Origin: Lutimonas halocynthiae
GTDB taxonomy: Bacteria; Bacteroidota; Bacteroidia; Flavobacteriales; Flavobacteriaceae
Assembly: GCF_030409835.1 (NCBI RefSeq)
Contig: NZ_JAUFQO010000004.1
Location: 620,001 to 684,000, forward strand
Length of the DNA stretch: 64,000 nucleotides
Reading direction: 5' to 3'
Both the position numbers and the translations under genes were made by a program. This document shows positions 1 through 64,000 of this stretch, piece by piece. The notes beneath the pieces are model-generated. The model was not told the origin of the DNA and ran no database searches. It was given only the letters and a program-made list of their open reading frames with translations. The stretch's first letter is position 1; every line of letters begins with the position of its first letter.

Positions 1-242
1 TTTTCTATAAGATCCAGATTAAGATCAATTCTGTTTTGATCGATATCACAGATTGCCATAACCTGCACATCATCTCTGGAAAGAAGGTTATTGAGATGAT
101 TGGTTCCTCTTAAGCCTACACCTATTAAACCAATATTGACTGAAGACTTTTTATCTGGTGTAGCAAAAATTAAATTAGGTGCCAAACTCAACCCAGCTCC
201 TATAAAGCTTGCATTTTGAATAAATGATCTTCTTGACTTCAT
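1..242 (-). CDS. Gfo/Idh/MocA-family oxidoreductase, N-terminal part
   Basis: Only the first 80 codons are present; the gene starts at the ATG at 242-240 and runs off the left edge. The N-terminus carries a twin-arginine-like export signal (KSRRSFIQNASFIGAG), followed by a Rossmann nucleotide-binding start NIGLVGVGLRGTNHL and the acidic strand end VMAICDID. That order is typical of secreted or periplasmic Gfo/Idh/MocA dehydrogenases of Bacteroidota, which often act on sugars. The substrate cannot be told from this fragment. It is divergent from the dipeptidase gene. Confidence 0.75.
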   Translation of the reverse strand, partial: MKSRRSFIQNASFIGAGLSLAPNLIFATPDKKSSVNIGLIGVGLRGTNHLNNLLSRDDVQVMAICDIDQNRIDLNLDLIE

Positions 243-286
243 TCCTTGTATTTTTGATTGTAAAATATTCTTTTTTTAAATCTTAT

Positions 287-305
287 AGACCTTAAAAATA
301 GGTCT
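287..305. repeat. Short inverted repeat between divergent genes
   Basis: AGACCT and AGGTCT form a perfect 6-bp inverted repeat with a 7-base AT-rich spacer, just upstream of the -7 box of the dipeptidase gene and within the divergent intergenic region. It could be an operator; the arms are short and chance is not excluded. Confidence 0.3.
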
Positions 306-316
306 TTTCTTTTGTC

Positions 317-324
317 TATATTTG
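317..324 (+). promoter_or_regulatory. Bacteroidota -7 box of dipeptidase gene
   Basis: TATATTTG is an exact match to the TAnnTTTG element recognised by the Bacteroidota primary sigma factor. It lies 26 bases before the ATG at 351 and inside the longer reading frame that could begin at TTG 312, so it supports 351 as the real start. No clear -33 TTG is seen. Confidence 0.5.
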
Positions 325-350
325 TTTCTGTAAAAAAAAACTATCCTCAT

Positions 351-1748
351 ATGTCTGCCATAAAATCCTATATTGATCAAAACAAACAACGGTTTATTGA
401 TGAATTATTGAACTTATTAAGAATTCCTTCTGTAAGTGCAGATAAAGCATTTAAGAATGATGTTTTAAAAACGGCTGACGCTGTAAAAGCAGCTCTAAAT
501 CAGGCAGGATGTAAAATGGTTGAGATTTGTGAAACACCCGGTTATCCTATCGTCTACGGGGAGCATATAATTGATGAAAAATTACCTACAGTTTTGGTTT
601 ATGGTCATTATGATGTGCAGCCTGCCGACCCCATTGAACTGTGGGATTCTCCACCTTTCGAACCAGTAATTAAAAAAACAGAAACCCATCCTGAAGGAGC
701 TATTTACGCCAGAGGATCTTGTGATGACAAGGGTCAAATGTACATGCATATAAAGGCTTTTGAAGTGATGATGCAGCTTGATATACTTCCTTGTAATATC
801 AAGTTTATGATAGAAGGTGAAGAAGAAGTAGGTTCTGAAAGTCTGGAATGGTTCGTAAAAAGAAATCAATCCAAATTGAGTAATGATGTGATTCTAATCT
901 CTGACACTGGAATGATTTCTAATGAGCAACCCTCAATTACAACTGGGTTAAGAGGTCTTAGCTATGTAGAAGTTGAAGTTACCGGACCTAACAGAGATCT
1001 TCATTCAGGTCTTTACGGCGGTGCTGTAGCCAATCCAATCAACATACTGACAAAAATGATTGCCTCTTTGCACGATGAGAATAATCATATTACGATTCCC
1101 GGATTCTATGACAAGGTTATTGAAGCGAGCCCAGAAGAAAGAACAGAAATGGCAAAAGCGCCTTTTTCATTAGACGCCTATAAAAATGCATTAGATATTG
1201 AAGATGTTTATGGAGAAACGAGCTATTCGACAAACGAAAGAAATTCTATAAGACCTACCCTAGATGTAAATGGTATTTGGGGTGGATACATTGGTGAAGG
1301 CGCCAAAACGGTTATTGCCAGTAAAGCCTATGCTAAAATTTCCATGCGTTTGGTTCCAGATCAGGATCCTGATGAAATTACCAATTTATTTGTTGAGCAT
1401 TTTGAAAAAATTGCACCTAACGTTGTGAAAGTCAAAGTAAGCCCTCATCATGGTGGACATCCTTATGTTACACCAATTGATAATATTGGATACCAGGCGG
1501 CTAATAAAGCTTATTCAGAAACATTTGGTGTTCCGGCGATTCCTCAAAGATCAGGTGGGAGCATTCCAATAGTTGCTTTATTTGAAAAGGAATTGAAAAG
1601 CAAAACTATTTTAATGGGCTTTGGTCTTGATAGTGACGCCATCCATTCACCCAATGAGCACTACGGGGTATTTAATTATTTAAAAGGAATTGAAACCATT
1701 CCCTTGTTCCATCATTATTTTACAGAATTATATAATAAGGAATCATAG
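351..1748 (+). CDS. M20-family dipeptidase (zinc metallopeptidase)
   Basis: This is a cytoplasmic dipeptidase of the M20 (ArgE/DapE/CNDP-like) family, 465 residues, a usual length. Visible metal and catalytic motifs in order are GHYDVQP (His86, Asp88), SCDDKGQ (Asp125), EGEEEVGS (Glu157/158) and SDTGM, with a late histidine in SPNEHYGV near the C-terminus. The lid domain lies about residues 200-320 (ITTGLRGLSYVEVEVTG). The frame is open back to a TTG at 312, but the ATG at 351 is preferred because a promoter box sits at 317-324. It hydrolyses small peptides; the precise specificity is not predictable. The sulfotransferase gene follows after 2 bases, so the two are probably cotranscribed. Confidence 0.88.
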   Translation: MSAIKSYIDQNKQRFIDELLNLLRIPSVSADKAFKNDVLKTADAVKAALNQAGCKMVEICETPGYPIVYGEHIIDEKLPTVLVYGHYDVQPADPIELWDSPPFEPVIKKTETHPEGAIYARGSCDDKGQMYMHIKAFEVMMQLDILPCNIKFMIEGEEEVGSESLEWFVKRNQSKLSNDVILISDTGMISNEQPSITTGLRGLSYVEVEVTGPNRDLHSGLYGGAVANPINILTKMIASLHDENNHITIPGFYDKVIEASPEERTEMAKAPFSLDAYKNALDIEDVYGETSYSTNERNSIRPTLDVNGIWGGYIGEGAKTVIASKAYAKISMRLVPDQDPDEITNLFVEHFEKIAPNVVKVKVSPHHGGHPYVTPIDNIGYQAANKAYSETFGVPAIPQRSGGSIPIVALFEKELKSKTILMGFGLDSDAIHSPNEHYGVFNYLKGIETIPLFHHYFTELYNKES

Positions 1749-1750
1749 TA

Positions 1751-2383
1751 ATGCTCATATCTGACTCAAATAAGTTCATTTTTGTTCATATAAGAAAGGC
1801 TGCCGGGAGCAGCATTAGAGATACGCTAGAGCCTTTAAGTATAAAACCTGCTAAGAAATTAGCATCAAAAGTTAAAAGCAGGTTACTTAAAACAGAAGCT
1901 GATTATCAAAAATTTGCCTACAGACAACACAGTGACATTTTAAAAGTGAAAAAATTAATGCCAAAAGCAATTTTTGACGCTTATTTTAAATTCGCCTTCA
2001 TCAGAAACCCTTGGAAACGACTTGTATCAGAATATGAATTTATCAAGCGAACACCCAGTCATGGCCGATTCAAGAAAGTGAACAAAATGGGTTTTGACGA
2101 GTATATCGTTTATCAATCAAAAAGAGGCGATGCCCATATGGTTAATATGCTGTGTGATAAAAACGGGATATTACAAATGGATTTTATCGGTAGATTTGAG
2201 AACCTACAGGAAGATTGGAATTACATATGTTCAAAACTCAATATTGAAAACAAACAATTGACCCATCGTAAAAGAGGAGATAAAATTGATTATTCCCAAT
2301 ACTTCAATCAAAAAAACAAAGATCTGGTAGCTAAATTATGGTCAAAAGATATTGAAACTTTTAACTATAGCTACGAGGATTGA
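1751..2383 (+). CDS. Sulfotransferase-family protein
   Basis: A 210-residue protein with the two PAPS-binding signatures of the Sulfotransfer_2 type: a 5'-phosphosulfate loop near the N-terminus (FVHIRKAAGSSIRDTL, residues 12-27) and a 3'-phosphate-binding segment FAFIRNPWKRLVSEY at about residues 80-96. Such enzymes move sulfate from PAPS to carbohydrate or other hydroxyls; the acceptor is unknown. There is no signal peptide. It lies 2 bases after the dipeptidase gene. Its TGA stop directly abuts the TGA stop of the convergent PhnA-like gene (TGATCA), leaving no intergenic base. Confidence 0.75.
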   Translation: MLISDSNKFIFVHIRKAAGSSIRDTLEPLSIKPAKKLASKVKSRLLKTEADYQKFAYRQHSDILKVKKLMPKAIFDAYFKFAFIRNPWKRLVSEYEFIKRTPSHGRFKKVNKMGFDEYIVYQSKRGDAHMVNMLCDKNGILQMDFIGRFENLQEDWNYICSKLNIENKQLTHRKRGDKIDYSQYFNQKNKDLVAKLWSKDIETFNYSYED

Positions 2384-2965
2384 TCAACCTATTTTCTTAA
2401 CGTATTTGGTAATTATCACAATTTGAGTTGGGCCTACTTTCCCTTCAATAAATTCTGCATTGTCTCTATCCAAAGAAATTCGCCTAACAGCCGTACCTTG
2501 CTTTGCAACCAGGCTTGATCCCTTAACTTTTAAATCTTTAATCAAGACTACAGAATCTCCAGTTTTTAGTACAACGCCATTTACATCCCTATGAATAATT
2601 TCAGTTTCAGGCTCTACATCCTCACCAGTTGCTTTTGCCCAAGCCAAATTGTCTTCATCCAGATACATCATATCTAATAGATCTTGTGGCCAGCCCTCTG
2701 ATTTTAGTCTTGTCAGCATTCTCCAGGCCACAACTTGAACAGCAGCAACCTCACTCCACATGCAATCATTTAAACAGCGCCAGTGGTTCACCTCGACATG
2801 ATCAGGATTCTCAATTTGATCAGAACATGTATCGCAAACCAAAATACTATTACTTTCATCAGCTGATGACGTCGGCGGAACTTCGTAAACATTTAATTGC
2901 GCTTCAGAAGCACATAACTCACATTTAGTACCACTTCTTTGTTCTAATTTCTTTAATAAACTCAT
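2384..2965 (-). CDS. PhnA-like zinc-ribbon protein (YjdM family)
   Basis: A 193-residue protein with an N-terminal zinc ribbon (Cys15-x2-Cys18 and Cys44-x2-Cys47) and a C-terminal PhnA domain (HRDVNGVVLKTGDSVVLIKD, about residues 125-145). The family was named from a phosphonate operon, but its role there is not established and it has no agreed function; it is not phosphonoacetate hydrolase. No other phosphonate gene is nearby. The middle part (about 55-120), with WRCLNDCMWSEVAAVQVVAW, is typical of longer family members. It is convergent with the sulfotransferase gene with stops touching. Confidence 0.8.
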   Translation of the reverse strand: MSLLKKLEQRSGTKCELCASEAQLNVYEVPPTSSADESNSILVCDTCSDQIENPDHVEVNHWRCLNDCMWSEVAAVQVVAWRMLTRLKSEGWPQDLLDMMYLDEDNLAWAKATGEDVEPETEIIHRDVNGVVLKTGDSVVLIKDLKVKGSSLVAKQGTAVRRISLDRDNAEFIEGKVGPTQIVIITKYVKKIG

Positions 2966-3089
2966 AGGCTGTCAAATAAGATGATAAAAGTACATTTAAA
3001 TACTTGGTTAAACCCAAAACTGCTTGTGTAACAATAATAATTAATCTTTACACTTTAAACTATAATCCTATAGGCATATCACCTGCAGC

Positions 3090-3857
3090 TTAGATGGGCA
3101 ATATCACCTGATTATAATGAAGTTTCTTATCCATTTTATAGTTTAAAGATAATATGTTGTCTCTGAACCATTCACTCTTGGTAAAACCATGATCATCTTC
3201 TAATACTATGATGGGTTTACATCTCTTTATCGTTTCCAAAGCGCCCATTAAAGCCTGCTTTTCAAAGCCCTCAATGTCTAGCTGTAGTATTGAAATATTT
3301 CTGTCTTTTGGCACAGATCCATCTATCGTCAGGATATCAATTTGTTCAGTTGTCCCTGCTTCTTTATCTTGATCAGCTATTGTACTTGAACCTCCAAGAC
3401 TCACCCCCTTCTTATCTTTAGTTGTCAAACTAATAATCGAAGGCGCATCTCCTAATCCAGCATTTAAAAGTGTCACATTCTGAATGTCATTTAGCAGCAT
3501 CGTAATCTGAGTACACCTATAACTTTCTGGATTAGGTTCAAATGCCCAAATCTTTGCTTTATCAGAGATACCTCTTGAAATTCCTGGCAAAAAATCACCA
3601 AAAAATGTACCTGCATGAACAATATCTCCATCTTTAGCATTCTCTGCCATAAACTGAATGGTATCAGGTTCAAAAACCTGCCCTTTAAGAATTTTTTGAT
3701 TCAAGGTTCTGTGTTGTGATGAAACCGGCATACAATAAGCGCCGTATTTGTTATAAGCAACATTTACATTCAGCACTTCAGCCAAATCCTTTGGAACCAG
3801 GTTATAGTTGTTTATGGCCTCAAATTTTTTTCCAAATAATTTATTAAATATTCCCAT
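3090..3857 (-). CDS. FkbM-family methyltransferase
   Basis: A 255-residue SAM-dependent methyltransferase of the FkbM type. The SAM loop is DGDIVHAGTFFGDFLPGIS (residues 77-95), followed by the acidic AFEPNP motif (105-110) and the ILQLDIEGFEKQALMGA segment that defines the family (about 195-211). Members O-methylate sugars or polyketides. There is no polysaccharide cluster nearby to name a substrate, although a sulfotransferase gene lies 700 bases away. It is a single-gene unit with a good promoter at 3926-3955. Confidence 0.8.
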   Translation of the reverse strand: MGIFNKLFGKKFEAINNYNLVPKDLAEVLNVNVAYNKYGAYCMPVSSQHRTLNQKILKGQVFEPDTIQFMAENAKDGDIVHAGTFFGDFLPGISRGISDKAKIWAFEPNPESYRCTQITMLLNDIQNVTLLNAGLGDAPSIISLTTKDKKGVSLGGSSTIADQDKEAGTTEQIDILTIDGSVPKDRNISILQLDIEGFEKQALMGALETIKRCKPIIVLEDDHGFTKSEWFRDNILSLNYKMDKKLHYNQVILPI

Positions 3858-3925
3858 GTCTAAAAGACTAAATCAATTATTATTCTATGTATAAATAAGT
3901 CTGAAAGAAATTGATTCAGAACATG

Positions 3926-3955
3926 CAAAACTAAGGAATCAGAAAACTTTAACAA
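3926..3955 (-). promoter_or_regulatory. Bacteroidota promoter of the FkbM gene
   Basis: On the minus strand a -33 TTG (3955-3953) is followed after exactly 19 bases by TAGTTTTG (3933-3926), a full TAnnTTTG match. This is the best consensus promoter in the window. It predicts a leader of about 60 bases before the ATG at 3857. Confidence 0.6.
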
Positions 3956-4034
3956 AACTTTACCATAACGAAAACAATAAACGGGCAACATATAGGAGAA
4001 TAATTACGTTGTTTCTAACTAAACCCTCCTCATC

Positions 4035-5138
4035 ATGATAAAAGAATTCTTTTGGATGTGCTCTGGCGCAGACACCGACCTTCTTCAGGAAAGTCCTAAA
4101 TCAGAACAGATTAAATATGCCGGTATTGGTGGCACTGTATTTTTTACAGCTGTCATGGCATTTGTATCGAGTGCATATGCCTTATACACTGTTTTTGATA
4201 CTGTTTATATGGCAGTATTATTTGGTATAATATGGGGCTTGCTCATTTTTAACCTGGATAGATTCATTGTCGGAACCATAAAAAAACGGGATTCCTTTTG
4301 GAAGGAATTTCTTCAGGCTTCTCCCCGATTGGTTTTAGCCTTGATCATTGCCATCGTTATTTCTAAACCTTTGGAATTAAAAATATTTGAAAAGGAAATA
4401 GATAGGGTGTTATTGGAACAAAAAAATAATATGACGCTGTTAAATCAGGATCAGATCGCCCAGCAATTCACACCTGAGATACAAAGAGTTGAAGCCGACA
4501 TCAAATCTATTGAGGCTAATATTATTGCTAAAGAGACTGAAGTCAACGCCTTATACGATACTTATATTACTGAAGCGGAAGGAACACAAGGCACTATGAA
4601 ACTTGGTAAGGGCCCGGTGTATGAAGAAAAAAGAGAAAAGCATGATGCCCAGCTTAAAGAACTACAGCAATTAAAAGATAGCAGTGCCACAAAAATAGCA
4701 CGGAAAGAAATGGTTCTATTAGATTTGAGGGAGAAACAAAAACTGCAAACTGCCAATAGCCAACCCATTATTGATGGATTTGACGGCTTAATGGCCAGGA
4801 TTAATGCACTTGAAGAACTACCCTCTTTGCCATCAATGTTTATACTATTGTTATTTATTGCGATTGAAACAGCGCCAGTCTTTGCGAAAATTATGGCTCC
4901 TAAAGGTGCCTATGACCTTAAGTTTGAGGAACAGGAAGAAACGCTAAAAGCCTGGGTAGCTCAACAAAAAAATCAGAGGGATGCTGTTTTGACTACTGAC
5001 ATTTCATTAAATGAAAAAGTCTATTACGACGTAGCCAAGGATGAGGAGATTTACGACTATAAAAAACAAAAAGCCAAGGACTTGCTGAAGTTACAATCAG
5101 ATAGTTTTTATAAGAAACAAAGTGATGTTTTAAGCTAA
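4035..5138 (+). CDS. DUF4407 membrane protein
   Basis: A 367-residue integral membrane protein that I recognise as DUF4407, a family of unknown function common in Bacteroidota. The N-terminal half has three membrane segments (about 29-51, 57-75 and 97-113), with the conserved FNLDRFIVGTIKK between the second and third. A long charged coiled coil follows (about 120-245), then a fourth membrane segment (about 262-282, MFILLLFIAIETAPVFAKIM) and a charged cytoplasmic tail. It is a single gene followed by an acetyltransferase gene after 35 bases. No function is proposed. Confidence 0.8.
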   Translation: MIKEFFWMCSGADTDLLQESPKSEQIKYAGIGGTVFFTAVMAFVSSAYALYTVFDTVYMAVLFGIIWGLLIFNLDRFIVGTIKKRDSFWKEFLQASPRLVLALIIAIVISKPLELKIFEKEIDRVLLEQKNNMTLLNQDQIAQQFTPEIQRVEADIKSIEANIIAKETEVNALYDTYITEAEGTQGTMKLGKGPVYEEKREKHDAQLKELQQLKDSSATKIARKEMVLLDLREKQKLQTANSQPIIDGFDGLMARINALEELPSLPSMFILLLFIAIETAPVFAKIMAPKGAYDLKFEEQEETLKAWVAQQKNQRDAVLTTDISLNEKVYYDVAKDEEIYDYKKQKAKDLLKLQSDSFYKKQSDVLS

Positions 5139-5173
5139 AAATTTAATTTATATTTGGGGGAAAATCTATCCTA

Positions 5174-5674
5174 ATGAATGTAATTTCGACTGACAGGCTG
5201 CTGATCAATAGAATCACACTAGATGATGCTGGTTTTATTTTAAAGTTAATGAATGACAAAGACTGGATTAAAAATATTGGAGACAGAGGCATCCGAACCA
5301 TTGAGGAGACAGAAGAATATATTCGGACTCGTTTTTTAAAGACTTATGATGAAGTTGGTTTCGGGTTTTACAGTCTGATCCGCAAAAGTGACCAACAGAT
5401 TATTGGCATTGCTGGCCTTGTTGATAGAGAAGGGCTTGATCACATAGACATAGGATACGGAATGCTCCCGGAGTTTAGAGGCAAGGGTTATGCATTTGAG
5501 GCCACCAAAGCAGTTTATGACTATGGCTATAAGGATCTAAAACTTGATAAAATTATTGCCATAGTAAATCCGGATAATCCTTCCTCAATCAAATTATTAT
5601 CGAAACTGGGCTTGGAATTTGAAAAAATGATTCGCCTTCCTGATGAAGAAATTGACATCATGCTTTTTTCCTAA
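5174..5674 (+). CDS. GNAT-family N-acetyltransferase (RimJ/RimL type)
   Basis: A 166-residue acetyltransferase. It begins with the RimJ-like ISTDRLLINRITLDDAGFIL and has the acetyl-CoA pyrophosphate loop FRGKGYAFEA (residues 101-110), then the NPDNPSSIKLLSKLGLEFEK segment that closes the cofactor site. These enzymes acetylate protein N-termini or small amines; the substrate is unknown. The gene follows the DUF4407 gene closely and may share its transcript. Confidence 0.85.
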   Translation: MNVISTDRLLINRITLDDAGFILKLMNDKDWIKNIGDRGIRTIEETEEYIRTRFLKTYDEVGFGFYSLIRKSDQQIIGIAGLVDREGLDHIDIGYGMLPEFRGKGYAFEATKAVYDYGYKDLKLDKIIAIVNPDNPSSIKLLSKLGLEFEKMIRLPDEEIDIMLFS

Positions 5675-5752
5675 TAACTACATTTACCATAAACCACCCG
5701 CTTCAGGATTGCTGCCATCAAGAGCTCATTATGGTACTTTCTTAAGGCATAT

Positions 5753-5786
5753 CTATATTATCCTATCTAATTATAAGGTAATATAG
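5753..5786. promoter_or_regulatory. Imperfect inverted repeat upstream of the rightward hydroxyproline operon
   Basis: CTATATTA (5753-5760) and its exact inverse TAATATAG (5779-5786) flank a centre that extends the pairing by CCT/AGG with one bulged base. It lies 43 bases before the start codon of the operon. A -7-like TACTTTTA (7 of 8 matches) is at 5807-5814. The same octamer CTATATTA occurs in the promoter region of the AraC-type regulator gene (20927-20934), so this may be its operator. Confidence 0.35.
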
Positions 5787-5828
5787 GATTAATAGGAACT
5801 AATAATTACTTTTAATCAAAAAAGCCCA

Positions 5829-6779
5829 ATGGATCAAATTCCGTTTATTAAAAACGAATTCATGGAGTCGCATACTGACTTCAATCTACTCATCAAATCT
5901 TTAAAGGACGGTTTTGCTGAAGCATCTGTTGAAACACCCATGAGGCATCATCACGATTACAAAAATCCTGAAGAAGGAATAGATTCAACACTATTATTAA
6001 TGCCCGCCTGGAGAGCAGGCAATGACATGGGCGTTAAAATAGTAACGGTCAATCCTAACAATGGGAAATACCAATTACCCGCCATTCAAGGCACCTACCT
6101 GTATATGGATGGGCATAAAGGAACTATTCGCGCCATACTGGATGCCAAGGCGCTCACAGCTAAAAGAACTGCCGCTACTTCAGCTTTAGCAGCATCCTAT
6201 TTAGCCAGAGAAGATGCCTCCGTGCTTCTTATGATCGGTACCGGTGCACTTTCAAGAAATTTGATTAAGGCTCATGCCAGCATAAGACCCATTACAAAGG
6301 TGTATATCTGGGGAAGAGATTATAAAAAAGCCCAAGAAATCGCTTTAGACTTGACCCCTGATCCATTCGACATTATCGCAGTTAAAGACTATATTCCGTA
6401 CCTTGGATTGGCTGATATTATTTCGTGTGCTACCTTATCAAAAACGCCTTTAGTATTTGGTCAACACCTACTTAAGGGTCAACATATAGACCTTGTTGGA
6501 GCCTATAAAAAAGATATGAGAGAAGCCGATGATGAGGCTATAATGAGGTCTGCTATATTTTTAGATACGTTTCAAGGCGGCTTAAAGGAGTCTGGCGACA
6601 TTGTTATTCCGATTCAGAATGGAGTACTTGATAAAAAAGATATTAAAGCTGATTTATTCGATCTCTGTTCTGCTGCCAAAAAAGGCCGTGAATCAGAAAA
6701 GGAAATCACTTTTTTCAAATCAGTGGGTCATGCCTCTGAAGATTTGATTGCAGCGAAATACTATTTCGAACAATGGTAA
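5829..6779 (+). CDS. Ornithine cyclodeaminase/mu-crystallin family: probable 1-pyrroline-2-carboxylate reductase
   Basis: A 316-residue member of the ornithine cyclodeaminase/mu-crystallin family. The Rossmann loop is MIGTGALSRN (residues 135-144). Family residues visible upstream are Lys70 (GVKIVTVNP) and Arg113 (TAKRTAATSA). Members include ornithine cyclodeaminase, alanine dehydrogenase and ketimine reductases. Its partner gene 29 bases downstream encodes trans-3-hydroxy-L-proline dehydratase, whose product is 1-pyrroline-2-carboxylate, so the reductase that turns this imine into L-proline with NAD(P)H is by far the best fit. It is the first gene of a six-gene rightward operon. The cofactor preference cannot be read from the sequence. 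Confidence 0.8.
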   Translation: MDQIPFIKNEFMESHTDFNLLIKSLKDGFAEASVETPMRHHHDYKNPEEGIDSTLLLMPAWRAGNDMGVKIVTVNPNNGKYQLPAIQGTYLYMDGHKGTIRAILDAKALTAKRTAATSALAASYLAREDASVLLMIGTGALSRNLIKAHASIRPITKVYIWGRDYKKAQEIALDLTPDPFDIIAVKDYIPYLGLADIISCATLSKTPLVFGQHLLKGQHIDLVGAYKKDMREADDEAIMRSAIFLDTFQGGLKESGDIVIPIQNGVLDKKDIKADLFDLCSAAKKGRESEKEITFFKSVGHASEDLIAAKYYFEQW

Positions 6780-6808
6780 AATAGTAAGTTTAAACAATAG
6801 AAAAACGA

Positions 6809-7870
6809 ATGACTACTTATCAAAACATACGCCGTAAAAAAACCTTTATGCCTGACTCAGATTGGCTTCAGGTCAGCACTATTGATATGCATACGGGTGG
6901 TGAACCCCTAAGGGTAATTGTAGATGGTTTTCCTGAACTTAAAGGAAACTCTGTTTTGGACTACCGAAGGTATTGTAAAGAAAACTATGATTATTTGAGA
7001 ACCGCATTGCTATTTGAACCAAGAGGTCATGCAGATATGTATGGTTGTATCCTAACGCCTCCGAATGATGACGAGGGAGACTTCGGTGTAATCTTTTTAC
7101 ATAATGAAGGCTACTCTACTATGTGCGGGCACGCTATTATCGGCCTGACCACCCTGGCCATACAAATGGAATGGGTTGAAGTTAGTGAAGGTGATCATAT
7201 CATAAAAATTGATGCCCCTTGCGGCAGGATAACATCATTTGCTACAGTTGAAAATGGCATTTTAAAGGCTGTTCGATTTCATTGTGTTCCGAGTTTTGTA
7301 GCTGGTCTTGATAAAAAAGTAGCTGTTCCTGGTCTTGGCAATGTAACCTATGATCTAGCTTATGGTGGTGCCTATTATGCCTATGTCGATATGGAAAAGA
7401 ACCATTTTGAATTTGATCTCTCAAAAAGTGCTTATCAGGAATTGATCAAAAAAGGAATGGATATAAAACAGGCTGTAATGAATCAAGATTCTGATATATT
7501 TCACCCTTTTGATGAAGAATTAGGCTTTTTATACGGTACGATCTTCCTGAGTAAATCAGAAAAAAAAGACGTTGACAGTAAAAATGTTTGCATTTTCGCT
7601 GATGGTGAAGTAGACAGGTCACCAACAGGGTCAGGGGTTTCGGGAAGGATGGCCATTCACTTTCTCAGAAATGAAATCGCTATAGGTGACAGCATGCATA
7701 TTGAAAGCATCACAGATTCTGTATTTATCGGATCTGTTATTGATGAAGTTGATTTTGGCCCTTTTAAAGCCATAATTCCTCAAGTTGAAGGAACTGCATT
7801 TATTACTGGAATGCATACATTTGTAATAGACCCGAAAGACCCGATTAAGAACGGTTTTATTTTAAGATAA
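6809..7870 (+). CDS. trans-3-hydroxy-L-proline dehydratase (proline racemase family)
   Basis: A 353-residue proline racemase-fold enzyme. The first catalytic cysteine is present (STMCGHAII, Cys106), but the second is replaced by threonine (DRSPTGSG, Thr273). A Cys/Thr pair is the known mark of trans-3-hydroxyproline dehydratase, as in human L3HYPDH, whereas racemases and epimerases have Cys/Cys. It removes water from trans-3-hydroxy-L-proline to give 1-pyrroline-2-carboxylate, which the preceding reductase can convert to L-proline. 3-Hydroxyproline occurs mainly in collagens. A Cys/Cys paralogue is encoded in the facing operon at 15353-16363. Confidence 0.88.
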   Translation: MTTYQNIRRKKTFMPDSDWLQVSTIDMHTGGEPLRVIVDGFPELKGNSVLDYRRYCKENYDYLRTALLFEPRGHADMYGCILTPPNDDEGDFGVIFLHNEGYSTMCGHAIIGLTTLAIQMEWVEVSEGDHIIKIDAPCGRITSFATVENGILKAVRFHCVPSFVAGLDKKVAVPGLGNVTYDLAYGGAYYAYVDMEKNHFEFDLSKSAYQELIKKGMDIKQAVMNQDSDIFHPFDEELGFLYGTIFLSKSEKKDVDSKNVCIFADGEVDRSPTGSGVSGRMAIHFLRNEIAIGDSMHIESITDSVFIGSVIDEVDFGPFKAIIPQVEGTAFITGMHTFVIDPKDPIKNGFILR

Positions 7871-7875
7871 ACGCT

Positions 7876-8790
7876 ATGCATATTGAACAAGTTGTTGATT
7901 CTAATAAGTTATTAGAATACATACATATTAGAAACGAAAAAGTATCTGCTAAGATATACCCAAATCTAGGTGCTAGCCTGCAGGAATTGATGATAAACGG
8001 CCTTAGAATAATTGATGGAATCAGCCATGACAATGAAGGACTCCTTGATTATCAATCCACTTATAGGTCGTCTGTTTTATTTCCTTTTCCAAACAGAATT
8101 GAAGATGGCGCTTATGACCACCTGGGGCAGTCACACCAATTCCCCGTCAATGAAAAACCATTAAACAATGCCTTGCATGGTCTTGTTTACAACAAACAAT
8201 TTAAGCTGATCAGTTCTGAGACTGCTGAAAACAGTGCCTCGGTTGTTTTGTCATATACATCAATCGGGAAAGAGCCTGGTTTCCCATTCCCCTTCGTACT
8301 TCTTTTAAGCTATCAGGTCAGTCACCAAGGAGAGGTTTCGTTAACATTTGATGTTGAGAATACTGGTGATGCTGCATTCCCAATGGGAATGGGATGGCAT
8401 CCTTATTTTGCTGTCAATAATTTAGAAAATTGTCAGCTCTCATTTCCGTCAAGGGACTTTTATAAATGTAACAATAGGAATTTACCCATACAGACGGTTA
8501 AATCAGATCTTTCGAAATCATTTAAAATGGATGGTAAAACTTTTGATGATGCCTATTCACTCGAAAAAGCTACCTGTCAATTCATTGCTGATAATTATGA
8601 GCTGGAACTAAAATTTGACTATCCTGAAGATACTTATCTGCAGGTATATACGCCACCTCATCGCAAAAATATTGCCATTGAACCCATGACTACTATTGCG
8701 AACAGCTTTAATCACAAAATAGGTTTCAAAGAATTATTACCTGGTGAAAAAGATCATTGGGCCATTGAATTACATATCAGCCTTTTTTAA
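7876..8790 (+). CDS. Aldose 1-epimerase (galactose mutarotase-like)
   Basis: A 304-residue galactose mutarotase-fold protein. Recognisable are FPFPNRI (about 69-75), the histidine in NALHGLVYN (His101), GMGWHPYF (His175) and IAIEPMTTIANSFNH near the C-terminus, which holds the likely catalytic glutamate. It interconverts alpha and beta anomers of aldoses in the cytoplasm. It sits 5 bases after the 3-hydroxyproline dehydratase gene and 11 before the kinase/phospho-lyase fusion gene. In an operon for collagen amino acids its likely job is handling galactose or glucose released from glycosylated hydroxylysine; that is inference. Confidence 0.85.
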   Translation: MHIEQVVDSNKLLEYIHIRNEKVSAKIYPNLGASLQELMINGLRIIDGISHDNEGLLDYQSTYRSSVLFPFPNRIEDGAYDHLGQSHQFPVNEKPLNNALHGLVYNKQFKLISSETAENSASVVLSYTSIGKEPGFPFPFVLLLSYQVSHQGEVSLTFDVENTGDAAFPMGMGWHPYFAVNNLENCQLSFPSRDFYKCNNRNLPIQTVKSDLSKSFKMDGKTFDDAYSLEKATCQFIADNYELELKFDYPEDTYLQVYTPPHRKNIAIEPMTTIANSFNHKIGFKELLPGEKDHWAIELHISLF

Positions 8791-8801
8791 CGACTGATTT
8801 T

Positions 8802-11800
8802 ATGGAAGAACTCAACTATGATAACATATTAATCAAGCCGAAAAAAGCTGAAGAAATTCTTTTTCAGCAATACGGAATCAAAGGAGAAGCAAGCCCTCTT
8901 CCGGGAGAATATGACATGAATTTTAAAATTCGTGTTGACAAAAAAGATAGCTATATCTTGAAAATTTCAAGACCCGGGGTAGCAATAGAAGAATTAGATT
9001 TTCAACAAAAATTGCTACAACACCTGGCTAAAAGTAAAACAGAATTATTGGCGCCAGAACCCTTCTTGGATCTTTCTTCTGAGCTCATCGCTAAGGTCAT
9101 AGATGATTATGGACGACAAAGACACACGAGGTTACTCAGTTGGATTCCAGGCCGAATGTACTATCAGATAAATCCACAAAGAGATTCTTTGAGGCTTAGT
9201 TTAGGAGAGTCTTGTGGTAAACTCACCAAAGCCCTCGAGAATTTTGATCATCCAAGTGCGCACAGAATATTTGAGTGGGATCTTGCAGCATCTTTATGGA
9301 CCAGCTCACAGCTTGAACTGTTCAATGATGATCAGCAAAGAATCTTGCAATACTTTCAAAATCGATTTAAAAAGGCGCAGAAAGGATACAAATTATTGAG
9401 AAAGTCGGTGATACATAATGATCCCAATGATCATAATGTCATTGTATCATCAGATCTCAAAACGCCTGAGGTATTAGCGGCAATTGATTATGGAGATGCT
9501 ATCTATACCCAATCCATAAATGATCTTGCCATTACATGTGCTTATGGCATCATGAATCAGGAAGATCCTTTATCGGCATGTGTAGCCATCATTTCAGGTT
9601 ATAACAAAAGCTGGCCAATTCTTGAAAAAGAACTTGGTTTTCTATATGATTTAATCGCCATGAGGCTCGTCATCACGGTTACAAAATCTGCCATGAACAA
9701 GATTCAGGAGCCAGACAATGTCTATTTACAAGTTAGCGAAGCCAAAGCATGGGATGTATTATGGAAGTGGGAAAGTCTCAGTGCTGATTTTGTACATTTT
9801 AGCATCAGAAATGCTTGTGGCTTTTCCGGACATCCTCAAGAAGCTGCGTTTGTCAAATGGGCATCTCAAACCAAGCTGCGTATTGAAACACTTTTTCCCA
9901 GTCGCAAGTCAAAAGATTGCCTTACTCTTGACCTGAGTGTTTCGAGTAAATGGTTAGGGCATTTAAGTGATTTTGCAGATTTTGATCTTTTTGAATTTAA
10001 AATCAACAAACTTCAGCAGCAACATCCTGATAAAATTATAGCAGGCGGTTATCTCGAACCTCGAATGGTTTATACAACAGATGCCTATATGAAAATGGGC
10101 AATGAAAGGCCGGAGAGCAGAACTATACATCTTGGAATCGATTTTTGGCTACCGCCTGAAACGCCAGTACACAGTTTATTGCCTGGAGAAATCATCGTGG
10201 CAACCAATGATGAAGGAGATAAAGAATACGGTGGTTTAATCATTCTAAAACACCAGATAGATGACCTGACTTTTTATAGTCTCTATGGACACCTATCCGT
10301 TAAAAGTGCGCTTGCCAGAAAAGTGGGAGAAAAAGTTGCGCCTGGTGAATTACTTGCTTATTTGGGTGATTATCCTGAAAATGGGAACTGGCCACCTCAT
10401 CTTCATTTTGAACTCATGCTCTCTTTATTAGATTATGATATTGATTTCCCGGGGGTAGCCTATAAAAGTGAGCTGGAAGTCTGGAGGAGTTTATGCCCTG
10501 ATCCTAATTTGCTTTTTAAATTAGAAAGCCTAAAACCCTCTATATCTTTATCAAATTCAGACATCGTCTCCTACCGGAAAGAGCATTTGGGTAAGGGAAT
10601 GAGTTTGTCTTATGATGAACCTATCCAGATCGTTCGTGGATTAGGGGCTTATTTGATAGATCAATTCGGAACGAGTTATCTGGATACGGTAAACAATGTG
10701 GCCCATGTAGGCCATGAACATGTAGCAGTAGTCAAAGCTGGGCAAGAGCAAATGGCCTTGTTGAACACCAATACAAGATACTTACATGAGAACATCCGCA
10801 TACTGGCAGAAGCACTTTTGGAAACCTTTCCGCCAGAATTATCAGTTGTTCATTTTGTGAACTCCGGTAGTGAGGCCAATGAACTTGCATTACGAATGGC
10901 AAAAGTTGTTACTGGCAAAAAAGATATACTGGCATCAGAAATGGGCTATCATGGAAATACCAATGCCTGCGTAGAAATCAGTTCCTATAAGTTTGACGGA
11001 AAAGGAGGAAGTGGTTGCCCTGAGCATACACACTTGATTCCTATGCCAGATAGCTTTAGAGGAAAATACAGAGGTGTAGATTCAGGTGAAAAATATGCTC
11101 ATGAAGTTGACCTTACAATTCAATCCCTTTTAAAGGCCGGAAAAGCGCCAGCGGCATTTATTATTGAACCCATTATTAGTTGTGGAGGCCAAATTGAATT
11201 ACCTAAAGGGTTCTTAGGCAAGGCTTACGAGCATGTCAGAAACACTGGTGGACTTTGTATTTCAGATGAAGTGCAGGTTGGCTGTGGCAGAATAGGATCG
11301 ACTTTTTGGGGTTTTCAACAACACGATGTTATTCCTGACATTGTGACGATTGGAAAACCCTTAGGGAATGGCCATCCTGTAGCTGCTGTTGTTTGCACCA
11401 GAGCTGTTGCTGATGTATTTGCGAATGGCATGGAATATTTTAATACTTTTGGTGGTAACCCAGTGTCTTGTGCAATTGCCACTGAAGTTTTACAAACCAT
11501 TAAAAGAGAAAAACTGCAAGAAAATGCGCTTGAAGTGGGTAACTTCTTAAAGAAAGAACTCCTTAAAATTTCTAAAGATTTTGCCATTATTAAGGATGTA
11601 AGAGGCCAAGGTTTGTTTTTAGGCATTGAATTAACAGACAATGCGCTAAATCCCTTAGCTGATCTAACAGCCTATCTGGCAAATCGCATGAAAGACCTCG
11701 GTATTTTAATGAGCGTTGACGGCCCTGATCACAATGTTTTAAAGATCAAACCTCCTATGGTTTTTTCAAAGACTAATGCAGAACAGGTTTTACTCGGGCT

Positions 11801-11837
11801 AAAAAAAGTTCTTTCAGAAGACTATATGAAAATCTAA
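8802..11837 (+). CDS. Tri-domain fusion: APH-type kinase, M23-like domain, class III aminotransferase-fold phospho-lyase (probable hydroxylysine kinase/phospho-lyase)
   Basis: A 1011-residue fusion without signal peptide. Residues 1-340 are an aminoglycoside phosphotransferase-like kinase with catalytic loop HNDPNDHN (His205-Asn212, Asp207) and metal site AIDYGD (Asp229). Residues 400-560 are an M23/LytM-like domain with intact zinc ligands: HLGID (His443, Asp447), YGHLS (His497) and HLHFE (His533, His535). Residues 590-1011 are a class III aminotransferase-fold PLP domain, with the internal lysine in TIGKPLGNG (Lys852) and the phosphate-stacking SDEVQVGCGR. The human homologues of the two enzyme halves are hydroxylysine kinase and 5-phosphohydroxylysine or phosphoethanolamine phospho-lyase. 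Beside hydroxyproline genes, hydroxylysine is the likelier substrate; ethanolamine is the main alternative. The role of the M23 domain is unknown. Confidence 0.8.
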   Translation: MEELNYDNILIKPKKAEEILFQQYGIKGEASPLPGEYDMNFKIRVDKKDSYILKISRPGVAIEELDFQQKLLQHLAKSKTELLAPEPFLDLSSELIAKVIDDYGRQRHTRLLSWIPGRMYYQINPQRDSLRLSLGESCGKLTKALENFDHPSAHRIFEWDLAASLWTSSQLELFNDDQQRILQYFQNRFKKAQKGYKLLRKSVIHNDPNDHNVIVSSDLKTPEVLAAIDYGDAIYTQSINDLAITCAYGIMNQEDPLSACVAIISGYNKSWPILEKELGFLYDLIAMRLVITVTKSAMNKIQEPDNVYLQVSEAKAWDVLWKWESLSADFVHFSIRNACGFSGHPQEAAFVKWASQTKLRIETLFPSRKSKDCLTLDLSVSSKWLGHLSDFADFDLFEFKINKLQQQHPDKIIAGGYLEPRMVYTTDAYMKMGNERPESRTIHLGIDFWLPPETPVHSLLPGEIIVATNDEGDKEYGGLIILKHQIDDLTFYSLYGHLSVKSALARKVGEKVAPGELLAYLGDYPENGNWPPHLHFELMLSLLDYDIDFPGVAYKSELEVWRSLCPDPNLLFKLESLKPSISLSNSDIVSYRKEHLGKGMSLSYDEPIQIVRGLGAYLIDQFGTSYLDTVNNVAHVGHEHVAVVKAGQEQMALLNTNTRYLHENIRILAEALLETFPPELSVVHFVNSGSEANELALRMAKVVTGKKDILASEMGYHGNTNACVEISSYKFDGKGGSGCPEHTHLIPMPDSFRGKYRGVDSGEKYAHEVDLTIQSLLKAGKAPAAFIIEPIISCGGQIELPKGFLGKAYEHVRNTGGLCISDEVQVGCGRIGSTFWGFQQHDVIPDIVTIGKPLGNGHPVAAVVCTRAVADVFANGMEYFNTFGGNPVSCAIATEVLQTIKREKLQENALEVGNFLKKELLKISKDFAIIKDVRGQGLFLGIELTDNALNPLADLTAYLANRMKDLGILMSVDGPDHNVLKIKPPMVFSKTNAEQVLLGLKKVLSEDYMKI

Positions 11838-11844
11838 AAAATAA

Positions 11845-12276
11845 ATGATGAAAAATCTAATCTTACTAATCAGTATTGTCTGTTTAAATTCTGTTTCAAC
11901 ACTCGCACAAAACGCGGATAAAGAAGCGATAAAAAACCTGCTTGAAGTTCAAAGGCAAGCCTGGAACAACTACGATATTGATGGGTTTATGGAAGGCTAT
12001 TGGAAATCTGAAGACCTAAAGTTCTATGGAAGTAACGGTGTTACCTATGGATGGGACAATACCCTAGCACGTTATAAAAAAGCCTATCCCACAAAAGAAC
12101 ATTTTGGCACTTTAGAATTTGTTCTTAATGAAATATCCATCATAGATGAGGGCTCTTACTATGTTATGGGAGAATACCATTTGAAAAGAACCATGGGCAA
12201 TGCCGATGGAATTTTTATGCTCATTCTTAAAAAAATCAAAGGAGAATGGAAGATCATTGCAGACACTTCCAGTTAA
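11845..12276 (+). CDS. Secreted DUF4440/SnoaL-like protein
   Basis: A 143-residue protein with a cleavable signal peptide (MMKNLILLISIVCLNSVSTLAQ, cut about residue 22) and an NTF2-like fold of the DUF4440 kind: NLLEVQRQAWNNYDIDGFME at the start, GWDNTLARYKKAYP in the middle and GEWKIIADTSS at the end. Such small cone-shaped domains bind varied ligands and a few are enzymes; no function can be assigned. It lies 7 bases after the fusion gene and is part of the operon. Confidence 0.75.
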   Translation: MMKNLILLISIVCLNSVSTLAQNADKEAIKNLLEVQRQAWNNYDIDGFMEGYWKSEDLKFYGSNGVTYGWDNTLARYKKAYPTKEHFGTLEFVLNEISIIDEGSYYVMGEYHLKRTMGNADGIFMLILKKIKGEWKIIADTSS

Positions 12277-12303
12277 TCAACTCCTATTATGAATCGAATC
12301 TAA

Positions 12304-12777
12304 ATGAATATGATGTATTCCATCCGAAAAGCGACCTTGGCTGATTTGCCGCTACTTCTTGAATTTGAGCAGGCTTTGATAAAAGTGGAACGCCCCATGG
12401 ACAGCACTATCAAAGAAGGTGAAGTTTCATACTACGATATTGCTGACTTTATAAAACAAACAGACACTGAAGTGTTGGTTGTAGAATGCAATTCAAAGAT
12501 TGTAGCTTCTGGCTATGCTCAGATAAAGGCTGACAGACACTATTTAAAGCATGATTTACAGGGTTATCTCGGTTTTATGTATGTTGATGAGGCTCATAGA
12601 GGTCAAGGACTAAACAAGCTCCTGATTGAAGATTTAATTCAGTGGTGTAAAGAAAGAGACGTCAATGAAATAAGACTGGCTGTATATCAAGACAATCCTT
12701 CGGCCATCAAAGCCTATGAAAAAGTCGGCTTCAAGAAACATCTTATAACCATGCGTTTGGATGCTTCCGACTATTAA
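12304..12777 (+). CDS. GNAT-family N-acetyltransferase
   Basis: A 157-residue acetyltransferase with the acetyl-CoA loop EAHRGQGLNKLLIE (about 97-110) preceded by the strand GFMYVD, and DNPSAIKAYEKVGFKK near the C-terminus. It is the last gene of the rightward operon, 27 bases after the DUF4440 gene. Its TAA stop overlaps the TAA stop of the convergent Xaa-Pro aminopeptidase gene within TTAA. Given the operon, an amino acid or amine substrate is possible, but nothing in the sequence names it. Confidence 0.85.
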   Translation: MNMMYSIRKATLADLPLLLEFEQALIKVERPMDSTIKEGEVSYYDIADFIKQTDTEVLVVECNSKIVASGYAQIKADRHYLKHDLQGYLGFMYVDEAHRGQGLNKLLIEDLIQWCKERDVNEIRLAVYQDNPSAIKAYEKVGFKKHLITMRLDASDY

Positions 12778-14069
12778 GCGCCAGCCATCAAACGTTCAAT
12801 ATCCTCTATTTCAATTGGCATGTTTGCTGTCAAGTTAATATTCCCCCCAGAGGTTAATAAGTAATCGTTTTCAAGTCTGCAACCAATACCTTCCTCCGGA
12901 ATATAAATACCCGGCTCACAGGTGAGTACCATTCCTGCTTCAAAAGGTCTTGAGTACAATCCCACATCGTGAACATCCAATCCAATATGATGGGCCGTGC
13001 CATGCATAAAATATTTCTTATAAAGTGGCTGATCAGGATCTTGCTTGGCAATATCAGCCGATGTTAATAAGCCCAGACCTATTAGTTCTTTTTCAACTAA
13101 AGCTGCCATGTCTGCTTCATACTTTTCTGACACCACACCTGGTTTCAGCAAGGCTGACCCTTTCTTTAAACAATTTAATACTGCCCGATATACTTCCTTT
13201 TGACGTGCAGAAAATTTTCCATTCACAGGAAAGCATCTGGTGGTATCTGAATTGTAATTGGCATAACAAACCCCAAAATCCATGAGTATCATATCACCAT
13301 CCTGGCAAAGGTCATCATTGTCGTTATAATGCAAAGCACAAGCATTTTTACCCGATGCTACAATTGGTTTAAAAGCGTGTCTTATAGCACCATTTTTAAA
13401 GAACACATAAGTCAGTTCTGCCTCAAGTTCATATTCTTTTATTCCTGGCTTTACTTTCTTCAAAACGCGCTCAAAACCTTTTATACTGATATCCGCAGCT
13501 TGCTGAATCATTTGAACCTCTTCTTCAGATTTCACCTGTCTTAGCCCGCGGGTCAGTTTAGCTGCCCTGTCATAGACGTGCAAAGGATATTGTTTTCTGC
13601 ACCATTTGATCAATCGGTCTTGTTGTGTCTCTAATTCGCGGGTGGCTCTTTTTAAGTGCTCATTATGTCCAAGAAAAAATGCATCCGCTTCAAAGGCCAC
13701 CGATTGCAGAATTTTTTCAAAGTCTTCTGTCCACTCAATTCTTTTAATCCCTGAAATTGTCGAAGCTTCAGTTTTTGTTAATTTTTCACCTTCCCATACT
13801 TTGATATGATCATCCGTTTTTTTAATAAAAAGGATCTCTTTGTTTTCTTGCTTACTTGCATCAGGATATAATAACAAGGTTGATTCTTCCTGATCAATCC
13901 CTGACAAATAGAAAAGGTCATTATTCTGAGCAAATCCCATGCTATCATCGGCATTGGTATATTGCACATCATTTGAACAAAGCAAAGCAATGGCATTCGA
14001 ACTCATCGCAGCACCAAAATTATTTCTATTCTTGATATAAAGACGGTTAGGTAAAGCTTGGTATTTCAT
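12774..14069 (-). CDS. Xaa-Pro aminopeptidase (M24B family)
   Basis: A 431-residue metallopeptidase with an N-terminal AMP_N domain (residues 1-145) and a C-terminal pita-bread domain. Metal ligands are seen in MDFGVCYANYNSDTTRCF (two Asp), HGTAHHIGLDVHD (His), TCEPGIYIP (Glu) and GCRLENDYLL (Glu). It removes the residue before a proline at peptide N-termini, a step needed for collagen-derived Gly-Pro-Hyp peptides, which fits its place as the last gene of the hydroxyproline operon, 14 bases after the FAD oxidoreductase gene. It has no signal peptide and should act on peptides in the cytoplasm. Confidence 0.9.
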   Translation of the reverse strand: MKYQALPNRLYIKNRNNFGAAMSSNAIALLCSNDVQYTNADDSMGFAQNNDLFYLSGIDQEESTLLLYPDASKQENKEILFIKKTDDHIKVWEGEKLTKTEASTISGIKRIEWTEDFEKILQSVAFEADAFFLGHNEHLKRATRELETQQDRLIKWCRKQYPLHVYDRAAKLTRGLRQVKSEEEVQMIQQAADISIKGFERVLKKVKPGIKEYELEAELTYVFFKNGAIRHAFKPIVASGKNACALHYNDNDDLCQDGDMILMDFGVCYANYNSDTTRCFPVNGKFSARQKEVYRAVLNCLKKGSALLKPGVVSEKYEADMAALVEKELIGLGLLTSADIAKQDPDQPLYKKYFMHGTAHHIGLDVHDVGLYSRPFEAGMVLTCEPGIYIPEEGIGCRLENDYLLTSGGNINLTANMPIEIEDIERLMAGA

Positions 14070-14083
14070 AATAAACTAAAAGA

Positions 14084-15328
14084 TTAAAATTTTCTATCCG
14101 GACTAAAGGGCTCTAAAACTAAAGATGTCTTCTTCGATGTAATGACCTCTGAAACAAGCTTCCCAGTTCCTGTTGCCATGGTCCAACCCATCATTGCATG
14201 CCCTGTGGCAATGGTAAGATTTGTACAGTTTTTAGTCCTTCCTATATAGGGTAATCCATCCGGTGACAGGGGTCTTAATCCAGATGCTGCATTTTTCATT
14301 TCCTCATTTTTTATAGCTACTTCAGGATAATAGTCAGCAGCAGCTCTGGCTATCGCTTTTACACGAACCGGGTTCACATCATCATTGATCTTGTTGATTT
14401 CCATCGTTCCGGCAAAACGGGTAAATCCATTCATTGGCGTCACCGCTACTTTCGCTTCAGCCAGAATAGCAGGATACTTTATCCCTGTATCGCGAGTTAC
14501 ATTGATTCTATAGCCCTTACCTGCCTGTAGCAATAATTGCATGCCTAATTTTTTAGCGATCAAGCCAGTCCATGAACCTGCAGCGAAGACAAACTCATCT
14601 CCACTAATCAATCCCTTGTCGCTTTTCACCGCTATGATCTTATTGTCTTTCAAATCAACATCTACAACTTTCTGGCCTTTCAGAATTTCAACTCCATTTT
14701 TCAGCAAACACTTTTTTAGATCGCTCATAAACTCAGCTGGCGTAGAATGGGCATCACATTTATAAAAAGTAGCCCCAATCGCATCTACTTCAAGGTTGGG
14801 CTCCAATAACTTTAACCCTTCTCTATCTAAGACTGTTGCTTCGAGATCAACTTTAGCGGCTAATTCAGCTACTTCTATTTCTTCTTCTAACATCTTTTCA
14901 GTCTTGCACAACATCAATAAACCTTTCTTTTCAAAGTGAAAATTAAAGTCTGCTTCTTTACTAATGTCTTGGTATAATTCATGACTTAAAACAGCAATAT
15001 CTCTGATGACCTGCATGGAAGTCTTTACGTGCTTTTCAGAACAACTCTTATTAAAGGCCCATGCCCAGCGCAAAAAATCAGCATCTATTCTAGGTTTTAC
15101 ATAAAAAGGACTCGAAGGGTCAAACATCCACTCTATTCCTTTCCTGACAACTCCAGGAGCTGACAATGGAATGATATGACTTGGTGAAATATACCCTGCA
15201 TTGACATAAGAAGCGCCTTGATCCATAGAAGACTGATCAATAACTGTAACCTGATGCCCTTCTCTTTGTAAATAATAGGCTGTGCAAAGGCCTATGACGC
15301 CACCTCCAATAATGATACACTTTTTCAT
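14084..15328 (-). CDS. FAD-dependent D-hydroxyproline oxidoreductase (DadA/DAO-like)
   Basis: A 414-residue FAD-dependent amine oxidoreductase with the dinucleotide loop IIGGGVIGLCTAYYLQREG (residues 6-24) and the C-terminal FAD-contact SGLRPLSPDGLPYIGRT and TGHAMMGWTMATGTGKLV. It belongs to the D-amino acid dehydrogenase (DadA)-like group. Between the hydroxyproline epimerase gene (24 bases upstream) and the Xaa-Pro aminopeptidase gene, the expected reaction is oxidation of cis-4-hydroxy-D-proline to 1-pyrroline-4-hydroxy-2-carboxylate. Whether oxygen or the respiratory chain accepts the electrons cannot be told; a single-chain DadA-like dehydrogenase is the usual form. Confidence 0.85.
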   Translation of the reverse strand: MKKCIIIGGGVIGLCTAYYLQREGHQVTVIDQSSMDQGASYVNAGYISPSHIIPLSAPGVVRKGIEWMFDPSSPFYVKPRIDADFLRWAWAFNKSCSEKHVKTSMQVIRDIAVLSHELYQDISKEADFNFHFEKKGLLMLCKTEKMLEEEIEVAELAAKVDLEATVLDREGLKLLEPNLEVDAIGATFYKCDAHSTPAEFMSDLKKCLLKNGVEILKGQKVVDVDLKDNKIIAVKSDKGLISGDEFVFAAGSWTGLIAKKLGMQLLLQAGKGYRINVTRDTGIKYPAILAEAKVAVTPMNGFTRFAGTMEINKINDDVNPVRVKAIARAAADYYPEVAIKNEEMKNAASGLRPLSPDGLPYIGRTKNCTNLTIATGHAMMGWTMATGTGKLVSEVITSKKTSLVLEPFSPDRKF

Positions 15329-15352
15329 TCCTTACTAATTTATAAATCCCTA

Positions 15353-16363
15353 TCAAATAACTTGAAATCCATGAGCATATGGATCATCTTCCTCGTCAAT
15401 AATAATTGTATTATATCCATATACCTTGGCCCAGCCTTGAATACTCGGAATAATGGCTGGTTTCCCATTGATATTTGTTTCTTCTTCAACACATCCAATA
15501 AAGGTAGATCCTATATAGCTTTCATGAATATAAGACGCTCCTTTTTTCAATTTACCTTTGGCATGTAATTGTGCCAATCTCGCAGAAGTTCCTGTACCAC
15601 AAGGTGATCTGTCAATGGCTTTATCGCCATAAAAGACAGCATTTCTTCCCGATGAATTTGCATCAAGAGTTTGCCCCGTCCATAACATATGACTCACGTT
15701 TCTGATTGACTCATTTTCAGGATGAATAAAATAATCCGGATATTTTTCATTAATCCGCTTCCTTACGGTCTGTGAGTACTGGATGATCTGACCGGCTGTG
15801 AAATCTTGCAGTCCGGTATAGTTTTTTTGCGGATCGACAATCGCATAATAATTACCCCCATAAGCAACGTCAAAAATAATTTCTCCAAGATCAGGGCAAT
15901 CAACAGTCAAGCCTTCAGCGGCAAGGTAACTTTTTACATTTGTCAGTTTTACCGAAGTAACTTTCCCTTCCTTTTGCTCATATTCAATAGCCACTAAACC
16001 AGCCGGGGCTTCCATTTTAATCTTACCTGCAACTTTGGGCTTGATATAACCTTCCTCTATTCCAATAGTTATAGTGCCTATGGTTCCATGACCACACATG
16101 GGTAAACAACCAGAAGTTTCCACAAATAAAATGGCAAAGTCATTCTCTGGATCATGAGGTGGATAGATAATACTCCCGCTCATCATATCATGCCCTCTGG
16201 GTTCGTACATCAACCCTTGTCTGATCCAATCAAAGTCTTTCATAAAATGAAGCCTTTTTTCACTCATGTTATTACCTTGAAGTTCAGGCCCTCCGCTTGT
16301 AATGAGCCGCACGGGGTTACCACAAGTATGTCCGTCAATGCAATTAAAAATATTACGCGCCAT
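15353..16363 (-). CDS. 4-hydroxyproline 2-epimerase (proline racemase family)
   Basis: A 336-residue proline racemase-fold enzyme with both catalytic cysteines: CLPMCGHGTIG (Cys90) and DRSPCGTGTSARL (Cys255). It converts trans-4-hydroxy-L-proline to cis-4-hydroxy-D-proline, the first step of the 4-hydroxyproline route; neighbours encode the later steps. Proline racemase itself has the same Cys pair, so the call rests on context. The frame is open to a TTG at 16378, but the ATG at 16363 fits the family start (MARNIFNCIDGHTCGNPVRL). That start overlaps the end of the DUF885 gene by 11 bases, so translation is probably coupled. Confidence 0.88.
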   Translation of the reverse strand: MARNIFNCIDGHTCGNPVRLITSGGPELQGNNMSEKRLHFMKDFDWIRQGLMYEPRGHDMMSGSIIYPPHDPENDFAILFVETSGCLPMCGHGTIGTITIGIEEGYIKPKVAGKIKMEAPAGLVAIEYEQKEGKVTSVKLTNVKSYLAAEGLTVDCPDLGEIIFDVAYGGNYYAIVDPQKNYTGLQDFTAGQIIQYSQTVRKRINEKYPDYFIHPENESIRNVSHMLWTGQTLDANSSGRNAVFYGDKAIDRSPCGTGTSARLAQLHAKGKLKKGASYIHESYIGSTFIGCVEEETNINGKPAIIPSIQGWAKVYGYNTIIIDEEDDPYAHGFQVI

Positions 16364-18083
16364 TCTTTTTATTATCAATGTATTGATTGATTCTTTTTTC
16401 TAATATCGGCAGGGTCACTGTACCTTCTTCTAAAATAATTTCGTGAAATTCTCTTATGTCAAACTCTGGCCCTAGATTCTCTTCAGCTTTTAATCTTAAT
16501 TCTCTTATTTTCAGCTCTCCAATTTTATAGGATAAAGCCTGCCCTGGCCAGGAGATATAGCGATCAGTTTCCGTTTCAATTTCATGTAATGAAAGTGCCG
16601 TATTTGTTCTCATATACGCTATCACTTCTTCTCTACTCCAATCAAAAGCATGTATCCCGGTATCGACCACCAATCTACAGGCACGCCACATTTCATAAGT
16701 CAATTGTCCAAATCGTTCATATGGACTGGTATACATACCCATCTCCCCGGCAAGGAACTCTGAATAAAGTCCCCAACCTTCTCCATAAGCGGAAATATAT
16801 AAATCCCTTCTGAATTCCGGAATTCGATCCCCTAATTCGTTGTTTAAACTAATTTGAAGATGATGCCCAGGAACTGCTTCATGCACCGTCAATGCCGGAA
16901 GCGTATAAAGGGTTCTGCTTGGAAGATCATAAGTATTTACCCAATAATAACCAGGTTCAGCGCTATCAGCCTCAGTTCCAACATACCTGCCTGCTGTGTA
17001 TTTAGGAGCAATTGCGTCTGGAACCGGTGCCACACCATAAGGTTTTCTTGGTAAGGTGATAAAAAACCTGGGAAGCTGCTCGTCTGCTCTTTTTGCCATG
17101 TCTCTGGCTATCATCATCAATTCATCCGGGCTTTGAGCGTAAAATTGCGCATCCGTTCTCAGGAATAACAGAAAATCTTCATATGATCCTTTGAACTTTA
17201 GCTCCTCTATTATTTTCAGCATTTCACTTTTGATACGCCCCACTTCGCTCAAACCAATTTCATGAATGTCTTTGGCTGAATACTGTTCACTGCTGGTATA
17301 GAAATTAATCCTATTCTGATAAAAAGCTTCCCCATTTGGGGTTTTTGAAACCCCTAAATCTGTTCGGGTATTTGGTAAATACGTCTCCTCAAAAAACTTC
17401 TTGATCCTTTTGAATTGAGGTGTAACGTCTTTAACAATACTATTTTCCGCTGCCTGTAAAACAGAATCTTTTTGTTTTGTCGTTAAATTATCCGGTAAAT
17501 TTAAAAAAGGACTATAAAAAAAAGATTCCGTATAATTCTCAACCAGATGCTTGTCATAGGTACTTTCGTAACCCTTGAAAATAATTTTTGGCTGAGACAC
17601 GCCCTTTTTTAATCCTTTTTCAAGAAGAACAAAGTACTCATCTACAAACCTTGGAATATCATTTAACAACTTTAAATAATCCTTAGTCTCTTTATAGTTT
17701 CCCAAGGGTTTTACCTTATAGACTAAATTGCTGTGAAAACCTGAATCAGACAAGAGTGGATTCAAATACATCTCAAAAGAATTATAATCTACCTTATTCT
17801 GCAAAGTAAACCTTAGTAATTCATAAGAAATCTGCTCCGTATCACTGAGATGCTGAGAATCGATTTCTTGCAAGTCCTTCAAACATTGTTGAGCAAAATT
17901 TGCTTCGCTTTCGAAATAAGTTTCAGTAAATACACCTAATGGGAATTTGTCTTCGTCATATCCGTCATGACGCTCTACCTTTTCAATAACGGTCTCTAAT
18001 CTGCCAGAGGCTTTGGGCTTACCCGATTCACAGGCAACAAATGTGAAAAGGGCAAAAGCGAAAAAAATAGTTTTTACCCTCAT
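16353..18083 (-). CDS. DUF885 peptidase-like lipoprotein
   Basis: A 576-residue DUF885 protein with a lipoprotein signal (FAFALFTFVACESG, lipid cysteine at residue 19), so it should be anchored in an envelope membrane. The zinc-peptidase-like motif VHEAVPGHHLQ is at about residues 400-410, with the downstream GEGWGLYSEFL and a C-terminal YKIGELKIRELR. DUF885 proteins look like distant gluzincin peptidases and have little biochemistry. Placed among hydroxyproline genes and an Xaa-Pro aminopeptidase gene, it may trim imported or periplasmic proline-rich peptides; that is inference. It lies 4 bases after the aldehyde dehydrogenase gene. Confidence 0.82.
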   Translation of the reverse strand: MRVKTIFFAFALFTFVACESGKPKASGRLETVIEKVERHDGYDEDKFPLGVFTETYFESEANFAQQCLKDLQEIDSQHLSDTEQISYELLRFTLQNKVDYNSFEMYLNPLLSDSGFHSNLVYKVKPLGNYKETKDYLKLLNDIPRFVDEYFVLLEKGLKKGVSQPKIIFKGYESTYDKHLVENYTESFFYSPFLNLPDNLTTKQKDSVLQAAENSIVKDVTPQFKRIKKFFEETYLPNTRTDLGVSKTPNGEAFYQNRINFYTSSEQYSAKDIHEIGLSEVGRIKSEMLKIIEELKFKGSYEDFLLFLRTDAQFYAQSPDELMMIARDMAKRADEQLPRFFITLPRKPYGVAPVPDAIAPKYTAGRYVGTEADSAEPGYYWVNTYDLPSRTLYTLPALTVHEAVPGHHLQISLNNELGDRIPEFRRDLYISAYGEGWGLYSEFLAGEMGMYTSPYERFGQLTYEMWRACRLVVDTGIHAFDWSREEVIAYMRTNTALSLHEIETETDRYISWPGQALSYKIGELKIRELRLKAEENLGPEFDIREFHEIILEEGTVTLPILEKRINQYIDNKKNGA

Positions 18084-18087
18084 AAAC

Positions 18088-19671
18088 TTATATGCTTTCT
18101 GACGTCAATTGATTATTGACCAATCTGATAATTCCAAGTGGATTCTCGTTTTGTAAGGCATCCGGCAATAATGAATCTGGCCAATCCTGGTAACTAAATG
18201 GTCTTACCCATCGTTTGATTGAATTGATTCCAACTGCAGTAAACCTACTATCAGTCGATGCAGGATATGGCCCTCCATGAACCATTGAAGGACAAACCTC
18301 AACTCCTGTTGGTACGCCATTAAATATGATACGTCCTACCCTGTTTTTTAATGCCTCAATAACACCCGGATAGGCGCTCGCCTCGTCTCCTTTAGCAATA
18401 AGTGTCCCTGTTAATTGACCTTCCATTTTAAAAATGATGGCTTCCAACTGTTCTTTATCTTTACATTGAACAACCATTGTAAAAGGTCCAAATACTTCTT
18501 GGTGTAATGCAGGATTTTGTAAAAAAGTATCCCCTTCAACAGTGGTTACAGCCTGTCTGGCCACGTTAGCACCAACCTCCTGGTCATACTCTGCTACCAT
18601 TTGCAATCCTTGCTGAGCCAGTGCTTTTCCTTTATTCATTTCATAGGCCCCAATAATATTAGGGTGCAGCATACATCCTGGTTCGATCTTCACAATTTCT
18701 TCAGACAAGGTGTTCACAAATTGCTCAAGATTTGAATCCTTTAAACCTAATAACAAGCCTGGGTTTGTACAAAACTGCCCGGCTCCTAATGTGACTGAAC
18801 CTGCGTAGGTCTTGGCAAGATCATCTCCTCTTTCTTTTAAAGCTTCTGGCAGAAAAACCACAGGATTTACGCTTCCCATTTCTGCAAATACAGGTATTGG
18901 CTCCTCTCTTTTTGAAGCTAAATCATATAATGCACGACCTCCTTTTATGCTCCCTGTAAATCCAACAGCCTTGACTTTAGGATGCTGCACCAATTGAACA
19001 CCCACTTCTATTCCGCTACTATTCAGGTTTGAGAAAACACCATCCGGCATTCCTGTTTTTTCAGCAGCTTTATTAATGGCTGAGGCAACTAATTCACCGG
19101 TTCCGGCGTGCATGGGATGTGACTTGACAATAACAGGGCAGCCTGCAGCTAAAGCAGCAGCTGTGTCTCCACCTGCAGTAGAATATGCCAATGGAAAATT
19201 ACTTGCTCCAAATACAACAACCGGACCTAAAGGAATCATCATTTTCCGGATATCTGGTTTAGCCAATGGGGCACGATCTGGTTGTGCCGTATCAATATGG
19301 GCGTTGACCCAATCTCCTTTTTTAACCAATTCTGCGAAAGTTCGCAACTGGAACATTGTTCTTCCTCTTTCACCCATAGCTCTGCCCTCTGGCAGACCAG
19401 ACTCTTCACAATAAACACTTATCAATTCTTGCCCTAAAGCCTCAATTTCATCTGCAATGGCATTTAAAAAATCGCCTTTTCTTTCACCGGAATAGTTTTG
19501 ATACGATTGGAATGCTTTCCAGGCGAGGCTCACCGCATTGTCAATTTCTTCGCTTGAAGCTTCATGAAATTTAATTGAATTCTCAATGTTTAATTTCGGA
19601 TTGAAGGTTTTAAATAGTTTAGCACCTTTAGCACTTCTTTCAAATCCGATATGGTTTTGTCCTGTTATCAT
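18088..19671 (-). CDS. 2-oxoglutarate semialdehyde (2,5-dioxopentanoate) dehydrogenase
   Basis: A 527-residue NAD(P)-dependent aldehyde dehydrogenase. Visible are the cofactor-binding lysine in PVIVKSHP (about Lys183), the general base in FAEMGSVNP (about Glu264) and the nucleophile in GAGQFCTNPG (about Cys301). The FTGSIKGGR and HGGPYPAST segments are typical of the KGSADH branch. It oxidises 2-oxoglutarate semialdehyde to 2-oxoglutarate, the last step of 4-hydroxyproline breakdown. ATGs at 19683 and 19671 are possible; the second makes an ATGA overlap with the stop of the DUF1272 gene and starts MITGQNHIGF like relatives, so it is preferred. Confidence 0.88.
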   Translation of the reverse strand: MITGQNHIGFERSAKGAKLFKTFNPKLNIENSIKFHEASSEEIDNAVSLAWKAFQSYQNYSGERKGDFLNAIADEIEALGQELISVYCEESGLPEGRAMGERGRTMFQLRTFAELVKKGDWVNAHIDTAQPDRAPLAKPDIRKMMIPLGPVVVFGASNFPLAYSTAGGDTAAALAAGCPVIVKSHPMHAGTGELVASAINKAAEKTGMPDGVFSNLNSSGIEVGVQLVQHPKVKAVGFTGSIKGGRALYDLASKREEPIPVFAEMGSVNPVVFLPEALKERGDDLAKTYAGSVTLGAGQFCTNPGLLLGLKDSNLEQFVNTLSEEIVKIEPGCMLHPNIIGAYEMNKGKALAQQGLQMVAEYDQEVGANVARQAVTTVEGDTFLQNPALHQEVFGPFTMVVQCKDKEQLEAIIFKMEGQLTGTLIAKGDEASAYPGVIEALKNRVGRIIFNGVPTGVEVCPSMVHGGPYPASTDSRFTAVGINSIKRWVRPFSYQDWPDSLLPDALQNENPLGIIRLVNNQLTSESI

Positions 19672-19934
19672 GTGATCTTCCATTTTTTTATGTGTTCTTC
19701 TTTATCTACTGGTTTATATACCAGATTTTTAGAGACGGGATATTTATTTAATAAAATTGCTGGGCGCTCAGGGCGCTGGGTAAAATTTCCACCACAATTG
19801 GGGCAGACAGCTAAAAGTACTTTATCAACACAAGATTTACAAAATGTGCATTCAAAGGAACAGATCATAGCGTCAACCGCATCAAAAGCCAAAGGCTTTT
19901 TACAATTCTCGCAATTTGGGCGGATTTCTAACAT
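19668..19934 (-). CDS. Small DUF1272 zinc-ribbon protein
   Basis: An 88-residue protein of the DUF1272 family with many cysteines in pairs: CENC, CSFECTFCKSC and CPNCGG, which probably bind two zinc ions. The charged C-terminal tail (KEEHIKKWKIT) is not conserved in appearance. It is exactly between, and coupled to, two hydroxyproline enzyme genes: its start abuts the deaminase stop and its stop overlaps the dehydrogenase start. DUF1272 has no known function; a role as a small regulator or accessory protein is only a guess from context. Confidence 0.8.
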   Translation of the reverse strand: MLEIRPNCENCKKPLAFDAVDAMICSFECTFCKSCVDKVLLAVCPNCGGNFTQRPERPAILLNKYPVSKNLVYKPVDKEEHIKKWKIT

Positions 19935-20852
19935 CTATAAATTCTGATAATCTGGCAACAATGGTCTGTCTTTAATTGCCTGATCAATAATGCCTAATAC
20001 TTTCTTTCTTTCGGCTCCAGCCAAAGGTAACCTGGGTTCTCTAACATTCTCTGTACCGATTCTGGTTGCCACTTCGGCCAACTTGATATTCTGTACTAAT
20101 TTAGTGTTTATATCTAATTCTAACAATGGTAAAAACCATCTATAAATTTCGATTGCCTCTTTAGTTCTTCCTGCTTTTGCCAATTCATAAATTGCCACCG
20201 TTTCGGCAGGAAAGGCACATACCAGACCAGCAACCCAACCGTCGGCACCAATTAACAAGCTTTCAAGAGCTAAAGTATCAACTCCGCATAAAATGGCCAA
20301 TCTGTCACCAAACCTGTTTTTAATTCGATTGATGTTTGAAATATCTCTTGTTGACTCCTTCACAGCCTGAATGTTTGGACAATCATTTAATAAATCCTCA
20401 AACATATCCAAGGTCACTTCAATACCATAATCAACTGGATTATTATAAATCATAATAGGAAGAGAAGTGCTTTGTGCTATTTTTCTAAAATACGTTACCG
20501 TTTCACGATCGTCAGCTTTGTAACGCATTGGAGGTAACATCATCAAGCCACTGGCGCCATCTTCTTTGGCCATATGAGCTAATTCAATCGCTGCTTTGGT
20601 AGATTGCTCAGCAATATTAATGATCACAGGAACCGCCCCTTTCACATAAGAAACTGTTTCACGAACAAGTGTTCGTTTCTCCAGTTCGGTTAAAGTACTT
20701 GCTTCTCCAAGGGTACCACCCAAAATAATTCCATGTACTCCGGCGTCTAGTTGTGCCTTAATATTGACTTTAAAATTTTCCAAATCCAATTCATCCTGAT
20801 CGTTAAATTTGGTTGTTACAGCAGGCATTACCCCTTTCCATTGTATACTCAT
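19935..20852 (-). CDS. 1-pyrroline-4-hydroxy-2-carboxylate deaminase (DHDPS family)
   Basis: A 305-residue TIM barrel of the dihydrodipicolinate synthase/N-acetylneuraminate lyase family. The GGTLGE loop is at 45-50, the catalytic tyrosine in MIYNNPVDYG (Tyr136) and the Schiff-base lysine in IQAVKESTRD (Lys165). In hydroxyproline clusters the family member removes ammonia and water from 1-pyrroline-4-hydroxy-2-carboxylate, giving 2-oxoglutarate semialdehyde. It is the first gene of the seven-gene leftward operon and is preceded by a good -7 box at 20872-20879. Lysine-pathway DapA is the alternative, which the neighbourhood argues against. Confidence 0.88.
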   Translation of the reverse strand: MSIQWKGVMPAVTTKFNDQDELDLENFKVNIKAQLDAGVHGIILGGTLGEASTLTELEKRTLVRETVSYVKGAVPVIINIAEQSTKAAIELAHMAKEDGASGLMMLPPMRYKADDRETVTYFRKIAQSTSLPIMIYNNPVDYGIEVTLDMFEDLLNDCPNIQAVKESTRDISNINRIKNRFGDRLAILCGVDTLALESLLIGADGWVAGLVCAFPAETVAIYELAKAGRTKEAIEIYRWFLPLLELDINTKLVQNIKLAEVATRIGTENVREPRLPLAGAERKKVLGIIDQAIKDRPLLPDYQNL

Positions 20853-20871
20853 AATTATGTTTGTTTTTATG

Positions 20872-20879
20872 CAAAAGTA
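20872..20879 (-). promoter_or_regulatory. -7 box of the leftward hydroxyproline operon
   Basis: TACTTTTG on the minus strand matches TAnnTTTG fully and lies 19 bases before the ATG at 20852, giving a leader of about 12-15 bases. No good -33 TTG is at the expected distance, which suits an activator-dependent promoter. Confidence 0.5.
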
Positions 20880-20919
20880 TAAGAAGCCATGGTATTAGTT
20901 TTCATATAAATTAGCACAT

Positions 20920-20934
20920 TATAGTACTATATTA
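20920..20934. promoter_or_regulatory. Palindrome between divergent operon and regulator gene
   Basis: TATAGTACTATA (20920-20931) is a perfect 12-base palindrome midway between the two divergent -7 boxes. It overlaps the octamer CTATATTA (20927-20934), which also occurs twice, inverted, before the rightward operon at 5753-5786. It is a candidate operator for the AraC-type regulator encoded next to it. AT-richness makes chance matches fairly likely. Confidence 0.35.
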
Positions 20935-20956
20935 ACTCAATATTGATATAATTATA

Positions 20957-20964
20957 TATTTTTG
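20957..20964 (+). promoter_or_regulatory. -7 box of the AraC-type regulator gene
   Basis: TATTTTTG matches TAnnTTTG fully and lies 22 bases before the ATG at 20987. No clear -33 TTG at the right distance is seen. Confidence 0.45.
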
Positions 20965-20986
20965 AATAATATTTATCTAAATACGC

Positions 20987-21829
20987 ATGAAAGTACTGCC
21001 GTTTAAAATCCCGAAACCTGAAAATGCAACCTTGGTTGTGCAAGAAGACGAGGGGCTTATGTTTTATGACAAACTGCACCAGCATCAGGAAACACAAATC
21101 AGCTTGATAAAAAAAGGTGAAGGCACTTTTATTATTGGCGACCATGTTGGTGAGTTTCACCAGGGCGATCTGTTTGTTATCGGTGAGAATTTACCCCATG
21201 TGTTTAACAATGATAAAATAGAGGGCTCAGTTCACATGATTTCTATGTTTTTTATGAAATCCAGTTATGGGGATCATTTTTTCGATTTTCCCGAATTTAA
21301 AAAGTTAGGTCCATTTTTTCTGGCTTCCACTCTTGGTTTTAAAATTGACGCAGAACAAAATGGTTTGGCAGCTTTAATTGAAGGACTGGTGCATCAAAAC
21401 AAGCTAGACAGGTTCATCTGCTTTATTGAAATTTTAAAAACTATAGCTAACACCGCATCTATTACGACTTTATCATCTGCTATACACAAAAAATCATACG
21501 GAGAAGAAGAAGGAAAAAGGATGAGAGACATCTTTGAGTTTACTTTACAAAACTTTGATAAGACCATAAACCTGGATCAAGTGGCTGATATTGCCAACAT
21601 GACTCCAAATGCCTTTTGCCGGTATTTTAAACAACGAACCAATAAAACGTATATCAATTTTTTACTTGATATACGAGTTGGAAACGCTTGTAAACTTCTT
21701 AGTAAAAAAACAGATCTCAGTATAGCCGAAGTTTCTTACAAATCCGGATTTAACAATTTGACGAATTTCAACAGGAAATTTAAATCTTTGAAAGGAATTA
21801 CGCCTTCGGCATTCAGAAAGCGTGCTTAA
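20987..21829 (+). CDS. AraC-family transcriptional regulator
   Basis: A 280-residue regulator with an N-terminal cupin-like ligand domain (about 1-110, with HQHQETQISLIKKGEG and FVIGENLPHVFN) and a C-terminal double helix-turn-helix (about 175-280: LDQVADIANMTPNAFCRYFK and SIAEVSYKSGFNNLTNFNRK, the latter typical of AraC). It is divergent from the leftward hydroxyproline operon, with 134 bases between start codons, so it most likely controls that operon, probably with hydroxyproline or a pathway intermediate as signal. A strong hairpin terminator follows its stop. Confidence 0.9.
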   Translation: MKVLPFKIPKPENATLVVQEDEGLMFYDKLHQHQETQISLIKKGEGTFIIGDHVGEFHQGDLFVIGENLPHVFNNDKIEGSVHMISMFFMKSSYGDHFFDFPEFKKLGPFFLASTLGFKIDAEQNGLAALIEGLVHQNKLDRFICFIEILKTIANTASITTLSSAIHKKSYGEEEGKRMRDIFEFTLQNFDKTINLDQVADIANMTPNAFCRYFKQRTNKTYINFLLDIRVGNACKLLSKKTDLSIAEVSYKSGFNNLTNFNRKFKSLKGITPSAFRKRA

Positions 21830-21832
21830 AAA

Positions 21833-21866
21833 TATTCGCCGAACCGTAAATACGGTTCGGCGAATA
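21833..21866. terminator. Bidirectional hairpin terminator
   Basis: A perfect 15-bp stem (from TATTCGCCGAACCGT to its inverse) closes on the 4-base loop AAAT, with 9 G-C pairs. It lies between the convergent AraC-type gene and the secreted-protein gene. Read leftward the stem is followed by ATTTTTAAG, a T-tract; read rightward the tail is poorer in T, so it should work best for the leftward gene. Confidence 0.75.
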
Positions 21867-21885
21867 AATACTTAACAAAAACAAA

Positions 21886-22701
21886 TTACTTAGATAATCC
21901 GGACACATAGGTATAAATAAAATCGCTATGGGTTCCGGTATAATATTTACTCATTTTTTTACCCATTTCTTTCCTTGCTGCTTCATCTGGCCATGCCTCT
22001 TTAGGAAGTTCGTCCAATTTATCCAGCATTTTATCAAGATCCGCCAATGACTCTACATAGAAGGCTTCAATATATTCTGTTCTGTCTGCCCCATAATAGT
22101 GCTCATTTGGGTAATATCCTTTTATATACTCATTCTTATGAACTACTTTTTCCAGGTATTCTTTATTCAATTCATTCCATTCTTCATAAGTACCATCTTC
22201 CGGATATGCAAAATGCCTCACTTGCAAATAGAGTAATAAATCTTTGGTAGGCATTTCAGCTAATGGCTTAGCTCCATCCATAGTCGCATAGATTTCGTCA
22301 GAATGTTCTACCGAATAATAATCCATACGCTTTTTAAAAAACGCATCTCTAGCCGCTTCATCAGGCCATGCTTCTTTGGCCAATTCTCCGCTTCTGTTAG
22401 CCGCATCGTGAATATCATTCCACGAATTAAACGTCTGCACATAGAGTAATTCTGTATTGTCTTCTGTAAACCTGTGCATATAAAAAGAAGCACCTGCAAT
22501 CAATTCGTTTTTCATCACGACCTTATCCAGATATTCTTTTTCAACGGCTTTCCATTCATCCAAACTATAATCTTCCTGCTCCATATTCCAATGCATGGTA
22601 GTTACGGTTATAAATTCGGGTCTTTTTTCCTCATCCTGTGCAAAGACATTTACTGACAAACACAAGCAAAACATTAAAAAATAGAATTGTAAATTTTTCA
22701 T
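21886..22701 (-). CDS. Secreted protein with two tandem repeats, unknown function
   Basis: A 271-residue protein with a signal peptide (MKNLQFYFLMFCLCLSVNVFAQ). The mature part is an internal duplication of about 120 residues. Compare EAWPDEAARDAFFKKRMDYY with EAWPDEAARKEMGKKMSKYY, EEWNELNKEYLEKVVHKNEY with DEWKAVEKEYLDKVVMKNEL, and HSDEIYATM with HSDFIYTYV. Each half resembles a dimeric alpha/beta-barrel ligand-binding unit in general pattern, but I do not recognise a named family. It is expressed leftward and ends at the shared hairpin terminator. No function is proposed. Confidence 0.7.
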   Translation of the reverse strand: MKNLQFYFLMFCLCLSVNVFAQDEEKRPEFITVTTMHWNMEQEDYSLDEWKAVEKEYLDKVVMKNELIAGASFYMHRFTEDNTELLYVQTFNSWNDIHDAANRSGELAKEAWPDEAARDAFFKKRMDYYSVEHSDEIYATMDGAKPLAEMPTKDLLLYLQVRHFAYPEDGTYEEWNELNKEYLEKVVHKNEYIKGYYPNEHYYGADRTEYIEAFYVESLADLDKMLDKLDELPKEAWPDEAARKEMGKKMSKYYTGTHSDFIYTYVSGLSK

Positions 22702-22806
22702 AAAAAGGGGTTTAGTTAATTTACAAGAAAAGTATACTTTTTATCATTCGATAAAAAATGCTTTAGGACGAAGTGACCTATTTCTTTATCGAGACCCCCC
22801 TTTTAC

Positions 22807-23352
22807 TTATCGAAGGATTTGGTAATTTAATTTATAAGTCATTATTTGTAACCCATCATCATAAAGATTACTATCTATTAATTCCGTTTTATAAAACTTA
22901 GTTGAAGATCCAAAAAGTTTTACGCCTTTTCCAGCAATAAATGGGTTTAACTTTAATTTCAAATGGGTAATTTGCTCATGCTCCAATAACCATCCTGCAA
23001 ATTGACCACCTCCACATAAATAAATATCTGGTCCTTCTTGGTTTCTCAGTGCATAAATATGGTCTAAATTCAATTTTCTGAGATGCAAGGCCTCTGCCTT
23101 TGTTTCAAATTTCAAATTATCAGAAAAAATATAATGTTCCATATGCGGGTAAGCCAAATCACCTGGTTTCATTCCGAATTTATACCCAAACTCATAGGTT
23201 GTACGGCCCATAATTACGGTGTCATACTTTTGTATATCCTTGAGATATTGATCCACTCCATTTCCACTGGCCATAAAGCCACTAATATCACCATCCGGTC
23301 CTGAAATAAAACCATCCAAAGAAGTTGCAACGTAGTAAACAATATTCCTCAT
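22807..23352 (-). CDS. Dihydrofolate reductase-family protein (RibD C-terminal-like)
   Basis: A 181-residue protein of the dihydrofolate reductase/RibD C-terminal fold. It has the start MRNIVYYVATSLDGFISGPDG, the central VIMGRTTYE (about 48-56) and the NADPH-binding IYLCGGGQFAGWLLEH (about 110-125), followed by LKLKLNPFIAGKGVKLFGS. Members of this DHFR-like branch reduce various substrates and are usually uncharacterised; it is not the folate enzyme FolA. It follows the MmcQ/YjbR gene by 32 bases. Confidence 0.85.
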   Translation of the reverse strand: MRNIVYYVATSLDGFISGPDGDISGFMASGNGVDQYLKDIQKYDTVIMGRTTYEFGYKFGMKPGDLAYPHMEHYIFSDNLKFETKAEALHLRKLNLDHIYALRNQEGPDIYLCGGGQFAGWLLEHEQITHLKLKLNPFIAGKGVKLFGSSTKFYKTELIDSNLYDDGLQIMTYKLNYQILR

Positions 23353-23384
23353 AGCGCTATATATTTTGTCTATTTTTCTAAAAG

Positions 23385-23741
23385 CTAATCAAAGTTGAAT
23401 TGATTGCGCATTTTTTTTGGCAGGCCATTTACTACTAAAAAATAGGAATGATCGATCAGCTCTTTAAACAGGTCCTCTGAGAATGATCCATCAAACAATA
23501 CTGTATTCCAATGCTTCTTGTTCATATGAAAACCTGCAGTAATACTTTCATAGTTTTCCCTTAATTCAATGGCCTTATCAGGATCACATTTCAAATTAAC
23601 TTTAAACGCTGGTGATTCTAATCCGGTTAGGGCAAACATTTTTCCGCAAACTTTAAAAACAAGGGTTGTCTCGTCAAAAGGAAATTCCTCGGTAACCATC
23701 GGTTTACTAAGACAATAGTTTCTAAACGTTTCTATATGCAT
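23385..23741 (-). CDS. MmcQ/YjbR-family protein
   Basis: A 118-residue protein of the MmcQ/YjbR family: FRNYCLSKPMVTEEFPFD at the start, VFKVCGKMFALT in the middle, HMNKKHWNTVLFDG and DHSYFLVVNGLPKK at the end. The fold resembles a double-stranded-DNA-binding domain, yet the biological role is unknown. The length is normal for the family. It sits between the helicase gene and the DHFR-family gene, all leftward. Confidence 0.85.
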   Translation of the reverse strand: MHIETFRNYCLSKPMVTEEFPFDETTLVFKVCGKMFALTGLESPAFKVNLKCDPDKAIELRENYESITAGFHMNKKHWNTVLFDGSFSEDLFKELIDHSYFLVVNGLPKKMRNQFNFD

Positions 23742-23760
23742 GATGAATCAGCTTCTAGTT

Positions 23761-25443
23761 TTATAAAAATACCAAAGACATCTTTATCTGATCATAACTC
23801 ACCTGGCCTTGCAGCATATCAAATATCGGCTTCAAGCTAATGCGCTCTCCTGGCCCAACCTCTTTCAATAGTTTATTTCTGGTATTTTTAACCTTATTCA
23901 AGGTCTTTGAGTCGGGTTTGAATCGACTGAGGTCAGTCTTAGGATAAAGCTCCATAATCTTGATAAGATGCGTAGAAACTGTACCGAGTGTCAACCCTCT
24001 TTCTATTACAATGTCTTCAAGAGAATTTCCCTTGTCAATCAACTGTTTTGTGACTAAATAAGTTGATTTTTTTGTCACCTTCTCCCCTTTTTCCAGGTTC
24101 TTTTTATTTTCCTGAATCTCGTCTTTATTGGAGATACCTCCGCTTTTTTTGACAAAATTTCGAGCCTTAATCTCAAGAACATCCTCTTCAAAAATTTGTT
24201 CAATCTCAGATGATAGCTCCTGAAACCTTCTGTCAGCTTTTAAAGCCAACCCATCAACCTCAAGGGCCGTTTGATTAAAACCCATCAATTGCAATCCTTC
24301 TAATCCTTTAACCCTTGACAAAGCAACATATCCCTGGCCTTTCTCAAAGGTTTTACTGAGATCCATTACAGCTCCATCCAGCGTCATTCCCTGACTTTTA
24401 TGCACGGTTATAGCCCATGCAAGCCGAAGTGGAACTTGGACATAACTCACAAGAAGTTTACCGGTCTCATCTTCTATTCTCCAGTCTTCAGGTTCTGCGG
24501 TAATCTCATTACCATTATTCAAGCGAACAACAGGATTTCCATCATCATTATAATTAATGATGGTCCCTAATGAACCATTCAGGTAACCTTTTTCGTAATT
24601 ATTCTTGACAAACATAACTTTAGCGTCCTTTTTCAACTCTAATGATTCCGGCGCCATGATTGACCTTTTGATCGATTCAGCTAGTTTCAAATTTCCCTTA
24701 ATCTTAGCTTTGAATGATTTTTTCCGGCCCTTAATCGCCGCAATCTGAGCTGAATTAATTCTATCAACATCTAAATTATGTGTATATAATTTTGTTGGTT
24801 CTTCAATATCTAAACTTTCGTTACTAGTAGAAAGGATTGAGATTGATCTGTCTGTTACCATCCCTGACCTGATCTCATTCAGAATATTGTTGAGTTCACC
24901 CTCTGTTTGCCGATACTGATCGGTTAAATAACAAATAGATAGGTTGGCATTTAACCAAGACTGTGACATAAAACAAAACTTATCTCGGTTGATCTCTCCT
25001 GAACTTCCAATTGGAGGCAACTGAAAAAAGTCACCGCACAGAACAACTTGTATCCCGCCAAAAGGTTTGTCATTCTCTCTAAAATATTGCAACACTTCAT
25101 TCACCAAATCAAATTGTCTTCTATGCAACATTGAGATCTCATCAATAATCAGAACCTTGGTTTTTTCAATATGCTTTTTGAGGTACTTTTTATCTCTAAG
25201 CTCCTTTAATTGCCTAGTAGTCAATGAATCTTTAATTCCAATTCCAGACCAGGCATGAATAGTGGTTCCTTGTAAATGAGTGGCTGCAATACCGGTGGAA
25301 GCCGTTATTGAAACTGGAATTTTCCGTGCTTTTAAGTATTGTATATACTGATTAAGAACATACGTTTTACCAGCCCCGGCTGAGCCGGTTAAAAAAACAT
25401 TATCTCCTGATTTTAATATAGCTAAGGCTTGTTCTTGATTCAC
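23761..25443 (-). CDS. Pif1/RecD-like DNA helicase with C-terminal HTH domain
   Basis: A 560-residue superfamily 1 helicase. Motif I is GSAGAGKTYVL (about 20-30), motif II LIIDEISMLHRRQFD (about 98-112), motif III VVLCGDFFQLPPIG (about 130-143), and motifs V/VI are AWAITVHKSQGMTLDGAV and VALSRVKGLEGLQL (about 345-390). After a charged linker comes a C-terminal helix-turn-helix like that of some RecQ proteins (SLEDIVIERGLTLGTVSTHL, about 470-490). Such Pif1-like enzymes unwind DNA 5' to 3' and act in repair or replication fork progress. The gene follows DUF4230 by 28 bases. Confidence 0.88.
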   Translation of the reverse strand: MNQEQALAILKSGDNVFLTGSAGAGKTYVLNQYIQYLKARKIPVSITASTGIAATHLQGTTIHAWSGIGIKDSLTTRQLKELRDKKYLKKHIEKTKVLIIDEISMLHRRQFDLVNEVLQYFRENDKPFGGIQVVLCGDFFQLPPIGSSGEINRDKFCFMSQSWLNANLSICYLTDQYRQTEGELNNILNEIRSGMVTDRSISILSTSNESLDIEEPTKLYTHNLDVDRINSAQIAAIKGRKKSFKAKIKGNLKLAESIKRSIMAPESLELKKDAKVMFVKNNYEKGYLNGSLGTIINYNDDGNPVVRLNNGNEITAEPEDWRIEDETGKLLVSYVQVPLRLAWAITVHKSQGMTLDGAVMDLSKTFEKGQGYVALSRVKGLEGLQLMGFNQTALEVDGLALKADRRFQELSSEIEQIFEEDVLEIKARNFVKKSGGISNKDEIQENKKNLEKGEKVTKKSTYLVTKQLIDKGNSLEDIVIERGLTLGTVSTHLIKIMELYPKTDLSRFKPDSKTLNKVKNTRNKLLKEVGPGERISLKPIFDMLQGQVSYDQIKMSLVFL

Positions 25444-25471
25444 TTTTTATATTAATTCGATTAGTCCTTTC

Positions 25472-26110
25472 TCAGGATTCCAATTTTTTAATCACTTCCT
25501 CTTTACCAAGAATACCTTTATTGCTTTTTGCTAATAATAAATCTTGATAATCCAGCGTCCAGCCAATAGTCTCTACTATATTTTCTATTAACAGCACGGC
25601 CTCGAGGGCTTCACTTTTAGCTGTATCAAACAAGCCACTTTCTGGAATTTTTAACAGCACATGTTCTTTTGCCTGTACATTAACCTCAGTTAAATCGGTG
25701 GAGTCAAATTTATTGAAAAGACCTTCCTTCTTATCATAGTATTTGAGATCTGTCTCAAGACTTAGAATTTGAGGTTCAGGAAAATCAGTTAGTTTAATCA
25801 CTTTTTTTTCATTGACAGCCTCCATTTTAATTTTAGACAAGTCATAACCTACATATGCCTTGGCATTGATCAAAAGAATGGCCTTCTTTTTACTTGATAC
25901 CATGCTCATAAAACGCTCCTTGGTGTTTTCGTAATGATAAATTTCAGCAAATTCACCTTCAACCGTAATGAGTTTCCATACCTTTCTGATCCGCTCCATA
26001 ATGATGACCGATTGCGCATTGGTCATATCTTTTCTTTTTTGAATTTTGATATATTTCAAAACCCAATAAGTGATAATCGCTCCAAGAAAAAGGCCTAATA
26101 AAGCTTCCAT
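25472..26110 (-). CDS. DUF4230 protein, membrane-anchored
   Basis: A 212-residue protein with one N-terminal membrane segment (LLGLFLGAIITYWVLKYI, about 4-21), so the rest is probably outside the cytoplasm. The body matches DUF4230 as I know it: KLITVEGEFAEIYHYEN, KKAILLINAKAYVGYDLSKI, LPEPQI-like FPEPQILSLETD, and LIENIVETIGW near the end. The family has no known function. It lies 34 bases downstream of hemW in the same direction. Confidence 0.78.
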   Translation of the reverse strand: MEALLGLFLGAIITYWVLKYIKIQKRKDMTNAQSVIIMERIRKVWKLITVEGEFAEIYHYENTKERFMSMVSSKKKAILLINAKAYVGYDLSKIKMEAVNEKKVIKLTDFPEPQILSLETDLKYYDKKEGLFNKFDSTDLTEVNVQAKEHVLLKIPESGLFDTAKSEALEAVLLIENIVETIGWTLDYQDLLLAKSNKGILGKEEVIKKLES

Positions 26111-26144
26111 AATATTCTTTGATGTTTTAAAAGTACTAAATATA

Positions 26145-27272
26145 TCATACTTTCAGTAAAAACAAATCAGCTGAAATACCATCAGCCAAAAAATAGGAAT
26201 CAGGACCCAAAGATAGTTGCCCCTTTTTTAATTTTAAAGTTCCCTGCTCCAAGTATTTAGCAGCATTATGTAAAATTTTATTCTTGTGAGCCTCTCCAAA
26301 GTTCTTTTCTATATCCACAAGTGAAACACCCCATTTAGTTCTTAAGCCCGTCATTATTGATTCATTGATTCTATCTTCTACCTCGAGCAATTCTTTCTCA
26401 GATGGCAAAACACTTTTTTGAATTGATGCCATATAATTTGCATTGTTTGAAACATTCCAACTCCTGTAAGTCCCATCATATGAATGAGACGATGGTCCTA
26501 CACCCAGATAGCTTATTCCTTTCCAATAAGCCGTATTGTGTCTGGAGTAAAAGCCTTCTTTTCCAAAATTAGAAACCTCATATTGATCATATTTATTCGC
26601 CTCAGCTATATCTTGCAAGATTTTAAAATGTCTTTGAGCCAGGGCATCATCAAGTGGCTGGTATTTTCCACTTTTGATGAAATGATCAAGAGCCGTTTTT
26701 GATTCAACCGTTAAGGCATAACTTGATATATGCCCTATCCCAAGATCAATAGTTTGCTTTAAATTCTCCAGCCATCGCGTCTCAGAAAGACCTGGAATTC
26801 CGTAGATAAGATCAATGGTGATATTATCAAAATGACGGATGGCCATATCTAACGATTGCTTGGCTTCAAATGCACTATGAGCTCTATTCATATAAATCAG
26901 ATCTTCGTCAAAAAATGATTGAACACCAATGCTCAAACGATTTATATCTGAAGCGGCAAGGGCTTCTATTTTTTCATTTGACAAATCATCCGGATTAGCC
27001 TCCAATGTAATTTCCGGATTAACAGCCACTTCGTAATTATCTTTGATAAGATCTAGTATAAAATTTATCTCTTCGGTATCCAATAATGAAGGAGTTCCTC
27101 CACCAAAATAAATGGTTTCAACCGCTTCACTAATTTCAGATTTTCGCAAATACAATTCTTTATGAATACTCCTGAGCATTTCACCCTTCTTCTTTACCGA
27201 AGTAGAAAAATGAAAATCACAGTAGTAACAGGCTTGCTTGCAAAAGGGTATGTGAATATAAATTCCAGCCAT
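26145..27272 (-). CDS. hemW: Radical SAM heme chaperone HemW
   Basis: A 375-residue radical SAM protein. The N-terminus IYIHIPFCKQACYYCDFHF carries the Cys11-x3-Cys15-x2-Cys18 cluster motif. FGGGTPSLL follows and the HemW-like segments SIGVQSFFDEDL and DLIYGIPGL are present, with a C-terminal HemW domain (DRINESIMTGLRTKWGVS). HemW was long annotated as an oxygen-independent coproporphyrinogen oxidase, but it lacks that enzyme's extra cysteine signature and is known as a heme-delivery chaperone. It is the first gene of a leftward group with DUF4230 and the helicase. Confidence 0.9.
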   Translation of the reverse strand: MAGIYIHIPFCKQACYYCDFHFSTSVKKKGEMLRSIHKELYLRKSEISEAVETIYFGGGTPSLLDTEEINFILDLIKDNYEVAVNPEITLEANPDDLSNEKIEALAASDINRLSIGVQSFFDEDLIYMNRAHSAFEAKQSLDMAIRHFDNITIDLIYGIPGLSETRWLENLKQTIDLGIGHISSYALTVESKTALDHFIKSGKYQPLDDALAQRHFKILQDIAEANKYDQYEVSNFGKEGFYSRHNTAYWKGISYLGVGPSSHSYDGTYRSWNVSNNANYMASIQKSVLPSEKELLEVEDRINESIMTGLRTKWGVSLVDIEKNFGEAHKNKILHNAAKYLEQGTLKLKKGQLSLGPDSYFLADGISADLFLLKV

Positions 27273-27327
27273 AACTGATTAAAAATGTGGAGCGCAAGAT
27301 ACAAAGTACTGAACACTATCAACTATT

Positions 27328-27490
27328 TATTGAAGCCAAGAGGCAAGGTCAGCATAGCAGAAATATTCACAACTCCAAATTGGCATAGGCCAAGGTAATT
27401 TTCCCTTTAACTCTTCACCTTTTTGTGGAAAAAAGCTATTAGATTGCTCACTACCTATAAATTTTACCGGAAGTGTTTAAAAAATAACAT
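27328..27490 (-). pseudogene. Doubtful broken small reading frame
   Basis: In the 263-base gap between two leftward genes, a frame without a start codon reads 49 protein-like residues ending SCEYFCYADLASWLQ at the TAA at 27328-27330, with KGEELKGKLPWPMPIW before it. Just upstream, in another frame, an ATG at 27490 begins MLFFKHFR and stops. A one-base shift near the run of six T bases (27479-27484) or just after it would join them into a protein of about 55 residues. It may be a decayed gene, a sequencing error or chance. Confidence 0.2.
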
Positions 27491-27535
27491 TCCGCACGAT
27501 TAAAAACACCGTTTAAACACATGAATAAGCCTAAA

Positions 27536-28192
27536 TTATTGGGTTTTTTCAATACTTCTGTATTCTAATGCAAGTCTAATTTTTCCTGTTTTCTGATCGG
27601 CTTCCCGAATCTTTTTGCGGTCAATCGAGACATCGCTGCCCGCAAAATTAAGTGGAATCCTGATGCGGTCCATTTCAAATGAAACGTCCAATTTGGTTGG
27701 AAGTATAGCCTGGCTATCTGGGTATGTGAGCCTCAGTGTATAAGCACCGTCTTTTTTAGTGTTGATTTCGGCCCAAGTGATGCGTTGCTTCTGGGTATCT
27801 ATATGCAAATTGGCCACACTAAAATCTGCCTTATTATCTGATGGTAAAATAGAAATTGCCAATAGCGATGTTGACTGCCCTTCTACTTCACCTCTGTCTA
27901 CTACCATAAATGGATACTCAAACAGTTCACTAAACGACAAGTCTAATCCTCGTTTGGGAATTAGTACAAAATCTTCAGATTCGATGACCAAATCTTCACC
28001 CTTTTTAAAAACTGCCAGTGCTTCCTTATCTGGCATTTTAATGAATGAAATATCCACATGTAGCTTTATATCCGCTTGAAAGGTTTCAATACTATCCAGT
28101 CTAGATTTAACGAAAAGTACCTGTTCTTCAGCTGTTTGAGAAAAGCCATTAGCAGCATATAAAAACAGTAAAAGTATTCCATGTAGTTTCAT
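27536..28192 (-). CDS. Secreted LolA-like protein of an ABC exporter operon
   Basis: A 218-residue exported protein with signal peptide (MKLHGILLLFLYAANGFSQ). The pattern of amphipathic strands (FQADIKLHVDISFIKMP, DLVIESEDFVLIPKRGL, QRITWAEINTKKDGAYTLRL) suggests a LolA/LppX-like half-barrel that could bind a hydrophobic molecule. The frame extends upstream to 28288, but the ATG at 28192 overlaps the permease stop as ATGA and begins the signal peptide, so it is the start. It is the last gene of a four-gene operon with an ABC transporter. The family call is tentative. Confidence 0.65.
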   Translation of the reverse strand: MKLHGILLLFLYAANGFSQTAEEQVLFVKSRLDSIETFQADIKLHVDISFIKMPDKEALAVFKKGEDLVIESEDFVLIPKRGLDLSFSELFEYPFMVVDRGEVEGQSTSLLAISILPSDNKADFSVANLHIDTQKQRITWAEINTKKDGAYTLRLTYPDSQAILPTKLDVSFEMDRIRIPLNFAGSDVSIDRKKIREADQKTGKIRLALEYRSIEKTQ

Positions 28193-29019
28193 CCAATGTC
28201 TTTTTTCTGAAATAAAAATAGCCCCACAAGCATCGTCACTAAAATATAAAGACCCATCAAGACCGAATTGATTATAATCGTATTCCATTCAATGTTGTGG
28301 TTAAAAAAATACTGCCAGGTATTGTTCAATTTAAAAAAGGCTATCTGGTTCCATACATCATTACCTAAGTCTATTTTCAATAATAATGTAGAAACGATCA
28401 AAAACAACGCAGCCACAATCCAAGTTTTAAAACTTTCTTTGAGCATCACCGCAAGGGTTAAACTTACCACAGAAAAGAATACCAAAGAAAGGGTTCCGAA
28501 TAAAAAAGCATACACCAATCTATTGAAGGCATCATCGTGTTCAAAAAAAGTGAGTCCGTTGGTATAGACCACTAAGTCTCCTTTTCCAAAAATTCCGTAC
28601 GACAATATAAAGGACGTTAAGGCCAATAGTAGCACTAAAAAAATGGTAAATAAACTGGCAACGATATATTTCGCTAATAGGTATTTCCACTTCACAACAG
28701 GTTGCATTAGTACCGTTTCTAAAGTTTTTTCTTGATATTCGGTTGTAAGCATGCCAGATACAATTATCATGCATAGTAAGGGTACATGAAACCAAAAGGA
28801 GTTGAGTATAAAGTATATGATCAAGTTCCCGTTAAGCAGCTTGCCTTGAAAATAGAATGTATCCTTCAAATTGGCCAACACAATATCAATAATTCCTGTG
28901 CCTTGATAATAAGCACTTAATAGTACGATGGCTTCAATAAAAAAGAGGGCCAAAATTGCATAATAGGTGCGGCTTTGACGAAACAATTTATAGGTTTCAA
29001 TATAAAGTAGTCGCATCAT
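28189..29019 (-). CDS. ABC-2 type transporter permease
   Basis: A 276-residue membrane protein with about six transmembrane segments and the ABC-2 exporter pattern. MRLLYIETYKLFRQSRTYY is the cytoplasmic start, then GMLTTEYQEKTLETVLMQPV marks the coupling segment typical of NosY-like permeases, followed by helices at about 115-140, 165-190, 195-215 and 245-270. With the ATPase encoded immediately upstream (4-base overlap) it forms an ABC transporter or an ABC-2 type membrane-protection system. The substrate is unknown. Confidence 0.85.
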   Translation of the reverse strand: MMRLLYIETYKLFRQSRTYYAILALFFIEAIVLLSAYYQGTGIIDIVLANLKDTFYFQGKLLNGNLIIYFILNSFWFHVPLLCMIIVSGMLTTEYQEKTLETVLMQPVVKWKYLLAKYIVASLFTIFLVLLLALTSFILSYGIFGKGDLVVYTNGLTFFEHDDAFNRLVYAFLFGTLSLVFFSVVSLTLAVMLKESFKTWIVAALFLIVSTLLLKIDLGNDVWNQIAFFKLNNTWQYFFNHNIEWNTIIINSVLMGLYILVTMLVGLFLFQKKDIG

Positions 29020-29870
29020 TTCTCCTTCGGATTAAATAGTTGTTGCAAGTCAAGTACAGGCCTACAAGAAGTGATTGCTATTTGCTGCTGTGATAATTTA
29101 AATATGATTTCAGAGATTTCGGTAGCTGATGCCGAAATAGTCATACAATCTCCATTCGAAACCGTATCATAGTCGCTTAAAAAAGATGCTTTATGAATAT
29201 CGCTTCCGCATAAAGAATAACTTTTAGTGCAAGCAGCCAGAATTGTGCTGGTCGCTCCTGTTTGTACAATCTCTCCATTATGAATTATTGATAAATTCGT
29301 ACAAACCGTACTTAACACATCAATGATGTGAGAAGAAATTAATATGGTCATTTGGGTCTGCTGTGTCAGGTCTAAAATAAGTTGTTTTAGTGCTTCAATA
29401 CCTAGCGGGTCTAAACCTGAAAAAGGCTCGTCCAACAACAAACAAGAAGGGTCATTAAGAAGGGCAACAGCAATACCCAAGCGTTGTTTCATTCCCATAG
29501 AAAAATTACGAACCGGGTCTGTTCTATTTAAAGGTAAACCAACTTGTTCTAGGGAAGCTTCTATAGCGATTTTTGAGAAATCTGCCCCTTGCATTTTTGC
29601 AAATAATCGCAGGTTTTCATGTGCATTTAAGTAAGGATAAAGTGCTGGCTTTTCGATAATCCCTCCAATCTTTTTTGGGCCGTCGCCAGCTATTTCAACC
29701 TCACCACTATCGGCAGTAACTAATCCGAGTAAAATTTTAAACAAGGTCGTTTTACCCGCTCCATTTGCGCCTACCAAACCCAAAATTTCTCCCTTTCCAC
29801 ACGAAATACTAACGTTATGAAGGGCTCTTACTTTACCATACTTTTTATGCACTCGTTCGCAGTAAATCAT
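29016..29870 (-). CDS. ABC transporter ATP-binding protein
   Basis: A 284-residue ATPase of the ABC-2 exporter (DrrA/NosF-like) kind. Walker A is GANGAGKTTLFKI (about 35-47), the signature is NFSMGMKQRLGIAVALL (about 124-140), Walker B is CLLLDEPFSGLDPLG (about 143-157) and the switch histidine lies in ILISSHIID (about 178-186). It overlaps both neighbours by 4 bases, so all four genes are translationally coupled. The C-terminal 70 residues, after IIHNGEIVQTG, are variable. Confidence 0.9.
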   Translation of the reverse strand: MIYCERVHKKYGKVRALHNVSISCGKGEILGLVGANGAGKTTLFKILLGLVTADSGEVEIAGDGPKKIGGIIEKPALYPYLNAHENLRLFAKMQGADFSKIAIEASLEQVGLPLNRTDPVRNFSMGMKQRLGIAVALLNDPSCLLLDEPFSGLDPLGIEALKQLILDLTQQTQMTILISSHIIDVLSTVCTNLSIIHNGEIVQTGATSTILAACTKSYSLCGSDIHKASFLSDYDTVSNGDCMTISASATEISEIIFKLSQQQIAITSCRPVLDLQQLFNPKEK

Positions 29871-30409
29871 ACTATTTGCGATTTGACGATAGCCCGGTAA
29901 TCAAATTTAGGTTTGTAGAATTCTTCCAGAAAAGTGCGCGACCAAAACATTTTTTTGAACAGAAAGAACGGCTCCTTTACCATAAAATAAGGAAGGTAAT
30001 GGTACCATTTTACACCAAAATCACGATAGCATTGTTGTACTTGGTCTTTAATTCCTAATTCTTCTGCAGCTGTTTCTGCAGCCATACGCTGACATTTGGA
30101 ACCTATATAAATGAGTGTGATTTTCTTATTAAAACCATGGATAAAAAATTGATCCTTTATACGTTTATAATTCTGGTAACGCGACCAGCCATCCATGATA
30201 ACCAAATATATGTGAACAAACGAAAACAGAAAAAATAGGGTCCAAAACACAATCCAAAAAACTGATCCAGAACTAATTGATTTCATGAGCTGCACGCCAT
30301 AGATCCATGATTCTATTATAAATAGTATCAGTGAAGCATACAATAATCTACCTACCCTAAAATAGGAAATGATTGGGCTAGGCTGTATGGGTAAAATTGT
30401 CTTATTCAA
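29867..30409 (-). CDS. Membrane protein of unknown function, first gene of ABC exporter operon
   Basis: A 180-residue protein with two membrane segments (about 22-42 and 48-70) and a basic, aromatic cytoplasmic part with KCQRMAAETAAEELGIKDQV, YHYLPYFMVKEPFFLFKKMF and a C-terminal EEFYKPKFDYRAIV. I do not recognise the family. No ATG exists at the N-terminus: the start is TTG at 30409 unless translation begins far inside. A TATATTTG -7 box at 30422-30415 lies only 5 bases upstream, which would give an almost leaderless message. Its stop overlaps the ATPase start, so it probably works with the transporter. Confidence 0.6.
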   Translation of the reverse strand: MNKTILPIQPSPIISYFRVGRLLYASLILFIIESWIYGVQLMKSISSGSVFWIVFWTLFFLFSFVHIYLVIMDGWSRYQNYKRIKDQFFIHGFNKKITLIYIGSKCQRMAAETAAEELGIKDQVQQCYRDFGVKWYHYLPYFMVKEPFFLFKKMFWSRTFLEEFYKPKFDYRAIVKSQIV

Positions 30410-30688
30410 GTAAACAAATATATAATTTCATGAATAAAAATGATAAAAAAAATGCATTTTTAAAAAGAGCGATTAAGTTGCAATGTTATAAAAAAAACAG
30501 GGCAATGCACAATAGTCCCATAACACGTAAGAATGCTCCTATCTTTAATATACCGAATAAAACACTGATATCTTAAGACATTGATCGAAGGTTGTTAAAG
30601 AGAAGGGGACTTTAGCATACTCAAATATAAAAAATAGTTTCGAAAAACATTCCTTCAAGTATAAGGAAATCAATATTCGCCATACATG

Positions 30689-31240
30689 TCAACCAATTCT
30701 TTTTTCATTTTGCTTAACAAAAGAACCCCATCCAGAATAGCTTTTTCCTGTTTCTATCTTGCCTTCATTATAAAAATGACAAACAGCTGCTGCCAATCCA
30801 TCAGTGGCATCAAGATTTTTAGGAAGTTCTTTTAAGCCTAAAAGACTCTGTAACATCTTAGCCACTTGTTCTTTCGAAGCATTTCCGTTTCCGGTAATGG
30901 CCATCTTAATTTTTTTAGGAGAGTACTCAGTAATACTTACTTCTCTCGACAAACCTGCTGCCATAGCAACACCCTGAGCTCGCCCTAACTTCAACATAGA
31001 TTGCACATTCTTGCCAAAAAATGGTGCCTCAATGGCTATTTCATCCGGATGGTAAGTGTCTATGAGTTCGATAGTTCTTTCAAAGATCAATTTCAGTTTG
31101 GTATAGTGATCACTATATTTTGTCAACATCAATTCGTTCAATTGCATGAATGACATTTTTTTATCTACAACCTTAATAAGGCCATAACCCATAATGGTAG
31201 TTCCAGGGTCAATTCCTAATATGATCTTCTCTTTTGGCAA
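30689..31240 (-). CDS. ruvC: Crossover junction endodeoxyribonuclease RuvC
   Basis: RuvC resolves Holliday junctions together with RuvAB. The acidic catalytic residues are visible in ILGIDPGTTIMGYG (first Asp), IAIEAPFFGKNVQS (Glu) and LDATDGLAAAVCH (two Asp near the C-terminus); the conserved LGRAQGVAMAAGL is present. The frame is open to a TTG at 31318, but this would overlap the start of the divergent gene at 31301. The TTG at 31240 gives 184 residues, the normal length, and the usual PKEKIILGIDPGT start. No ATG exists in this part of the frame. Confidence 0.88.
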   Translation of the reverse strand: MPKEKIILGIDPGTTIMGYGLIKVVDKKMSFMQLNELMLTKYSDHYTKLKLIFERTIELIDTYHPDEIAIEAPFFGKNVQSMLKLGRAQGVAMAAGLSREVSITEYSPKKIKMAITGNGNASKEQVAKMLQSLLGLKELPKNLDATDGLAAAVCHFYNEGKIETGKSYSGWGSFVKQNEKRIG

Positions 31241-31300
31241 ATTTGATTCTTTTGAAGGTTGTGTGTAAATATCAGAATGATATTTTGTTTCTTTGTGTAA

Positions 31301-32275
31301 ATGTACAATATCTTGCAAAAATACTTTTCGAGTTTAGTGTTTTTAATTAAAGTCCTGATCATTACCGGGGCTTATTATGTCATTTCCGATAAGCTATTGA
31401 ACAATGATCATTTCAGTAATTTTTTATGGTCTGAAAGAATTGAATCTTTAGGATCAACAGGTGTATCGTTTCTCATTTTTCTATTACTGCTAACTGTAGT
31501 GAACTGGGTACTTGAAATTAAAAAATGGCAGTCATTGGTTGTGACAATCAAAAATATTTCCCTTAAGACTTCGGCTGAGCAAAGTCTTGCATCGCTCACA
31601 GCTTCTCTCATTACGCCAAACAGGATTGGAGAGTATGGTGCAAAAGCGGTTTATTTTAAAAAAGAACAAAGGCCAAAAGTGTTGTTATTAAACTTCATGG
31701 GCAATGCATATCAAATGTTTATTACTATCCTTCTTGGAAGCCTTGGGTTTTTCTTTTTAAAAGATTTTATTGTACAAATTCCAATTCCGGTTTCAGGGTT
31801 AATCATATTTGGCATTATCGCATTTATTGTTTTATTTTCTGTTGTTTTCATCAATAAGAAATGGACACTTTCTATTCAAAAAATACTTCTTGATCTGCGA
31901 AATGTCCCAAGTGTAATTCATAAAAAAACATTCTTATTTTCTCTGGTCAGATATTTTGTTTTTTCACATCAGTTCTACTTTTTTCTTCTATTTTTTGGTG
32001 TAGAAATGGATTATTTCATAGTTATGCCAGTAATATTTTCAATGTATTTGATTTCCTCGATAATTCCTGGGTTTGTACTTTTCGATTGGTTGGTTAAAGG
32101 ATCTGTTGCCGTTACATTATTTCGCTTTTTTGGAATTAACGAGATCATCATTCTTAGTATCACTGCTTCAATGTGGATTCTAAATTTTGCCATTCCTGCC
32201 ATAGTGGGAAGTTTTTACGTGTTAACATTTAACAGCAAGCAATTAACGCTGAATGAAAGCAAGGTTTCGAAATGA
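31301..32275 (+). CDS. Flippase-like LPG synthase-TM/UPF0104 membrane protein
   Basis: A 324-residue integral membrane protein with about eight hydrophobic helices. It has the family's conserved segments: VLEIKKWQSLV, SLASLTASLITPNRIGEYGAKAV (quoted in part: LITPNRIGEYGAK) and a basic cytoplasmic loop. The fold is that of the lysylphosphatidylglycerol synthase transmembrane region, found in lipid flippase-like proteins. There is no MprF catalytic domain. It overlaps the following glycosyltransferase gene by 4 bases (ATGA), so it may move the glycolipid that enzyme makes; that is inference. Confidence 0.75.
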   Translation: MYNILQKYFSSLVFLIKVLIITGAYYVISDKLLNNDHFSNFLWSERIESLGSTGVSFLIFLLLLTVVNWVLEIKKWQSLVVTIKNISLKTSAEQSLASLTASLITPNRIGEYGAKAVYFKKEQRPKVLLLNFMGNAYQMFITILLGSLGFFFLKDFIVQIPIPVSGLIIFGIIAFIVLFSVVFINKKWTLSIQKILLDLRNVPSVIHKKTFLFSLVRYFVFSHQFYFFLLFFGVEMDYFIVMPVIFSMYLISSIIPGFVLFDWLVKGSVAVTLFRFFGINEIIILSITASMWILNFAIPAIVGSFYVLTFNSKQLTLNESKVSK

Positions 32276-33408
32276 TATTTCCAATACTAATCATATGCGT
32301 TTTCTATTCCATTTTAATTCTTTTTTTGAGTAGGGGTTTTGACAAATTAGAAGTGCCTGTTATCGATTATTCAAATCCTGAAACTTATTTTTCAATTCTG
32401 GTTCCATTTAGAAACGAAGAGAAGGGTTTACCCAGATTACTGAAAAGCATTGATACCTTAGATTATCACCCTGATCGATTCGAAATCATTTTAATCGATG
32501 ACAATTCTAATGACGGCTCCAGCAATATTATTCAGCTGTTTAAAGAACAGCATCCCGAACTGAACATTCTGTTAATCTCTAAAACAGGCAACAGTACTTC
32601 CCCAAAAAAAGAAGCCCTCAATCAAGGAATTGAGCTGGCATCATATCCGTGGATCATAACAACAGATGCAGATTGTATTGTTCCAAAGAATTGGCTGAAT
32701 GCTTTTGATAATTTCATCAGGCTAGCATCTCCAAAGATGGTCGTAGCTCCAGTAAGTTATGAAGCTGAAACGGGGTTTATTCATAAATTTCAAGCTTTAG
32801 ATTTTTTAAGTCTGCAAGCAACAACTATGGGTGTTTTCGGTCTGAAAAATCACGATTTTGTGCAACCGTTTTTATGTAACGGAGCAAACCTTTGTTATCA
32901 AAAAGAAAGTTTTGTTCAAGTGAATGGTTTCCAAGGAAATGAACATATCGCGAGCGGAGATGACGTATTCCTTCTCGAAAAAATGTATGCTGAATTTCCA
33001 AAAAAGGTTGAATTCCTCAAGTCAAATGATGCTGTGGTCTTGACAACTTCAAAAAACACTTTAAAAGAACTTTTACAGCAAAGGGTAAGATGGGCCTCTA
33101 AAACAGTAGCCTATAAACACATTTTTTCCAAACTCGTTGGCGTTTTAGTTTTTCTCACCAACTTCAGCCTTCTTACGGGCTTCTTTTTAGCCTTGAATGG
33201 GAATATACCCTGGTTACATTTTGGATTTCTGTTTCTATTAAAATTCAATATTGATTTTGTGCTTCTGTATAAAACGGCAGGTTTTTTCAATCAGAAGGAA
33301 CAGATGCAGTCGTATTTTCTCAGCAGTTTATTATATCCCTTTTTTACAGTACTTGTTGTGTTACTTTCTTTTAAGAAAAACTATACATGGAAAGAAAGAA
33401 AATATTAA
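32272..33408 (+). CDS. Membrane-bound family 2 glycosyltransferase
   Basis: A 378-residue glycosyltransferase of the GT2 family. An N-terminal anchor (about 3-20) is followed by the GT-A domain: SILVPFRNEEKGLPRLLKSI, LIDDNSNDGS (Asp pair), TTDADCIVPKNW (DxD-like), SGDDVFLLEK and the processive-type QQRVRWASK (QxxRW). Three membrane segments form the C-terminus (about 283-305, 310-330 and 345-365). It transfers a sugar from a nucleotide donor on the inner face of the membrane; donor and acceptor are unknown. It is coupled to the flippase-like gene. Confidence 0.85.
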   Translation: MIFPILIICVFYSILILFLSRGFDKLEVPVIDYSNPETYFSILVPFRNEEKGLPRLLKSIDTLDYHPDRFEIILIDDNSNDGSSNIIQLFKEQHPELNILLISKTGNSTSPKKEALNQGIELASYPWIITTDADCIVPKNWLNAFDNFIRLASPKMVVAPVSYEAETGFIHKFQALDFLSLQATTMGVFGLKNHDFVQPFLCNGANLCYQKESFVQVNGFQGNEHIASGDDVFLLEKMYAEFPKKVEFLKSNDAVVLTTSKNTLKELLQQRVRWASKTVAYKHIFSKLVGVLVFLTNFSLLTGFFLALNGNIPWLHFGFLFLLKFNIDFVLLYKTAGFFNQKEQMQSYFLSSLLYPFFTVLVVLLSFKKNYTWKERKY

Positions 33409-33414
33409 TCGAAA

Positions 33415-33900
33415 TTATTCCTTGACTGAAACGAGGATAGGCAATTTAAACATCGAATTTACAGGAATCCCTCTTTTGAGAGAAGGTTGAACCGCCGCCG
33501 GAAGCGAAGCAATACTTTTATACAATAAGCTGTCGAGCTCAGGGATTTGCTCAGCGACAATCTCATTTTTATGAATCTTGACAATTGATATTTCCCCCTG
33601 GGTGTTTACAAGGATATCAACCAATACCGTATCATTAACTTTCCCTGTGGCGTCTAATACTGTTTTACTCGTCAATTTTTGCAAGCGTCTGATCAGTTCC
33701 ATTTCAAAACAAAGATTCTGTTTTTCACTCGTATCGCAATTATTGCAATCCATAAAAAGAGGGTACACATCAACATCGTTAAAGTCAATTGTTGAATTTG
33801 CCAGTTCGGTGTTTATTAGAGTCGTCTTTTTAGGTGATATAAAATCACAGGAATTCGTTACCATTATTATGGATATGAAGATGATCAGCCTAATAAACAT
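33415..33900 (-). CDS. Lipoprotein with TonB C-terminal-like domain
   Basis: A 161-residue lipoprotein (signal IIFISIIMVTNSCDF, lipid Cys18). The mature part has VDVYPLFMDCNNCDTSEKQN and a C-terminal segment with the order LIRRLQKLTSK, VLVDILVNTQGEISIVKI and SLPAAVQPSLKRGIPVNSMF. This is the layout of the energy-transducer TonB C-terminal-like domains common in Bacteroidota. There is no TonB membrane anchor or proline-rich linker, so it cannot be a normal TonB. The CNNC pair may form a disulfide. Confidence 0.65.
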   Translation of the reverse strand: MFIRLIIFISIIMVTNSCDFISPKKTTLINTELANSTIDFNDVDVYPLFMDCNNCDTSEKQNLCFEMELIRRLQKLTSKTVLDATGKVNDTVLVDILVNTQGEISIVKIHKNEIVAEQIPELDSLLYKSIASLPAAVQPSLKRGIPVNSMFKLPILVSVKE

Positions 33901-34058
33901 TGTATTCGCTTATACCATGTGAATGTACAAATATTTTTGAAAATCCATCTCCTTTGTACAAAACTTGGACAAATTGTTAATACTATCAGCAATGCGCCTT
34001 AAACACTTGCTTCATATGATAAATTATATCGTTTAAAAAGTTTCTATTACATTCGCTT

Positions 34059-34565
34059 ATGGATTTGATATTAGTTCTTTTTGGTTTTGTTCTCGTTGTA
34101 CTCGGAATTGTGGGTTCAGTCCTTCCTGTTTTACCCGGCCCACTCACTGGCTGGTTTGGCATTTTACTACTATTTCTGACAAAAACAATTCCAATGAATT
34201 ATTACTGGCTCGGTGTTACATTTGGCATAGCCCTAATTATTTTAATTCTGGATTATATCATCCCTGGTTTAGGAGCCAAAAAATTTGGAGGATCTAAAAA
34301 GGGAGCTACCGGAGCCACGTTGGGCTTGATCATTGGCCTTATTTTACCCATACCACTTGGCTTTGTTATAGGCGCTTTTGTAGGTGCCTTAATTGGAGAA
34401 CTCATTCACAATCCTAAAGACCTTAAAAGAGCCCTTAAGTCAGCTTTCGGGTCGTTTGTCGGATTTCTTGCTTCGACTACTATGAAACTATTTGTAAGCA
34501 TCATCTTCTTAGCTGTTTTTTGCTACAAGGTTTTTGAATTTCGCGCCGGTCTATTTTCTTTATAG
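34059..34565 (+). CDS. DUF456 membrane protein
   Basis: A 168-residue hydrophobic protein of the DUF456 family. The N-terminal membrane segment is followed by the conserved VLPVLPGPLTGWFGILLL (about 21-38), then a glycine-rich region GAKKFGGSKKGATGATLGLI and GFVIGAFVGALIGELI, which resembles membrane-inserting glycine-zipper helices, and a last membrane helix. The function is unknown. It is a single gene on the plus strand. Confidence 0.85.
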   Translation: MDLILVLFGFVLVVLGIVGSVLPVLPGPLTGWFGILLLFLTKTIPMNYYWLGVTFGIALIILILDYIIPGLGAKKFGGSKKGATGATLGLIIGLILPIPLGFVIGAFVGALIGELIHNPKDLKRALKSAFGSFVGFLASTTMKLFVSIIFLAVFCYKVFEFRAGLFSL

Positions 34566-34637
34566 CCATACTTTTTAGCTTGTTTTTTTTTATGAAACTA
34601 TCTCCTCTAATCACTTTAATTTTTAAATATTTAATTG

Positions 34638-34645
34638 TAAATTTG
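34638..34645 (+). promoter_or_regulatory. Possible -7 box upstream of the nickel permease gene
   Basis: TAAATTTG matches TAnnTTTG fully and lies 61 bases before the ATG at 34707. No -33 TTG is at the right distance. It is one match in an AT-rich gap, so support is modest. Confidence 0.3.
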
Positions 34646-34706
34646 ATAGTGTAATGATGTCTTGAACCTCTACTGTATATATAAATAATCAAATATTTAT
34701 CTTGAC

Positions 34707-35408
34707 ATGACATTCCCTTTTTTTGCTGGTTTACTGGCGTCCATGCTTCATGTAATTATGGGGCCTGATCACATTGCCGCTGTCTTACCTTTTGCTATTG
34801 AAGCCAAAAGAAAAGCCTGGAAGATTGGATTATTCTGGGGTCTGGGCCATATTTTTGGAATGCTGTTGATTGGCCTATTATTTTTATTCTTTAAGGAGCT
34901 CATTCCCATCGAACAAATCTCAAATTACAGCGAACAACTTGTTGGTTTCGTGTTAGTAATTATAGGTGTTTGGGCTTTTGTCAAAGTCTTTAGATCAGAG
35001 TCACACCATAAGCATCTTCATATTCATAGTGAAACCCAGCCCTTAATTCATAAACACCCTCACGAACACAGCCATAACCCGAGTCATGACCACGTGCATC
35101 CGCCACAAGAAAAACAAGGTTTTTTTGCTTCTTTTTCAATTGGAGTCCTTCATGGTTTAGCAGGGATTGCCCACTTTATTTTATTCATTCCAATTTTGGG
35201 ATTTGAAGATAATTTAGCGGCAGGTATGTATATAACCGGTTTCATTTTGGGAATAATAATCGCTATGAGTTTATTTTCATTGATTGTAGGAAAAATAGCA
35301 GCCTTTGCCAAAAATGAACATAGTCAAAATCTCTATAAAGGTATTCGCCTAACAGGTGGTGTATTTGCCATACTTATTGGAATCTATTGGATTATTGGTC
35401 AGGGATAA
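34707..35408 (+). CDS. Probable nickel permease (NicO/UreH-like) with His-rich loop
   Basis: A 233-residue membrane protein with about six helices. The first helix ends in a metal-site-like motif (His15, Asp21, His22 in LHVIMGPDHIAAVLPF). A cytosolic or periplasmic loop (about 100-137) has many histidines (HHKHLHIHSE, HKHPHEHSHNPSHDHVHP). A second conserved motif is FSIGVLHGLAGIAHFILF. This is the layout of nickel/cobalt permeases of the NicO/UreH kind. Its position beside hypE-hypD-hypF, convergent with a 12-base gap, argues that it imports nickel for the two hydrogenases. Confidence 0.78.
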   Translation: MTFPFFAGLLASMLHVIMGPDHIAAVLPFAIEAKRKAWKIGLFWGLGHIFGMLLIGLLFLFFKELIPIEQISNYSEQLVGFVLVIIGVWAFVKVFRSESHHKHLHIHSETQPLIHKHPHEHSHNPSHDHVHPPQEKQGFFASFSIGVLHGLAGIAHFILFIPILGFEDNLAAGMYITGFILGIIIAMSLFSLIVGKIAAFAKNEHSQNLYKGIRLTGGVFAILIGIYWIIGQG

Positions 35409-35420
35409 TCAAAATCAAAC

Positions 35421-36446
35421 CTAACATATTCTAGGCAGCTGTTCGCCAATCAAAGGGCTTACCATTCTTGCCCCTCCTATACCACTTTTCATCACTACTT
35501 TCTTGGGATGCTCTGCAGTGATATGACCTACACAGGTTGCGTTTTTTCCTTTGGGATGCTTTCTCATCAGCGCCAGTAGCTCATCTGCAATACTTTCATC
35601 CACTATACTGATGAATACCCCTTCATTTGCAACATAAAGAGGATCCAATCCTAAAATTTCACAGGCCGCTGCAACTTGTTTTTCTATGGGCAGGTCATTC
35701 TCAACCAATTTCACTCCCATGTCTATATCTACTGCTATTTCAGATAATACGCTGGCCATACCTCCTCTGGTTGGATCCCTGAAAAGATGAATTTTTTCCC
35801 CAAAAGCATCTAACAATTCTAAAACGAGGTGGTTGACATTTGTCGTATCACTTTCAATTGTCGATTCAAACTCCAAGCCTTCTCTTTCTGACATGATAGC
35901 CATTCCATGCTGTGCCAAATTTCCATTCACGATGATCTTATCTCCAATCTTGATATTTCCGGTGGCAATTTTAGCTTTGGGATGCACGGCTCCAAATCCG
36001 GTGGTATTGATAAATATCTTATCCCCTTTACCACGCTCTACAACCTTTGTATCGCCTGTAATGATCTGAACCCCACTTTTATCAGCGGCTTCTTTCACGG
36101 ATTCTACAATTTTTATGAATTCCTTCATCTCCAAGCCCTCCTCAACAATAAACGCAAGAGATAGGTACTTAGGAACAGCACCGCACATAGCCACATCATT
36201 TACCGTTCCGTTCACAGCCAGCTCACCAATATTACCTCCCTTGAAAAAAATAGGAGATATCACAAAACTATCTGTTGAAACAGCTATTTCAGTTTCAAAC
36301 TTTATGATGGCTCCATCGTGTTTCTGATTTATAAGAGGATTGTCAAAAGTTGAAAATATTACTTTATCAAGCAGGTCTCTTGTCATGATCCCGCCGCTGC
36401 CATGTCCTAGGTTAATAGTGCTATTATTAAATTCGCTCGTTTCCAT
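35421..36446 (-). CDS. hypE: Hydrogenase maturation protein HypE
   Basis: A 341-residue AIR synthase-fold protein. The N-terminus LGHGSGGIMTRDLLDKV is typical; ATP-binding is shown by STDSFVISPIFFKGGNIGEL and GDTKVVERGKGD. The C-terminus LIGEQLPRIC ends in the required cysteine. HypE receives a carbamoyl group from HypF on that cysteine and dehydrates it to thiocyanate, the source of the cyanide ligands of the NiFe site. It is 12 bases downstream of hypD; the order is hyaD-hypF-hypD-hypE. Confidence 0.95.
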   Translation of the reverse strand: METSEFNNSTINLGHGSGGIMTRDLLDKVIFSTFDNPLINQKHDGAIIKFETEIAVSTDSFVISPIFFKGGNIGELAVNGTVNDVAMCGAVPKYLSLAFIVEEGLEMKEFIKIVESVKEAADKSGVQIITGDTKVVERGKGDKIFINTTGFGAVHPKAKIATGNIKIGDKIIVNGNLAQHGMAIMSEREGLEFESTIESDTTNVNHLVLELLDAFGEKIHLFRDPTRGGMASVLSEIAVDIDMGVKLVENDLPIEKQVAAACEILGLDPLYVANEGVFISIVDESIADELLALMRKHPKGKNATCVGHITAEHPKKVVMKSGIGGARMVSPLIGEQLPRIC

Positions 36447-36458
36447 AGTCCTAAGTTA

Positions 36459-37541
36459 TTAATATTGTGAAAAATTATAATAGGCACTGCAGGCCCCTTC
36501 AGAAGAAACCATTGGTGCGCCCAATGGCTTAGCAGGTGAACAGCCCTTGCCGAATTCCGGACAATGTATGGGCTTTTTTATGCCTTTAAGGATTTCTCCT
36601 GCCATACAACTGGGGTGCTCATCTACTTTAATTCCTTGAATTCCAAATTTGCGCTCCGCATCAAATGCTATAAATTCTTTAGTGAGTTTATAGCCGCTTT
36701 TTGGGATCATACCAATCCCTCTCCATTCTCTATCGCCGATTTCAAAAACCTGTCTGATGATCCGAATGGCATTTAAATTCCCTTCTTCTTTAACTACTCT
36801 AGCATATTGATTGGCCACTTTGTGATTACCGCTTTCTAATTGATCGACAGCCATTTGAATTCCCTGTACCAGGTCTAAGGGTTCAAAACCAGTAATAATG
36901 ATCGGAATATGATACTTTTCAGATAGCGCATGGTATTCTTTATATCCCATTATGGCACAAACATGACCTGCTCCTAAAAAAGCATCAATACTGCTAAATT
37001 CATCATCTAATATAGCCTCCATCGCAGGTGGCACCAGCACATGCGACACAAGAATCGAATAATTTTTAAGGCCTTCTTTTTGAGCATGAAGTACTGACAA
37101 AGCATTGGCAGGAGCAGTGGTTTCAAAACCAACTGCAAAAAACACAACTTCCTTATCCGGGTTGCTTCTGGCAATATTGACCGCTTCAAGAGGTGAATAC
37201 AATATCCTTAAATCTCCTCCTTTAGCCTTTGCTTCCAATAGACTTTGTTGACTGCCCGGCACTCTGATCATATCTCCAAAAGAACAAACAATAACGCCCT
37301 GATTCAGCAACTCAATTGCCTTGTCAATAAGATGTAAAGGCGTAACACAGACCGGACATCCAGGCCCGTGTATCATGCGAATATGCTCAGGAAGTAATTC
37401 AAGAATTCCATTTTTTACCAAGCCATGCGTCTGGCCTCCACAGATTTCCATAATATTCCATGGCCTTGTAACCGATTTTGAAAGGTTATCAAGTACCAGT
37501 TTGGTAGCATCAATGTTTCTATATTCACTTAAATATTTCAT
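36459..37541 (-). CDS. hypD: Hydrogenase maturation protein HypD
   Basis: A 360-residue iron-sulfur protein with the invariant HypD motifs IMEICGGQTHGLVKNG (about 31-46), IHGPGCPVCVTP (about 58-69), VGFETTAPANA (about 136-146) and the C-terminal cluster-binding cysteines in HPSCMAGEILKG, HCPEFGKGCSP and SEGACSAYY. With HypC it builds the Fe(CN)2CO unit of NiFe hydrogenases. It abuts the hypF stop directly (37541/37542), which suggests coupled translation. Confidence 0.95.
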   Translation of the reverse strand: MKYLSEYRNIDATKLVLDNLSKSVTRPWNIMEICGGQTHGLVKNGILELLPEHIRMIHGPGCPVCVTPLHLIDKAIELLNQGVIVCSFGDMIRVPGSQQSLLEAKAKGGDLRILYSPLEAVNIARSNPDKEVVFFAVGFETTAPANALSVLHAQKEGLKNYSILVSHVLVPPAMEAILDDEFSSIDAFLGAGHVCAIMGYKEYHALSEKYHIPIIITGFEPLDLVQGIQMAVDQLESGNHKVANQYARVVKEEGNLNAIRIIRQVFEIGDREWRGIGMIPKSGYKLTKEFIAFDAERKFGIQGIKVDEHPSCMAGEILKGIKKPIHCPEFGKGCSPAKPLGAPMVSSEGACSAYYNFSQY

Positions 37542-39863
37542 TTAGTTCTCCTGCTTTATTTGAAACTTCTCTTCTTTAGCAGTTTCTTTCTCTTTTTTAT
37601 TTGCTAACAGCTTCGAATAATACATCATTTGCCCATATGAAATGTTCTCGTCATTGGGCGACAAATTTATATTCAAAAATAATTCAAATCTGTCGTTGCA
37701 CAACTCTTTTATCATATCGATTAATACCGTGTTCTGAAAAACACCTCCACTTAAGGCTATCTTATTTAAGCCCATAATGGCTGCCATATCTGTGACCGTT
37801 TGAGCGAGGGTGTATAAAAAATTGAGGATGATTGTTTCTTTCTCAGTACCCGAGAGATAATCATTGTACAGGATCTTCCAAAGCAAATTAGTCGAAACGA
37901 TTTTATTGGCCCCAACCCTTACATATCGGGTTAGTTGCTCAAAATCGTAGTCTGTCACACTATTTTCCATTAATATGGCGCCCTCTCCTTCATAAGTATT
38001 GATATCGCATATCCCTAATAGAGATGCTACAGCATCGAACAACCGTCCTACCGAAGATGTTTCTAAGGTATTTGATCTTTTTAATGAACGATAGATATCT
38101 CTTTCTAGAGTTGTAAATTTCTTGTATAAAAAATCTGCCTGGCTATCCTGGTTCAAAGCATATAAAGACAACCTGGGCTCTTTTGCCATTTTATCTCCTG
38201 CCAACCAGTTGTAATATTCAAAATGGCCGGATCTGGTTATACGCCCATCCTGAAAAGTGAAAAATTCTCCACCCCAGATTTGACCATCATCTCCAAAACC
38301 AGTCCCATCCCATACAACACCTAAAACGGCTTCTTCAGCTTCAAACAAATCATGTTCACCTAAGACAGAGGCAAAATGAGCCTTATGATGCTGAATTTTG
38401 TATGCCGGAACATTAATTTTCATTGACAATTCTAATCCGTATTGCGTGCTGAGATAAGCTGGGTGTTTATCGACAAGTATGCAATCCGGTTTCTGATCAA
38501 ATAGCTCTTGAAAGAATTCTGAGGTCTCCTTAAACCTATTGTATACCTCATAGTGATCCAGATTTCCCAAATATTGGCTCAAGTATAAATAATCATTGGG
38601 TGCAAAAGCAATAGTACTCTTTAAATGGCCACCCAGTGCCAGTATTTTTTGATCACTTCCTTTGACATATTCAAGATAATTAGGTGCAAAACCTCTGGCT
38701 CTTCTGAATAGAATGCGCTGCTGGTATTTAGCGCTAAACTTGACTACTGAGTCATCTTGTGGGTTTGAAATGGCCAATTCATGATGAAGAAAAAAGTCGG
38801 CAATTTCTGAAATCGATTCAATGGCCTGCTGTTTGTCGCTAATAATGGGGCTCCCATGAATATTACCACTAGTCGCGATAACAGGGGCTTCCAGTTCTTT
38901 TGACAGCATTTCCAATATTCCAGAATAAGGCAGCATTAAACCAAGTTGTTGAAGTCCGGGTGCAATGTCATCAATTGCAATTTCTCCGGCATAATCTTTG
39001 CTTGAAACAATAACTATTGGCCGTTCAACACTACATAATTCCTTTTTTTGAAAGGGTTCTAGACTAAGATCAGCTTCCATCATTTCAAGCGATGGATACA
39101 GTATGGCAAAAGGTTTCTTTGGCCTCCTTTTTAAGTATCTTAATCGTTTTACGACATCAGCATTTGTTGCATCACAACAGAGTAAATATCCTCCTGTATT
39201 TTTAATTGCAATAATGTTTCCTCCTAGAATCAATTCGTTGACTTTCTTAAAAATAGCAGCTTGTGATACTTTTAATGAAATGCCTTCACTATTTGTCAGT
39301 TCCATTTTAATCCCACAATCAGGGCAACTGTTTGTTTGCGAATGAAACCTGCGATCGTCACCATCTTCATATTCCGCAAGACAGGTTGGACACATCTTAA
39401 ATGCAGCAATGGTAGTATGGTCTCTTTCAAATGGAAAATTTTCAGTAATTGCCCAACGAGGCCCACAATTTACACAAGTCGTAAAAGCATATTGAAACCT
39501 CCTGTTTACAGGGTCCAAGATCTCAAGCCTGCACTCCGGACAAATTCCAAAATCAGGCGTAAGAGCCAGGTTCAGTTTATGCGCTTTCTGACTGGGAATA
39601 ATGATGAATGCGTTGTATTCAACATATGCTAGCTCTAAATAATGATGCGTTTTAATCTTGGCTAATAGCGGTGGGTTCTCTATTAAGTCCGTATAAAAAT
39701 GACAAATGGTATCTGCTTCTCCAGACACCATTATAATAACTCCGTTTTCATTATTTGACACATACCCTAATAGCCCCATTCTTCTTGCCAATTTACTGAC
39801 GAATGGGCGAAATCCAACTCCTTGAACCCTGCCACCTATTGCTATTTTATATGTTTTTAACAT
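37542..39863 (-). CDS. hypF: Carbamoyltransferase HypF
   Basis: A 773-residue four-part enzyme: acylphosphatase-like start (GGRVQGVGFRPFVSKLARRM, residues 9-28), two zinc fingers (CPECRLE, CVNCGPRW, CPTCLAEY and CPDCGIKM, about 110-190), a YrdC-like domain (about 205-390) and a Kae1-like domain with GVVWDGTGFGDDGQIWGGEF and KIALSGGVFQN (about 400-750). It uses carbamoyl phosphate and ATP to load HypE. The last 25 residues are a lysine/glutamate-rich tail (KKEKETAKEEKFQIKQ) beyond the family norm. It follows hyaD by 27 bases. Confidence 0.95.
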   Translation of the reverse strand: MLKTYKIAIGGRVQGVGFRPFVSKLARRMGLLGYVSNNENGVIIMVSGEADTICHFYTDLIENPPLLAKIKTHHYLELAYVEYNAFIIIPSQKAHKLNLALTPDFGICPECRLEILDPVNRRFQYAFTTCVNCGPRWAITENFPFERDHTTIAAFKMCPTCLAEYEDGDDRRFHSQTNSCPDCGIKMELTNSEGISLKVSQAAIFKKVNELILGGNIIAIKNTGGYLLCCDATNADVVKRLRYLKRRPKKPFAILYPSLEMMEADLSLEPFQKKELCSVERPIVIVSSKDYAGEIAIDDIAPGLQQLGLMLPYSGILEMLSKELEAPVIATSGNIHGSPIISDKQQAIESISEIADFFLHHELAISNPQDDSVVKFSAKYQQRILFRRARGFAPNYLEYVKGSDQKILALGGHLKSTIAFAPNDYLYLSQYLGNLDHYEVYNRFKETSEFFQELFDQKPDCILVDKHPAYLSTQYGLELSMKINVPAYKIQHHKAHFASVLGEHDLFEAEEAVLGVVWDGTGFGDDGQIWGGEFFTFQDGRITRSGHFEYYNWLAGDKMAKEPRLSLYALNQDSQADFLYKKFTTLERDIYRSLKRSNTLETSSVGRLFDAVASLLGICDINTYEGEGAILMENSVTDYDFEQLTRYVRVGANKIVSTNLLWKILYNDYLSGTEKETIILNFLYTLAQTVTDMAAIMGLNKIALSGGVFQNTVLIDMIKELCNDRFELFLNINLSPNDENISYGQMMYYSKLLANKKEKETAKEEKFQIKQEN

Positions 39864-39890
39864 GTTTATTCATTAATAAAAAACTGAGCC

Positions 39891-40424
39891 TCAATTATGA
39901 TTAGCATAAACCTCTTTCGTTAAATCAAGAATAAGATCAACCGCCTTTGGAATTGCCTGAGCCACATTATTCGAAAGTTCGAGCGTCATCGGCTTCATTT
40001 CATTAATCGTGATTGTAATTAATTGAATTTCGGGCTTTTTATCTAATAAATACACCGCTTCAATCATGTCTTTTAACCCAACATCATGCACACTTAAAGC
40101 TGTAGGAAAATCAGATGCAAACTTAGGCTTGATCAATGAAATTGTTCCTTCTTTCTTGCCGTCCATAGTTGCATCCACAAATATAATCTGTCCATAAGCC
40201 TCTATACAACTCAAAAGCAAAAAGCCACCAGTACCACCGTCAAGAATATCAATATTTGATGGTAGTTGCATGTTATTCATATGCTGAATCAACTGCACTC
40301 CAACTCCTTCGTCACCCATTAAGTAATTTCCTATTCCAAGGATCAATATACTTTCTGACTTGTCTTTTTCAAAAAAGTAAGCATCACTGCTTATAGCAAC
40401 AGGAACTCTTTGATCATCTTTCAT
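39891..40424 (-). CDS. hyaD: Hydrogenase maturation endopeptidase for the membrane-bound enzyme (HyaD/HupD-like)
   Basis: A 177-residue protease of the HyaD/HybD family with LILGIGNYLMGDEGVGVQLI (Glu/Asp nickel-sensing residues), ILDGGTGGFLLL and the histidine in SVHDVGLKDMIE. It cuts the C-terminal tail from the large subunit after nickel insertion. A 24-residue N-terminal extension (MKDDQRVPVAISSDAYFF) precedes the usual start. It is placed after hyaC in the leftward order and must serve HyaB, because hoxW for HoxH is separate. A large hairpin at 40444-40493 lies just upstream of its start. Confidence 0.9.
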   Translation of the reverse strand: MKDDQRVPVAISSDAYFFEKDKSESILILGIGNYLMGDEGVGVQLIQHMNNMQLPSNIDILDGGTGGFLLLSCIEAYGQIIFVDATMDGKKEGTISLIKPKFASDFPTALSVHDVGLKDMIEAVYLLDKKPEIQLITITINEMKPMTLELSNNVAQAIPKAVDLILDLTKEVYANHN

Positions 40425-40443
40425 TCTCTTCTTTTTAATAAAA

Positions 40444-40493
40444 TTAGGCTTGCCATAAAGTTTAATGACAATGACCCTTTATGGCAAGCCTAA
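40444..40493 (-). terminator. Strong hairpin between hyaC and hyaD
   Basis: A perfect 17-bp stem (40444-40460 with 40477-40493; core GGCTTGCCATAAAG) has a 16-base loop. On the leftward transcript it is followed by TTTTATT, so it resembles an intrinsic terminator. It ends 19 bases before the hyaD ATG, with no room for a separate promoter after it. It may be a partial terminator or a 3'-stabilising structure that lets the structural genes hyaABC be expressed more than the maturation genes. Confidence 0.6.
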
Positions 40494-40541
40494 AAATTAA
40501 CTAACACAACTAAATCAAATAAGCATTGAGATTTAGTCTCC

Positions 40542-41264
40542 TCAAATATGCTCATCATCTTCAAAACGCTCTTTCCTCACAAATTTATAACCACTTATCA
40601 TCGCTGATGATTCTCCTCTGCCTTCTAACCAATCATGGTAAAAAACCAGATAAACATGAATCAAAGTAAATATGATAAATAACCACGTTGACATATGATG
40701 TATAAATCGCGTTGTCATTTCATCGCCCAATATACTTGGTACCCATGCAAACAATTTTGGCAACCACCAACCAGAAGTCGGTGCGTATAGACCAAAACCT
40801 GTAAATATCTGTACCAAGGCTAAAAGGAATAAAATGATATAAGAAAAAGAAGCTACGTAATTATGGCCCACACTAATATTTTTCAGCACCTCAGTTTCTT
40901 CATTTTGTAATAAAACATCCACTTTTAAGACATGTTTAATATTGTCCCATTTTTGTTTGGTTAAAGGTAAAAAGGCCCTCCAATTAGAATAATAATTTCC
41001 ATTAAATGCCCAGTATACCCTGACAATTGCATTTAAAAGAAACACATAAGCCGTAACAAAATGTATGGTTCTTACCGTACCAAACCAATATGAATCTACA
41101 GCCTCAGCTGTTGACATCAAAGCTGGCGGGTCTGCAATAATAAATCCGGTTATCGCAAGAACAGTAATACAGAGCGCATTAAGCCAGTGGAAAATCCTTA
41201 CAGGTAATTCCCAAACCAACACTCTTTTAAAGTCATAAGTCTTACTATATGTTGTATCCATCAC
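40542..41264 (-). CDS. hyaC: NiFe-hydrogenase b-type cytochrome subunit (HyaC)
   Basis: A 240-residue membrane cytochrome b with four helices. Heme-ligand candidates are the histidines in PVRIFHWLNALCI, VRTIHFVTAYVF, and RFIHHMSTWLFIIFTLIHVYLVFYHDW. The end GRGESSAMISGYKFVRKERF is the classic HyaC/HupC signature. It links the periplasmic hydrogenase dimer to the quinone pool. It is encoded 13 bases after the large subunit gene. Confidence 0.93.
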   Translation of the reverse strand: MMDTTYSKTYDFKRVLVWELPVRIFHWLNALCITVLAITGFIIADPPALMSTAEAVDSYWFGTVRTIHFVTAYVFLLNAIVRVYWAFNGNYYSNWRAFLPLTKQKWDNIKHVLKVDVLLQNEETEVLKNISVGHNYVASFSYIILFLLALVQIFTGFGLYAPTSGWWLPKLFAWVPSILGDEMTTRFIHHMSTWLFIIFTLIHVYLVFYHDWLEGRGESSAMISGYKFVRKERFEDDEHI

Positions 41265-41277
41265 TCTAAATCATAAA

Positions 41278-43011
41278 TTATATATCACAACTACCTACAT
41301 TACTCACACGTGAAATGTGATTCCCATGTTCATCATAAAGATGTACTGCACAAGCAAGGCAGGGGTCAAATGAATGCACCGTCCGGATGATCTCAAGCGG
41401 AAGATTAGGATCTGCAACAGGCGTATCCAATAGCGCTGATTCATAAGCTGATCTTTGACCTGAAGGATCTCGTGGAGAAGCATTCCAGGTAGTAGGAACT
41501 ACCTGCTGGTAATTTTCAGTTTTCCCATCTTTAATGGTAATCCAGTGTGCTAAAGCTCCTCTAGGGGCTTCTGTATAACCAACTCCTTTGGCTTCAGAAG
41601 GCCATTTTGATGGATCCCAAAGCTCCATATTTGCCATTCGTGAGTCACCGTTTTTTATATTCAACAACAATTGGTCATAAAATTCAATTGTCCAATTAGC
41701 CACTAGTTGCGACTCAATTCCTCTTGCAGCGGTTCTTCCTAAGGTTGAAAACAATGCCTCTACCGGAACGTCTAAATGTGTTAATGCGCCATTTACAACA
41801 TCTTGAATTTCTTTATTTCCTCTTCCATAACCAACAAGCAATCTCGATAATGGACCTACTTCCATGGCCTTACCTTTCCAGCGCGGGGTTTTGACAAAGC
41901 TGTATTTTTCCTCAACATTAAGGTGTTCATAAGGTGGTTGTGGTCCTGAATAATTGATATTGGTTTCTCCTTCCCAAGGATGCCTTCCAGATTCGGCTCC
42001 TTCTTTATAATTATCGTACCATGAATTATTAACAAATTCTTCTATATCTCCATTGCGATGATCTACATCATGTATCTTGGAAAGGTCTCGGTCAAGAATA
42101 ACCCCTTGTGGAAATTTAAAACCAGAAGGATCTCCATATCCATTCATCGGGAAATCTCCATACGACATATAATTTCCAACACCTTTTCCAATTGCACCCC
42201 AATCTTTATAGAATGAAGCAATGGCCAATAGGTCAGGAATATAAACCTGGTCAATAAAATCTTTTCCTTGCTTTAATAATTTACCAATATGGGCCAGACG
42301 CTCTGCATTTAATCCTCCCGTACTGTTTTCATTAATGGCACAAGCCATTCCACCAACCAAATAATTTGGATGCGGATTCTTACCGCCAAGAATAGTATGT
42401 ACTTTGACAATTTCCTTTTGCCATTCTAAAGCTTCAAGATAATGTGCTACAGCAAGTAAATTCACAGCAGCCGGTAATTTCATTTGAGGATGCCCCCAAT
42501 AGCCATTGGCAAATATGCCTAGCTGACCACTGTCAACAAATTTTTGAATTCGTTTTTGCACATCACTAAAGTAACCAGGAGAACTTTTGGGCCACTTGGA
42601 AATACTTTGGGCAATTTTTGAAGTTTCTGCAGGATCAGCGCTTAAAGCATTCACCACATCTACCCAATCAAGGGCATGAAGGTGGTAAAAATGAACTGCA
42701 TGATCATGCATATATAAAGCCCCTGCCATGATATTTCGAACCATTTCAGCATTGGGAGGAACCGCTATACCTAAGGCATCTTCAACTGCTCTTACCGAAC
42801 TGATCGCATGTACTGTAGTACAAACGCCACAGGTTCTTTGCACAAAGGCCCAGACATCTCTTGGATCTCTGCCTTTAACGATGTTTTCAAGCCCTCGAAC
42901 CATAGTACTCGAGCTATAGGCATCTACTATTTTTCCATCTTTTATTTCGGCTTCAATCCTTAAATGTCCCTCAATCCTGGTAATAGGATCTACAACTATT
43001 CTGTTTGCCAT
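41278..43011 (-). CDS. hyaB: NiFe-hydrogenase large subunit, group 1 uptake type (HyaB)
   Basis: A 577-residue catalytic subunit. The nickel-binding motifs are RTCGVCTTVHA (Cys61, Cys64) and DPCLACAVH (Cys551, Cys554). Cleavage after His557 would remove a 20-residue tail LYDEHGNHISRVSNVGSCDI. Length and motif spacing fit the membrane-bound group 1 enzymes, which oxidise hydrogen in the periplasm. There is no signal peptide; the subunit should travel with the Tat-exported small subunit encoded 6 bases upstream. HyaD is the expected processing protease. Confidence 0.96.
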   Translation of the reverse strand: MANRIVVDPITRIEGHLRIEAEIKDGKIVDAYSSSTMVRGLENIVKGRDPRDVWAFVQRTCGVCTTVHAISSVRAVEDALGIAVPPNAEMVRNIMAGALYMHDHAVHFYHLHALDWVDVVNALSADPAETSKIAQSISKWPKSSPGYFSDVQKRIQKFVDSGQLGIFANGYWGHPQMKLPAAVNLLAVAHYLEALEWQKEIVKVHTILGGKNPHPNYLVGGMACAINENSTGGLNAERLAHIGKLLKQGKDFIDQVYIPDLLAIASFYKDWGAIGKGVGNYMSYGDFPMNGYGDPSGFKFPQGVILDRDLSKIHDVDHRNGDIEEFVNNSWYDNYKEGAESGRHPWEGETNINYSGPQPPYEHLNVEEKYSFVKTPRWKGKAMEVGPLSRLLVGYGRGNKEIQDVVNGALTHLDVPVEALFSTLGRTAARGIESQLVANWTIEFYDQLLLNIKNGDSRMANMELWDPSKWPSEAKGVGYTEAPRGALAHWITIKDGKTENYQQVVPTTWNASPRDPSGQRSAYESALLDTPVADPNLPLEIIRTVHSFDPCLACAVHLYDEHGNHISRVSNVGSCDI

Positions 43012-43017
43012 GGTGAT

Positions 43018-44154
43018 TTATTTTTCTTCGTTTTTATCTAAGTGTTCTTCATTGATTTTACCTCTCGAATAGCGGCCTTTCAATTCCTTGTATTTTGATA
43101 CATTCGCTACAATTGAATGAGCAGTCAATCCAGCTGCAACTGCTCCTGTAGCAATTATTCCAACCTTGTCTGCTGTACTTTCTATTCCAAATCCAGGCAC
43201 ATTGGTCATCCGTTTATAAAATGGCCCATTATCCCAGAAATTGGCTTCACTGCATCCTATACAGCCATGCCCTGATTCAATAGGAAAACTTGTACCGTTA
43301 TTCCACTTCATACTGGCACAGGCATTGTAAGTAGAAGGTCCTCTGCAACCAAGTTTATATAAACAATATCCTTCTTTTGCATTAACATCATCAAATGTTT
43401 CTGCAAAAAGACCAGCATCAAAATAAGGCCTTCTGTAACAGGTATCGTGCACTCGTTTTCCATAAAATGCTTTAGGTCTTCCTGACCTGTCAAGTTCAGG
43501 TAATCTTTCAAATGTCACATAGTGAACAATCAATGCCGCCATTGCTTCTCCAATTGGTGGGCAGCCAGGCATTTGAATTATGGGTTTATTTTTGATAATC
43601 TTATGAATTGGAGTTGCCCCAGTTGGATTTGGTTTTGCGCCTTGCACGCATCCATTAGTAGCGCAACTTCCCCAGGCAATTATAGCCTTTGCACCTTCAG
43701 CTGCTTCTTTTAAATGCTCAAGTGCGGTTTTACCTGCAATGGTACAATACACTCCGTTTGCCCCCATAGGAACAGATCCTTCAACACATAAAATGTATTC
43801 CCCATGGTATTTTTTCATGGTATCGTGTTTGGCAGCCTCTGCCTGATGCCCTGAAGCAGCCATAAGGGTTTCTGTATAATCCAAAGATATATTGTCAAGG
43901 ATAATATCAGCAACCATAGGATGATCAGACCTGATAAATGACTCACTGCAACAAGTACATTCTTGATAATGCTCCCAGATGATTGGAAGTCTGTGTTTGG
44001 TTTCCAAAGAATTCGCAACTTGCCCTATCATAGAGTTTTCCAAGCCCATATAGGCTGAAATGAAAGCCGCAAACTTCATAAAATCCCTTCGATTATAACC
44101 CTTTCTTATTGCACTTTCATAGTAGGTTTCTCTATGCCCGTCTTTTGTAGCCAT
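43018..44154 (-). CDS. hyaA: NiFe-hydrogenase small subunit, oxygen-tolerant type (HyaA)
   Basis: A 378-residue iron-sulfur subunit with a Tat signal (NRRDFMKFAAFISAYMG). Proximal-cluster cysteines are Cys66, Cys68, Cys69 (ECTCCSESF), Cys164 and Cys169 (GSCATNGC) and Cys198 (PGCPP). As I recall E. coli Hyd-1 numbering (17, 19, 20, 115, 120, 149), every spacing is identical with an offset of 49. The two extra cysteines (68 and 169) form the 4Fe-3S cluster that makes such enzymes oxygen tolerant. Distal and medial cluster motifs lie in VHDTCYRRPYF to GHGCIGCSEANFW. A C-terminal membrane helix (about 333-353) anchors it. Confidence 0.95.
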   Translation of the reverse strand: MATKDGHRETYYESAIRKGYNRRDFMKFAAFISAYMGLENSMIGQVANSLETKHRLPIIWEHYQECTCCSESFIRSDHPMVADIILDNISLDYTETLMAASGHQAEAAKHDTMKKYHGEYILCVEGSVPMGANGVYCTIAGKTALEHLKEAAEGAKAIIAWGSCATNGCVQGAKPNPTGATPIHKIIKNKPIIQMPGCPPIGEAMAALIVHYVTFERLPELDRSGRPKAFYGKRVHDTCYRRPYFDAGLFAETFDDVNAKEGYCLYKLGCRGPSTYNACASMKWNNGTSFPIESGHGCIGCSEANFWDNGPFYKRMTNVPGFGIESTADKVGIIATGAVAAGLTAHSIVANVSKYKELKGRYSRGKINEEHLDKNEEK

Positions 44155-44201
44155 ATCAGTAATTTTAAGTGTAATGCGTTGGTGAAAAAAAATAATGATG
44201 T

Positions 44202-44274
44202 TAAATTTAAAATATTTAAATAGCTGAGGCCATGACTATTATCATGTTTTTTGATTAAATTTCTGTTATCTTTA
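44202..44274. promoter_or_regulatory. Divergent hyaA/hypA control region with CRP/FNR-like palindrome
   Basis: ATGAC-TATT-ATCAT (44232-44245) is a near-perfect 5+4+5 palindrome of the CRP/FNR half-site kind. For hypA a -7-like TATCTTTA (44267-44274) starts 28.5 bases from its centre; for hyaA, on the minus strand, TAAATTTA (44209-44202) starts 29.5 bases from it. Both boxes match TAnnTTTG in 7 of 8 positions. The geometry puts the site near -41.5 of both transcripts, as for class II activators. Related sites precede hoxF and hypB. Confidence 0.5.
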
Positions 44275-44302
44275 TAAGTTAAACCAGAAAATACATATCA
44301 CA

Positions 44303-44644
44303 ATGCATGAGTTATCAGTGGTTATGGGGATACTAAAAATCGCTGAAACAGAGGCTGAAAAAGCCGGTGCGAAGACAGTTGATCTTATCGAGTTGGAAAT
44401 AGGCAGTTTAGCGGGTATTGAACTTGATGCCCTGGATTTTGTCTGGCCCGGTGCTGTAAAGGATACTGTATTAGAGAATGCTGTCAGAAAAATTGACCTA
44501 ATTGAAGGCAAAGGTCACTGCATGGAATGCGATCTCATTTTCTCCTTAGAACATGTTTATGATCCTTGTCCGAGCTGTCAAAACTATCTTAAAGGAATTA
44601 TTCAAGGTAAAGAGCTCAGAGTAAAAGCACTTGAAGTTACTTAA
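44303..44644 (+). CDS. hypA: Hydrogenase nickel metallochaperone HypA
   Basis: A 113-residue protein starting MHELSVVMGIL, with the nickel-binding Met-His-Glu N-terminus. A zinc site is formed by Cys73-x2-Cys76 (GHCMECDLIF) and Cys89-x2-Cys92 (DPCPSCQNY). HypA delivers nickel, with HypB, to the large-subunit precursor. It begins a rightward group and is divergent from hyaA; the gap of 148 bases holds the shared palindrome. hoxF follows after 129 bases with its own control site. Confidence 0.95.
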   Translation: MHELSVVMGILKIAETEAEKAGAKTVDLIELEIGSLAGIELDALDFVWPGAVKDTVLENAVRKIDLIEGKGHCMECDLIFSLEHVYDPCPSCQNYLKGIIQGKELRVKALEVT

Positions 44645-44710
44645 CATTCTCTTTGTTGCTTTCGCAGTTTTAATCTTCACATCTCAATTATTTATAAATC
44701 TTTAAAAGAG

Positions 44711-44753
44711 TGACTTTTGTCATGAATTGTAAGCAATTAATTGAGTAAATTTT
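44711..44753 (+). promoter_or_regulatory. hoxF promoter region with CRP/FNR-like palindrome
   Basis: GTGAC-TTTT-GTCAT (44710-44723) is a palindrome like that before hypA; aligned over TGACTWTTRTCATG, 12 of 14 bases are identical. A -7-like TAAATTTT (44746-44753, 7 of 8 matches) starts 29.5 bases from the centre and lies 20 bases before the ATG at 44774. Confidence 0.5.
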
Positions 44754-44773
44754 AGCATTACTTTCTATTGATT

Positions 44774-46597
44774 ATGGCTGCTCCAAAAAACCCCCCGCCA
44801 AAATCCTCTTTGATGGATATTCTATGGGATATTCAAAAAAAAAGACGGTACATCGCTCCTGATGACATGACAAAAATTGCCAGTGAATTTCATATTTCCA
44901 GAACAGAACTGGAAGGCATTGTTTCGTTCTATCATTTTTATCACCGCTCACACGCGGGTAACTTTACAATTTATTTGAACAACGGTATTATTTCTAAGCA
45001 ACGTAATTACGATGTTGTCAAAAAAACCTTTGAAAAAGAACTGGGCATCTCTGTGGGAGAAACCACTGATGACAAATTATTTGGCTTGTTTGAGACCTCA
45101 TGTATAGGATTAAGCGACCAGGAAACTTCTGCTTTGATCAATTTTCAAGCTTTTACTGATCTAACTCCAATTAAGGTTAAGAATATTATTGGTCAATTGA
45201 GAAAAGGTGCAAATCCTGAATCGCTTAGCACATTTCCAAAAAACAACATCCAGTATACTCCTGCGAAAGACAAAACTATTTTTTTTAAGCCCTATACGCC
45301 AGGATCCAGCTTAAAAAAATTAAGAAAAATATCTCCTGATCAGCTCATCGATATAGTGAAAAAGTCAAAATTATCAGGTCGAGGCGGCGCCTTCTTCCCT
45401 ACTGGAATGAAATGGGAGTTCTGCAAAAATAATATAGCCGATCAAAAATATATCATTTGCAATGCTGATGAAGGTGAGCCAGGAACCTTTAAAGACCGGG
45501 TTCTTATGAATAAACACCCTGGGTTAATGCTTGAAGGAATGGCAGCAGCTGCCTATGCGGTTGGAGCCACTTATGGCTATATCTATCTCCGTGCCGAATA
45601 TTTCTATCTCAGAGATAAAATTCAAGAAGAAATACAGCATTTCAGGACCAAAGGATTTCTGGGGAAAAATATTCTGGGCATAACCGGATTTGACTTTGAT
45701 ATTCATATCCATATGGGTGCAGGAGCCTATGTCTGTGGAGAAGAAACTGCTTTAATCAGTTCCATGGAAGGCAAGAGAGGAGAACCTTCAACTAAAGAGT
45801 ATTTTCCGGTAGAAAAAGGACTATACGGAAAACCTACTATAATCAATAATGTTGAAACCCTTTGCGCCGTCCCAAGAATCCTGAATATGTCTCTTAAGTC
45901 ATATTTAAAAATTGGGACTGAAGCCACAAAAGGAACCAAATTATTAAGTGTATCAGGTGATTGCAAAAAACCAGGTATTTATGAGATTGAATGGGGAATG
46001 AAACTCAAGCAATTTCTAAAGCTTATTGAAGCCGAAAACCCTTATATGATTCTGTTTAACGGTTATGCCGGAGAATGCCTTTCTGCAGCTGATTTTGACC
46101 GGGAAATCTCCGGTGAAAATTTATTAGCTGAACAGGTGCAGTTCAAATGGGAAGATCCAATAGAATACGCTAGAAAAATGAGTGCCATAGGCCTGAGAAG
46201 CGGCGGTTCATTTATGGTTTTCAATGACAAAAGAGACCTCATGCCGATATTCAAGAACATTAGCGACTTTTTTGTTTCAGAGTCATGTGGTATCTGTGCG
46301 CCTTGCAGAACAGGTAATTTTTTACTTACTAAGAAACTAAAAAAGATCATGCTTTGCCATGCAGAAAAATCTGATTTGGAGGATCTTGAAAAATGGAGCA
46401 CCATTATAAAACAATCCAGCCGATGCGGATTAGGGAAAACCTCCACGAACTGCTTGCTTTCGGCTATGCTTAAGTTTCCGCAGGAGTTTAATAAATGTAT
46501 TCTTGCTAAAAGCGACTTCAACAAATCATTTGATATTAAAAATGTGACCCTAGAATACGATACCATTATTAATGAAATTGAAAAAGTCCATGGATAA
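44774..46597 (+). CDS. hoxF: NAD-linked hydrogenase diaphorase subunit HoxF
   Basis: A 607-residue NuoE-NuoF-like fusion. The NuoE-like part (about 1-145) retains ETSCIGLSDQETSALI but has only one cysteine, so the usual four-cysteine 2Fe-2S site is lost. The NuoF-like part shows GRGGAFFPTGMKW (about 202, NADH), CNADEGEPGTFKDR (about 229, FMN) and the 4Fe-4S site ESCGICAPCRTGNF (about 501) with SSRCGLGK downstream. It passes electrons between NAD(H) and the hydrogenase module in the cytoplasm. The open frame extends to a TTG at 44768, but the ATG at 44774 is preferred. Confidence 0.93.
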   Translation: MAAPKNPPPKSSLMDILWDIQKKRRYIAPDDMTKIASEFHISRTELEGIVSFYHFYHRSHAGNFTIYLNNGIISKQRNYDVVKKTFEKELGISVGETTDDKLFGLFETSCIGLSDQETSALINFQAFTDLTPIKVKNIIGQLRKGANPESLSTFPKNNIQYTPAKDKTIFFKPYTPGSSLKKLRKISPDQLIDIVKKSKLSGRGGAFFPTGMKWEFCKNNIADQKYIICNADEGEPGTFKDRVLMNKHPGLMLEGMAAAAYAVGATYGYIYLRAEYFYLRDKIQEEIQHFRTKGFLGKNILGITGFDFDIHIHMGAGAYVCGEETALISSMEGKRGEPSTKEYFPVEKGLYGKPTIINNVETLCAVPRILNMSLKSYLKIGTEATKGTKLLSVSGDCKKPGIYEIEWGMKLKQFLKLIEAENPYMILFNGYAGECLSAADFDREISGENLLAEQVQFKWEDPIEYARKMSAIGLRSGGSFMVFNDKRDLMPIFKNISDFFVSESCGICAPCRTGNFLLTKKLKKIMLCHAEKSDLEDLEKWSTIIKQSSRCGLGKTSTNCLLSAMLKFPQEFNKCILAKSDFNKSFDIKNVTLEYDTIINEIEKVHG

Positions 46598-47858
46598 AAA
46601 GATAAAAATCAATATCGATGGTAACGAATACCAGGTATTGGAAAATAAAAAACTAGTAGATGTTGCCAAGAAAAATGGCATCTATATTCCTACGCTTTGT
46701 CATTTCAGAGAAATCGAACCTTCTCTTGGCACTTGCAGGATATGCACCGTGATGGTTAACGGAAAATTCACAACAAGTTGCACTACCAAAGTAAAAGAAG
46801 GTATGCATGTGGAGATCAATACTCCCGAGCTGATTGATACGCGTAAGGCCATTATTGAAATGTTATTCGCCGAAGGCAACCATTTTTGCCCTTCCTGTGA
46901 AAAAAGTGGCAATTGCGATCTGCAAAATCTTGCTTATGATATGGGCCTAACCTTTTCACGTTTCCCCCATGTATTCAGCAATAAATATGTGGATTTTAAT
47001 CCAAAAAGAATGATCATGGAGGCGAACAGATGCATCCTCTGTAAGCGTTGTGTAGAGGAAATTCAGACTACTGATGGAATGGATATCTTTTCGTTTGTTA
47101 ACCGGGGCGTGAATACCAGAGTTCATATTGATTATGAGCAAGAAGAAAAACTTACTGAAGCTGAAGCTTTACACGCTATGAATCTTTGTCCGGTTGGTGC
47201 CATTCTCGTCAAGGGTATGATTTACAAACAGCCTTTCGGGGACAGAAAATATGATATCCTTGGGAAAACAAAACAAACAGATCCGGGAGAATTATGCGCC
47301 TTAAAATATGAAGACGAAAAATTCATAGTCGCAACTACTTCTTTAGCAGGTTGCTTTGGATGTCATATGTCACTGCTTGATATCGATACAGAACTCATTG
47401 ATTTATTGGAGATCGTCGAGTTTAATAAATCACCCCTCACCGATATTAAAAAATTCAGCAAGCGCTGCCATGTGGGTTTAATCGAAGGCGGGGTTGCCAA
47501 CTCAGAAAACGTAGAAGTGCTGAAAGAATTCAGAAAGAAATGTGACATACTTATCGCATTCGGCGAATGTTCTATAATGGGCGGAATTCCTGCTATGAGA
47601 AACTTTTTCTCCTTAAAAGACTGTCTGGAAGAAGCTTACATTCATGGCGTAACAAGTGAAATTGGAGCCAACACCATTCCAAATCACGAAGACATTCCAA
47701 AATTGCTAAATAATGTTTATCCCTGTAATGAAGTGGTTAAAATCGATTACTTCATTCCTGGGTGTCCTCCAAATGCCAATCATATCTGGAAAGTTGTAAA
47801 AAGTATACTCCTGGGTAAGGAATTTCCGGTTATGCATGAAGAATTTAAATATGATTAA
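46590..47858 (+). CDS. Fusion of HoxU (diaphorase) and HoxY (hydrogenase small subunit)
   Basis: A 422-residue protein joining two subunits that are separate in known Hox enzymes. Residues 1-235 are HoxU-like: 2Fe-2S site (LCHFREIEPSLGTCRICTV, then TTSC), HxxCxxC-type site HFCPSCEKSGNC, and 4Fe-4S sites RCILCKRCVEE and LCPVGAI. Residues 245-422 are HoxY-like: proximal-cluster motifs LAGCFGCHMSLLDID (about 252), FGECSIMGGIP (about 325) and IPGCPPN (about 390). The ATG at 46590 overlaps the hoxF stop by 8 bases; an in-frame ATG at 46572 is less likely. The fusion would fix diaphorase and hydrogenase modules together. Confidence 0.93.
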   Translation: MDKKIKINIDGNEYQVLENKKLVDVAKKNGIYIPTLCHFREIEPSLGTCRICTVMVNGKFTTSCTTKVKEGMHVEINTPELIDTRKAIIEMLFAEGNHFCPSCEKSGNCDLQNLAYDMGLTFSRFPHVFSNKYVDFNPKRMIMEANRCILCKRCVEEIQTTDGMDIFSFVNRGVNTRVHIDYEQEEKLTEAEALHAMNLCPVGAILVKGMIYKQPFGDRKYDILGKTKQTDPGELCALKYEDEKFIVATTSLAGCFGCHMSLLDIDTELIDLLEIVEFNKSPLTDIKKFSKRCHVGLIEGGVANSENVEVLKEFRKKCDILIAFGECSIMGGIPAMRNFFSLKDCLEEAYIHGVTSEIGANTIPNHEDIPKLLNNVYPCNEVVKIDYFIPGCPPNANHIWKVVKSILLGKEFPVMHEEFKYD

Positions 47859-47868
47859 ATAGCTTAAA

Positions 47869-49323
47869 ATGAGTCGAAAAATAGTCATAGATCCTGTTAC
47901 GCGAGTAGAAGGACACGGAAAGGTTACTATTCACCTTGATGAAAATAATAAAGTAAAAGATTCCTTTTTTCATATTGTTGAGTTTAGAGGATTCGAGAAA
48001 TTCATTCAGGGCCATCCTTATTGGGAAGCCCCTGTCATGGTTCAGAGATTGTGCGGTATTTGCCCCGTTAGTCATCACCTGGCGGCAGCAAAAGCCATTG
48101 ATCAGATTGTAGGATTAGAGCCTGAAGATTTGTCAATCACAGCACAAAAAATCAGAAAGCTCCTGCATTATGCTCAGATTTTCCAATCTCATGCCCTTCA
48201 CTTCTTTTACCTGGCATCTCCCGATCTTTTATTTGGAGCAGATGCAAGTCCAAGCAGAAGAAATGTTGTCAGTGTAGCAATGGAATATCCTGAACTAGCA
48301 AAAAAAGGTATCCTGATGCGCAAATTCGGGCAGGAAATCATCAAAATGATTGCGGGTAAAAGAATTCATGGGATCTCGGCAACTCCGGGAGGCGTGCATA
48401 AAAAAATAAGCGCACAAGAAAGAGATTACTTCCTAAATGGAAAAGAAATACCTTCAATTGATGCAATGATTGAATGGTCTAAAGAAATTATCGAATTCAT
48501 TAAGGTATACCATTCAAAAAACCAAGAATGGTTTAATCAATTCGCAGCCTTTCCTTCGGGCCACTTAGGTTTGGTAAATAAAACAACCGGTGACCTGGAA
48601 TTATATGATGGTTATTTGAGGGCCATTGATGCATCAGGTAAAATCACTTTAGATGATATTCATTCTGATACCTATCAAAATCATTTTTACGAAGGAGTTG
48701 AAAAATGGTCTTATCTTAAGTTTCCATATTTAAAACATCTCGGCAGAGAAAGGGGCTGGAACAGAGTTGGCCCACTCGCAAGAATGAATGTCTGTGAGGG
48801 AATTTCTACGCCACTTGCTGCATTTGAAAGATTGTCATTCTTGAATGCGACCCTGGGAAAAACTAATAATGCATCCATGTACTCTCATTGGGCAAGATTG
48901 ATTGAACTGCTGCATTGTGCAGAACTCATGAAAGACCTGCTTGAAGATGACGATATTTTGAGTAATGACCTTGTCAGAAGAGGGGTTAGAAGAAGTGAAG
49001 GAATTGGTATTATAGAGGCTCCTAGAGGCACATTGATCCACCATTATCAGGTAGACGAAAAGGATAGAATTACACGCTGTAACCTTATCGTTTCGACGAC
49101 GCATAACAACGAGGCTATGAATCAGGCGGTCAAATGGGTTGCCAATGAAGTCATCGATGGCAATCAAAAAGTTAGTGAAGGAATGTTAAATCAAGTTGAA
49201 GTTGCCATTAGGGCCTATGATCCTTGTCTTAGCTGTGCCACCCATGCGATGGGTCAGATGCCCTTGGAAATTTCTTTATTCGATCATCTTGGAAATTTAA
49301 CCGATGTCAAAAGAAGGAACTAA
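47869..49323 (+). CDS. hoxH: NAD-linked NiFe-hydrogenase large subunit HoxH
   Basis: A 484-residue catalytic subunit of the group 3 bidirectional type. Nickel motifs are RLCGICPVSHH (Cys62, Cys65) and DPCLSCATH (Cys453, Cys456). Processing after His459 would remove a 25-residue tail beginning AMGQMPLEISLF. The protein is shorter than HyaB, as expected for HoxH, and has no signal peptide, so it works in the cytoplasm with the HoxU-HoxY fusion and HoxF. The hoxW gene overlaps its last 20 bases. Confidence 0.95.
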   Translation: MSRKIVIDPVTRVEGHGKVTIHLDENNKVKDSFFHIVEFRGFEKFIQGHPYWEAPVMVQRLCGICPVSHHLAAAKAIDQIVGLEPEDLSITAQKIRKLLHYAQIFQSHALHFFYLASPDLLFGADASPSRRNVVSVAMEYPELAKKGILMRKFGQEIIKMIAGKRIHGISATPGGVHKKISAQERDYFLNGKEIPSIDAMIEWSKEIIEFIKVYHSKNQEWFNQFAAFPSGHLGLVNKTTGDLELYDGYLRAIDASGKITLDDIHSDTYQNHFYEGVEKWSYLKFPYLKHLGRERGWNRVGPLARMNVCEGISTPLAAFERLSFLNATLGKTNNASMYSHWARLIELLHCAELMKDLLEDDDILSNDLVRRGVRRSEGIGIIEAPRGTLIHHYQVDEKDRITRCNLIVSTTHNNEAMNQAVKWVANEVIDGNQKVSEGMLNQVEVAIRAYDPCLSCATHAMGQMPLEISLFDHLGNLTDVKRRN

Positions 49324-49783
49324 AGATATACTGGTCATCGGAATTGGGAATTCAGGTCGAAGTGACGACGGTCTGGGCTGGTTAATGCTTGACTATATTA
49401 AAAATATTTTTTTAGATGTAGACTTATTGTTTCGGTATCAGTTACAGATAGAAGATGCAGAATTGCTTTCTCATTATCGAACCGTAATTTTTATTGATGC
49501 CACCAAAAAAGCTACCGAGAGCGGCTTCTATTTCAAATCATGCCAACCAAATAATGGATTCGGGCTCACTTCTCACATGCTTGAGCCTGAGACCATACTT
49601 TGGTTAGAAAACGAATTATATAAGACGGGGCCTACTACTTTTATAATGGGGATTGAAGGCGAAAAATGGGGCCTGTCTCTTGAACCCAGTGAAATGGGTT
49701 TGCTAAACCTAGACAAGGCTACTAACTTTCTCGAAAAAAATCTAAACCTAATATTAACGAAGAAAACCCCGTGTTTGCTATAA
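49304..49783 (+). CDS. hoxW: Hydrogenase maturation protease for HoxH (HoxW-like)
   Basis: A 159-residue protease of the HycI/HoxW kind with DILVIGIGNSGRSDDGLGWL (residues 8-27), a central FIDATKKA strand and a histidine in FGLTSHMLEPETIL. It should trim the HoxH C-terminal tail once nickel is in place. It overlaps hoxH by 20 bases, so translation is coupled. Its stop codon lies inside a small hairpin (49772-49793). Confidence 0.9.
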   Translation: MSKEGTKDILVIGIGNSGRSDDGLGWLMLDYIKNIFLDVDLLFRYQLQIEDAELLSHYRTVIFIDATKKATESGFYFKSCQPNNGFGLTSHMLEPETILWLENELYKTGPTTFIMGIEGEKWGLSLEPSEMGLLNLDKATNFLEKNLNLILTKKTPCLL

Positions 49784-49793
49784 AAAGCAAACA
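49772..49793. other. Small hairpin over the hoxW stop
   Basis: TGTTTGCT and AGCAAACA pair perfectly (8 bp) around a 6-base loop that contains the start of the hoxW stop codon. No T-tract follows in the rightward direction, so it is probably not a full terminator; it may protect the hox mRNA 3' end or be chance. Confidence 0.35.
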
Positions 49794-49848
49794 TGATGAA
49801 AATCATATGCCCTGACATTTCAAACTGCTATATTTGGATAAATCCAAA
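49794..49848 (+). promoter_or_regulatory. hypB promoter region with CRP/FNR-like palindrome and operator-like repeat
   Basis: ATGAT-GAAA-ATCAT (49793-49806) is the third palindrome of the island. A perfect -7 box TATATTTG (49829-49836) starts 29.5 bases from its centre, 31 bases before the hypB ATG. A second inverted repeat, TTTGGA-TAAA-TCCAAA (49833-49848), covers the end of the box and the expected start site, where a repressor could bind. Confidence 0.5.
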
Positions 49849-49859
49849 ATCTAATAATT

Positions 49860-50729
49860 ATGTGTGGCACTTGTGGATGTGGAAGTCCTGACGGGCATAT
49901 TTCTATACAAAAACCTGGGGCAGATCTTCATGATCACAACCATCATCATGATCATACACATGATGAACATACACATCAGCACTCTCATCACGAGCACAAT
50001 CATGATCACGATCATAGTCATTCTCATTCACATGATCATTCACATGTTCATGTCAAGAAGACCGTTATAGAAGTACAACAAGACATCCTGCAACACAATG
50101 ACCTAATGGCATCAAGAAACAGAGGTTTTTTTGAAGCAAAAGAACTTTATGTCATTAATCTGGTCAGTTCCCCTGGTTCGGGGAAAACAAGTATTCTGGA
50201 AAGAACGCTAATAGATCTTAAAGACCAACTTGATTTTGCAGTTATTGAAGGTGATCAACAAACCCTGCAAGATGCGAATCGCATAGATGCGATTAATGTG
50301 CCTGTAATCCAGATCAACACAGGTAAGGGCTGTCATCTGGAAAGCGATATGGTACATGATGCTGTAAAACAATTAGCGCCTAAAGACGGATCTGTTTTAA
50401 TGATAGAAAACGTAGGTAATTTGGTTTGTCCATCAATGTTCGATTTGGGCGAACGGAAAAGAGTTGTAATTATCAGTACAACTGAGGGCGAGGATAAGCC
50501 CTTAAAATATCCCGACATGTTTTTAAGTTCTGATATATGTATCATCAATAAAATAGACTTATTACCCTATTTAGATTTTGACCTTAATAAATTGAAATCT
50601 TACGCTCTACAGGTCAATCCAAAACTTGAATTTTTCGAAGTTTCAGCTACCAAGGGCGAAGGAATGGAAACCTGGTATGAGTGGCTCAAAAAAGAACAAA
50701 GTAATTTAAAGCAAAAATCACAAATTTAA
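49860..50729 (+). CDS. hypB: Hydrogenase nickel-incorporation GTPase HypB with His-rich domain
   Basis: A 289-residue GTPase. It begins with the high-affinity nickel motif MCGTCGCGS, followed by a histidine-rich stretch (about residues 20-68, over 25 histidines), then the G domain: P-loop SSPGSGKTSILE (about 102), VIEGDQQTLQDA, NVGNLVCP and INKIDLLPYLDF (G4). The histidine domain stores or buffers nickel in related proteins. It provides nickel with HypA. It has its own promoter region and is followed by hypC after 11 bases. Confidence 0.95.
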   Translation: MCGTCGCGSPDGHISIQKPGADLHDHNHHHDHTHDEHTHQHSHHEHNHDHDHSHSHSHDHSHVHVKKTVIEVQQDILQHNDLMASRNRGFFEAKELYVINLVSSPGSGKTSILERTLIDLKDQLDFAVIEGDQQTLQDANRIDAINVPVIQINTGKGCHLESDMVHDAVKQLAPKDGSVLMIENVGNLVCPSMFDLGERKRVVIISTTEGEDKPLKYPDMFLSSDICIINKIDLLPYLDFDLNKLKSYALQVNPKLEFFEVSATKGEGMETWYEWLKKEQSNLKQKSQI

Positions 50730-50740
50730 ATCTTAAAAAA

Positions 50741-51004
50741 ATGTGCCTATCTATACCTGGAAAGCTTATTGAGATTACCGCTGAACTGGACGAAATATTC
50801 AGGGTCGGTAAAGTTTCTTTTGACGGCATCATCAAGGAAGTTAGTCTGACTATGGTTCCTGAAGCCAGAGTAGGTCAATATGTAATGGTCCATGTTGGCG
50901 CAGCAATAAGCATGATAGATGAAGATGAAGCAAAGAAAACTTTTGATCTCTTAAAACAACTTGGAGAGCTGCATGATCTTGATAATACAGAAGATATAAA
51001 ATAA
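50741..51004 (+). CDS. hypC: Hydrogenase maturation chaperone HypC
   Basis: An 87-residue HypC/HupF protein starting MCLSIPGKLIEI; its N-terminal cysteine (Cys2) binds the Fe(CN)2CO unit and the large-subunit precursor. GQYVMVHVGAAISMID is the second conserved stretch. It is the only HypC in the window, so it probably serves both HyaB and HoxH. It ends the rightward hydrogenase group and is followed by a terminator. Confidence 0.95.
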   Translation: MCLSIPGKLIEITAELDEIFRVGKVSFDGIIKEVSLTMVPEARVGQYVMVHVGAAISMIDEDEAKKTFDLLKQLGELHDLDNTEDIK

Positions 51005-51005
51005 A

Positions 51006-51028
51006 AAAAGCTCCTAAAAGGAGCTTTT
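51006..51028. terminator. Bidirectional intrinsic terminator after hypC
   Basis: AAAAGCTCC and GGAGCTTTT form a perfect 9-bp stem with a 5-base loop, with T-runs for either direction. It lies between convergent hypC and the AI-2E-family transporter gene and should end both transcripts. Confidence 0.85.
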
Positions 51029-51044
51029 CCATTCTTAAATGCCA

Positions 51045-52127
51045 TTATTCTTCGGCACTTTTTTCAATTTTACTATCAACCGTTCCTTCAGCAACCCACG
51101 AGGAGTATATCTGATATCCTAAAGCAAGGACTACCGGGCCTATAAATAAACCAAGAATACCCTGTAACATCATACCTCCAAGTGCACCGATCAAAATGAC
51201 CAACATTGGCGTTGCTAAACCTTTACCCAAAAGCATAGGTTTTAAGAAATTATCTGACGCCCCAACCAGCACTGCATAGATTGTAAAAATGATAGCTGGC
51301 GTCGTATCTGCATAAGAAAACACAATAGCAATTGCAGGAATCATAGCAAGTAGAGCGGGAATTTGAACAGTTGCAAAAATTAATACCAACAAAGCAAAAA
51401 GACTGGCTCCCGGTAATCCAATAACGATAAAACCTAAATATGATAGGGCAGCCTGAATGATAGCCACTAACAGAATTCCTTTAACAACACTTCTAATCGT
51501 GCTGACACACATATCCATAAATTCTTTTCCCTTTCCAGCTACCAGGCGATTTGCAAATTGGACACCTGATTGATATCCGGCATCAGCAGTTGACATAAAG
51601 ACCCCAGCAAATATCAAGGCAAATAAGCCTAGCGCAACAGAACCCATCAAGCCTGCAAAACTGCTAAAAAACCACCCTAATGAGTTTGCAATTTCATCCT
51701 TGTACTTGACAATAAATTTTTCCAAATCACTAGAAGCTGTTGACCATGTTGCATAAATTTTTTCTCCTACGAATGGCCAGTCTCTAACTGTCTCAGCAGG
51801 TGGTGGCACCTTCAATGTTCCCTCGTCAAAACTTGTATAAATCTCTTGACCAGAATCAAGAATTGAACTAGTCAGACTAATTGTTGGCATAATGATCAAG
51901 GCAACCAGGATCAATATAAATACAGAGGTTACCAAACCCTTTTTCTTCCCCTTGGTTATTTTCAAAAGTTTTTGATAAAAAGGATAGAGTGCAACAGCTA
52001 CAATAATCGACCAGACAATCAATGTTACAAAAGGTCTTACAATATAAAAACTCCACATCAGGAGCAGTGATAATAGTACAATTTTGATGTACACATCAAT
52101 AGGGTTTTTCGAATCAGTATTTTTCAT
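51045..52127 (-). CDS. AI-2E/PerM-family transporter
   Basis: A 360-residue membrane protein of the AI-2E exporter superfamily, with about seven or eight helices. The conserved segments SFYIVRPFVTLIVWSIIVAV at the start, LGFIVIGLPGASLFALLVLI and GASDNFLKPMLLGKG in the middle and GPVVLALGYQIYSSW at the end are visible. Members export small signals or act as sodium/proton antiporters; the substrate is unknown. It is the last gene of a leftward group after a TolC/DUF2955/HlyD efflux set, 16 bases after the TolC-like gene. Confidence 0.88.
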   Translation of the reverse strand: MKNTDSKNPIDVYIKIVLLSLLLMWSFYIVRPFVTLIVWSIIVAVALYPFYQKLLKITKGKKKGLVTSVFILILVALIIMPTISLTSSILDSGQEIYTSFDEGTLKVPPPAETVRDWPFVGEKIYATWSTASSDLEKFIVKYKDEIANSLGWFFSSFAGLMGSVALGLFALIFAGVFMSTADAGYQSGVQFANRLVAGKGKEFMDMCVSTIRSVVKGILLVAIIQAALSYLGFIVIGLPGASLFALLVLIFATVQIPALLAMIPAIAIVFSYADTTPAIIFTIYAVLVGASDNFLKPMLLGKGLATPMLVILIGALGGMMLQGILGLFIGPVVLALGYQIYSSWVAEGTVDSKIEKSAEE

Positions 52128-52143
52128 TATTAAAGGTTTTAAA

Positions 52144-53538
52144 TTAGTTCAATTCTTCTATATCTTCCGTGTTTTCATACCAGCCTCCTCCCAGGGCTTC
52201 GTATAGACTCACTATTGAGGTTATTTGATTTTTAAAAGCTTCAGAAGCCCTTAATTCTGTATCAAACTGAGAGCCTTGAAGACTCAAAACTTCCAGATAA
52301 CTTGTCAGTCCCCCATCATAACGCACCCAGGCAAGCTCTGCAGCTTTGGTAGCCATTAACATCTGCTCATTTCTCAGCTTATACTCCATTCTATATGTCT
52401 GAACAGCAATCATGGCATCCTCAACTTCTTGTAAAGCTAACAAATAAGAAGCTTCATAGTCTAATAATAATTGCCTGGTCCTGGCTTCCTCTACCTCTAC
52501 ATTTCTTCTCAGTCTTCCTGCATTAAAGATAGGTCCCAATAACTGAGCACCCAAATCTGCAAATAAAAATGAAGGATTTACTAACTGTGCTCCCATATCA
52601 AGGCTAAGGGTCAGTGAAGGGTATTTTAATGCCTCGGCAACACCTATCCTAAGGGTTTGAGCGTGAAGCCTTCTTTCTGCCTGAACAATATCTGGCCTCC
52701 TGTCTAAAAGTTCAGAAGGCAGGCCTACCGGTATTTCTGGGACAGAAATCTGATTGTATAATGGCAAACCTCTTGGAATACTTCTGGGTGCAGTTCCTAA
52801 CAAAACGCTAATGGCATTTTCAATCTGGACTCTTGATCTGTTGAAAATCTCTAGGGAAATTTTTGCTTGCCTTACCTGGATTTTAGCCTGATAAAGATCT
52901 ACTTCACTAATAAATCCCCCATTAAATCTGGCTTGCATTACATCGAGATTCTCCTGAAAATTTTTTGTTGTTTTTTCAGAAATAATAATTCTGTTATCTA
53001 TATCCCTCAGTGATACATAAGCGCCCGCAACCGTAGACACTATGCTAATATTCAGCGACTTATACGCATCTTCTGTGGCAAGATAATTTTGTAAGGCAAT
53101 CTTATTCATGCTTTTTATCTTCTGCCACAAATCAACCGTATAGGAAACATTAAGGCCTCCTCCTACTTGATTTGACAGACCAGAAACTTCTGAATTTGCT
53201 AAACTGGCACCATAGGCATTGTAACCAATTAACGGGTAATAATCAGCTTTGGCGATATCAATTTCTAACTGAGCCTCTTCTATCCTTGAAATAGCTATCT
53301 GAATATTCTTATTATTGACCAAAGCGGTATCAATAAGGTCAACTAAAATACTGTCATTAAACAGTTTCCACCAAGGTAAGTTAGAGATGCTGCTATCTTT
53401 TGGGAAATCCTGTGAAAAAACTTCAGGGCCCTTCATTTCCTGACGTTCATAATCAGCTCCAACTTTACAACTATTCAATGGAAGGAAAATACATCCTAGA
53501 AGGATCATCAACAGGCCATATTTAAATGAAGTTTTCAT
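52144..53538 (-). CDS. TolC-family outer membrane efflux lipoprotein (NodT-like)
   Basis: A 464-residue outer-membrane channel with lipoprotein signal (LGCIFLPLNSCKVGADYER, lipid Cys24). It has two TolC repeats; the NodT-like marks are LPWWKLFNDSILVDLID (about 55-71), VAGAYVSLRDIDN, LPSELLDRRPDIVQAERRLH (about 277-296) and VEEARTRQLLLDYEASYL. It should complete a tripartite pump with the HlyD-like and DUF2955 proteins encoded upstream. Its start overlaps the DUF2955 stop by 4 bases. Confidence 0.92.
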   Translation of the reverse strand: MKTSFKYGLLMILLGCIFLPLNSCKVGADYERQEMKGPEVFSQDFPKDSSISNLPWWKLFNDSILVDLIDTALVNNKNIQIAISRIEEAQLEIDIAKADYYPLIGYNAYGASLANSEVSGLSNQVGGGLNVSYTVDLWQKIKSMNKIALQNYLATEDAYKSLNISIVSTVAGAYVSLRDIDNRIIISEKTTKNFQENLDVMQARFNGGFISEVDLYQAKIQVRQAKISLEIFNRSRVQIENAISVLLGTAPRSIPRGLPLYNQISVPEIPVGLPSELLDRRPDIVQAERRLHAQTLRIGVAEALKYPSLTLSLDMGAQLVNPSFLFADLGAQLLGPIFNAGRLRRNVEVEEARTRQLLLDYEASYLLALQEVEDAMIAVQTYRMEYKLRNEQMLMATKAAELAWVRYDGGLTSYLEVLSLQGSQFDTELRASEAFKNQITSIVSLYEALGGGWYENTEDIEELN

Positions 53539-54578
53539 ATTGACTTTTCCTTTCTTACATTAACAATTCGATTCATAATACCAACGGCTGTCACAACATA
53601 GATAACGGCAATAGAGATTTGAATTACACGGCTCCACACCTCACTTGCTGCCTCAGAATCCGACGAGGTCACGGAACCTAGAATTAATAGAAAAGTCGAA
53701 AACCCACTTCCATAAATACTTGCATATTTATTATCAGAGAACAAGCGGCTTCCAAAGAATAGGCCTATGCTCAAAGCGATCAGGATCAAAAAAATAAAAT
53801 TTGGAACAATTGTCAACATTCTGTAGGCCAGAATACCAAAAACACCTCCAAGTATATTCGCGGCAATCATCACAAGACCAACTTTTGGATTTGAAAGTGC
53901 CGGACTTATAGATAATATCGCAATAAAAACTAATACTAAAACACTATTAGATAGCTTGAATATATAAAACAATAGAAACACTGGAAGCAGAATCAAAATG
54001 ATGCCTACAGCATATTTATAGCGTTCAGCTTCTGTTTGCTTTCCTGCCTCTTTCTTTTTCTTCTCAAAAGGAATATCTGCCTCACAAAGTGGGAAAATCA
54101 TAAACACCAATTGAGACAAAATAATCGCCATAAAGGCATTAAACACCAATATAACAGCTACATAACTTCCTATAGCGCCAGCATCAATAGAGACAAAAGG
54201 GATAATGACCAAACTCACTAGAGAGAATAGTTTCACCATCATTGGAAGCTTATCTGTATAATATAACCACATAAGAGATAAAAGTAATAAAGGCATAAAC
54301 ACCATAGCATATTCCAAAAACAATTCGGTAAAAATGACAGTGAGACCTGTAATAATAGTCAAGGCCAAAATAAAACCGACCCCTTGCTTAAATCCAAGTG
54401 GTTTAGCACCAGGTGCTAAATAGCCAAGCGCAAGTACCGAAGTAAGGTATGCCAGATCGTAATTCATGAGCGAAGTGACACCCAGTATAAAACAGGAACC
54501 CAGAACATATCTTAGAACGGGAATTAATGCCCTCCATTCTATAGAAAAAATAGTTATGTTTTGTAGTTTATCTAACAT
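53535..54578 (-). CDS. DUF2955 inner membrane protein of the efflux system
   Basis: A 347-residue membrane protein with about ten helices in two halves of five, separated by a charged loop (PFEKKKKEAGKQTEAERYKY). This layout is that of DUF2955/FUSC-like proteins (AaeB relatives), which pair with HlyD-type adaptors. It overlaps the HlyD-like gene by 11 bases and the TolC-like gene by 4, so the three form one complex. Substrates of such pumps are usually aromatic acids or unknown compounds. Confidence 0.78.
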   Translation of the reverse strand: MLDKLQNITIFSIEWRALIPVLRYVLGSCFILGVTSLMNYDLAYLTSVLALGYLAPGAKPLGFKQGVGFILALTIITGLTVIFTELFLEYAMVFMPLLLLSLMWLYYTDKLPMMVKLFSLVSLVIIPFVSIDAGAIGSYVAVILVFNAFMAIILSQLVFMIFPLCEADIPFEKKKKEAGKQTEAERYKYAVGIILILLPVFLLFYIFKLSNSVLVLVFIAILSISPALSNPKVGLVMIAANILGGVFGILAYRMLTIVPNFIFLILIALSIGLFFGSRLFSDNKYASIYGSGFSTFLLILGSVTSSDSEAASEVWSRVIQISIAVIYVVTAVGIMNRIVNVRKEKSI

Positions 54579-55641
54579 AAGAAAGCATAGAAATTATCTT
54601 TAATCTAAGACCTGCAACACCATTTAAAACAAAATTATCCCCGGTGTATACCACTACATCAACCTGACCACCCAACCGATAAAGATCCTTTACACTGGGA
54701 TCATCACATGTGATGATCACTGGAAATCGCTGAGGATCCTGAAGCCATCCTTTTTTCTCTGATATAGTAGGAAGCCCACCTTTATTAGTCTCACCAGTAG
54801 CAACACCAAAACCCAAACTCTTTACTTTTCCAAGGAATATTTTTCCCGGGGCTATATCAAGCAGAAATTCAACCTCGTCGTCAATTTCCATCCTAGATAA
54901 ATTGTTCTCTTTCAAATTGGCCTGGATCCAAACATCAGAATTTGAAATAAGTGTGGTGATAGGTTGCCCTGCATTAGCATAATATCCTAGATCTACCTCA
55001 AAACTTTCAATCACCCCATCAGTAGGGGCAATAACGGTTGAAAATTCGAGGTCTAAAAGGGCCTTTTCAAGGTTTTGAATCGCTCTTCTTATTTTTGGAT
55101 TATCAGGGCCGGAATCACCTAATGACTGTTTTGATCTTTCAAGACTGGCTTCTGCTGATGCTACCTGTTCTATAGCCTGAAGCAAGGCCGTTTCAGATTG
55201 ATCCTTATCCGATTCAGATAAGGCACCTTCATTTTCTTCCATGACTTTTTGAACCCTATTCCAGTTTCTTTGAGCTCTGTCTAGTTGCGCCTTTGCCACA
55301 CCAAGTTTTCCTGCTGAAGACTTTACAGAAGCTGAGCTTGCCGCTACTGATTGAGTTGAATTGTCAATTTCTGCTTCAGCTATTAGTATCGCAATTTCAA
55401 AGGGTCTTTTATCAAGTTGAAAGAGTGTATCTCCAGCATTTACCCTCGAATGTAAATCAACTTTAATATCAGTAACAAAGCCTGATACCCTTGGGCTTAC
55501 TGGTGTAATTAAACCTTGAATTCTACCTTGATCGGTATAAGGCGTGTACCTGTCTGAAATAACATACCAAACAAAGAATATTCCCGTAATCAGAAGAACA
55601 ATTAGGCTTACTTTTTTAATAGAACTTTTATCTTTTTTCAT
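54568..55641 (-). CDS. HlyD/EmrA-family membrane fusion protein
   Basis: A 357-residue periplasmic adaptor with one N-terminal membrane helix (VSLIVLLITGIFFVWYVIS, about 11-29), a first lipoyl half (GRIQGLITPVSPRVSGFVTD), a coiled-coil hairpin (about 85-190) and a second lipoyl half with TVIAPTDGVIESFEVDLGYY, then a beta-barrel domain. It bridges the inner-membrane DUF2955 protein and the TolC-like channel. It is the first gene of the efflux operon, 41 bases after the channel gene. Confidence 0.92.
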   Translation of the reverse strand: MKKDKSSIKKVSLIVLLITGIFFVWYVISDRYTPYTDQGRIQGLITPVSPRVSGFVTDIKVDLHSRVNAGDTLFQLDKRPFEIAILIAEAEIDNSTQSVAASSASVKSSAGKLGVAKAQLDRAQRNWNRVQKVMEENEGALSESDKDQSETALLQAIEQVASAEASLERSKQSLGDSGPDNPKIRRAIQNLEKALLDLEFSTVIAPTDGVIESFEVDLGYYANAGQPITTLISNSDVWIQANLKENNLSRMEIDDEVEFLLDIAPGKIFLGKVKSLGFGVATGETNKGGLPTISEKKGWLQDPQRFPVIITCDDPSVKDLYRLGGQVDVVVYTGDNFVLNGVAGLRLKIISMLSYVR

Positions 55642-55682
55642 AAAAATTTCAACAATTTACATAGTGCAATCTAGGTCAATAA

Positions 55683-56132
55683 TTAGTTGGCATGTGATTC
55701 TTTGACACCTTTTTTCATTAGTTCCTGGAAAATGGCAAACATAAATGCGGTAGACCAACCTATAACAGTAATTCCATTTATTGCCTCAAGACCAGCTAAA
55801 ATCCTATTTGATGAAGCTATAGTTATTTCTCCATACCCTAAGGTAGTGAAAGTGACCAATGAAAAATAAAGCGATTTTTCAAATGTTTCGAATTCGGTAA
55901 CACCTGGAAGGAACATGTAAACACAAGCCCAAATTCCAGCTTGAATAAGATGTATAAAAATCAAAAAAATTGCCGTTGTGATTAGAAGTTGAACGCCTTG
56001 TTTATTAAATTTTTTTTTGGTTTGAGTACTTCTTTTGGCGTCATATCTACGCACCCAATACATAGTTCCATAGCCCTGAAGGACAACGGTTAATCCAATA
56101 ACAATTAATCCTACTAATATGTTTAAGAGCAT
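55683..56132 (-). CDS. Two-helix potassium channel protein
   Basis: A 149-residue Ion_trans_2 protein. The pore loop FTTLGYGEITIASSNRIL holds the selectivity filter TLGYG (T-V-G-Y-G in most channels). Helices are at about 2-22, 48-75 and 120-140; the first is separated from the pore by a basic loop YDAKRSTQTKKKFNK. There is no RCK or cyclic-nucleotide domain, so gating is unclear. It should form a tetramer. Confidence 0.85.
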   Translation of the reverse strand: MLLNILVGLIVIGLTVVLQGYGTMYWVRRYDAKRSTQTKKKFNKQGVQLLITTAIFLIFIHLIQAGIWACVYMFLPGVTEFETFEKSLYFSLVTFTTLGYGEITIASSNRILAGLEAINGITVIGWSTAFMFAIFQELMKKGVKESHAN

Positions 56133-56290
56133 GTTTTTGCGGTTCAGGTTTGGAGGCCTAAATTAGGTTTTTTAACTATAAATTCCAATTAAGCAGGAGA
56201 TTATGAAATCAAAACTTTCCATTTTATGAGAAAAAAAGCAATAAATGATGCAGAATTAACAATTATTAAGCAGTTTTAATAAAAACTAAT

Positions 56291-56298
56291 TACCTTCG
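56291..56298 (+). promoter_or_regulatory. -7 box of the acyl-ACP desaturase gene
   Basis: TACCTTCG matches TAnnTTTG in 7 of 8 positions (C for T at position 7, a common variant), 25 bases before the ATG at 56324. Support is from sequence match and position only. Confidence 0.4.
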
Positions 56299-56323
56299 CA
56301 ACTCATATTAAACCCAAAAAAGT

Positions 56324-57322
56324 ATGTCGATTAAAAATATACGTAAGGAAGTAATGCAAACGCTAGAGAAAAATGTTGATGGCTTTCTGACCGATTATTT
56401 GATACCACCAGAAAAAATTTGGCAACCCACTGATTTTCTACCAAACCCTCAATCTGATAGTTTTATGAACGAGGTGGAAGAGATAAGAGAACTTTCTAAA
56501 GATCTAAATAATGATTTCTGGATTTCACTTGTGGGAGATATGATAACTGAAGAGGCTTTACCTACCTATGAATCATGGTTAATGGACCTTGATGGAATTA
56601 CGCAGCATGGTGAAGATGGCGATAACGGCTGGGCTAAATGGATTAGAATGTGGACTGCTGAAGAAAACCGTCATGGTGACGTCTTAAACAAATATATTTA
56701 TTTGTCTGGACGGGTTAATATGAGAGAAGTTGAAGTTACTACGCAACATTTGATTGCAGATGGTTTTGACATTGGTACCTCAAGAGATCCATATAAAAAC
56801 TTTGTCTATACCAGTTTTCAGGAATTGGCTACATATGTATCGCACAATAATGTTGCTAAAATAGCCAGAAAAGCAGGCATGAAAAATCTCGGTAAAATGT
56901 GTAAAATCATTGCCGGAGATGAAATGAGACATCATAAAGCCTATACTGAATTTGTTAGACAAATTTTTGCAGTAGATCCTAGTGAAATGATGTTGGCCTA
57001 TTTTGACATGATGAAAATGAAAATTACAATGCCAGCCATGCATTTAAGAGAGTCTTTTGAGGCAGAAGGATCTTTATTTGAAAGGTTCTCAGAAGTAGCT
57101 CAAAGAGCAGGTGTTTACACAAGTTTTGATTATGTAGATATCATGAGGAAGTTAAATAATGCCTGGGAAATCGATAAGGTTTCAGGTTTGACAGCTGAAG
57201 CTGAAAAAGCCAGAGCATATTTAATGAAATTACCTGAAAGAATGGAACGCATTGCCGAAAGGATCGTTATTCCAGATACCCAGCATCAATTTAAGTGGAT
57301 GAATCCTTTGGTCGTAAAGTAA
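56324..57322 (+). CDS. Acyl-ACP desaturase
   Basis: A 332-residue soluble di-iron enzyme of the plant stearoyl-ACP desaturase family. The two iron motifs are EENRHGD (residues 113-119) and GDEMRHHKAY (about 204-213), with the extra glutamate in ITEEALPTYES (about 74-84). It inserts a cis double bond into acyl-ACP with oxygen and ferredoxin, making unsaturated fatty acids in aerobic bacteria. It stands as a single gene with a -7 box; the convergent S1-domain gene ends 3 bases further. Confidence 0.92.
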   Translation: MSIKNIRKEVMQTLEKNVDGFLTDYLIPPEKIWQPTDFLPNPQSDSFMNEVEEIRELSKDLNNDFWISLVGDMITEEALPTYESWLMDLDGITQHGEDGDNGWAKWIRMWTAEENRHGDVLNKYIYLSGRVNMREVEVTTQHLIADGFDIGTSRDPYKNFVYTSFQELATYVSHNNVAKIARKAGMKNLGKMCKIIAGDEMRHHKAYTEFVRQIFAVDPSEMMLAYFDMMKMKITMPAMHLRESFEAEGSLFERFSEVAQRAGVYTSFDYVDIMRKLNNAWEIDKVSGLTAEAEKARAYLMKLPERMERIAERIVIPDTQHQFKWMNPLVVK

Positions 57323-57325
57323 GTA

Positions 57326-58204
57326 TTACTCATTTTTTAAAAGATACAACCCATCTTGGCGAATTTCTATAAGCTTGTTTTTATAGAGATGACCTGCTGC
57401 GCGTTTGAATGCTTTTTTACTTAGCCCTAGTGTTTTCTTAATTTCTGCCGGATCACTTTTATCTGTAAGTGGTAAAAAATCTTCAGATCCCTTAATTGCC
57501 CTCAACAAAATGTCAGTGTTTGACTCTACACTTTTTTTATAACCCAAAGGTTCTAGCATAAGGTCTATTTTGCCATCTTCTCTTACTTTTTTCACATAGC
57601 CAGTAACCTGCTCTCCTACTTTAACCTCCTTATGAATATCTGATTTAAAAATTAAGCCTTGAAACATATTATTAATGACAGCATTAATTCCCAACTCACT
57701 TTCTCGATATAACAATAAACTGACCTCATCTCCTCTTACTACATCAACTTTTTCGTGAAAAACAAAATCTTCGACTCTTTGAGACCCCCTAATAACACCG
57801 GTTTCTTCATTCTCAAATACAAAAATCAGATACGACTCATCTACCTTCAATTCTTCCATTTGTTCTTCCTTTGGAACAAATAATTCTGTATCCAATCCCC
57901 AATCAACATAGGCACCTGCTTCAGTCAAATACTTAACCTTTAAAAAAGCAAATTGATCTATCTGTGCCAAAGGTGACTTTGTAGTAGCCATTCTAGTTTT
58001 GTCTTTATAAACAAACACATCCAAAGATGTTCCAACCTCTTGTGACTCCTCTATTTGGTCAATAGGTAGAAAGATCTCCTCACCCTTATCATCCTTCAAA
58101 TTATATCCCGCCTGGCTTGTTGCTAGGATCTGTAGCTTGTTAATTTTCCCGTTTTCCATATGCCACAAAGGTATCTCTTTTTTCATTAAACTATAATTAA
58201 ACAT
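57326..58204 (-). CDS. S1 RNA-binding domain protein (CvfB/YitL-like)
   Basis: A 292-residue protein of the CvfB kind: several S1-like folds in the first 220 residues (GEEIFLPIDQIEESQEVG, LTEAGAYVDWGLDTELFVPK, GYVKKVREDGKIDLMLEPL) and a winged-helix end (LGLSKKAFKRAAGHLYKNKL). CvfB binds RNA and affects expression of secreted proteins in Firmicutes; the role in Bacteroidota is unknown. The frame allows ATGs at 58204, 58186 and 58159. The last begins MENGKINKLQIL, where homology usually starts, so the N-terminus may be 15 residues shorter. Confidence 0.85.
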   Translation of the reverse strand: MFNYSLMKKEIPLWHMENGKINKLQILATSQAGYNLKDDKGEEIFLPIDQIEESQEVGTSLDVFVYKDKTRMATTKSPLAQIDQFAFLKVKYLTEAGAYVDWGLDTELFVPKEEQMEELKVDESYLIFVFENEETGVIRGSQRVEDFVFHEKVDVVRGDEVSLLLYRESELGINAVINNMFQGLIFKSDIHKEVKVGEQVTGYVKKVREDGKIDLMLEPLGYKKSVESNTDILLRAIKGSEDFLPLTDKSDPAEIKKTLGLSKKAFKRAAGHLYKNKLIEIRQDGLYLLKNE

Positions 58205-58268
58205 GTCACTATGATTTTGCGTTTATAATGAATATATTTACGTGCCAATTAATGCCGCCAACAATCCA

Positions 58269-60083
58269 ATGAAACTATCTACATACGCTATCTTCCTATG
58301 TTTATTGACAATAGGAACCGTTTACTCTCAGTCAATAATTGAATACGAGGTATCTTTCAAAAATGCCATTCATCACGAGGCTCAAATTTCAATTCATTAT
58401 ACTGACGTGTCTCCAGACACTTTATCAGTCAGAATGAGCCGAACTTCCCCTGGTCGTTATGCCATACATGAATTTGCAAAAAATGTATATGGTTTTAAAG
58501 CTGAAGATGGAAAAGGAAATGAGCTTGTAGTTAACCGACCAAATCCATACCAATGGGATGTGTCAGGTCATAAGGGCACTATTAAAATTAGCTATACACT
58601 TTTTGCCAATCATGGTGACGGAACCTATTCTCAGGTAGATGAAACACATGCACATCTTAATGTTCCCGCTACTTTTATCTATTCTCCTCAATACGAGAAA
58701 AGCCCTATTCATATCAGGTTTGATCCAAGAAAAGATCTAAACTGGAAAGTTGCCACACAATTAAAACAACTTTCTGAGAACGAATATTTTGCTCCGAATC
58801 TTGATTATTTTATGGATAGTCCGATTGAAATAAGTGATCATGGGATGAAAAGCTTTACAATGGATTCAAATGGCAAAACATATCATATCAATTTTGTTTT
58901 ACATCAGGCTGATAATCTAGAAGGCTTTGACGACTATTTTGAAAATGTAAAACATATTGTAAAGGAAGAAGTTGCCGTTTTTGGAGAACTTCCTGCATTT
59001 GATTTCGACACCTATACTTTTTTAGCCTGTTATATGTCAAACATAACTGGTGACGGCATGGAACATCGAAATTCAACCATTCTAACCGATTTAAAATCAT
59101 TGTCAGAAGGAGGAGATCAAGAAAATATTGGTACTGTTGCTCATGAATTTTTTCATGCCTGGAATGTTGAAAGAATCAGACCAGCGTCTCTTGAGCCGTT
59201 TGATTACACAGAGGCAAATATGTCAGGAGAATTATGGTTTGCGGAAGGGTTTACAAGTTACTACACGAAGCTTACCCTGTGCAGAGCCGGGATCATCTCA
59301 AGAGAAAATTATGCATCTGGTTTATCCAATGTATTAGGATATGTTTGGAATTCTCCGGCACGAAACTATTTTAACCCGATTGAAATGAGCTATCAGGCGC
59401 CATTTGTAGATGCAGCCACTGCAGTAGATCAGGTAAACTGGGAAAACACTTTTATATCGTACTATTCTTATGGTAACGTAATAGGTCTCGCGCTAGATTT
59501 AAGTCTAAGAAACTTAGAAGGTGACAAAACACTTGACGGCTATATGCGACTGGTTTGGGAAAAATTCGGAAAAAATGAAATTCCATACACAGTAAAAAAC
59601 CTTGAAGACACCCTGGCTGAATATGTCTCAATGTCTTATAGCAGCGGGTTTTTTAACAGGTATATTTACCAAAGCGACATGCCCGATTACAAATCTTTGC
59701 TTGCTTCGGTTGGTATCGGATTCAAGAATAAATATGAGCAGAAGCCGAATTTTGGAGCTCAACTTCAAAACGTGAATAACAAATGGTTATTAAGTTCAAA
59801 TCCTCAAAAAGGTTCATCTTCTTATATAGCTGGTCTGTCTAAAGGAGATCAAATTGTTTCTATTGACGGCAAACTGACAAATAACAAGGTCAAACCAAAT
59901 GACTTTTTTATGACATACAATGCAGGAGATGTTGTCAAAGTAGTCTATAACCGGTATGCAAAACAATACAAAACAGAAATGACCTTCGTTGAAAACAAAG
60001 CATATGATACCTATTTGATGAAAGAACCATCAAAGGAAGTATCAAACAGGCGAAATCTATGGCTAAATAAAAAGTCAAAATAG
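58269..60083 (+). CDS. M61-family peptidase with PDZ domain
   Basis: A 604-residue secreted peptidase with a signal peptide (MKLSTYAIFLCLLTIGTVYS). An N-terminal beta domain is followed by the zinc motif VAHEFFHAWNVERIRP (His292, Glu293, His296) and a downstream glutamate in WFAEGFTSYY. A C-terminal PDZ domain (about 490-580, KGSSSYIAGLSKGDQIVSI) is typical. M61 enzymes act as glycyl or broad aminopeptidases. The frame opens upstream to a GTG at 58242, but the ATG at 58269 begins the signal peptide and is preferred. It precedes ndh by 15 bases. Confidence 0.92.
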   Translation: MKLSTYAIFLCLLTIGTVYSQSIIEYEVSFKNAIHHEAQISIHYTDVSPDTLSVRMSRTSPGRYAIHEFAKNVYGFKAEDGKGNELVVNRPNPYQWDVSGHKGTIKISYTLFANHGDGTYSQVDETHAHLNVPATFIYSPQYEKSPIHIRFDPRKDLNWKVATQLKQLSENEYFAPNLDYFMDSPIEISDHGMKSFTMDSNGKTYHINFVLHQADNLEGFDDYFENVKHIVKEEVAVFGELPAFDFDTYTFLACYMSNITGDGMEHRNSTILTDLKSLSEGGDQENIGTVAHEFFHAWNVERIRPASLEPFDYTEANMSGELWFAEGFTSYYTKLTLCRAGIISRENYASGLSNVLGYVWNSPARNYFNPIEMSYQAPFVDAATAVDQVNWENTFISYYSYGNVIGLALDLSLRNLEGDKTLDGYMRLVWEKFGKNEIPYTVKNLEDTLAEYVSMSYSSGFFNRYIYQSDMPDYKSLLASVGIGFKNKYEQKPNFGAQLQNVNNKWLLSSNPQKGSSSYIAGLSKGDQIVSIDGKLTNNKVKPNDFFMTYNAGDVVKVVYNRYAKQYKTEMTFVENKAYDTYLMKEPSKEVSNRRNLWLNKKSK

Positions 60084-60098
60084 CACTAAATTAAGCTT

Positions 60099-61373
60099 AT
60101 GAACATCCCACAAATTGACCTTCCCAGAATTGTTATCATAGGCTGTGGTTTTGCAGGACTTAAATTCTGTAAAAAAATAAATGGGAACAAATATCAGATC
60201 GTACTCATCGATCAGCATAACTACCATACTTTTCAGCCATTACTTTACCAAGTAGCGAGCAGTGGCTTAGAGCCAGACTCAATTGTATACCCTATCCGAA
60301 AAATATTTAAAGGCAAAAAGAATTTTTTTTTCAGGTTGGCTAAAACTGAAAAAATTGATGCTGAAAAGAAAAAAATTATCACATCTATTGGAGAAATCAG
60401 TTATGATAAATTGATTATCGCTACGGGAGCCAGCTCCAATTTTTTTGGCATGAAAGATATCGAGAAGTTTGCTATGCCTATGAAGGATGTAATCGAAGCC
60501 TTAAATCTTAGAAGCCTGATCATTCAAAATTTTGAGGAAGCTTTGAATACCTCTGACCTTACGGAAAGAGAGCGTTTAATGAACTTCGTTATTGTAGGTG
60601 CAGGACCTACCGGAATAGAAGTTGCCGGCTCATTGGCCGAATTAAAGGAGCATGTATTACCCAATGATTATCCTGATCTGGATATACGGCGGATGCAAAT
60701 TAATATCATTGAATCTGATGAAAGGGTACTGGCCAGTATGAGTGAAGAATCGTCAGAAAAAGCCGAAAAATATCTAAAGAAAAGAGGGGTCTATGTGTGG
60801 CTTAATAACCGTGTATTGAGCTATGATGGAGCTGTTGCCAAAACTGATGAAAAATCATTCGAATCAAGAACATTGATTTGGGCAGCCGGAATTAAAGGAC
60901 ATTTCCCTGAAGGAATTTCAAAAGAACTTGTAGTTAGAGGCAACAGAATTTGGGTTGATGGGGAAAACAAAATAAATGGAATGGAGGATGTCTATGCTGT
61001 TGGAGATGTAGCTTTTATGAAATCAGATAAATATCCTGAAGGAAATGCCATGTTGGCCTCAGTTGCTGAACAACAAGGAAGTCAATTGGCTAAAAACTTC
61101 AATAGACTGGCAAAAGGAGAAGCTATGAAACCGTTTTTTTATAACGATAAAGGAACCATGGCCACCATTGGCAGAAATCACGCGGTGGTTGACCTCCCTC
61201 ATTTTAAAATTAGTGGCATCATCGGTTGGTACATCTGGATGTTTGTACACCTCATGCTACTGGTTGATTTCAGAAACAGAATGGTCGTTTTCATGAATTG
61301 GGCCTGGAGTTATTTCAATTACGATAAAGGAACGCGGGTCATCATCAGAAGGTTCTCAAAAGAGAAACTTTGA
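60099..61373 (+). CDS. Type II NADH dehydrogenase (NDH-2)
   Basis: A 424-residue FAD-dependent oxidoreductase. FAD motif RIVIIGCGFAGLKFCKKI (about 10-27), the quinone-site-like FQPLLYQVASSGLEPD, NAD motif FVIVGAGPTGIEVAGSLAEL (about 165-184) and the late MEDVYAVGDVAF are all present. The C-terminal amphipathic membrane helices (IIGWYIWMFVHLMLLVDF) attach it to the membrane. It moves electrons from NADH to quinone without pumping protons. It may share a transcript with the M61 peptidase gene. Confidence 0.92.
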   Translation: MNIPQIDLPRIVIIGCGFAGLKFCKKINGNKYQIVLIDQHNYHTFQPLLYQVASSGLEPDSIVYPIRKIFKGKKNFFFRLAKTEKIDAEKKKIITSIGEISYDKLIIATGASSNFFGMKDIEKFAMPMKDVIEALNLRSLIIQNFEEALNTSDLTERERLMNFVIVGAGPTGIEVAGSLAELKEHVLPNDYPDLDIRRMQINIIESDERVLASMSEESSEKAEKYLKKRGVYVWLNNRVLSYDGAVAKTDEKSFESRTLIWAAGIKGHFPEGISKELVVRGNRIWVDGENKINGMEDVYAVGDVAFMKSDKYPEGNAMLASVAEQQGSQLAKNFNRLAKGEAMKPFFYNDKGTMATIGRNHAVVDLPHFKISGIIGWYIWMFVHLMLLVDFRNRMVVFMNWAWSYFNYDKGTRVIIRRFSKEKL

Positions 61374-61526
61374 TTCAATCGCTTTACTAAAATCATTTCC
61401 ATACTTATTTGAACCAATTAGTAAATTTTGTGGCCTTTTATGACAAACTCCTTACTAATAATAGCCTCAACTTTGTCATTAGAAAGTAAATCCGTATTTT
61501 AATCATCCCTATTATAGCCCCCATTA

Positions 61527-62678
61527 ATGATTAGTATTTTAGAAAAGTATTCTACTACACGAAGGCATACACTACATCTATGTAATGGTCTTGAACCTGA
61601 AGATTTTAACCTTCAAGGCGCTGAATTCACAAGCCCTGTAAAATGGCATTTGGCGCATAGCACATGGTTTTTTGAAGAAATGATTCTCAAAAATTATTTA
61701 CCAAAATATAAATTGTTTAATGATCATTATGCGTTTTTATTCAACAGCTATTACAATACTTTAGGAGAAAGGGTTTTGAGGAATAATCGTGGCTTGTTAA
61801 GCAGGCCGTACATCTCAGATATATTTGATTATAGAGCCCATGTAAATAAACATATTGAAGCCCTGCTAGAGAACATAGTTGACAAGAATGTTTTAGAACT
61901 TGTGAATTTAGGAATACAACATGAAGAACAGCATCAGGAGCTTCTGCAAACTGATATAAAATACAGTCTTTCCTTAAATCCGATCAACTTTACTCCTTCT
62001 GGAAATTCCCAAAAACAAAATCCTATATCCAAAAATACGGAATGGAAAAAAATCGAGGCAGGTATCTATGAAATAGGTTATGATGGAAAAGAATTTTGTT
62101 ATGACAATGAATTAAACAGACATAAGGTATATCTAGACTCTTTTGAGATTTCAGAAAATCTGGTAACAAACAAAGAATATATTGATTTTATTGAAGCAGG
62201 CGGCTATAGCAATTTCAACTATTGGTTAGATGAAGGCTGGGCATGGATTTCAAACCTGGATATGAAAGCACCCCTTTACTGGAGAAGTAAAAAAGAAGGG
62301 TGGATGCATTATACCTTAGATGGTTTGGTTCATGTTGATCCTAATGACTTTGTAAATCATATTTCGTACTATGAGGCCATGGCATTTGCTGCCTGGAAAG
62401 GCCAAAGATTGCCAACCGAATTTGAATGGGAAGCTGCAGCAGATCAAATATCTTGGGGCAGCAGATGGGAATGGACTAATTCTGCCTACCTCCCCTATCC
62501 TGGCTTTAAAATAGCGGATGGCGCTGTTGGAGAATACAACGGTAAATTTATGTCAAACCAAATGGTATTAAGAGGCGCTTCAATCGGAACTACAAAAGGC
62601 CATAGTAGAAAATCATATAGAAATTTTTTCCCTTCAACTGCTCAATGGCAATTTACAGGAATAAGACTCGTAAAATAA
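61527..62678 (+). CDS. egtB: Ergothioneine biosynthesis sulfoxide synthase EgtB
   Basis: A 383-residue non-heme iron enzyme: N-terminal DinB-like domain with iron ligands in WHLAHSTWFFEE and LGIQHEEQHQELLQTD, and a C-terminal formylglycine-enzyme-like (C-lectin) domain (about 175-383, with LPTEFEWEAAAD and VLRGASIGTTKGHSRKSYR). It joins cysteine or gamma-glutamylcysteine to hercynine with oxygen. It is followed by egtD with a one-base overlap. No egtA, egtC or egtE is nearby, so the sulfur donor and lyase are not defined here. Confidence 0.92.
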   Translation: MISILEKYSTTRRHTLHLCNGLEPEDFNLQGAEFTSPVKWHLAHSTWFFEEMILKNYLPKYKLFNDHYAFLFNSYYNTLGERVLRNNRGLLSRPYISDIFDYRAHVNKHIEALLENIVDKNVLELVNLGIQHEEQHQELLQTDIKYSLSLNPINFTPSGNSQKQNPISKNTEWKKIEAGIYEIGYDGKEFCYDNELNRHKVYLDSFEISENLVTNKEYIDFIEAGGYSNFNYWLDEGWAWISNLDMKAPLYWRSKKEGWMHYTLDGLVHVDPNDFVNHISYYEAMAFAAWKGQRLPTEFEWEAAADQISWGSRWEWTNSAYLPYPGFKIADGAVGEYNGKFMSNQMVLRGASIGTTKGHSRKSYRNFFPSTAQWQFTGIRLVK

Positions 62679-63625
62679 TGAAAGATCAATTTAAGAAAGA
62701 TGTTGAACAGGGTCTTAGTAATTTCCCGAAAAGCATTCCATCAAAGTACTTTTATGACAAAGTTGGAGATGACTTATTTGTTCAGATTATGAACATGCCC
62801 GAATATTATCCCACAAGGGCTGAATTCGAAATTTTCAAGGATAAACATCAGGAAATGATCAGCTCGATGGCTATACGACCCGATACTTTTTTTGAGTTAA
62901 TTGAGTTAGGTGCAGGAGATGGCACCAAGACAAAAGAATTATTAAGTGCCTTGCTCGATGGCGGATTTGATTTTGAATACCTTCCTATAGACATTTCAAT
63001 GTCAGCCTTAGCGTCTTTAGATTCTGATTTGGAACAAGAATTCCCCAGCCTGCAAGTCAGAAAAAAACACGGTGACTATTTTGGTGTTTTAGAGACCTTA
63101 AAAGAAAACCATCATCCAAAGGTTATTTTATTCTTAGGATCGAATATTGGCAATCTTTCAGATGAACAGTCTGCCAGTTTCATTTACCAGATCGGTGCAA
63201 ATCTAAAGGCGGGTGACAAGTTGATTTTAGGGGTTGACCTCATAAAATCAGAGAAGCTGGTTATTCCAGCCTATGATGACCCTCATGGAATCACAAGTGC
63301 TTTTAATTTAAATCTATTGTCGAGAATCAATAATGAATTAGGTGGTGACTTTGACCTGTCAACTTTTGAGCATGCACCAGAATACACCTCGATTGAAGGT
63401 ATTGCACGAAGCTTCCTGGTAAGCCTTGTGGCTCAGGAAATTCCTATAGCAGGAATTGGCAAATCGTTCAAGTTTGAAAAAGGAGAAAAGATGCAAACTG
63501 AAATTTCAAGGAAGTACAATGATCAAATCCTTGACAAAATTCTATGCAAAACTGATTTCAAAATTATCAATAAACTAACCGATAGTCAGGGCTACTTTGC
63601 AGATTATATTCTGAACCGATTTTAA
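62678..63625 (+). CDS. egtD: L-histidine N-alpha-trimethyltransferase EgtD
   Basis: A 315-residue SAM-dependent enzyme that makes hercynine from histidine. Family motifs are IPSKYFYDKVGDDLFVQIM and EYYPTRAEFEIF near the N-terminus, SAM loop LIELGAGDGTKTKELL (about 71-86), and FLGSNIGNLSDEQSASFI (about 141-158). The ATG at 62678 overlaps the TAA stop of egtB (TAATG), so the longer frame from 62645 is rejected. The pair egtB-egtD is the minimal ergothioneine core. Confidence 0.93.
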   Translation: MKDQFKKDVEQGLSNFPKSIPSKYFYDKVGDDLFVQIMNMPEYYPTRAEFEIFKDKHQEMISSMAIRPDTFFELIELGAGDGTKTKELLSALLDGGFDFEYLPIDISMSALASLDSDLEQEFPSLQVRKKHGDYFGVLETLKENHHPKVILFLGSNIGNLSDEQSASFIYQIGANLKAGDKLILGVDLIKSEKLVIPAYDDPHGITSAFNLNLLSRINNELGGDFDLSTFEHAPEYTSIEGIARSFLVSLVAQEIPIAGIGKSFKFEKGEKMQTEISRKYNDQILDKILCKTDFKIINKLTDSQGYFADYILNRF

Positions 63626-63764
63626 ACCAATGCAATACTGGCCTTTAAACAAAATAATAGGCACCAATGCTTTTTCCGAACTGAGTCAAAAGATCAAGTA
63701 ATAATTGACTTGCTATCATTAAGAATTGTGTCCTAAATTCTATTCATAAGAATTGATTATTGTA

Positions 63765-63772
63765 TATATTTG
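63765..63772 (+). promoter_or_regulatory. -7 box of the O-acetyltransferase gene
   Basis: TATATTTG is a full TAnnTTTG match 28 bases before the ATG at 63801. No -33 TTG at the usual spacing is seen. Confidence 0.4.
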
Positions 63773-63800
63773 ATACAACAATGACCCTTATCCTTGGAAT

Positions 63801-64000
63801 ATGACTGAAAAATCAAAAATGCTTTCCGGAGAATTATACAATGCAAATGATAAGATCTTGGTTGCTGAAAGGCATCGTGCAAGAATTCTTTTTCAAAAGA
63901 TCAATCAATTATCGGATGACAGCAAAAAGGAAAGAAAGCAATTACTCCATCAGTTACTTGAAAATGCCGGGAAAGGACTCTGGGTTGAGCCACCATTTTA
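63801..64000 (+). CDS. Sugar O-acetyltransferase (Maa/NodL-like), N-terminal part
   Basis: The first 66 codons of a gene cut by the window edge. MLSGELYNANDKILVAERHR (residues 7-26) is the typical start of the maltose/galactoside O-acetyltransferase family (the Mac domain), followed by the helix pair ending ENAGKGLWVEPPF. The rest, with the left-handed beta helix, lies outside. Acetyl-CoA is the expected donor and the sugar acceptor is unknown. Confidence 0.85.
   Translation, partial: MTEKSKMLSGELYNANDKILVAERHRARILFQKINQLSDDSKKERKQLLHQLLENAGKGLWVEPPF

Follow-up and report, generated by a model that had tools for sequence, protein, structure and literature searches.

The soluble NAD-linked hydrogenase of Lutimonas halocynthiae carries HoxU and HoxY, two subunits that are separate in related enzymes, on a single predicted polypeptide (HoxUY). 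Among the sequences compared, the fusion is confirmed as a real and conserved architectural variant: the join itself, its conservation, the retention of the cluster ligands and, within the sample, a single origin are all established at this level. In the window (the whole stretch of 64,000 nucleotides that was analysed), positions 46590-47858 of the forward strand form one open frame that holds a whole HoxU, a linker of 21 residues and a whole HoxY (Table 1). The reading frame extends over 46572-47858; with the ATG at 46590 as its start, it overlaps HoxF by a few bases at the HoxF stop. No stop and no frameshift occur inside it. The original prediction placed the junction at 47300-47350. The linker overlaps the upstream end of this estimate but begins earlier.

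Table 1. Hox genes, HoxUY segments and maturation genes in the window (positions counted from its first nucleotide).
Feature	Position	Strand	Remarks
HypA nickel metallochaperone	44303-44644	+	upstream of HoxF; family-model match
HoxF	44774-46597	+	NuoE-like N-terminal domain fused to NuoF-like FMN/NADH domain; start codon uncertain
HoxU part of HoxUY, residues 1-222	46590-47255	+	[2Fe-2S], His-ligated [4Fe-4S] and a further [4Fe-4S] motif (C148-C154, C200)
Inter-domain linker, residues 223-243	47256-47318	+	ILGKTKQTDPGELCALKYEDE; in-frame ATG/GTG/TTG absent
HoxY part of HoxUY, residues 244-422	47319-47855	+	hydrogenase small subunit; proximal [4Fe-4S] cysteines C255, C258, C327, C392
Stop codon of hoxUY	47856-47858	+
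HoxH, [NiFe] large subunit	47869-49323	+	both CxxC motifs; C-terminal extension as in Cupriavidus HoxH
Hydrogenase maturation protease, HoxW-like	49304-49783	+	weak match just below the curated cut-off; sits after HoxH
HypB nickel-insertion GTPase	49860-50729	+	family-model match

Both halves of the protein are clearly recognizable. The Pfam domains Fer2_4 (residues 3-78), NADH-G_4Fe-4S_3 (85-123), Fer4_Nqo3 (143-205) and Oxidored_q6 (255-404) follow one another on one chain, and the HoxU model of NCBIfam matches residues 6-211 with an E-value of 5e-53, under the curated cut-off of that model. In the PDB, residues 17-223 align to HoxU (5xf9_B, E = 2.9e-38) and residues 243-422 to HoxY (5xf9_C, E = 4.5e-49) of the soluble hydrogenase (SH) of Hydrogenophilus thermoluteolus. 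All 16 expected cluster ligands are present: C37, C49, C52, C64, H98, C100, C103, C109, C148, C151, C154, C200, C255, C258, C327 and C392. Each of them is invariant in the 46 fused proteins aligned, including the last four, which form the one proximal cluster of the HoxY part and match 5xf9_C. The AlphaFold model is of middling confidence (pLDDT 72), with low values in the linker and in parts of HoxY. Its N-terminal half matches the HoxU of 5xf9 (Z = 15.8) and its C-terminal half matches [NiFe] small subunits (e.g., 5odi_E and 9e1j_A); the model supports both folds, not their relative placement. The fusion that had been proposed, with all cluster cysteines in one frame, is thus borne out for a NAD-linked hydrogenase of the group 3d type.

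The same join is encountered far beyond this genome. All 86 readable junctions, taken from collection-scan loci and from loci of the genome searches (a few may be one genome under two labels), are fused in frame. The search for other proteins spanning HoxU and HoxY, suggested with the original prediction, returned the fusion in one frame at every one of the 80 best loci of the collection scan; in one of these (L083), the contig end cuts the HoxU part. Named isolates of Lutimonas, Maribacter, Yeosuana, Winogradskyella, Phaeodactylibacter and Robiginitalea are among the carriers. A join of two genes by an assembly or sequencing error is refuted by these data and has a negligible probability, as the same in-frame junction recurs at 86 loci in many assemblies, isolate genomes included; this also excludes a missed stop or frameshift at the junction.

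The linker is the variable part of the protein. Over the 86 junctions, its length is 20-27 residues (median 22), with a single one of 48, and its sequence is hypervariable with almost nothing conserved; no conserved motif was found in these junctions or in the 46 aligned proteins. HoxUY might nevertheless be a precursor that is cut after assembly, or HoxY might also be produced from an internal start, so that the working enzyme would have four chains. Cleavage after translation is conceivable for a chain predicted from sequence, and many loci do contain an in-frame ATG, GTG or TTG in or near the linker, a few of them with a Shine-Dalgarno-like motif. However, the linker lacks a conserved motif, that of the window offers no codon from which a separate HoxY could start, and in our own count neither the window nor 23 other loci have an in-frame start up to HoxY residue 12. 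An internal start was rejected on this last ground, and a four-chain working enzyme is altogether improbable.

The gene order HoxF-HoxUY-HoxH-protease-HypB is that of a soluble hydrogenase of the Cupriavidus type, and its HoxF-HoxUY-HoxH-protease part is kept in nearly all fused loci. HoxH contains both NiFe-ligand motifs (LCGIC and DPCLSCATH) and has 5xf9_D as its best PDB match (E = 5e-154). In the HoxH tree, it is placed with the Cupriavidus SH and apart from the cyanobacterial-type Hox enzymes (100/100 for the 50-row SH side), although the Cupriavidus row sits on a long branch and its exact place within the SH side is unsure. The label "bidirectional", which had been given to the enzyme and denotes the cyanobacterial type, is to be replaced: the enzyme belongs to the Cupriavidus-type soluble hydrogenases. 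Its diaphorase module is complete, with an FMN/NADH-binding HoxF and a NuoG-like HoxU with cluster ligands. The NuoE-like domain of HoxF has a degenerate [2Fe-2S] site that keeps one of four cluster cysteines in the alignment. This is as expected, because SH enzymes do without that cluster (PMC3189943).

In every tested feature except the separate-chain architecture, the predicted enzyme is an ordinary SH-type hydrogenase. The canonical HoxFUYH composition of four chains, with separate HoxU and HoxY, is not found: one frame encodes both in the window and at every fused-clade locus read. As anticipated in the original prediction, the enzyme would consist of three chains (HoxF, HoxUY and HoxH) with its two modules covalently joined. 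Its predicted reaction would be the H2-dependent reduction of NAD+. An insertion of ~24 residues is present in HoxF at ~46090-46170, after AADFDREISGEN; it is common to most flavobacterial relatives and absent from the other HoxF proteins of the fused clade and from unfused HoxF.

Genes for HypD, HypF and a HypE-like protein lie in the same window, beside a second [NiFe]-hydrogenase, one of the membrane type that includes a cytochrome b. The latter (small subunit, large subunit, cytochrome b and protease) occupies positions 39891-44154 of the reverse strand, divergent from the Hox operon. It is highly conserved beside the Hox operon in many flavobacterial relatives, with a large subunit that is mostly 80-97% identical.

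The fused gene itself is not part of the HoxH tree. There, the fused enzymes group together as one clade (100/99, present in 100% of the bootstrap trees), whose sister group consists of unfused Bacteroidota SH and Lichenicola. The HoxU, HoxY and concatenated trees agree with this clade (96-99), as does a quick HoxH tree. Fused rows were picked by their likeness to the window protein, but for the unfused rows genomes were drawn without bias; outside the Bacteroidota, the thin sampling comprises three hox loci on plasmids and sequences from the PDB. Because the fused enzymes form one clade and their closest Bacteroidota relatives have two genes, the sequences point to one fusion event within the sample, without reversal; indeed, none of the fused-clade loci has returned to two genes. 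A single origin of the fused SH is considered highly probable.

In these closest unfused relatives, hoxU ends with a stop and hoxY follows with its own ATG, usually preceded by a Shine-Dalgarno-like motif; the HoxY protein begins M-x-K-P-(V/I)-(V/I)-A-T-like. The unfused HoxU usually carries a C-terminal tail, PIGSD(I/L/V)... or PIGSD/E, directly after the last conserved HoxU motif (e.g., L163-L166, L189-L197, L144 and L156). This tail is missing from every fused protein and is not obvious in Cupriavidus. The fusion would have arisen in a Bacteroidota SH by loss of the hoxU/hoxY stop region, a variable tether of ~22 residues replacing the PIGSD tail. From then on, it would have been handed down by descent and, at times, probably moved from one lineage to another: some transfer is likely, since the flavobacterium Robiginitalea marina falls among Cytophagales sequences.

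Two further candidates were rejected. A second, independent fusion in G1184 (open frame 454) has a TGA between the U and Y parts. Four loci with a single in-frame stop (G552, G1173, G1175 and G1180) are not broken fusions: the stop is followed by an own ATG and they fall outside the fused clade, so they are ordinary two-gene loci. In three unfused loci (L189, L193 and L194), HoxF is preceded at a distance of ~0.7 kb by a gene for a distant second large subunit (27% identity to HoxH).

How widespread the fusion is had been left open. It is not a one-off: one clade of hydrogenases, found over several orders of the Bacteroidota, carries it throughout the phylum as a fixed trait. In the even samples, fused genes were found in 7/395 Bacteroidota genomes and 4/395 genomes of the class. 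Within the genus of the window, a full-length fused match was obtained in 13 of 21 relatives and a fragment at a contig end in a further one. In the class of G157, the fusion occurs in ten genomes (families f36 and f38), and the two genes are separate in families f136 and f44.

HoxUY is proposed to act as a single-chain Fe-S wire in a NAD-linked soluble [NiFe]-hydrogenase of the Cupriavidus SH type. By homology, electrons would run in either direction between the NiFe site (HoxH), the [4Fe-4S] cluster of HoxY, the HoxU clusters, FMN and NAD(H) (HoxF). The most likely effects of the fusion would be a diaphorase/hydrogenase stoichiometry fixed at 1:1 and a hydrogenase module that is not lost at the HoxU-HoxY interface. 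The SH of Rhodococcus opacus dissociates easily into HoxFU and HoxYH (PMC3189943), and the Hox complex of Synechocystis readily dissociates as well (PMC7363133). Once detached, HoxHY of R. eutropha loses much of its activity; moreover, supplying one module in trans yields ~50% activity, for which the authors blame poorer assembly (PMC3189943). The earlier statement that the modules could not dissociate holds for the sealed U-Y interface, where the split into HoxFU and HoxYH would be blocked, but does not extend to HoxF and HoxH. As these two are still bound non-covalently, the whole enzyme can come apart.

The benefit of the fusion would thus lie in secured assembly and electron transfer, and an advantage in assembly or stability is slightly favored. 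The non-covalent HoxF and HoxH count against it, as does the SH of R. eutropha, which is stable without a fusion (PMC3189943), and the unconstrained linker sequence could mean that the benefit is slight. The fusion may also be neutral, a chance loss of a stop in one ancestor that spread with its clade and brought no gain, the subunits already forming a stable complex. This explanation, somewhat less probable but to be taken seriously, agrees with the single origin in the trees, the hypervariable linker, the persistence of unfused SH sisters within the Bacteroidota and, again, the stable enzyme of R. eutropha. On the contrary, the absence of reversal and a linker length held at 20-27 residues in all loci but one speak against pure neutrality; they fit mild constraint, without proving a benefit.

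In loci of two Winogradskyella species (L188, positions 4740-12989, and L023, positions 2179-9261), two tandem HoxF-HoxUY sets, one of the flavobacterial type and one Cytophagales-like, precede one HoxH. Every cluster ligand is intact in both HoxUY proteins, and a HoxH remnant was not seen between the sets. In Seonamhaeicola (L021), the first set keeps its own HoxH ahead of the second HoxF-HoxUY. Tandem sets before one HoxH might mean that diaphorase/wire units can be exchanged on a single catalytic subunit. That HoxUY evolved as a single-chain electron wire without the free diaphorase or hydrogenase states of other Hox enzymes, and as a chassis for more than one partner, is rather doubtful.

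The SH of Cupriavidus necator H16, HoxFUYH(I2), shares the order F-U-Y-H-protease, the ligands and the degenerate NuoE-like HoxF domain, and is 48-51% identical to the window proteins over U and Y and 51% identical over HoxH. However, its hoxU and hoxY are two genes, read in different frames with a 4-nt overlap, its HoxY has a longer N-terminus, and the protease is followed by a cyclic-nucleotide-binding (HoxI) gene, which was not seen in the window operon. Of the solved structures, the NAD-reducing [NiFe]-hydrogenase 5xf9 comes closest to HoxY and HoxH and also gives the HoxU part its best structural match, but it is built of four separate chains. The unfused Bacteroidota SH (e.g., L163-L166 and L189-L197), a sister group with the same operon and 47-53% (U; 39% in L155) and 56-61% (Y) identity to the window, differ by a separate hoxU, usually ending in PIGSD..., and a hoxY with its own start. 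The cyanobacterial-type HoxEFUYH has the same functional modules, but its U and Y share only ~35% identity, its HoxE is separate from HoxF, and it forms a distinct branch in the HoxH tree. A HoxU/NuoG-like Fe-S domain is also fused to the catalytic side in [FeFe]-hydrogenase HydA and in the alpha chains of NAD-formate dehydrogenases; there, the partner is the catalytic subunit itself, with another catalytic fold, and not a [NiFe] small subunit. Among the PDB matches listed, no fusion of such a domain to a [NiFe] small subunit was found.

The new element is hence the fused HoxUY architecture; the SH-type enzyme itself is known. The original prediction allowed that such fusions might already be described as common. 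They are common in sequence data, but no mention was found in the literature searched, which covers few subscription journals and is weak evidence on this point.

Growth by the Calvin cycle driven by H2 is unlikely, since no RuBisCO large subunit was found in the genome; more likely, the host is a heterotroph in which the enzyme supplements NADH or serves as an outlet for reductant. Soluble NAD-reducing hydrogenases serve in H2-driven cofactor recycling, and in some species their weak point is the very interface that is sealed here. The fused SH of the Bacteroidota are therefore candidates for a more robust catalyst. Furthermore, the fusion is a clean one-event marker of a hydrogenase clade that extends over the phylum, and it offers a natural test for the role that free HoxFU and HoxYH play elsewhere.
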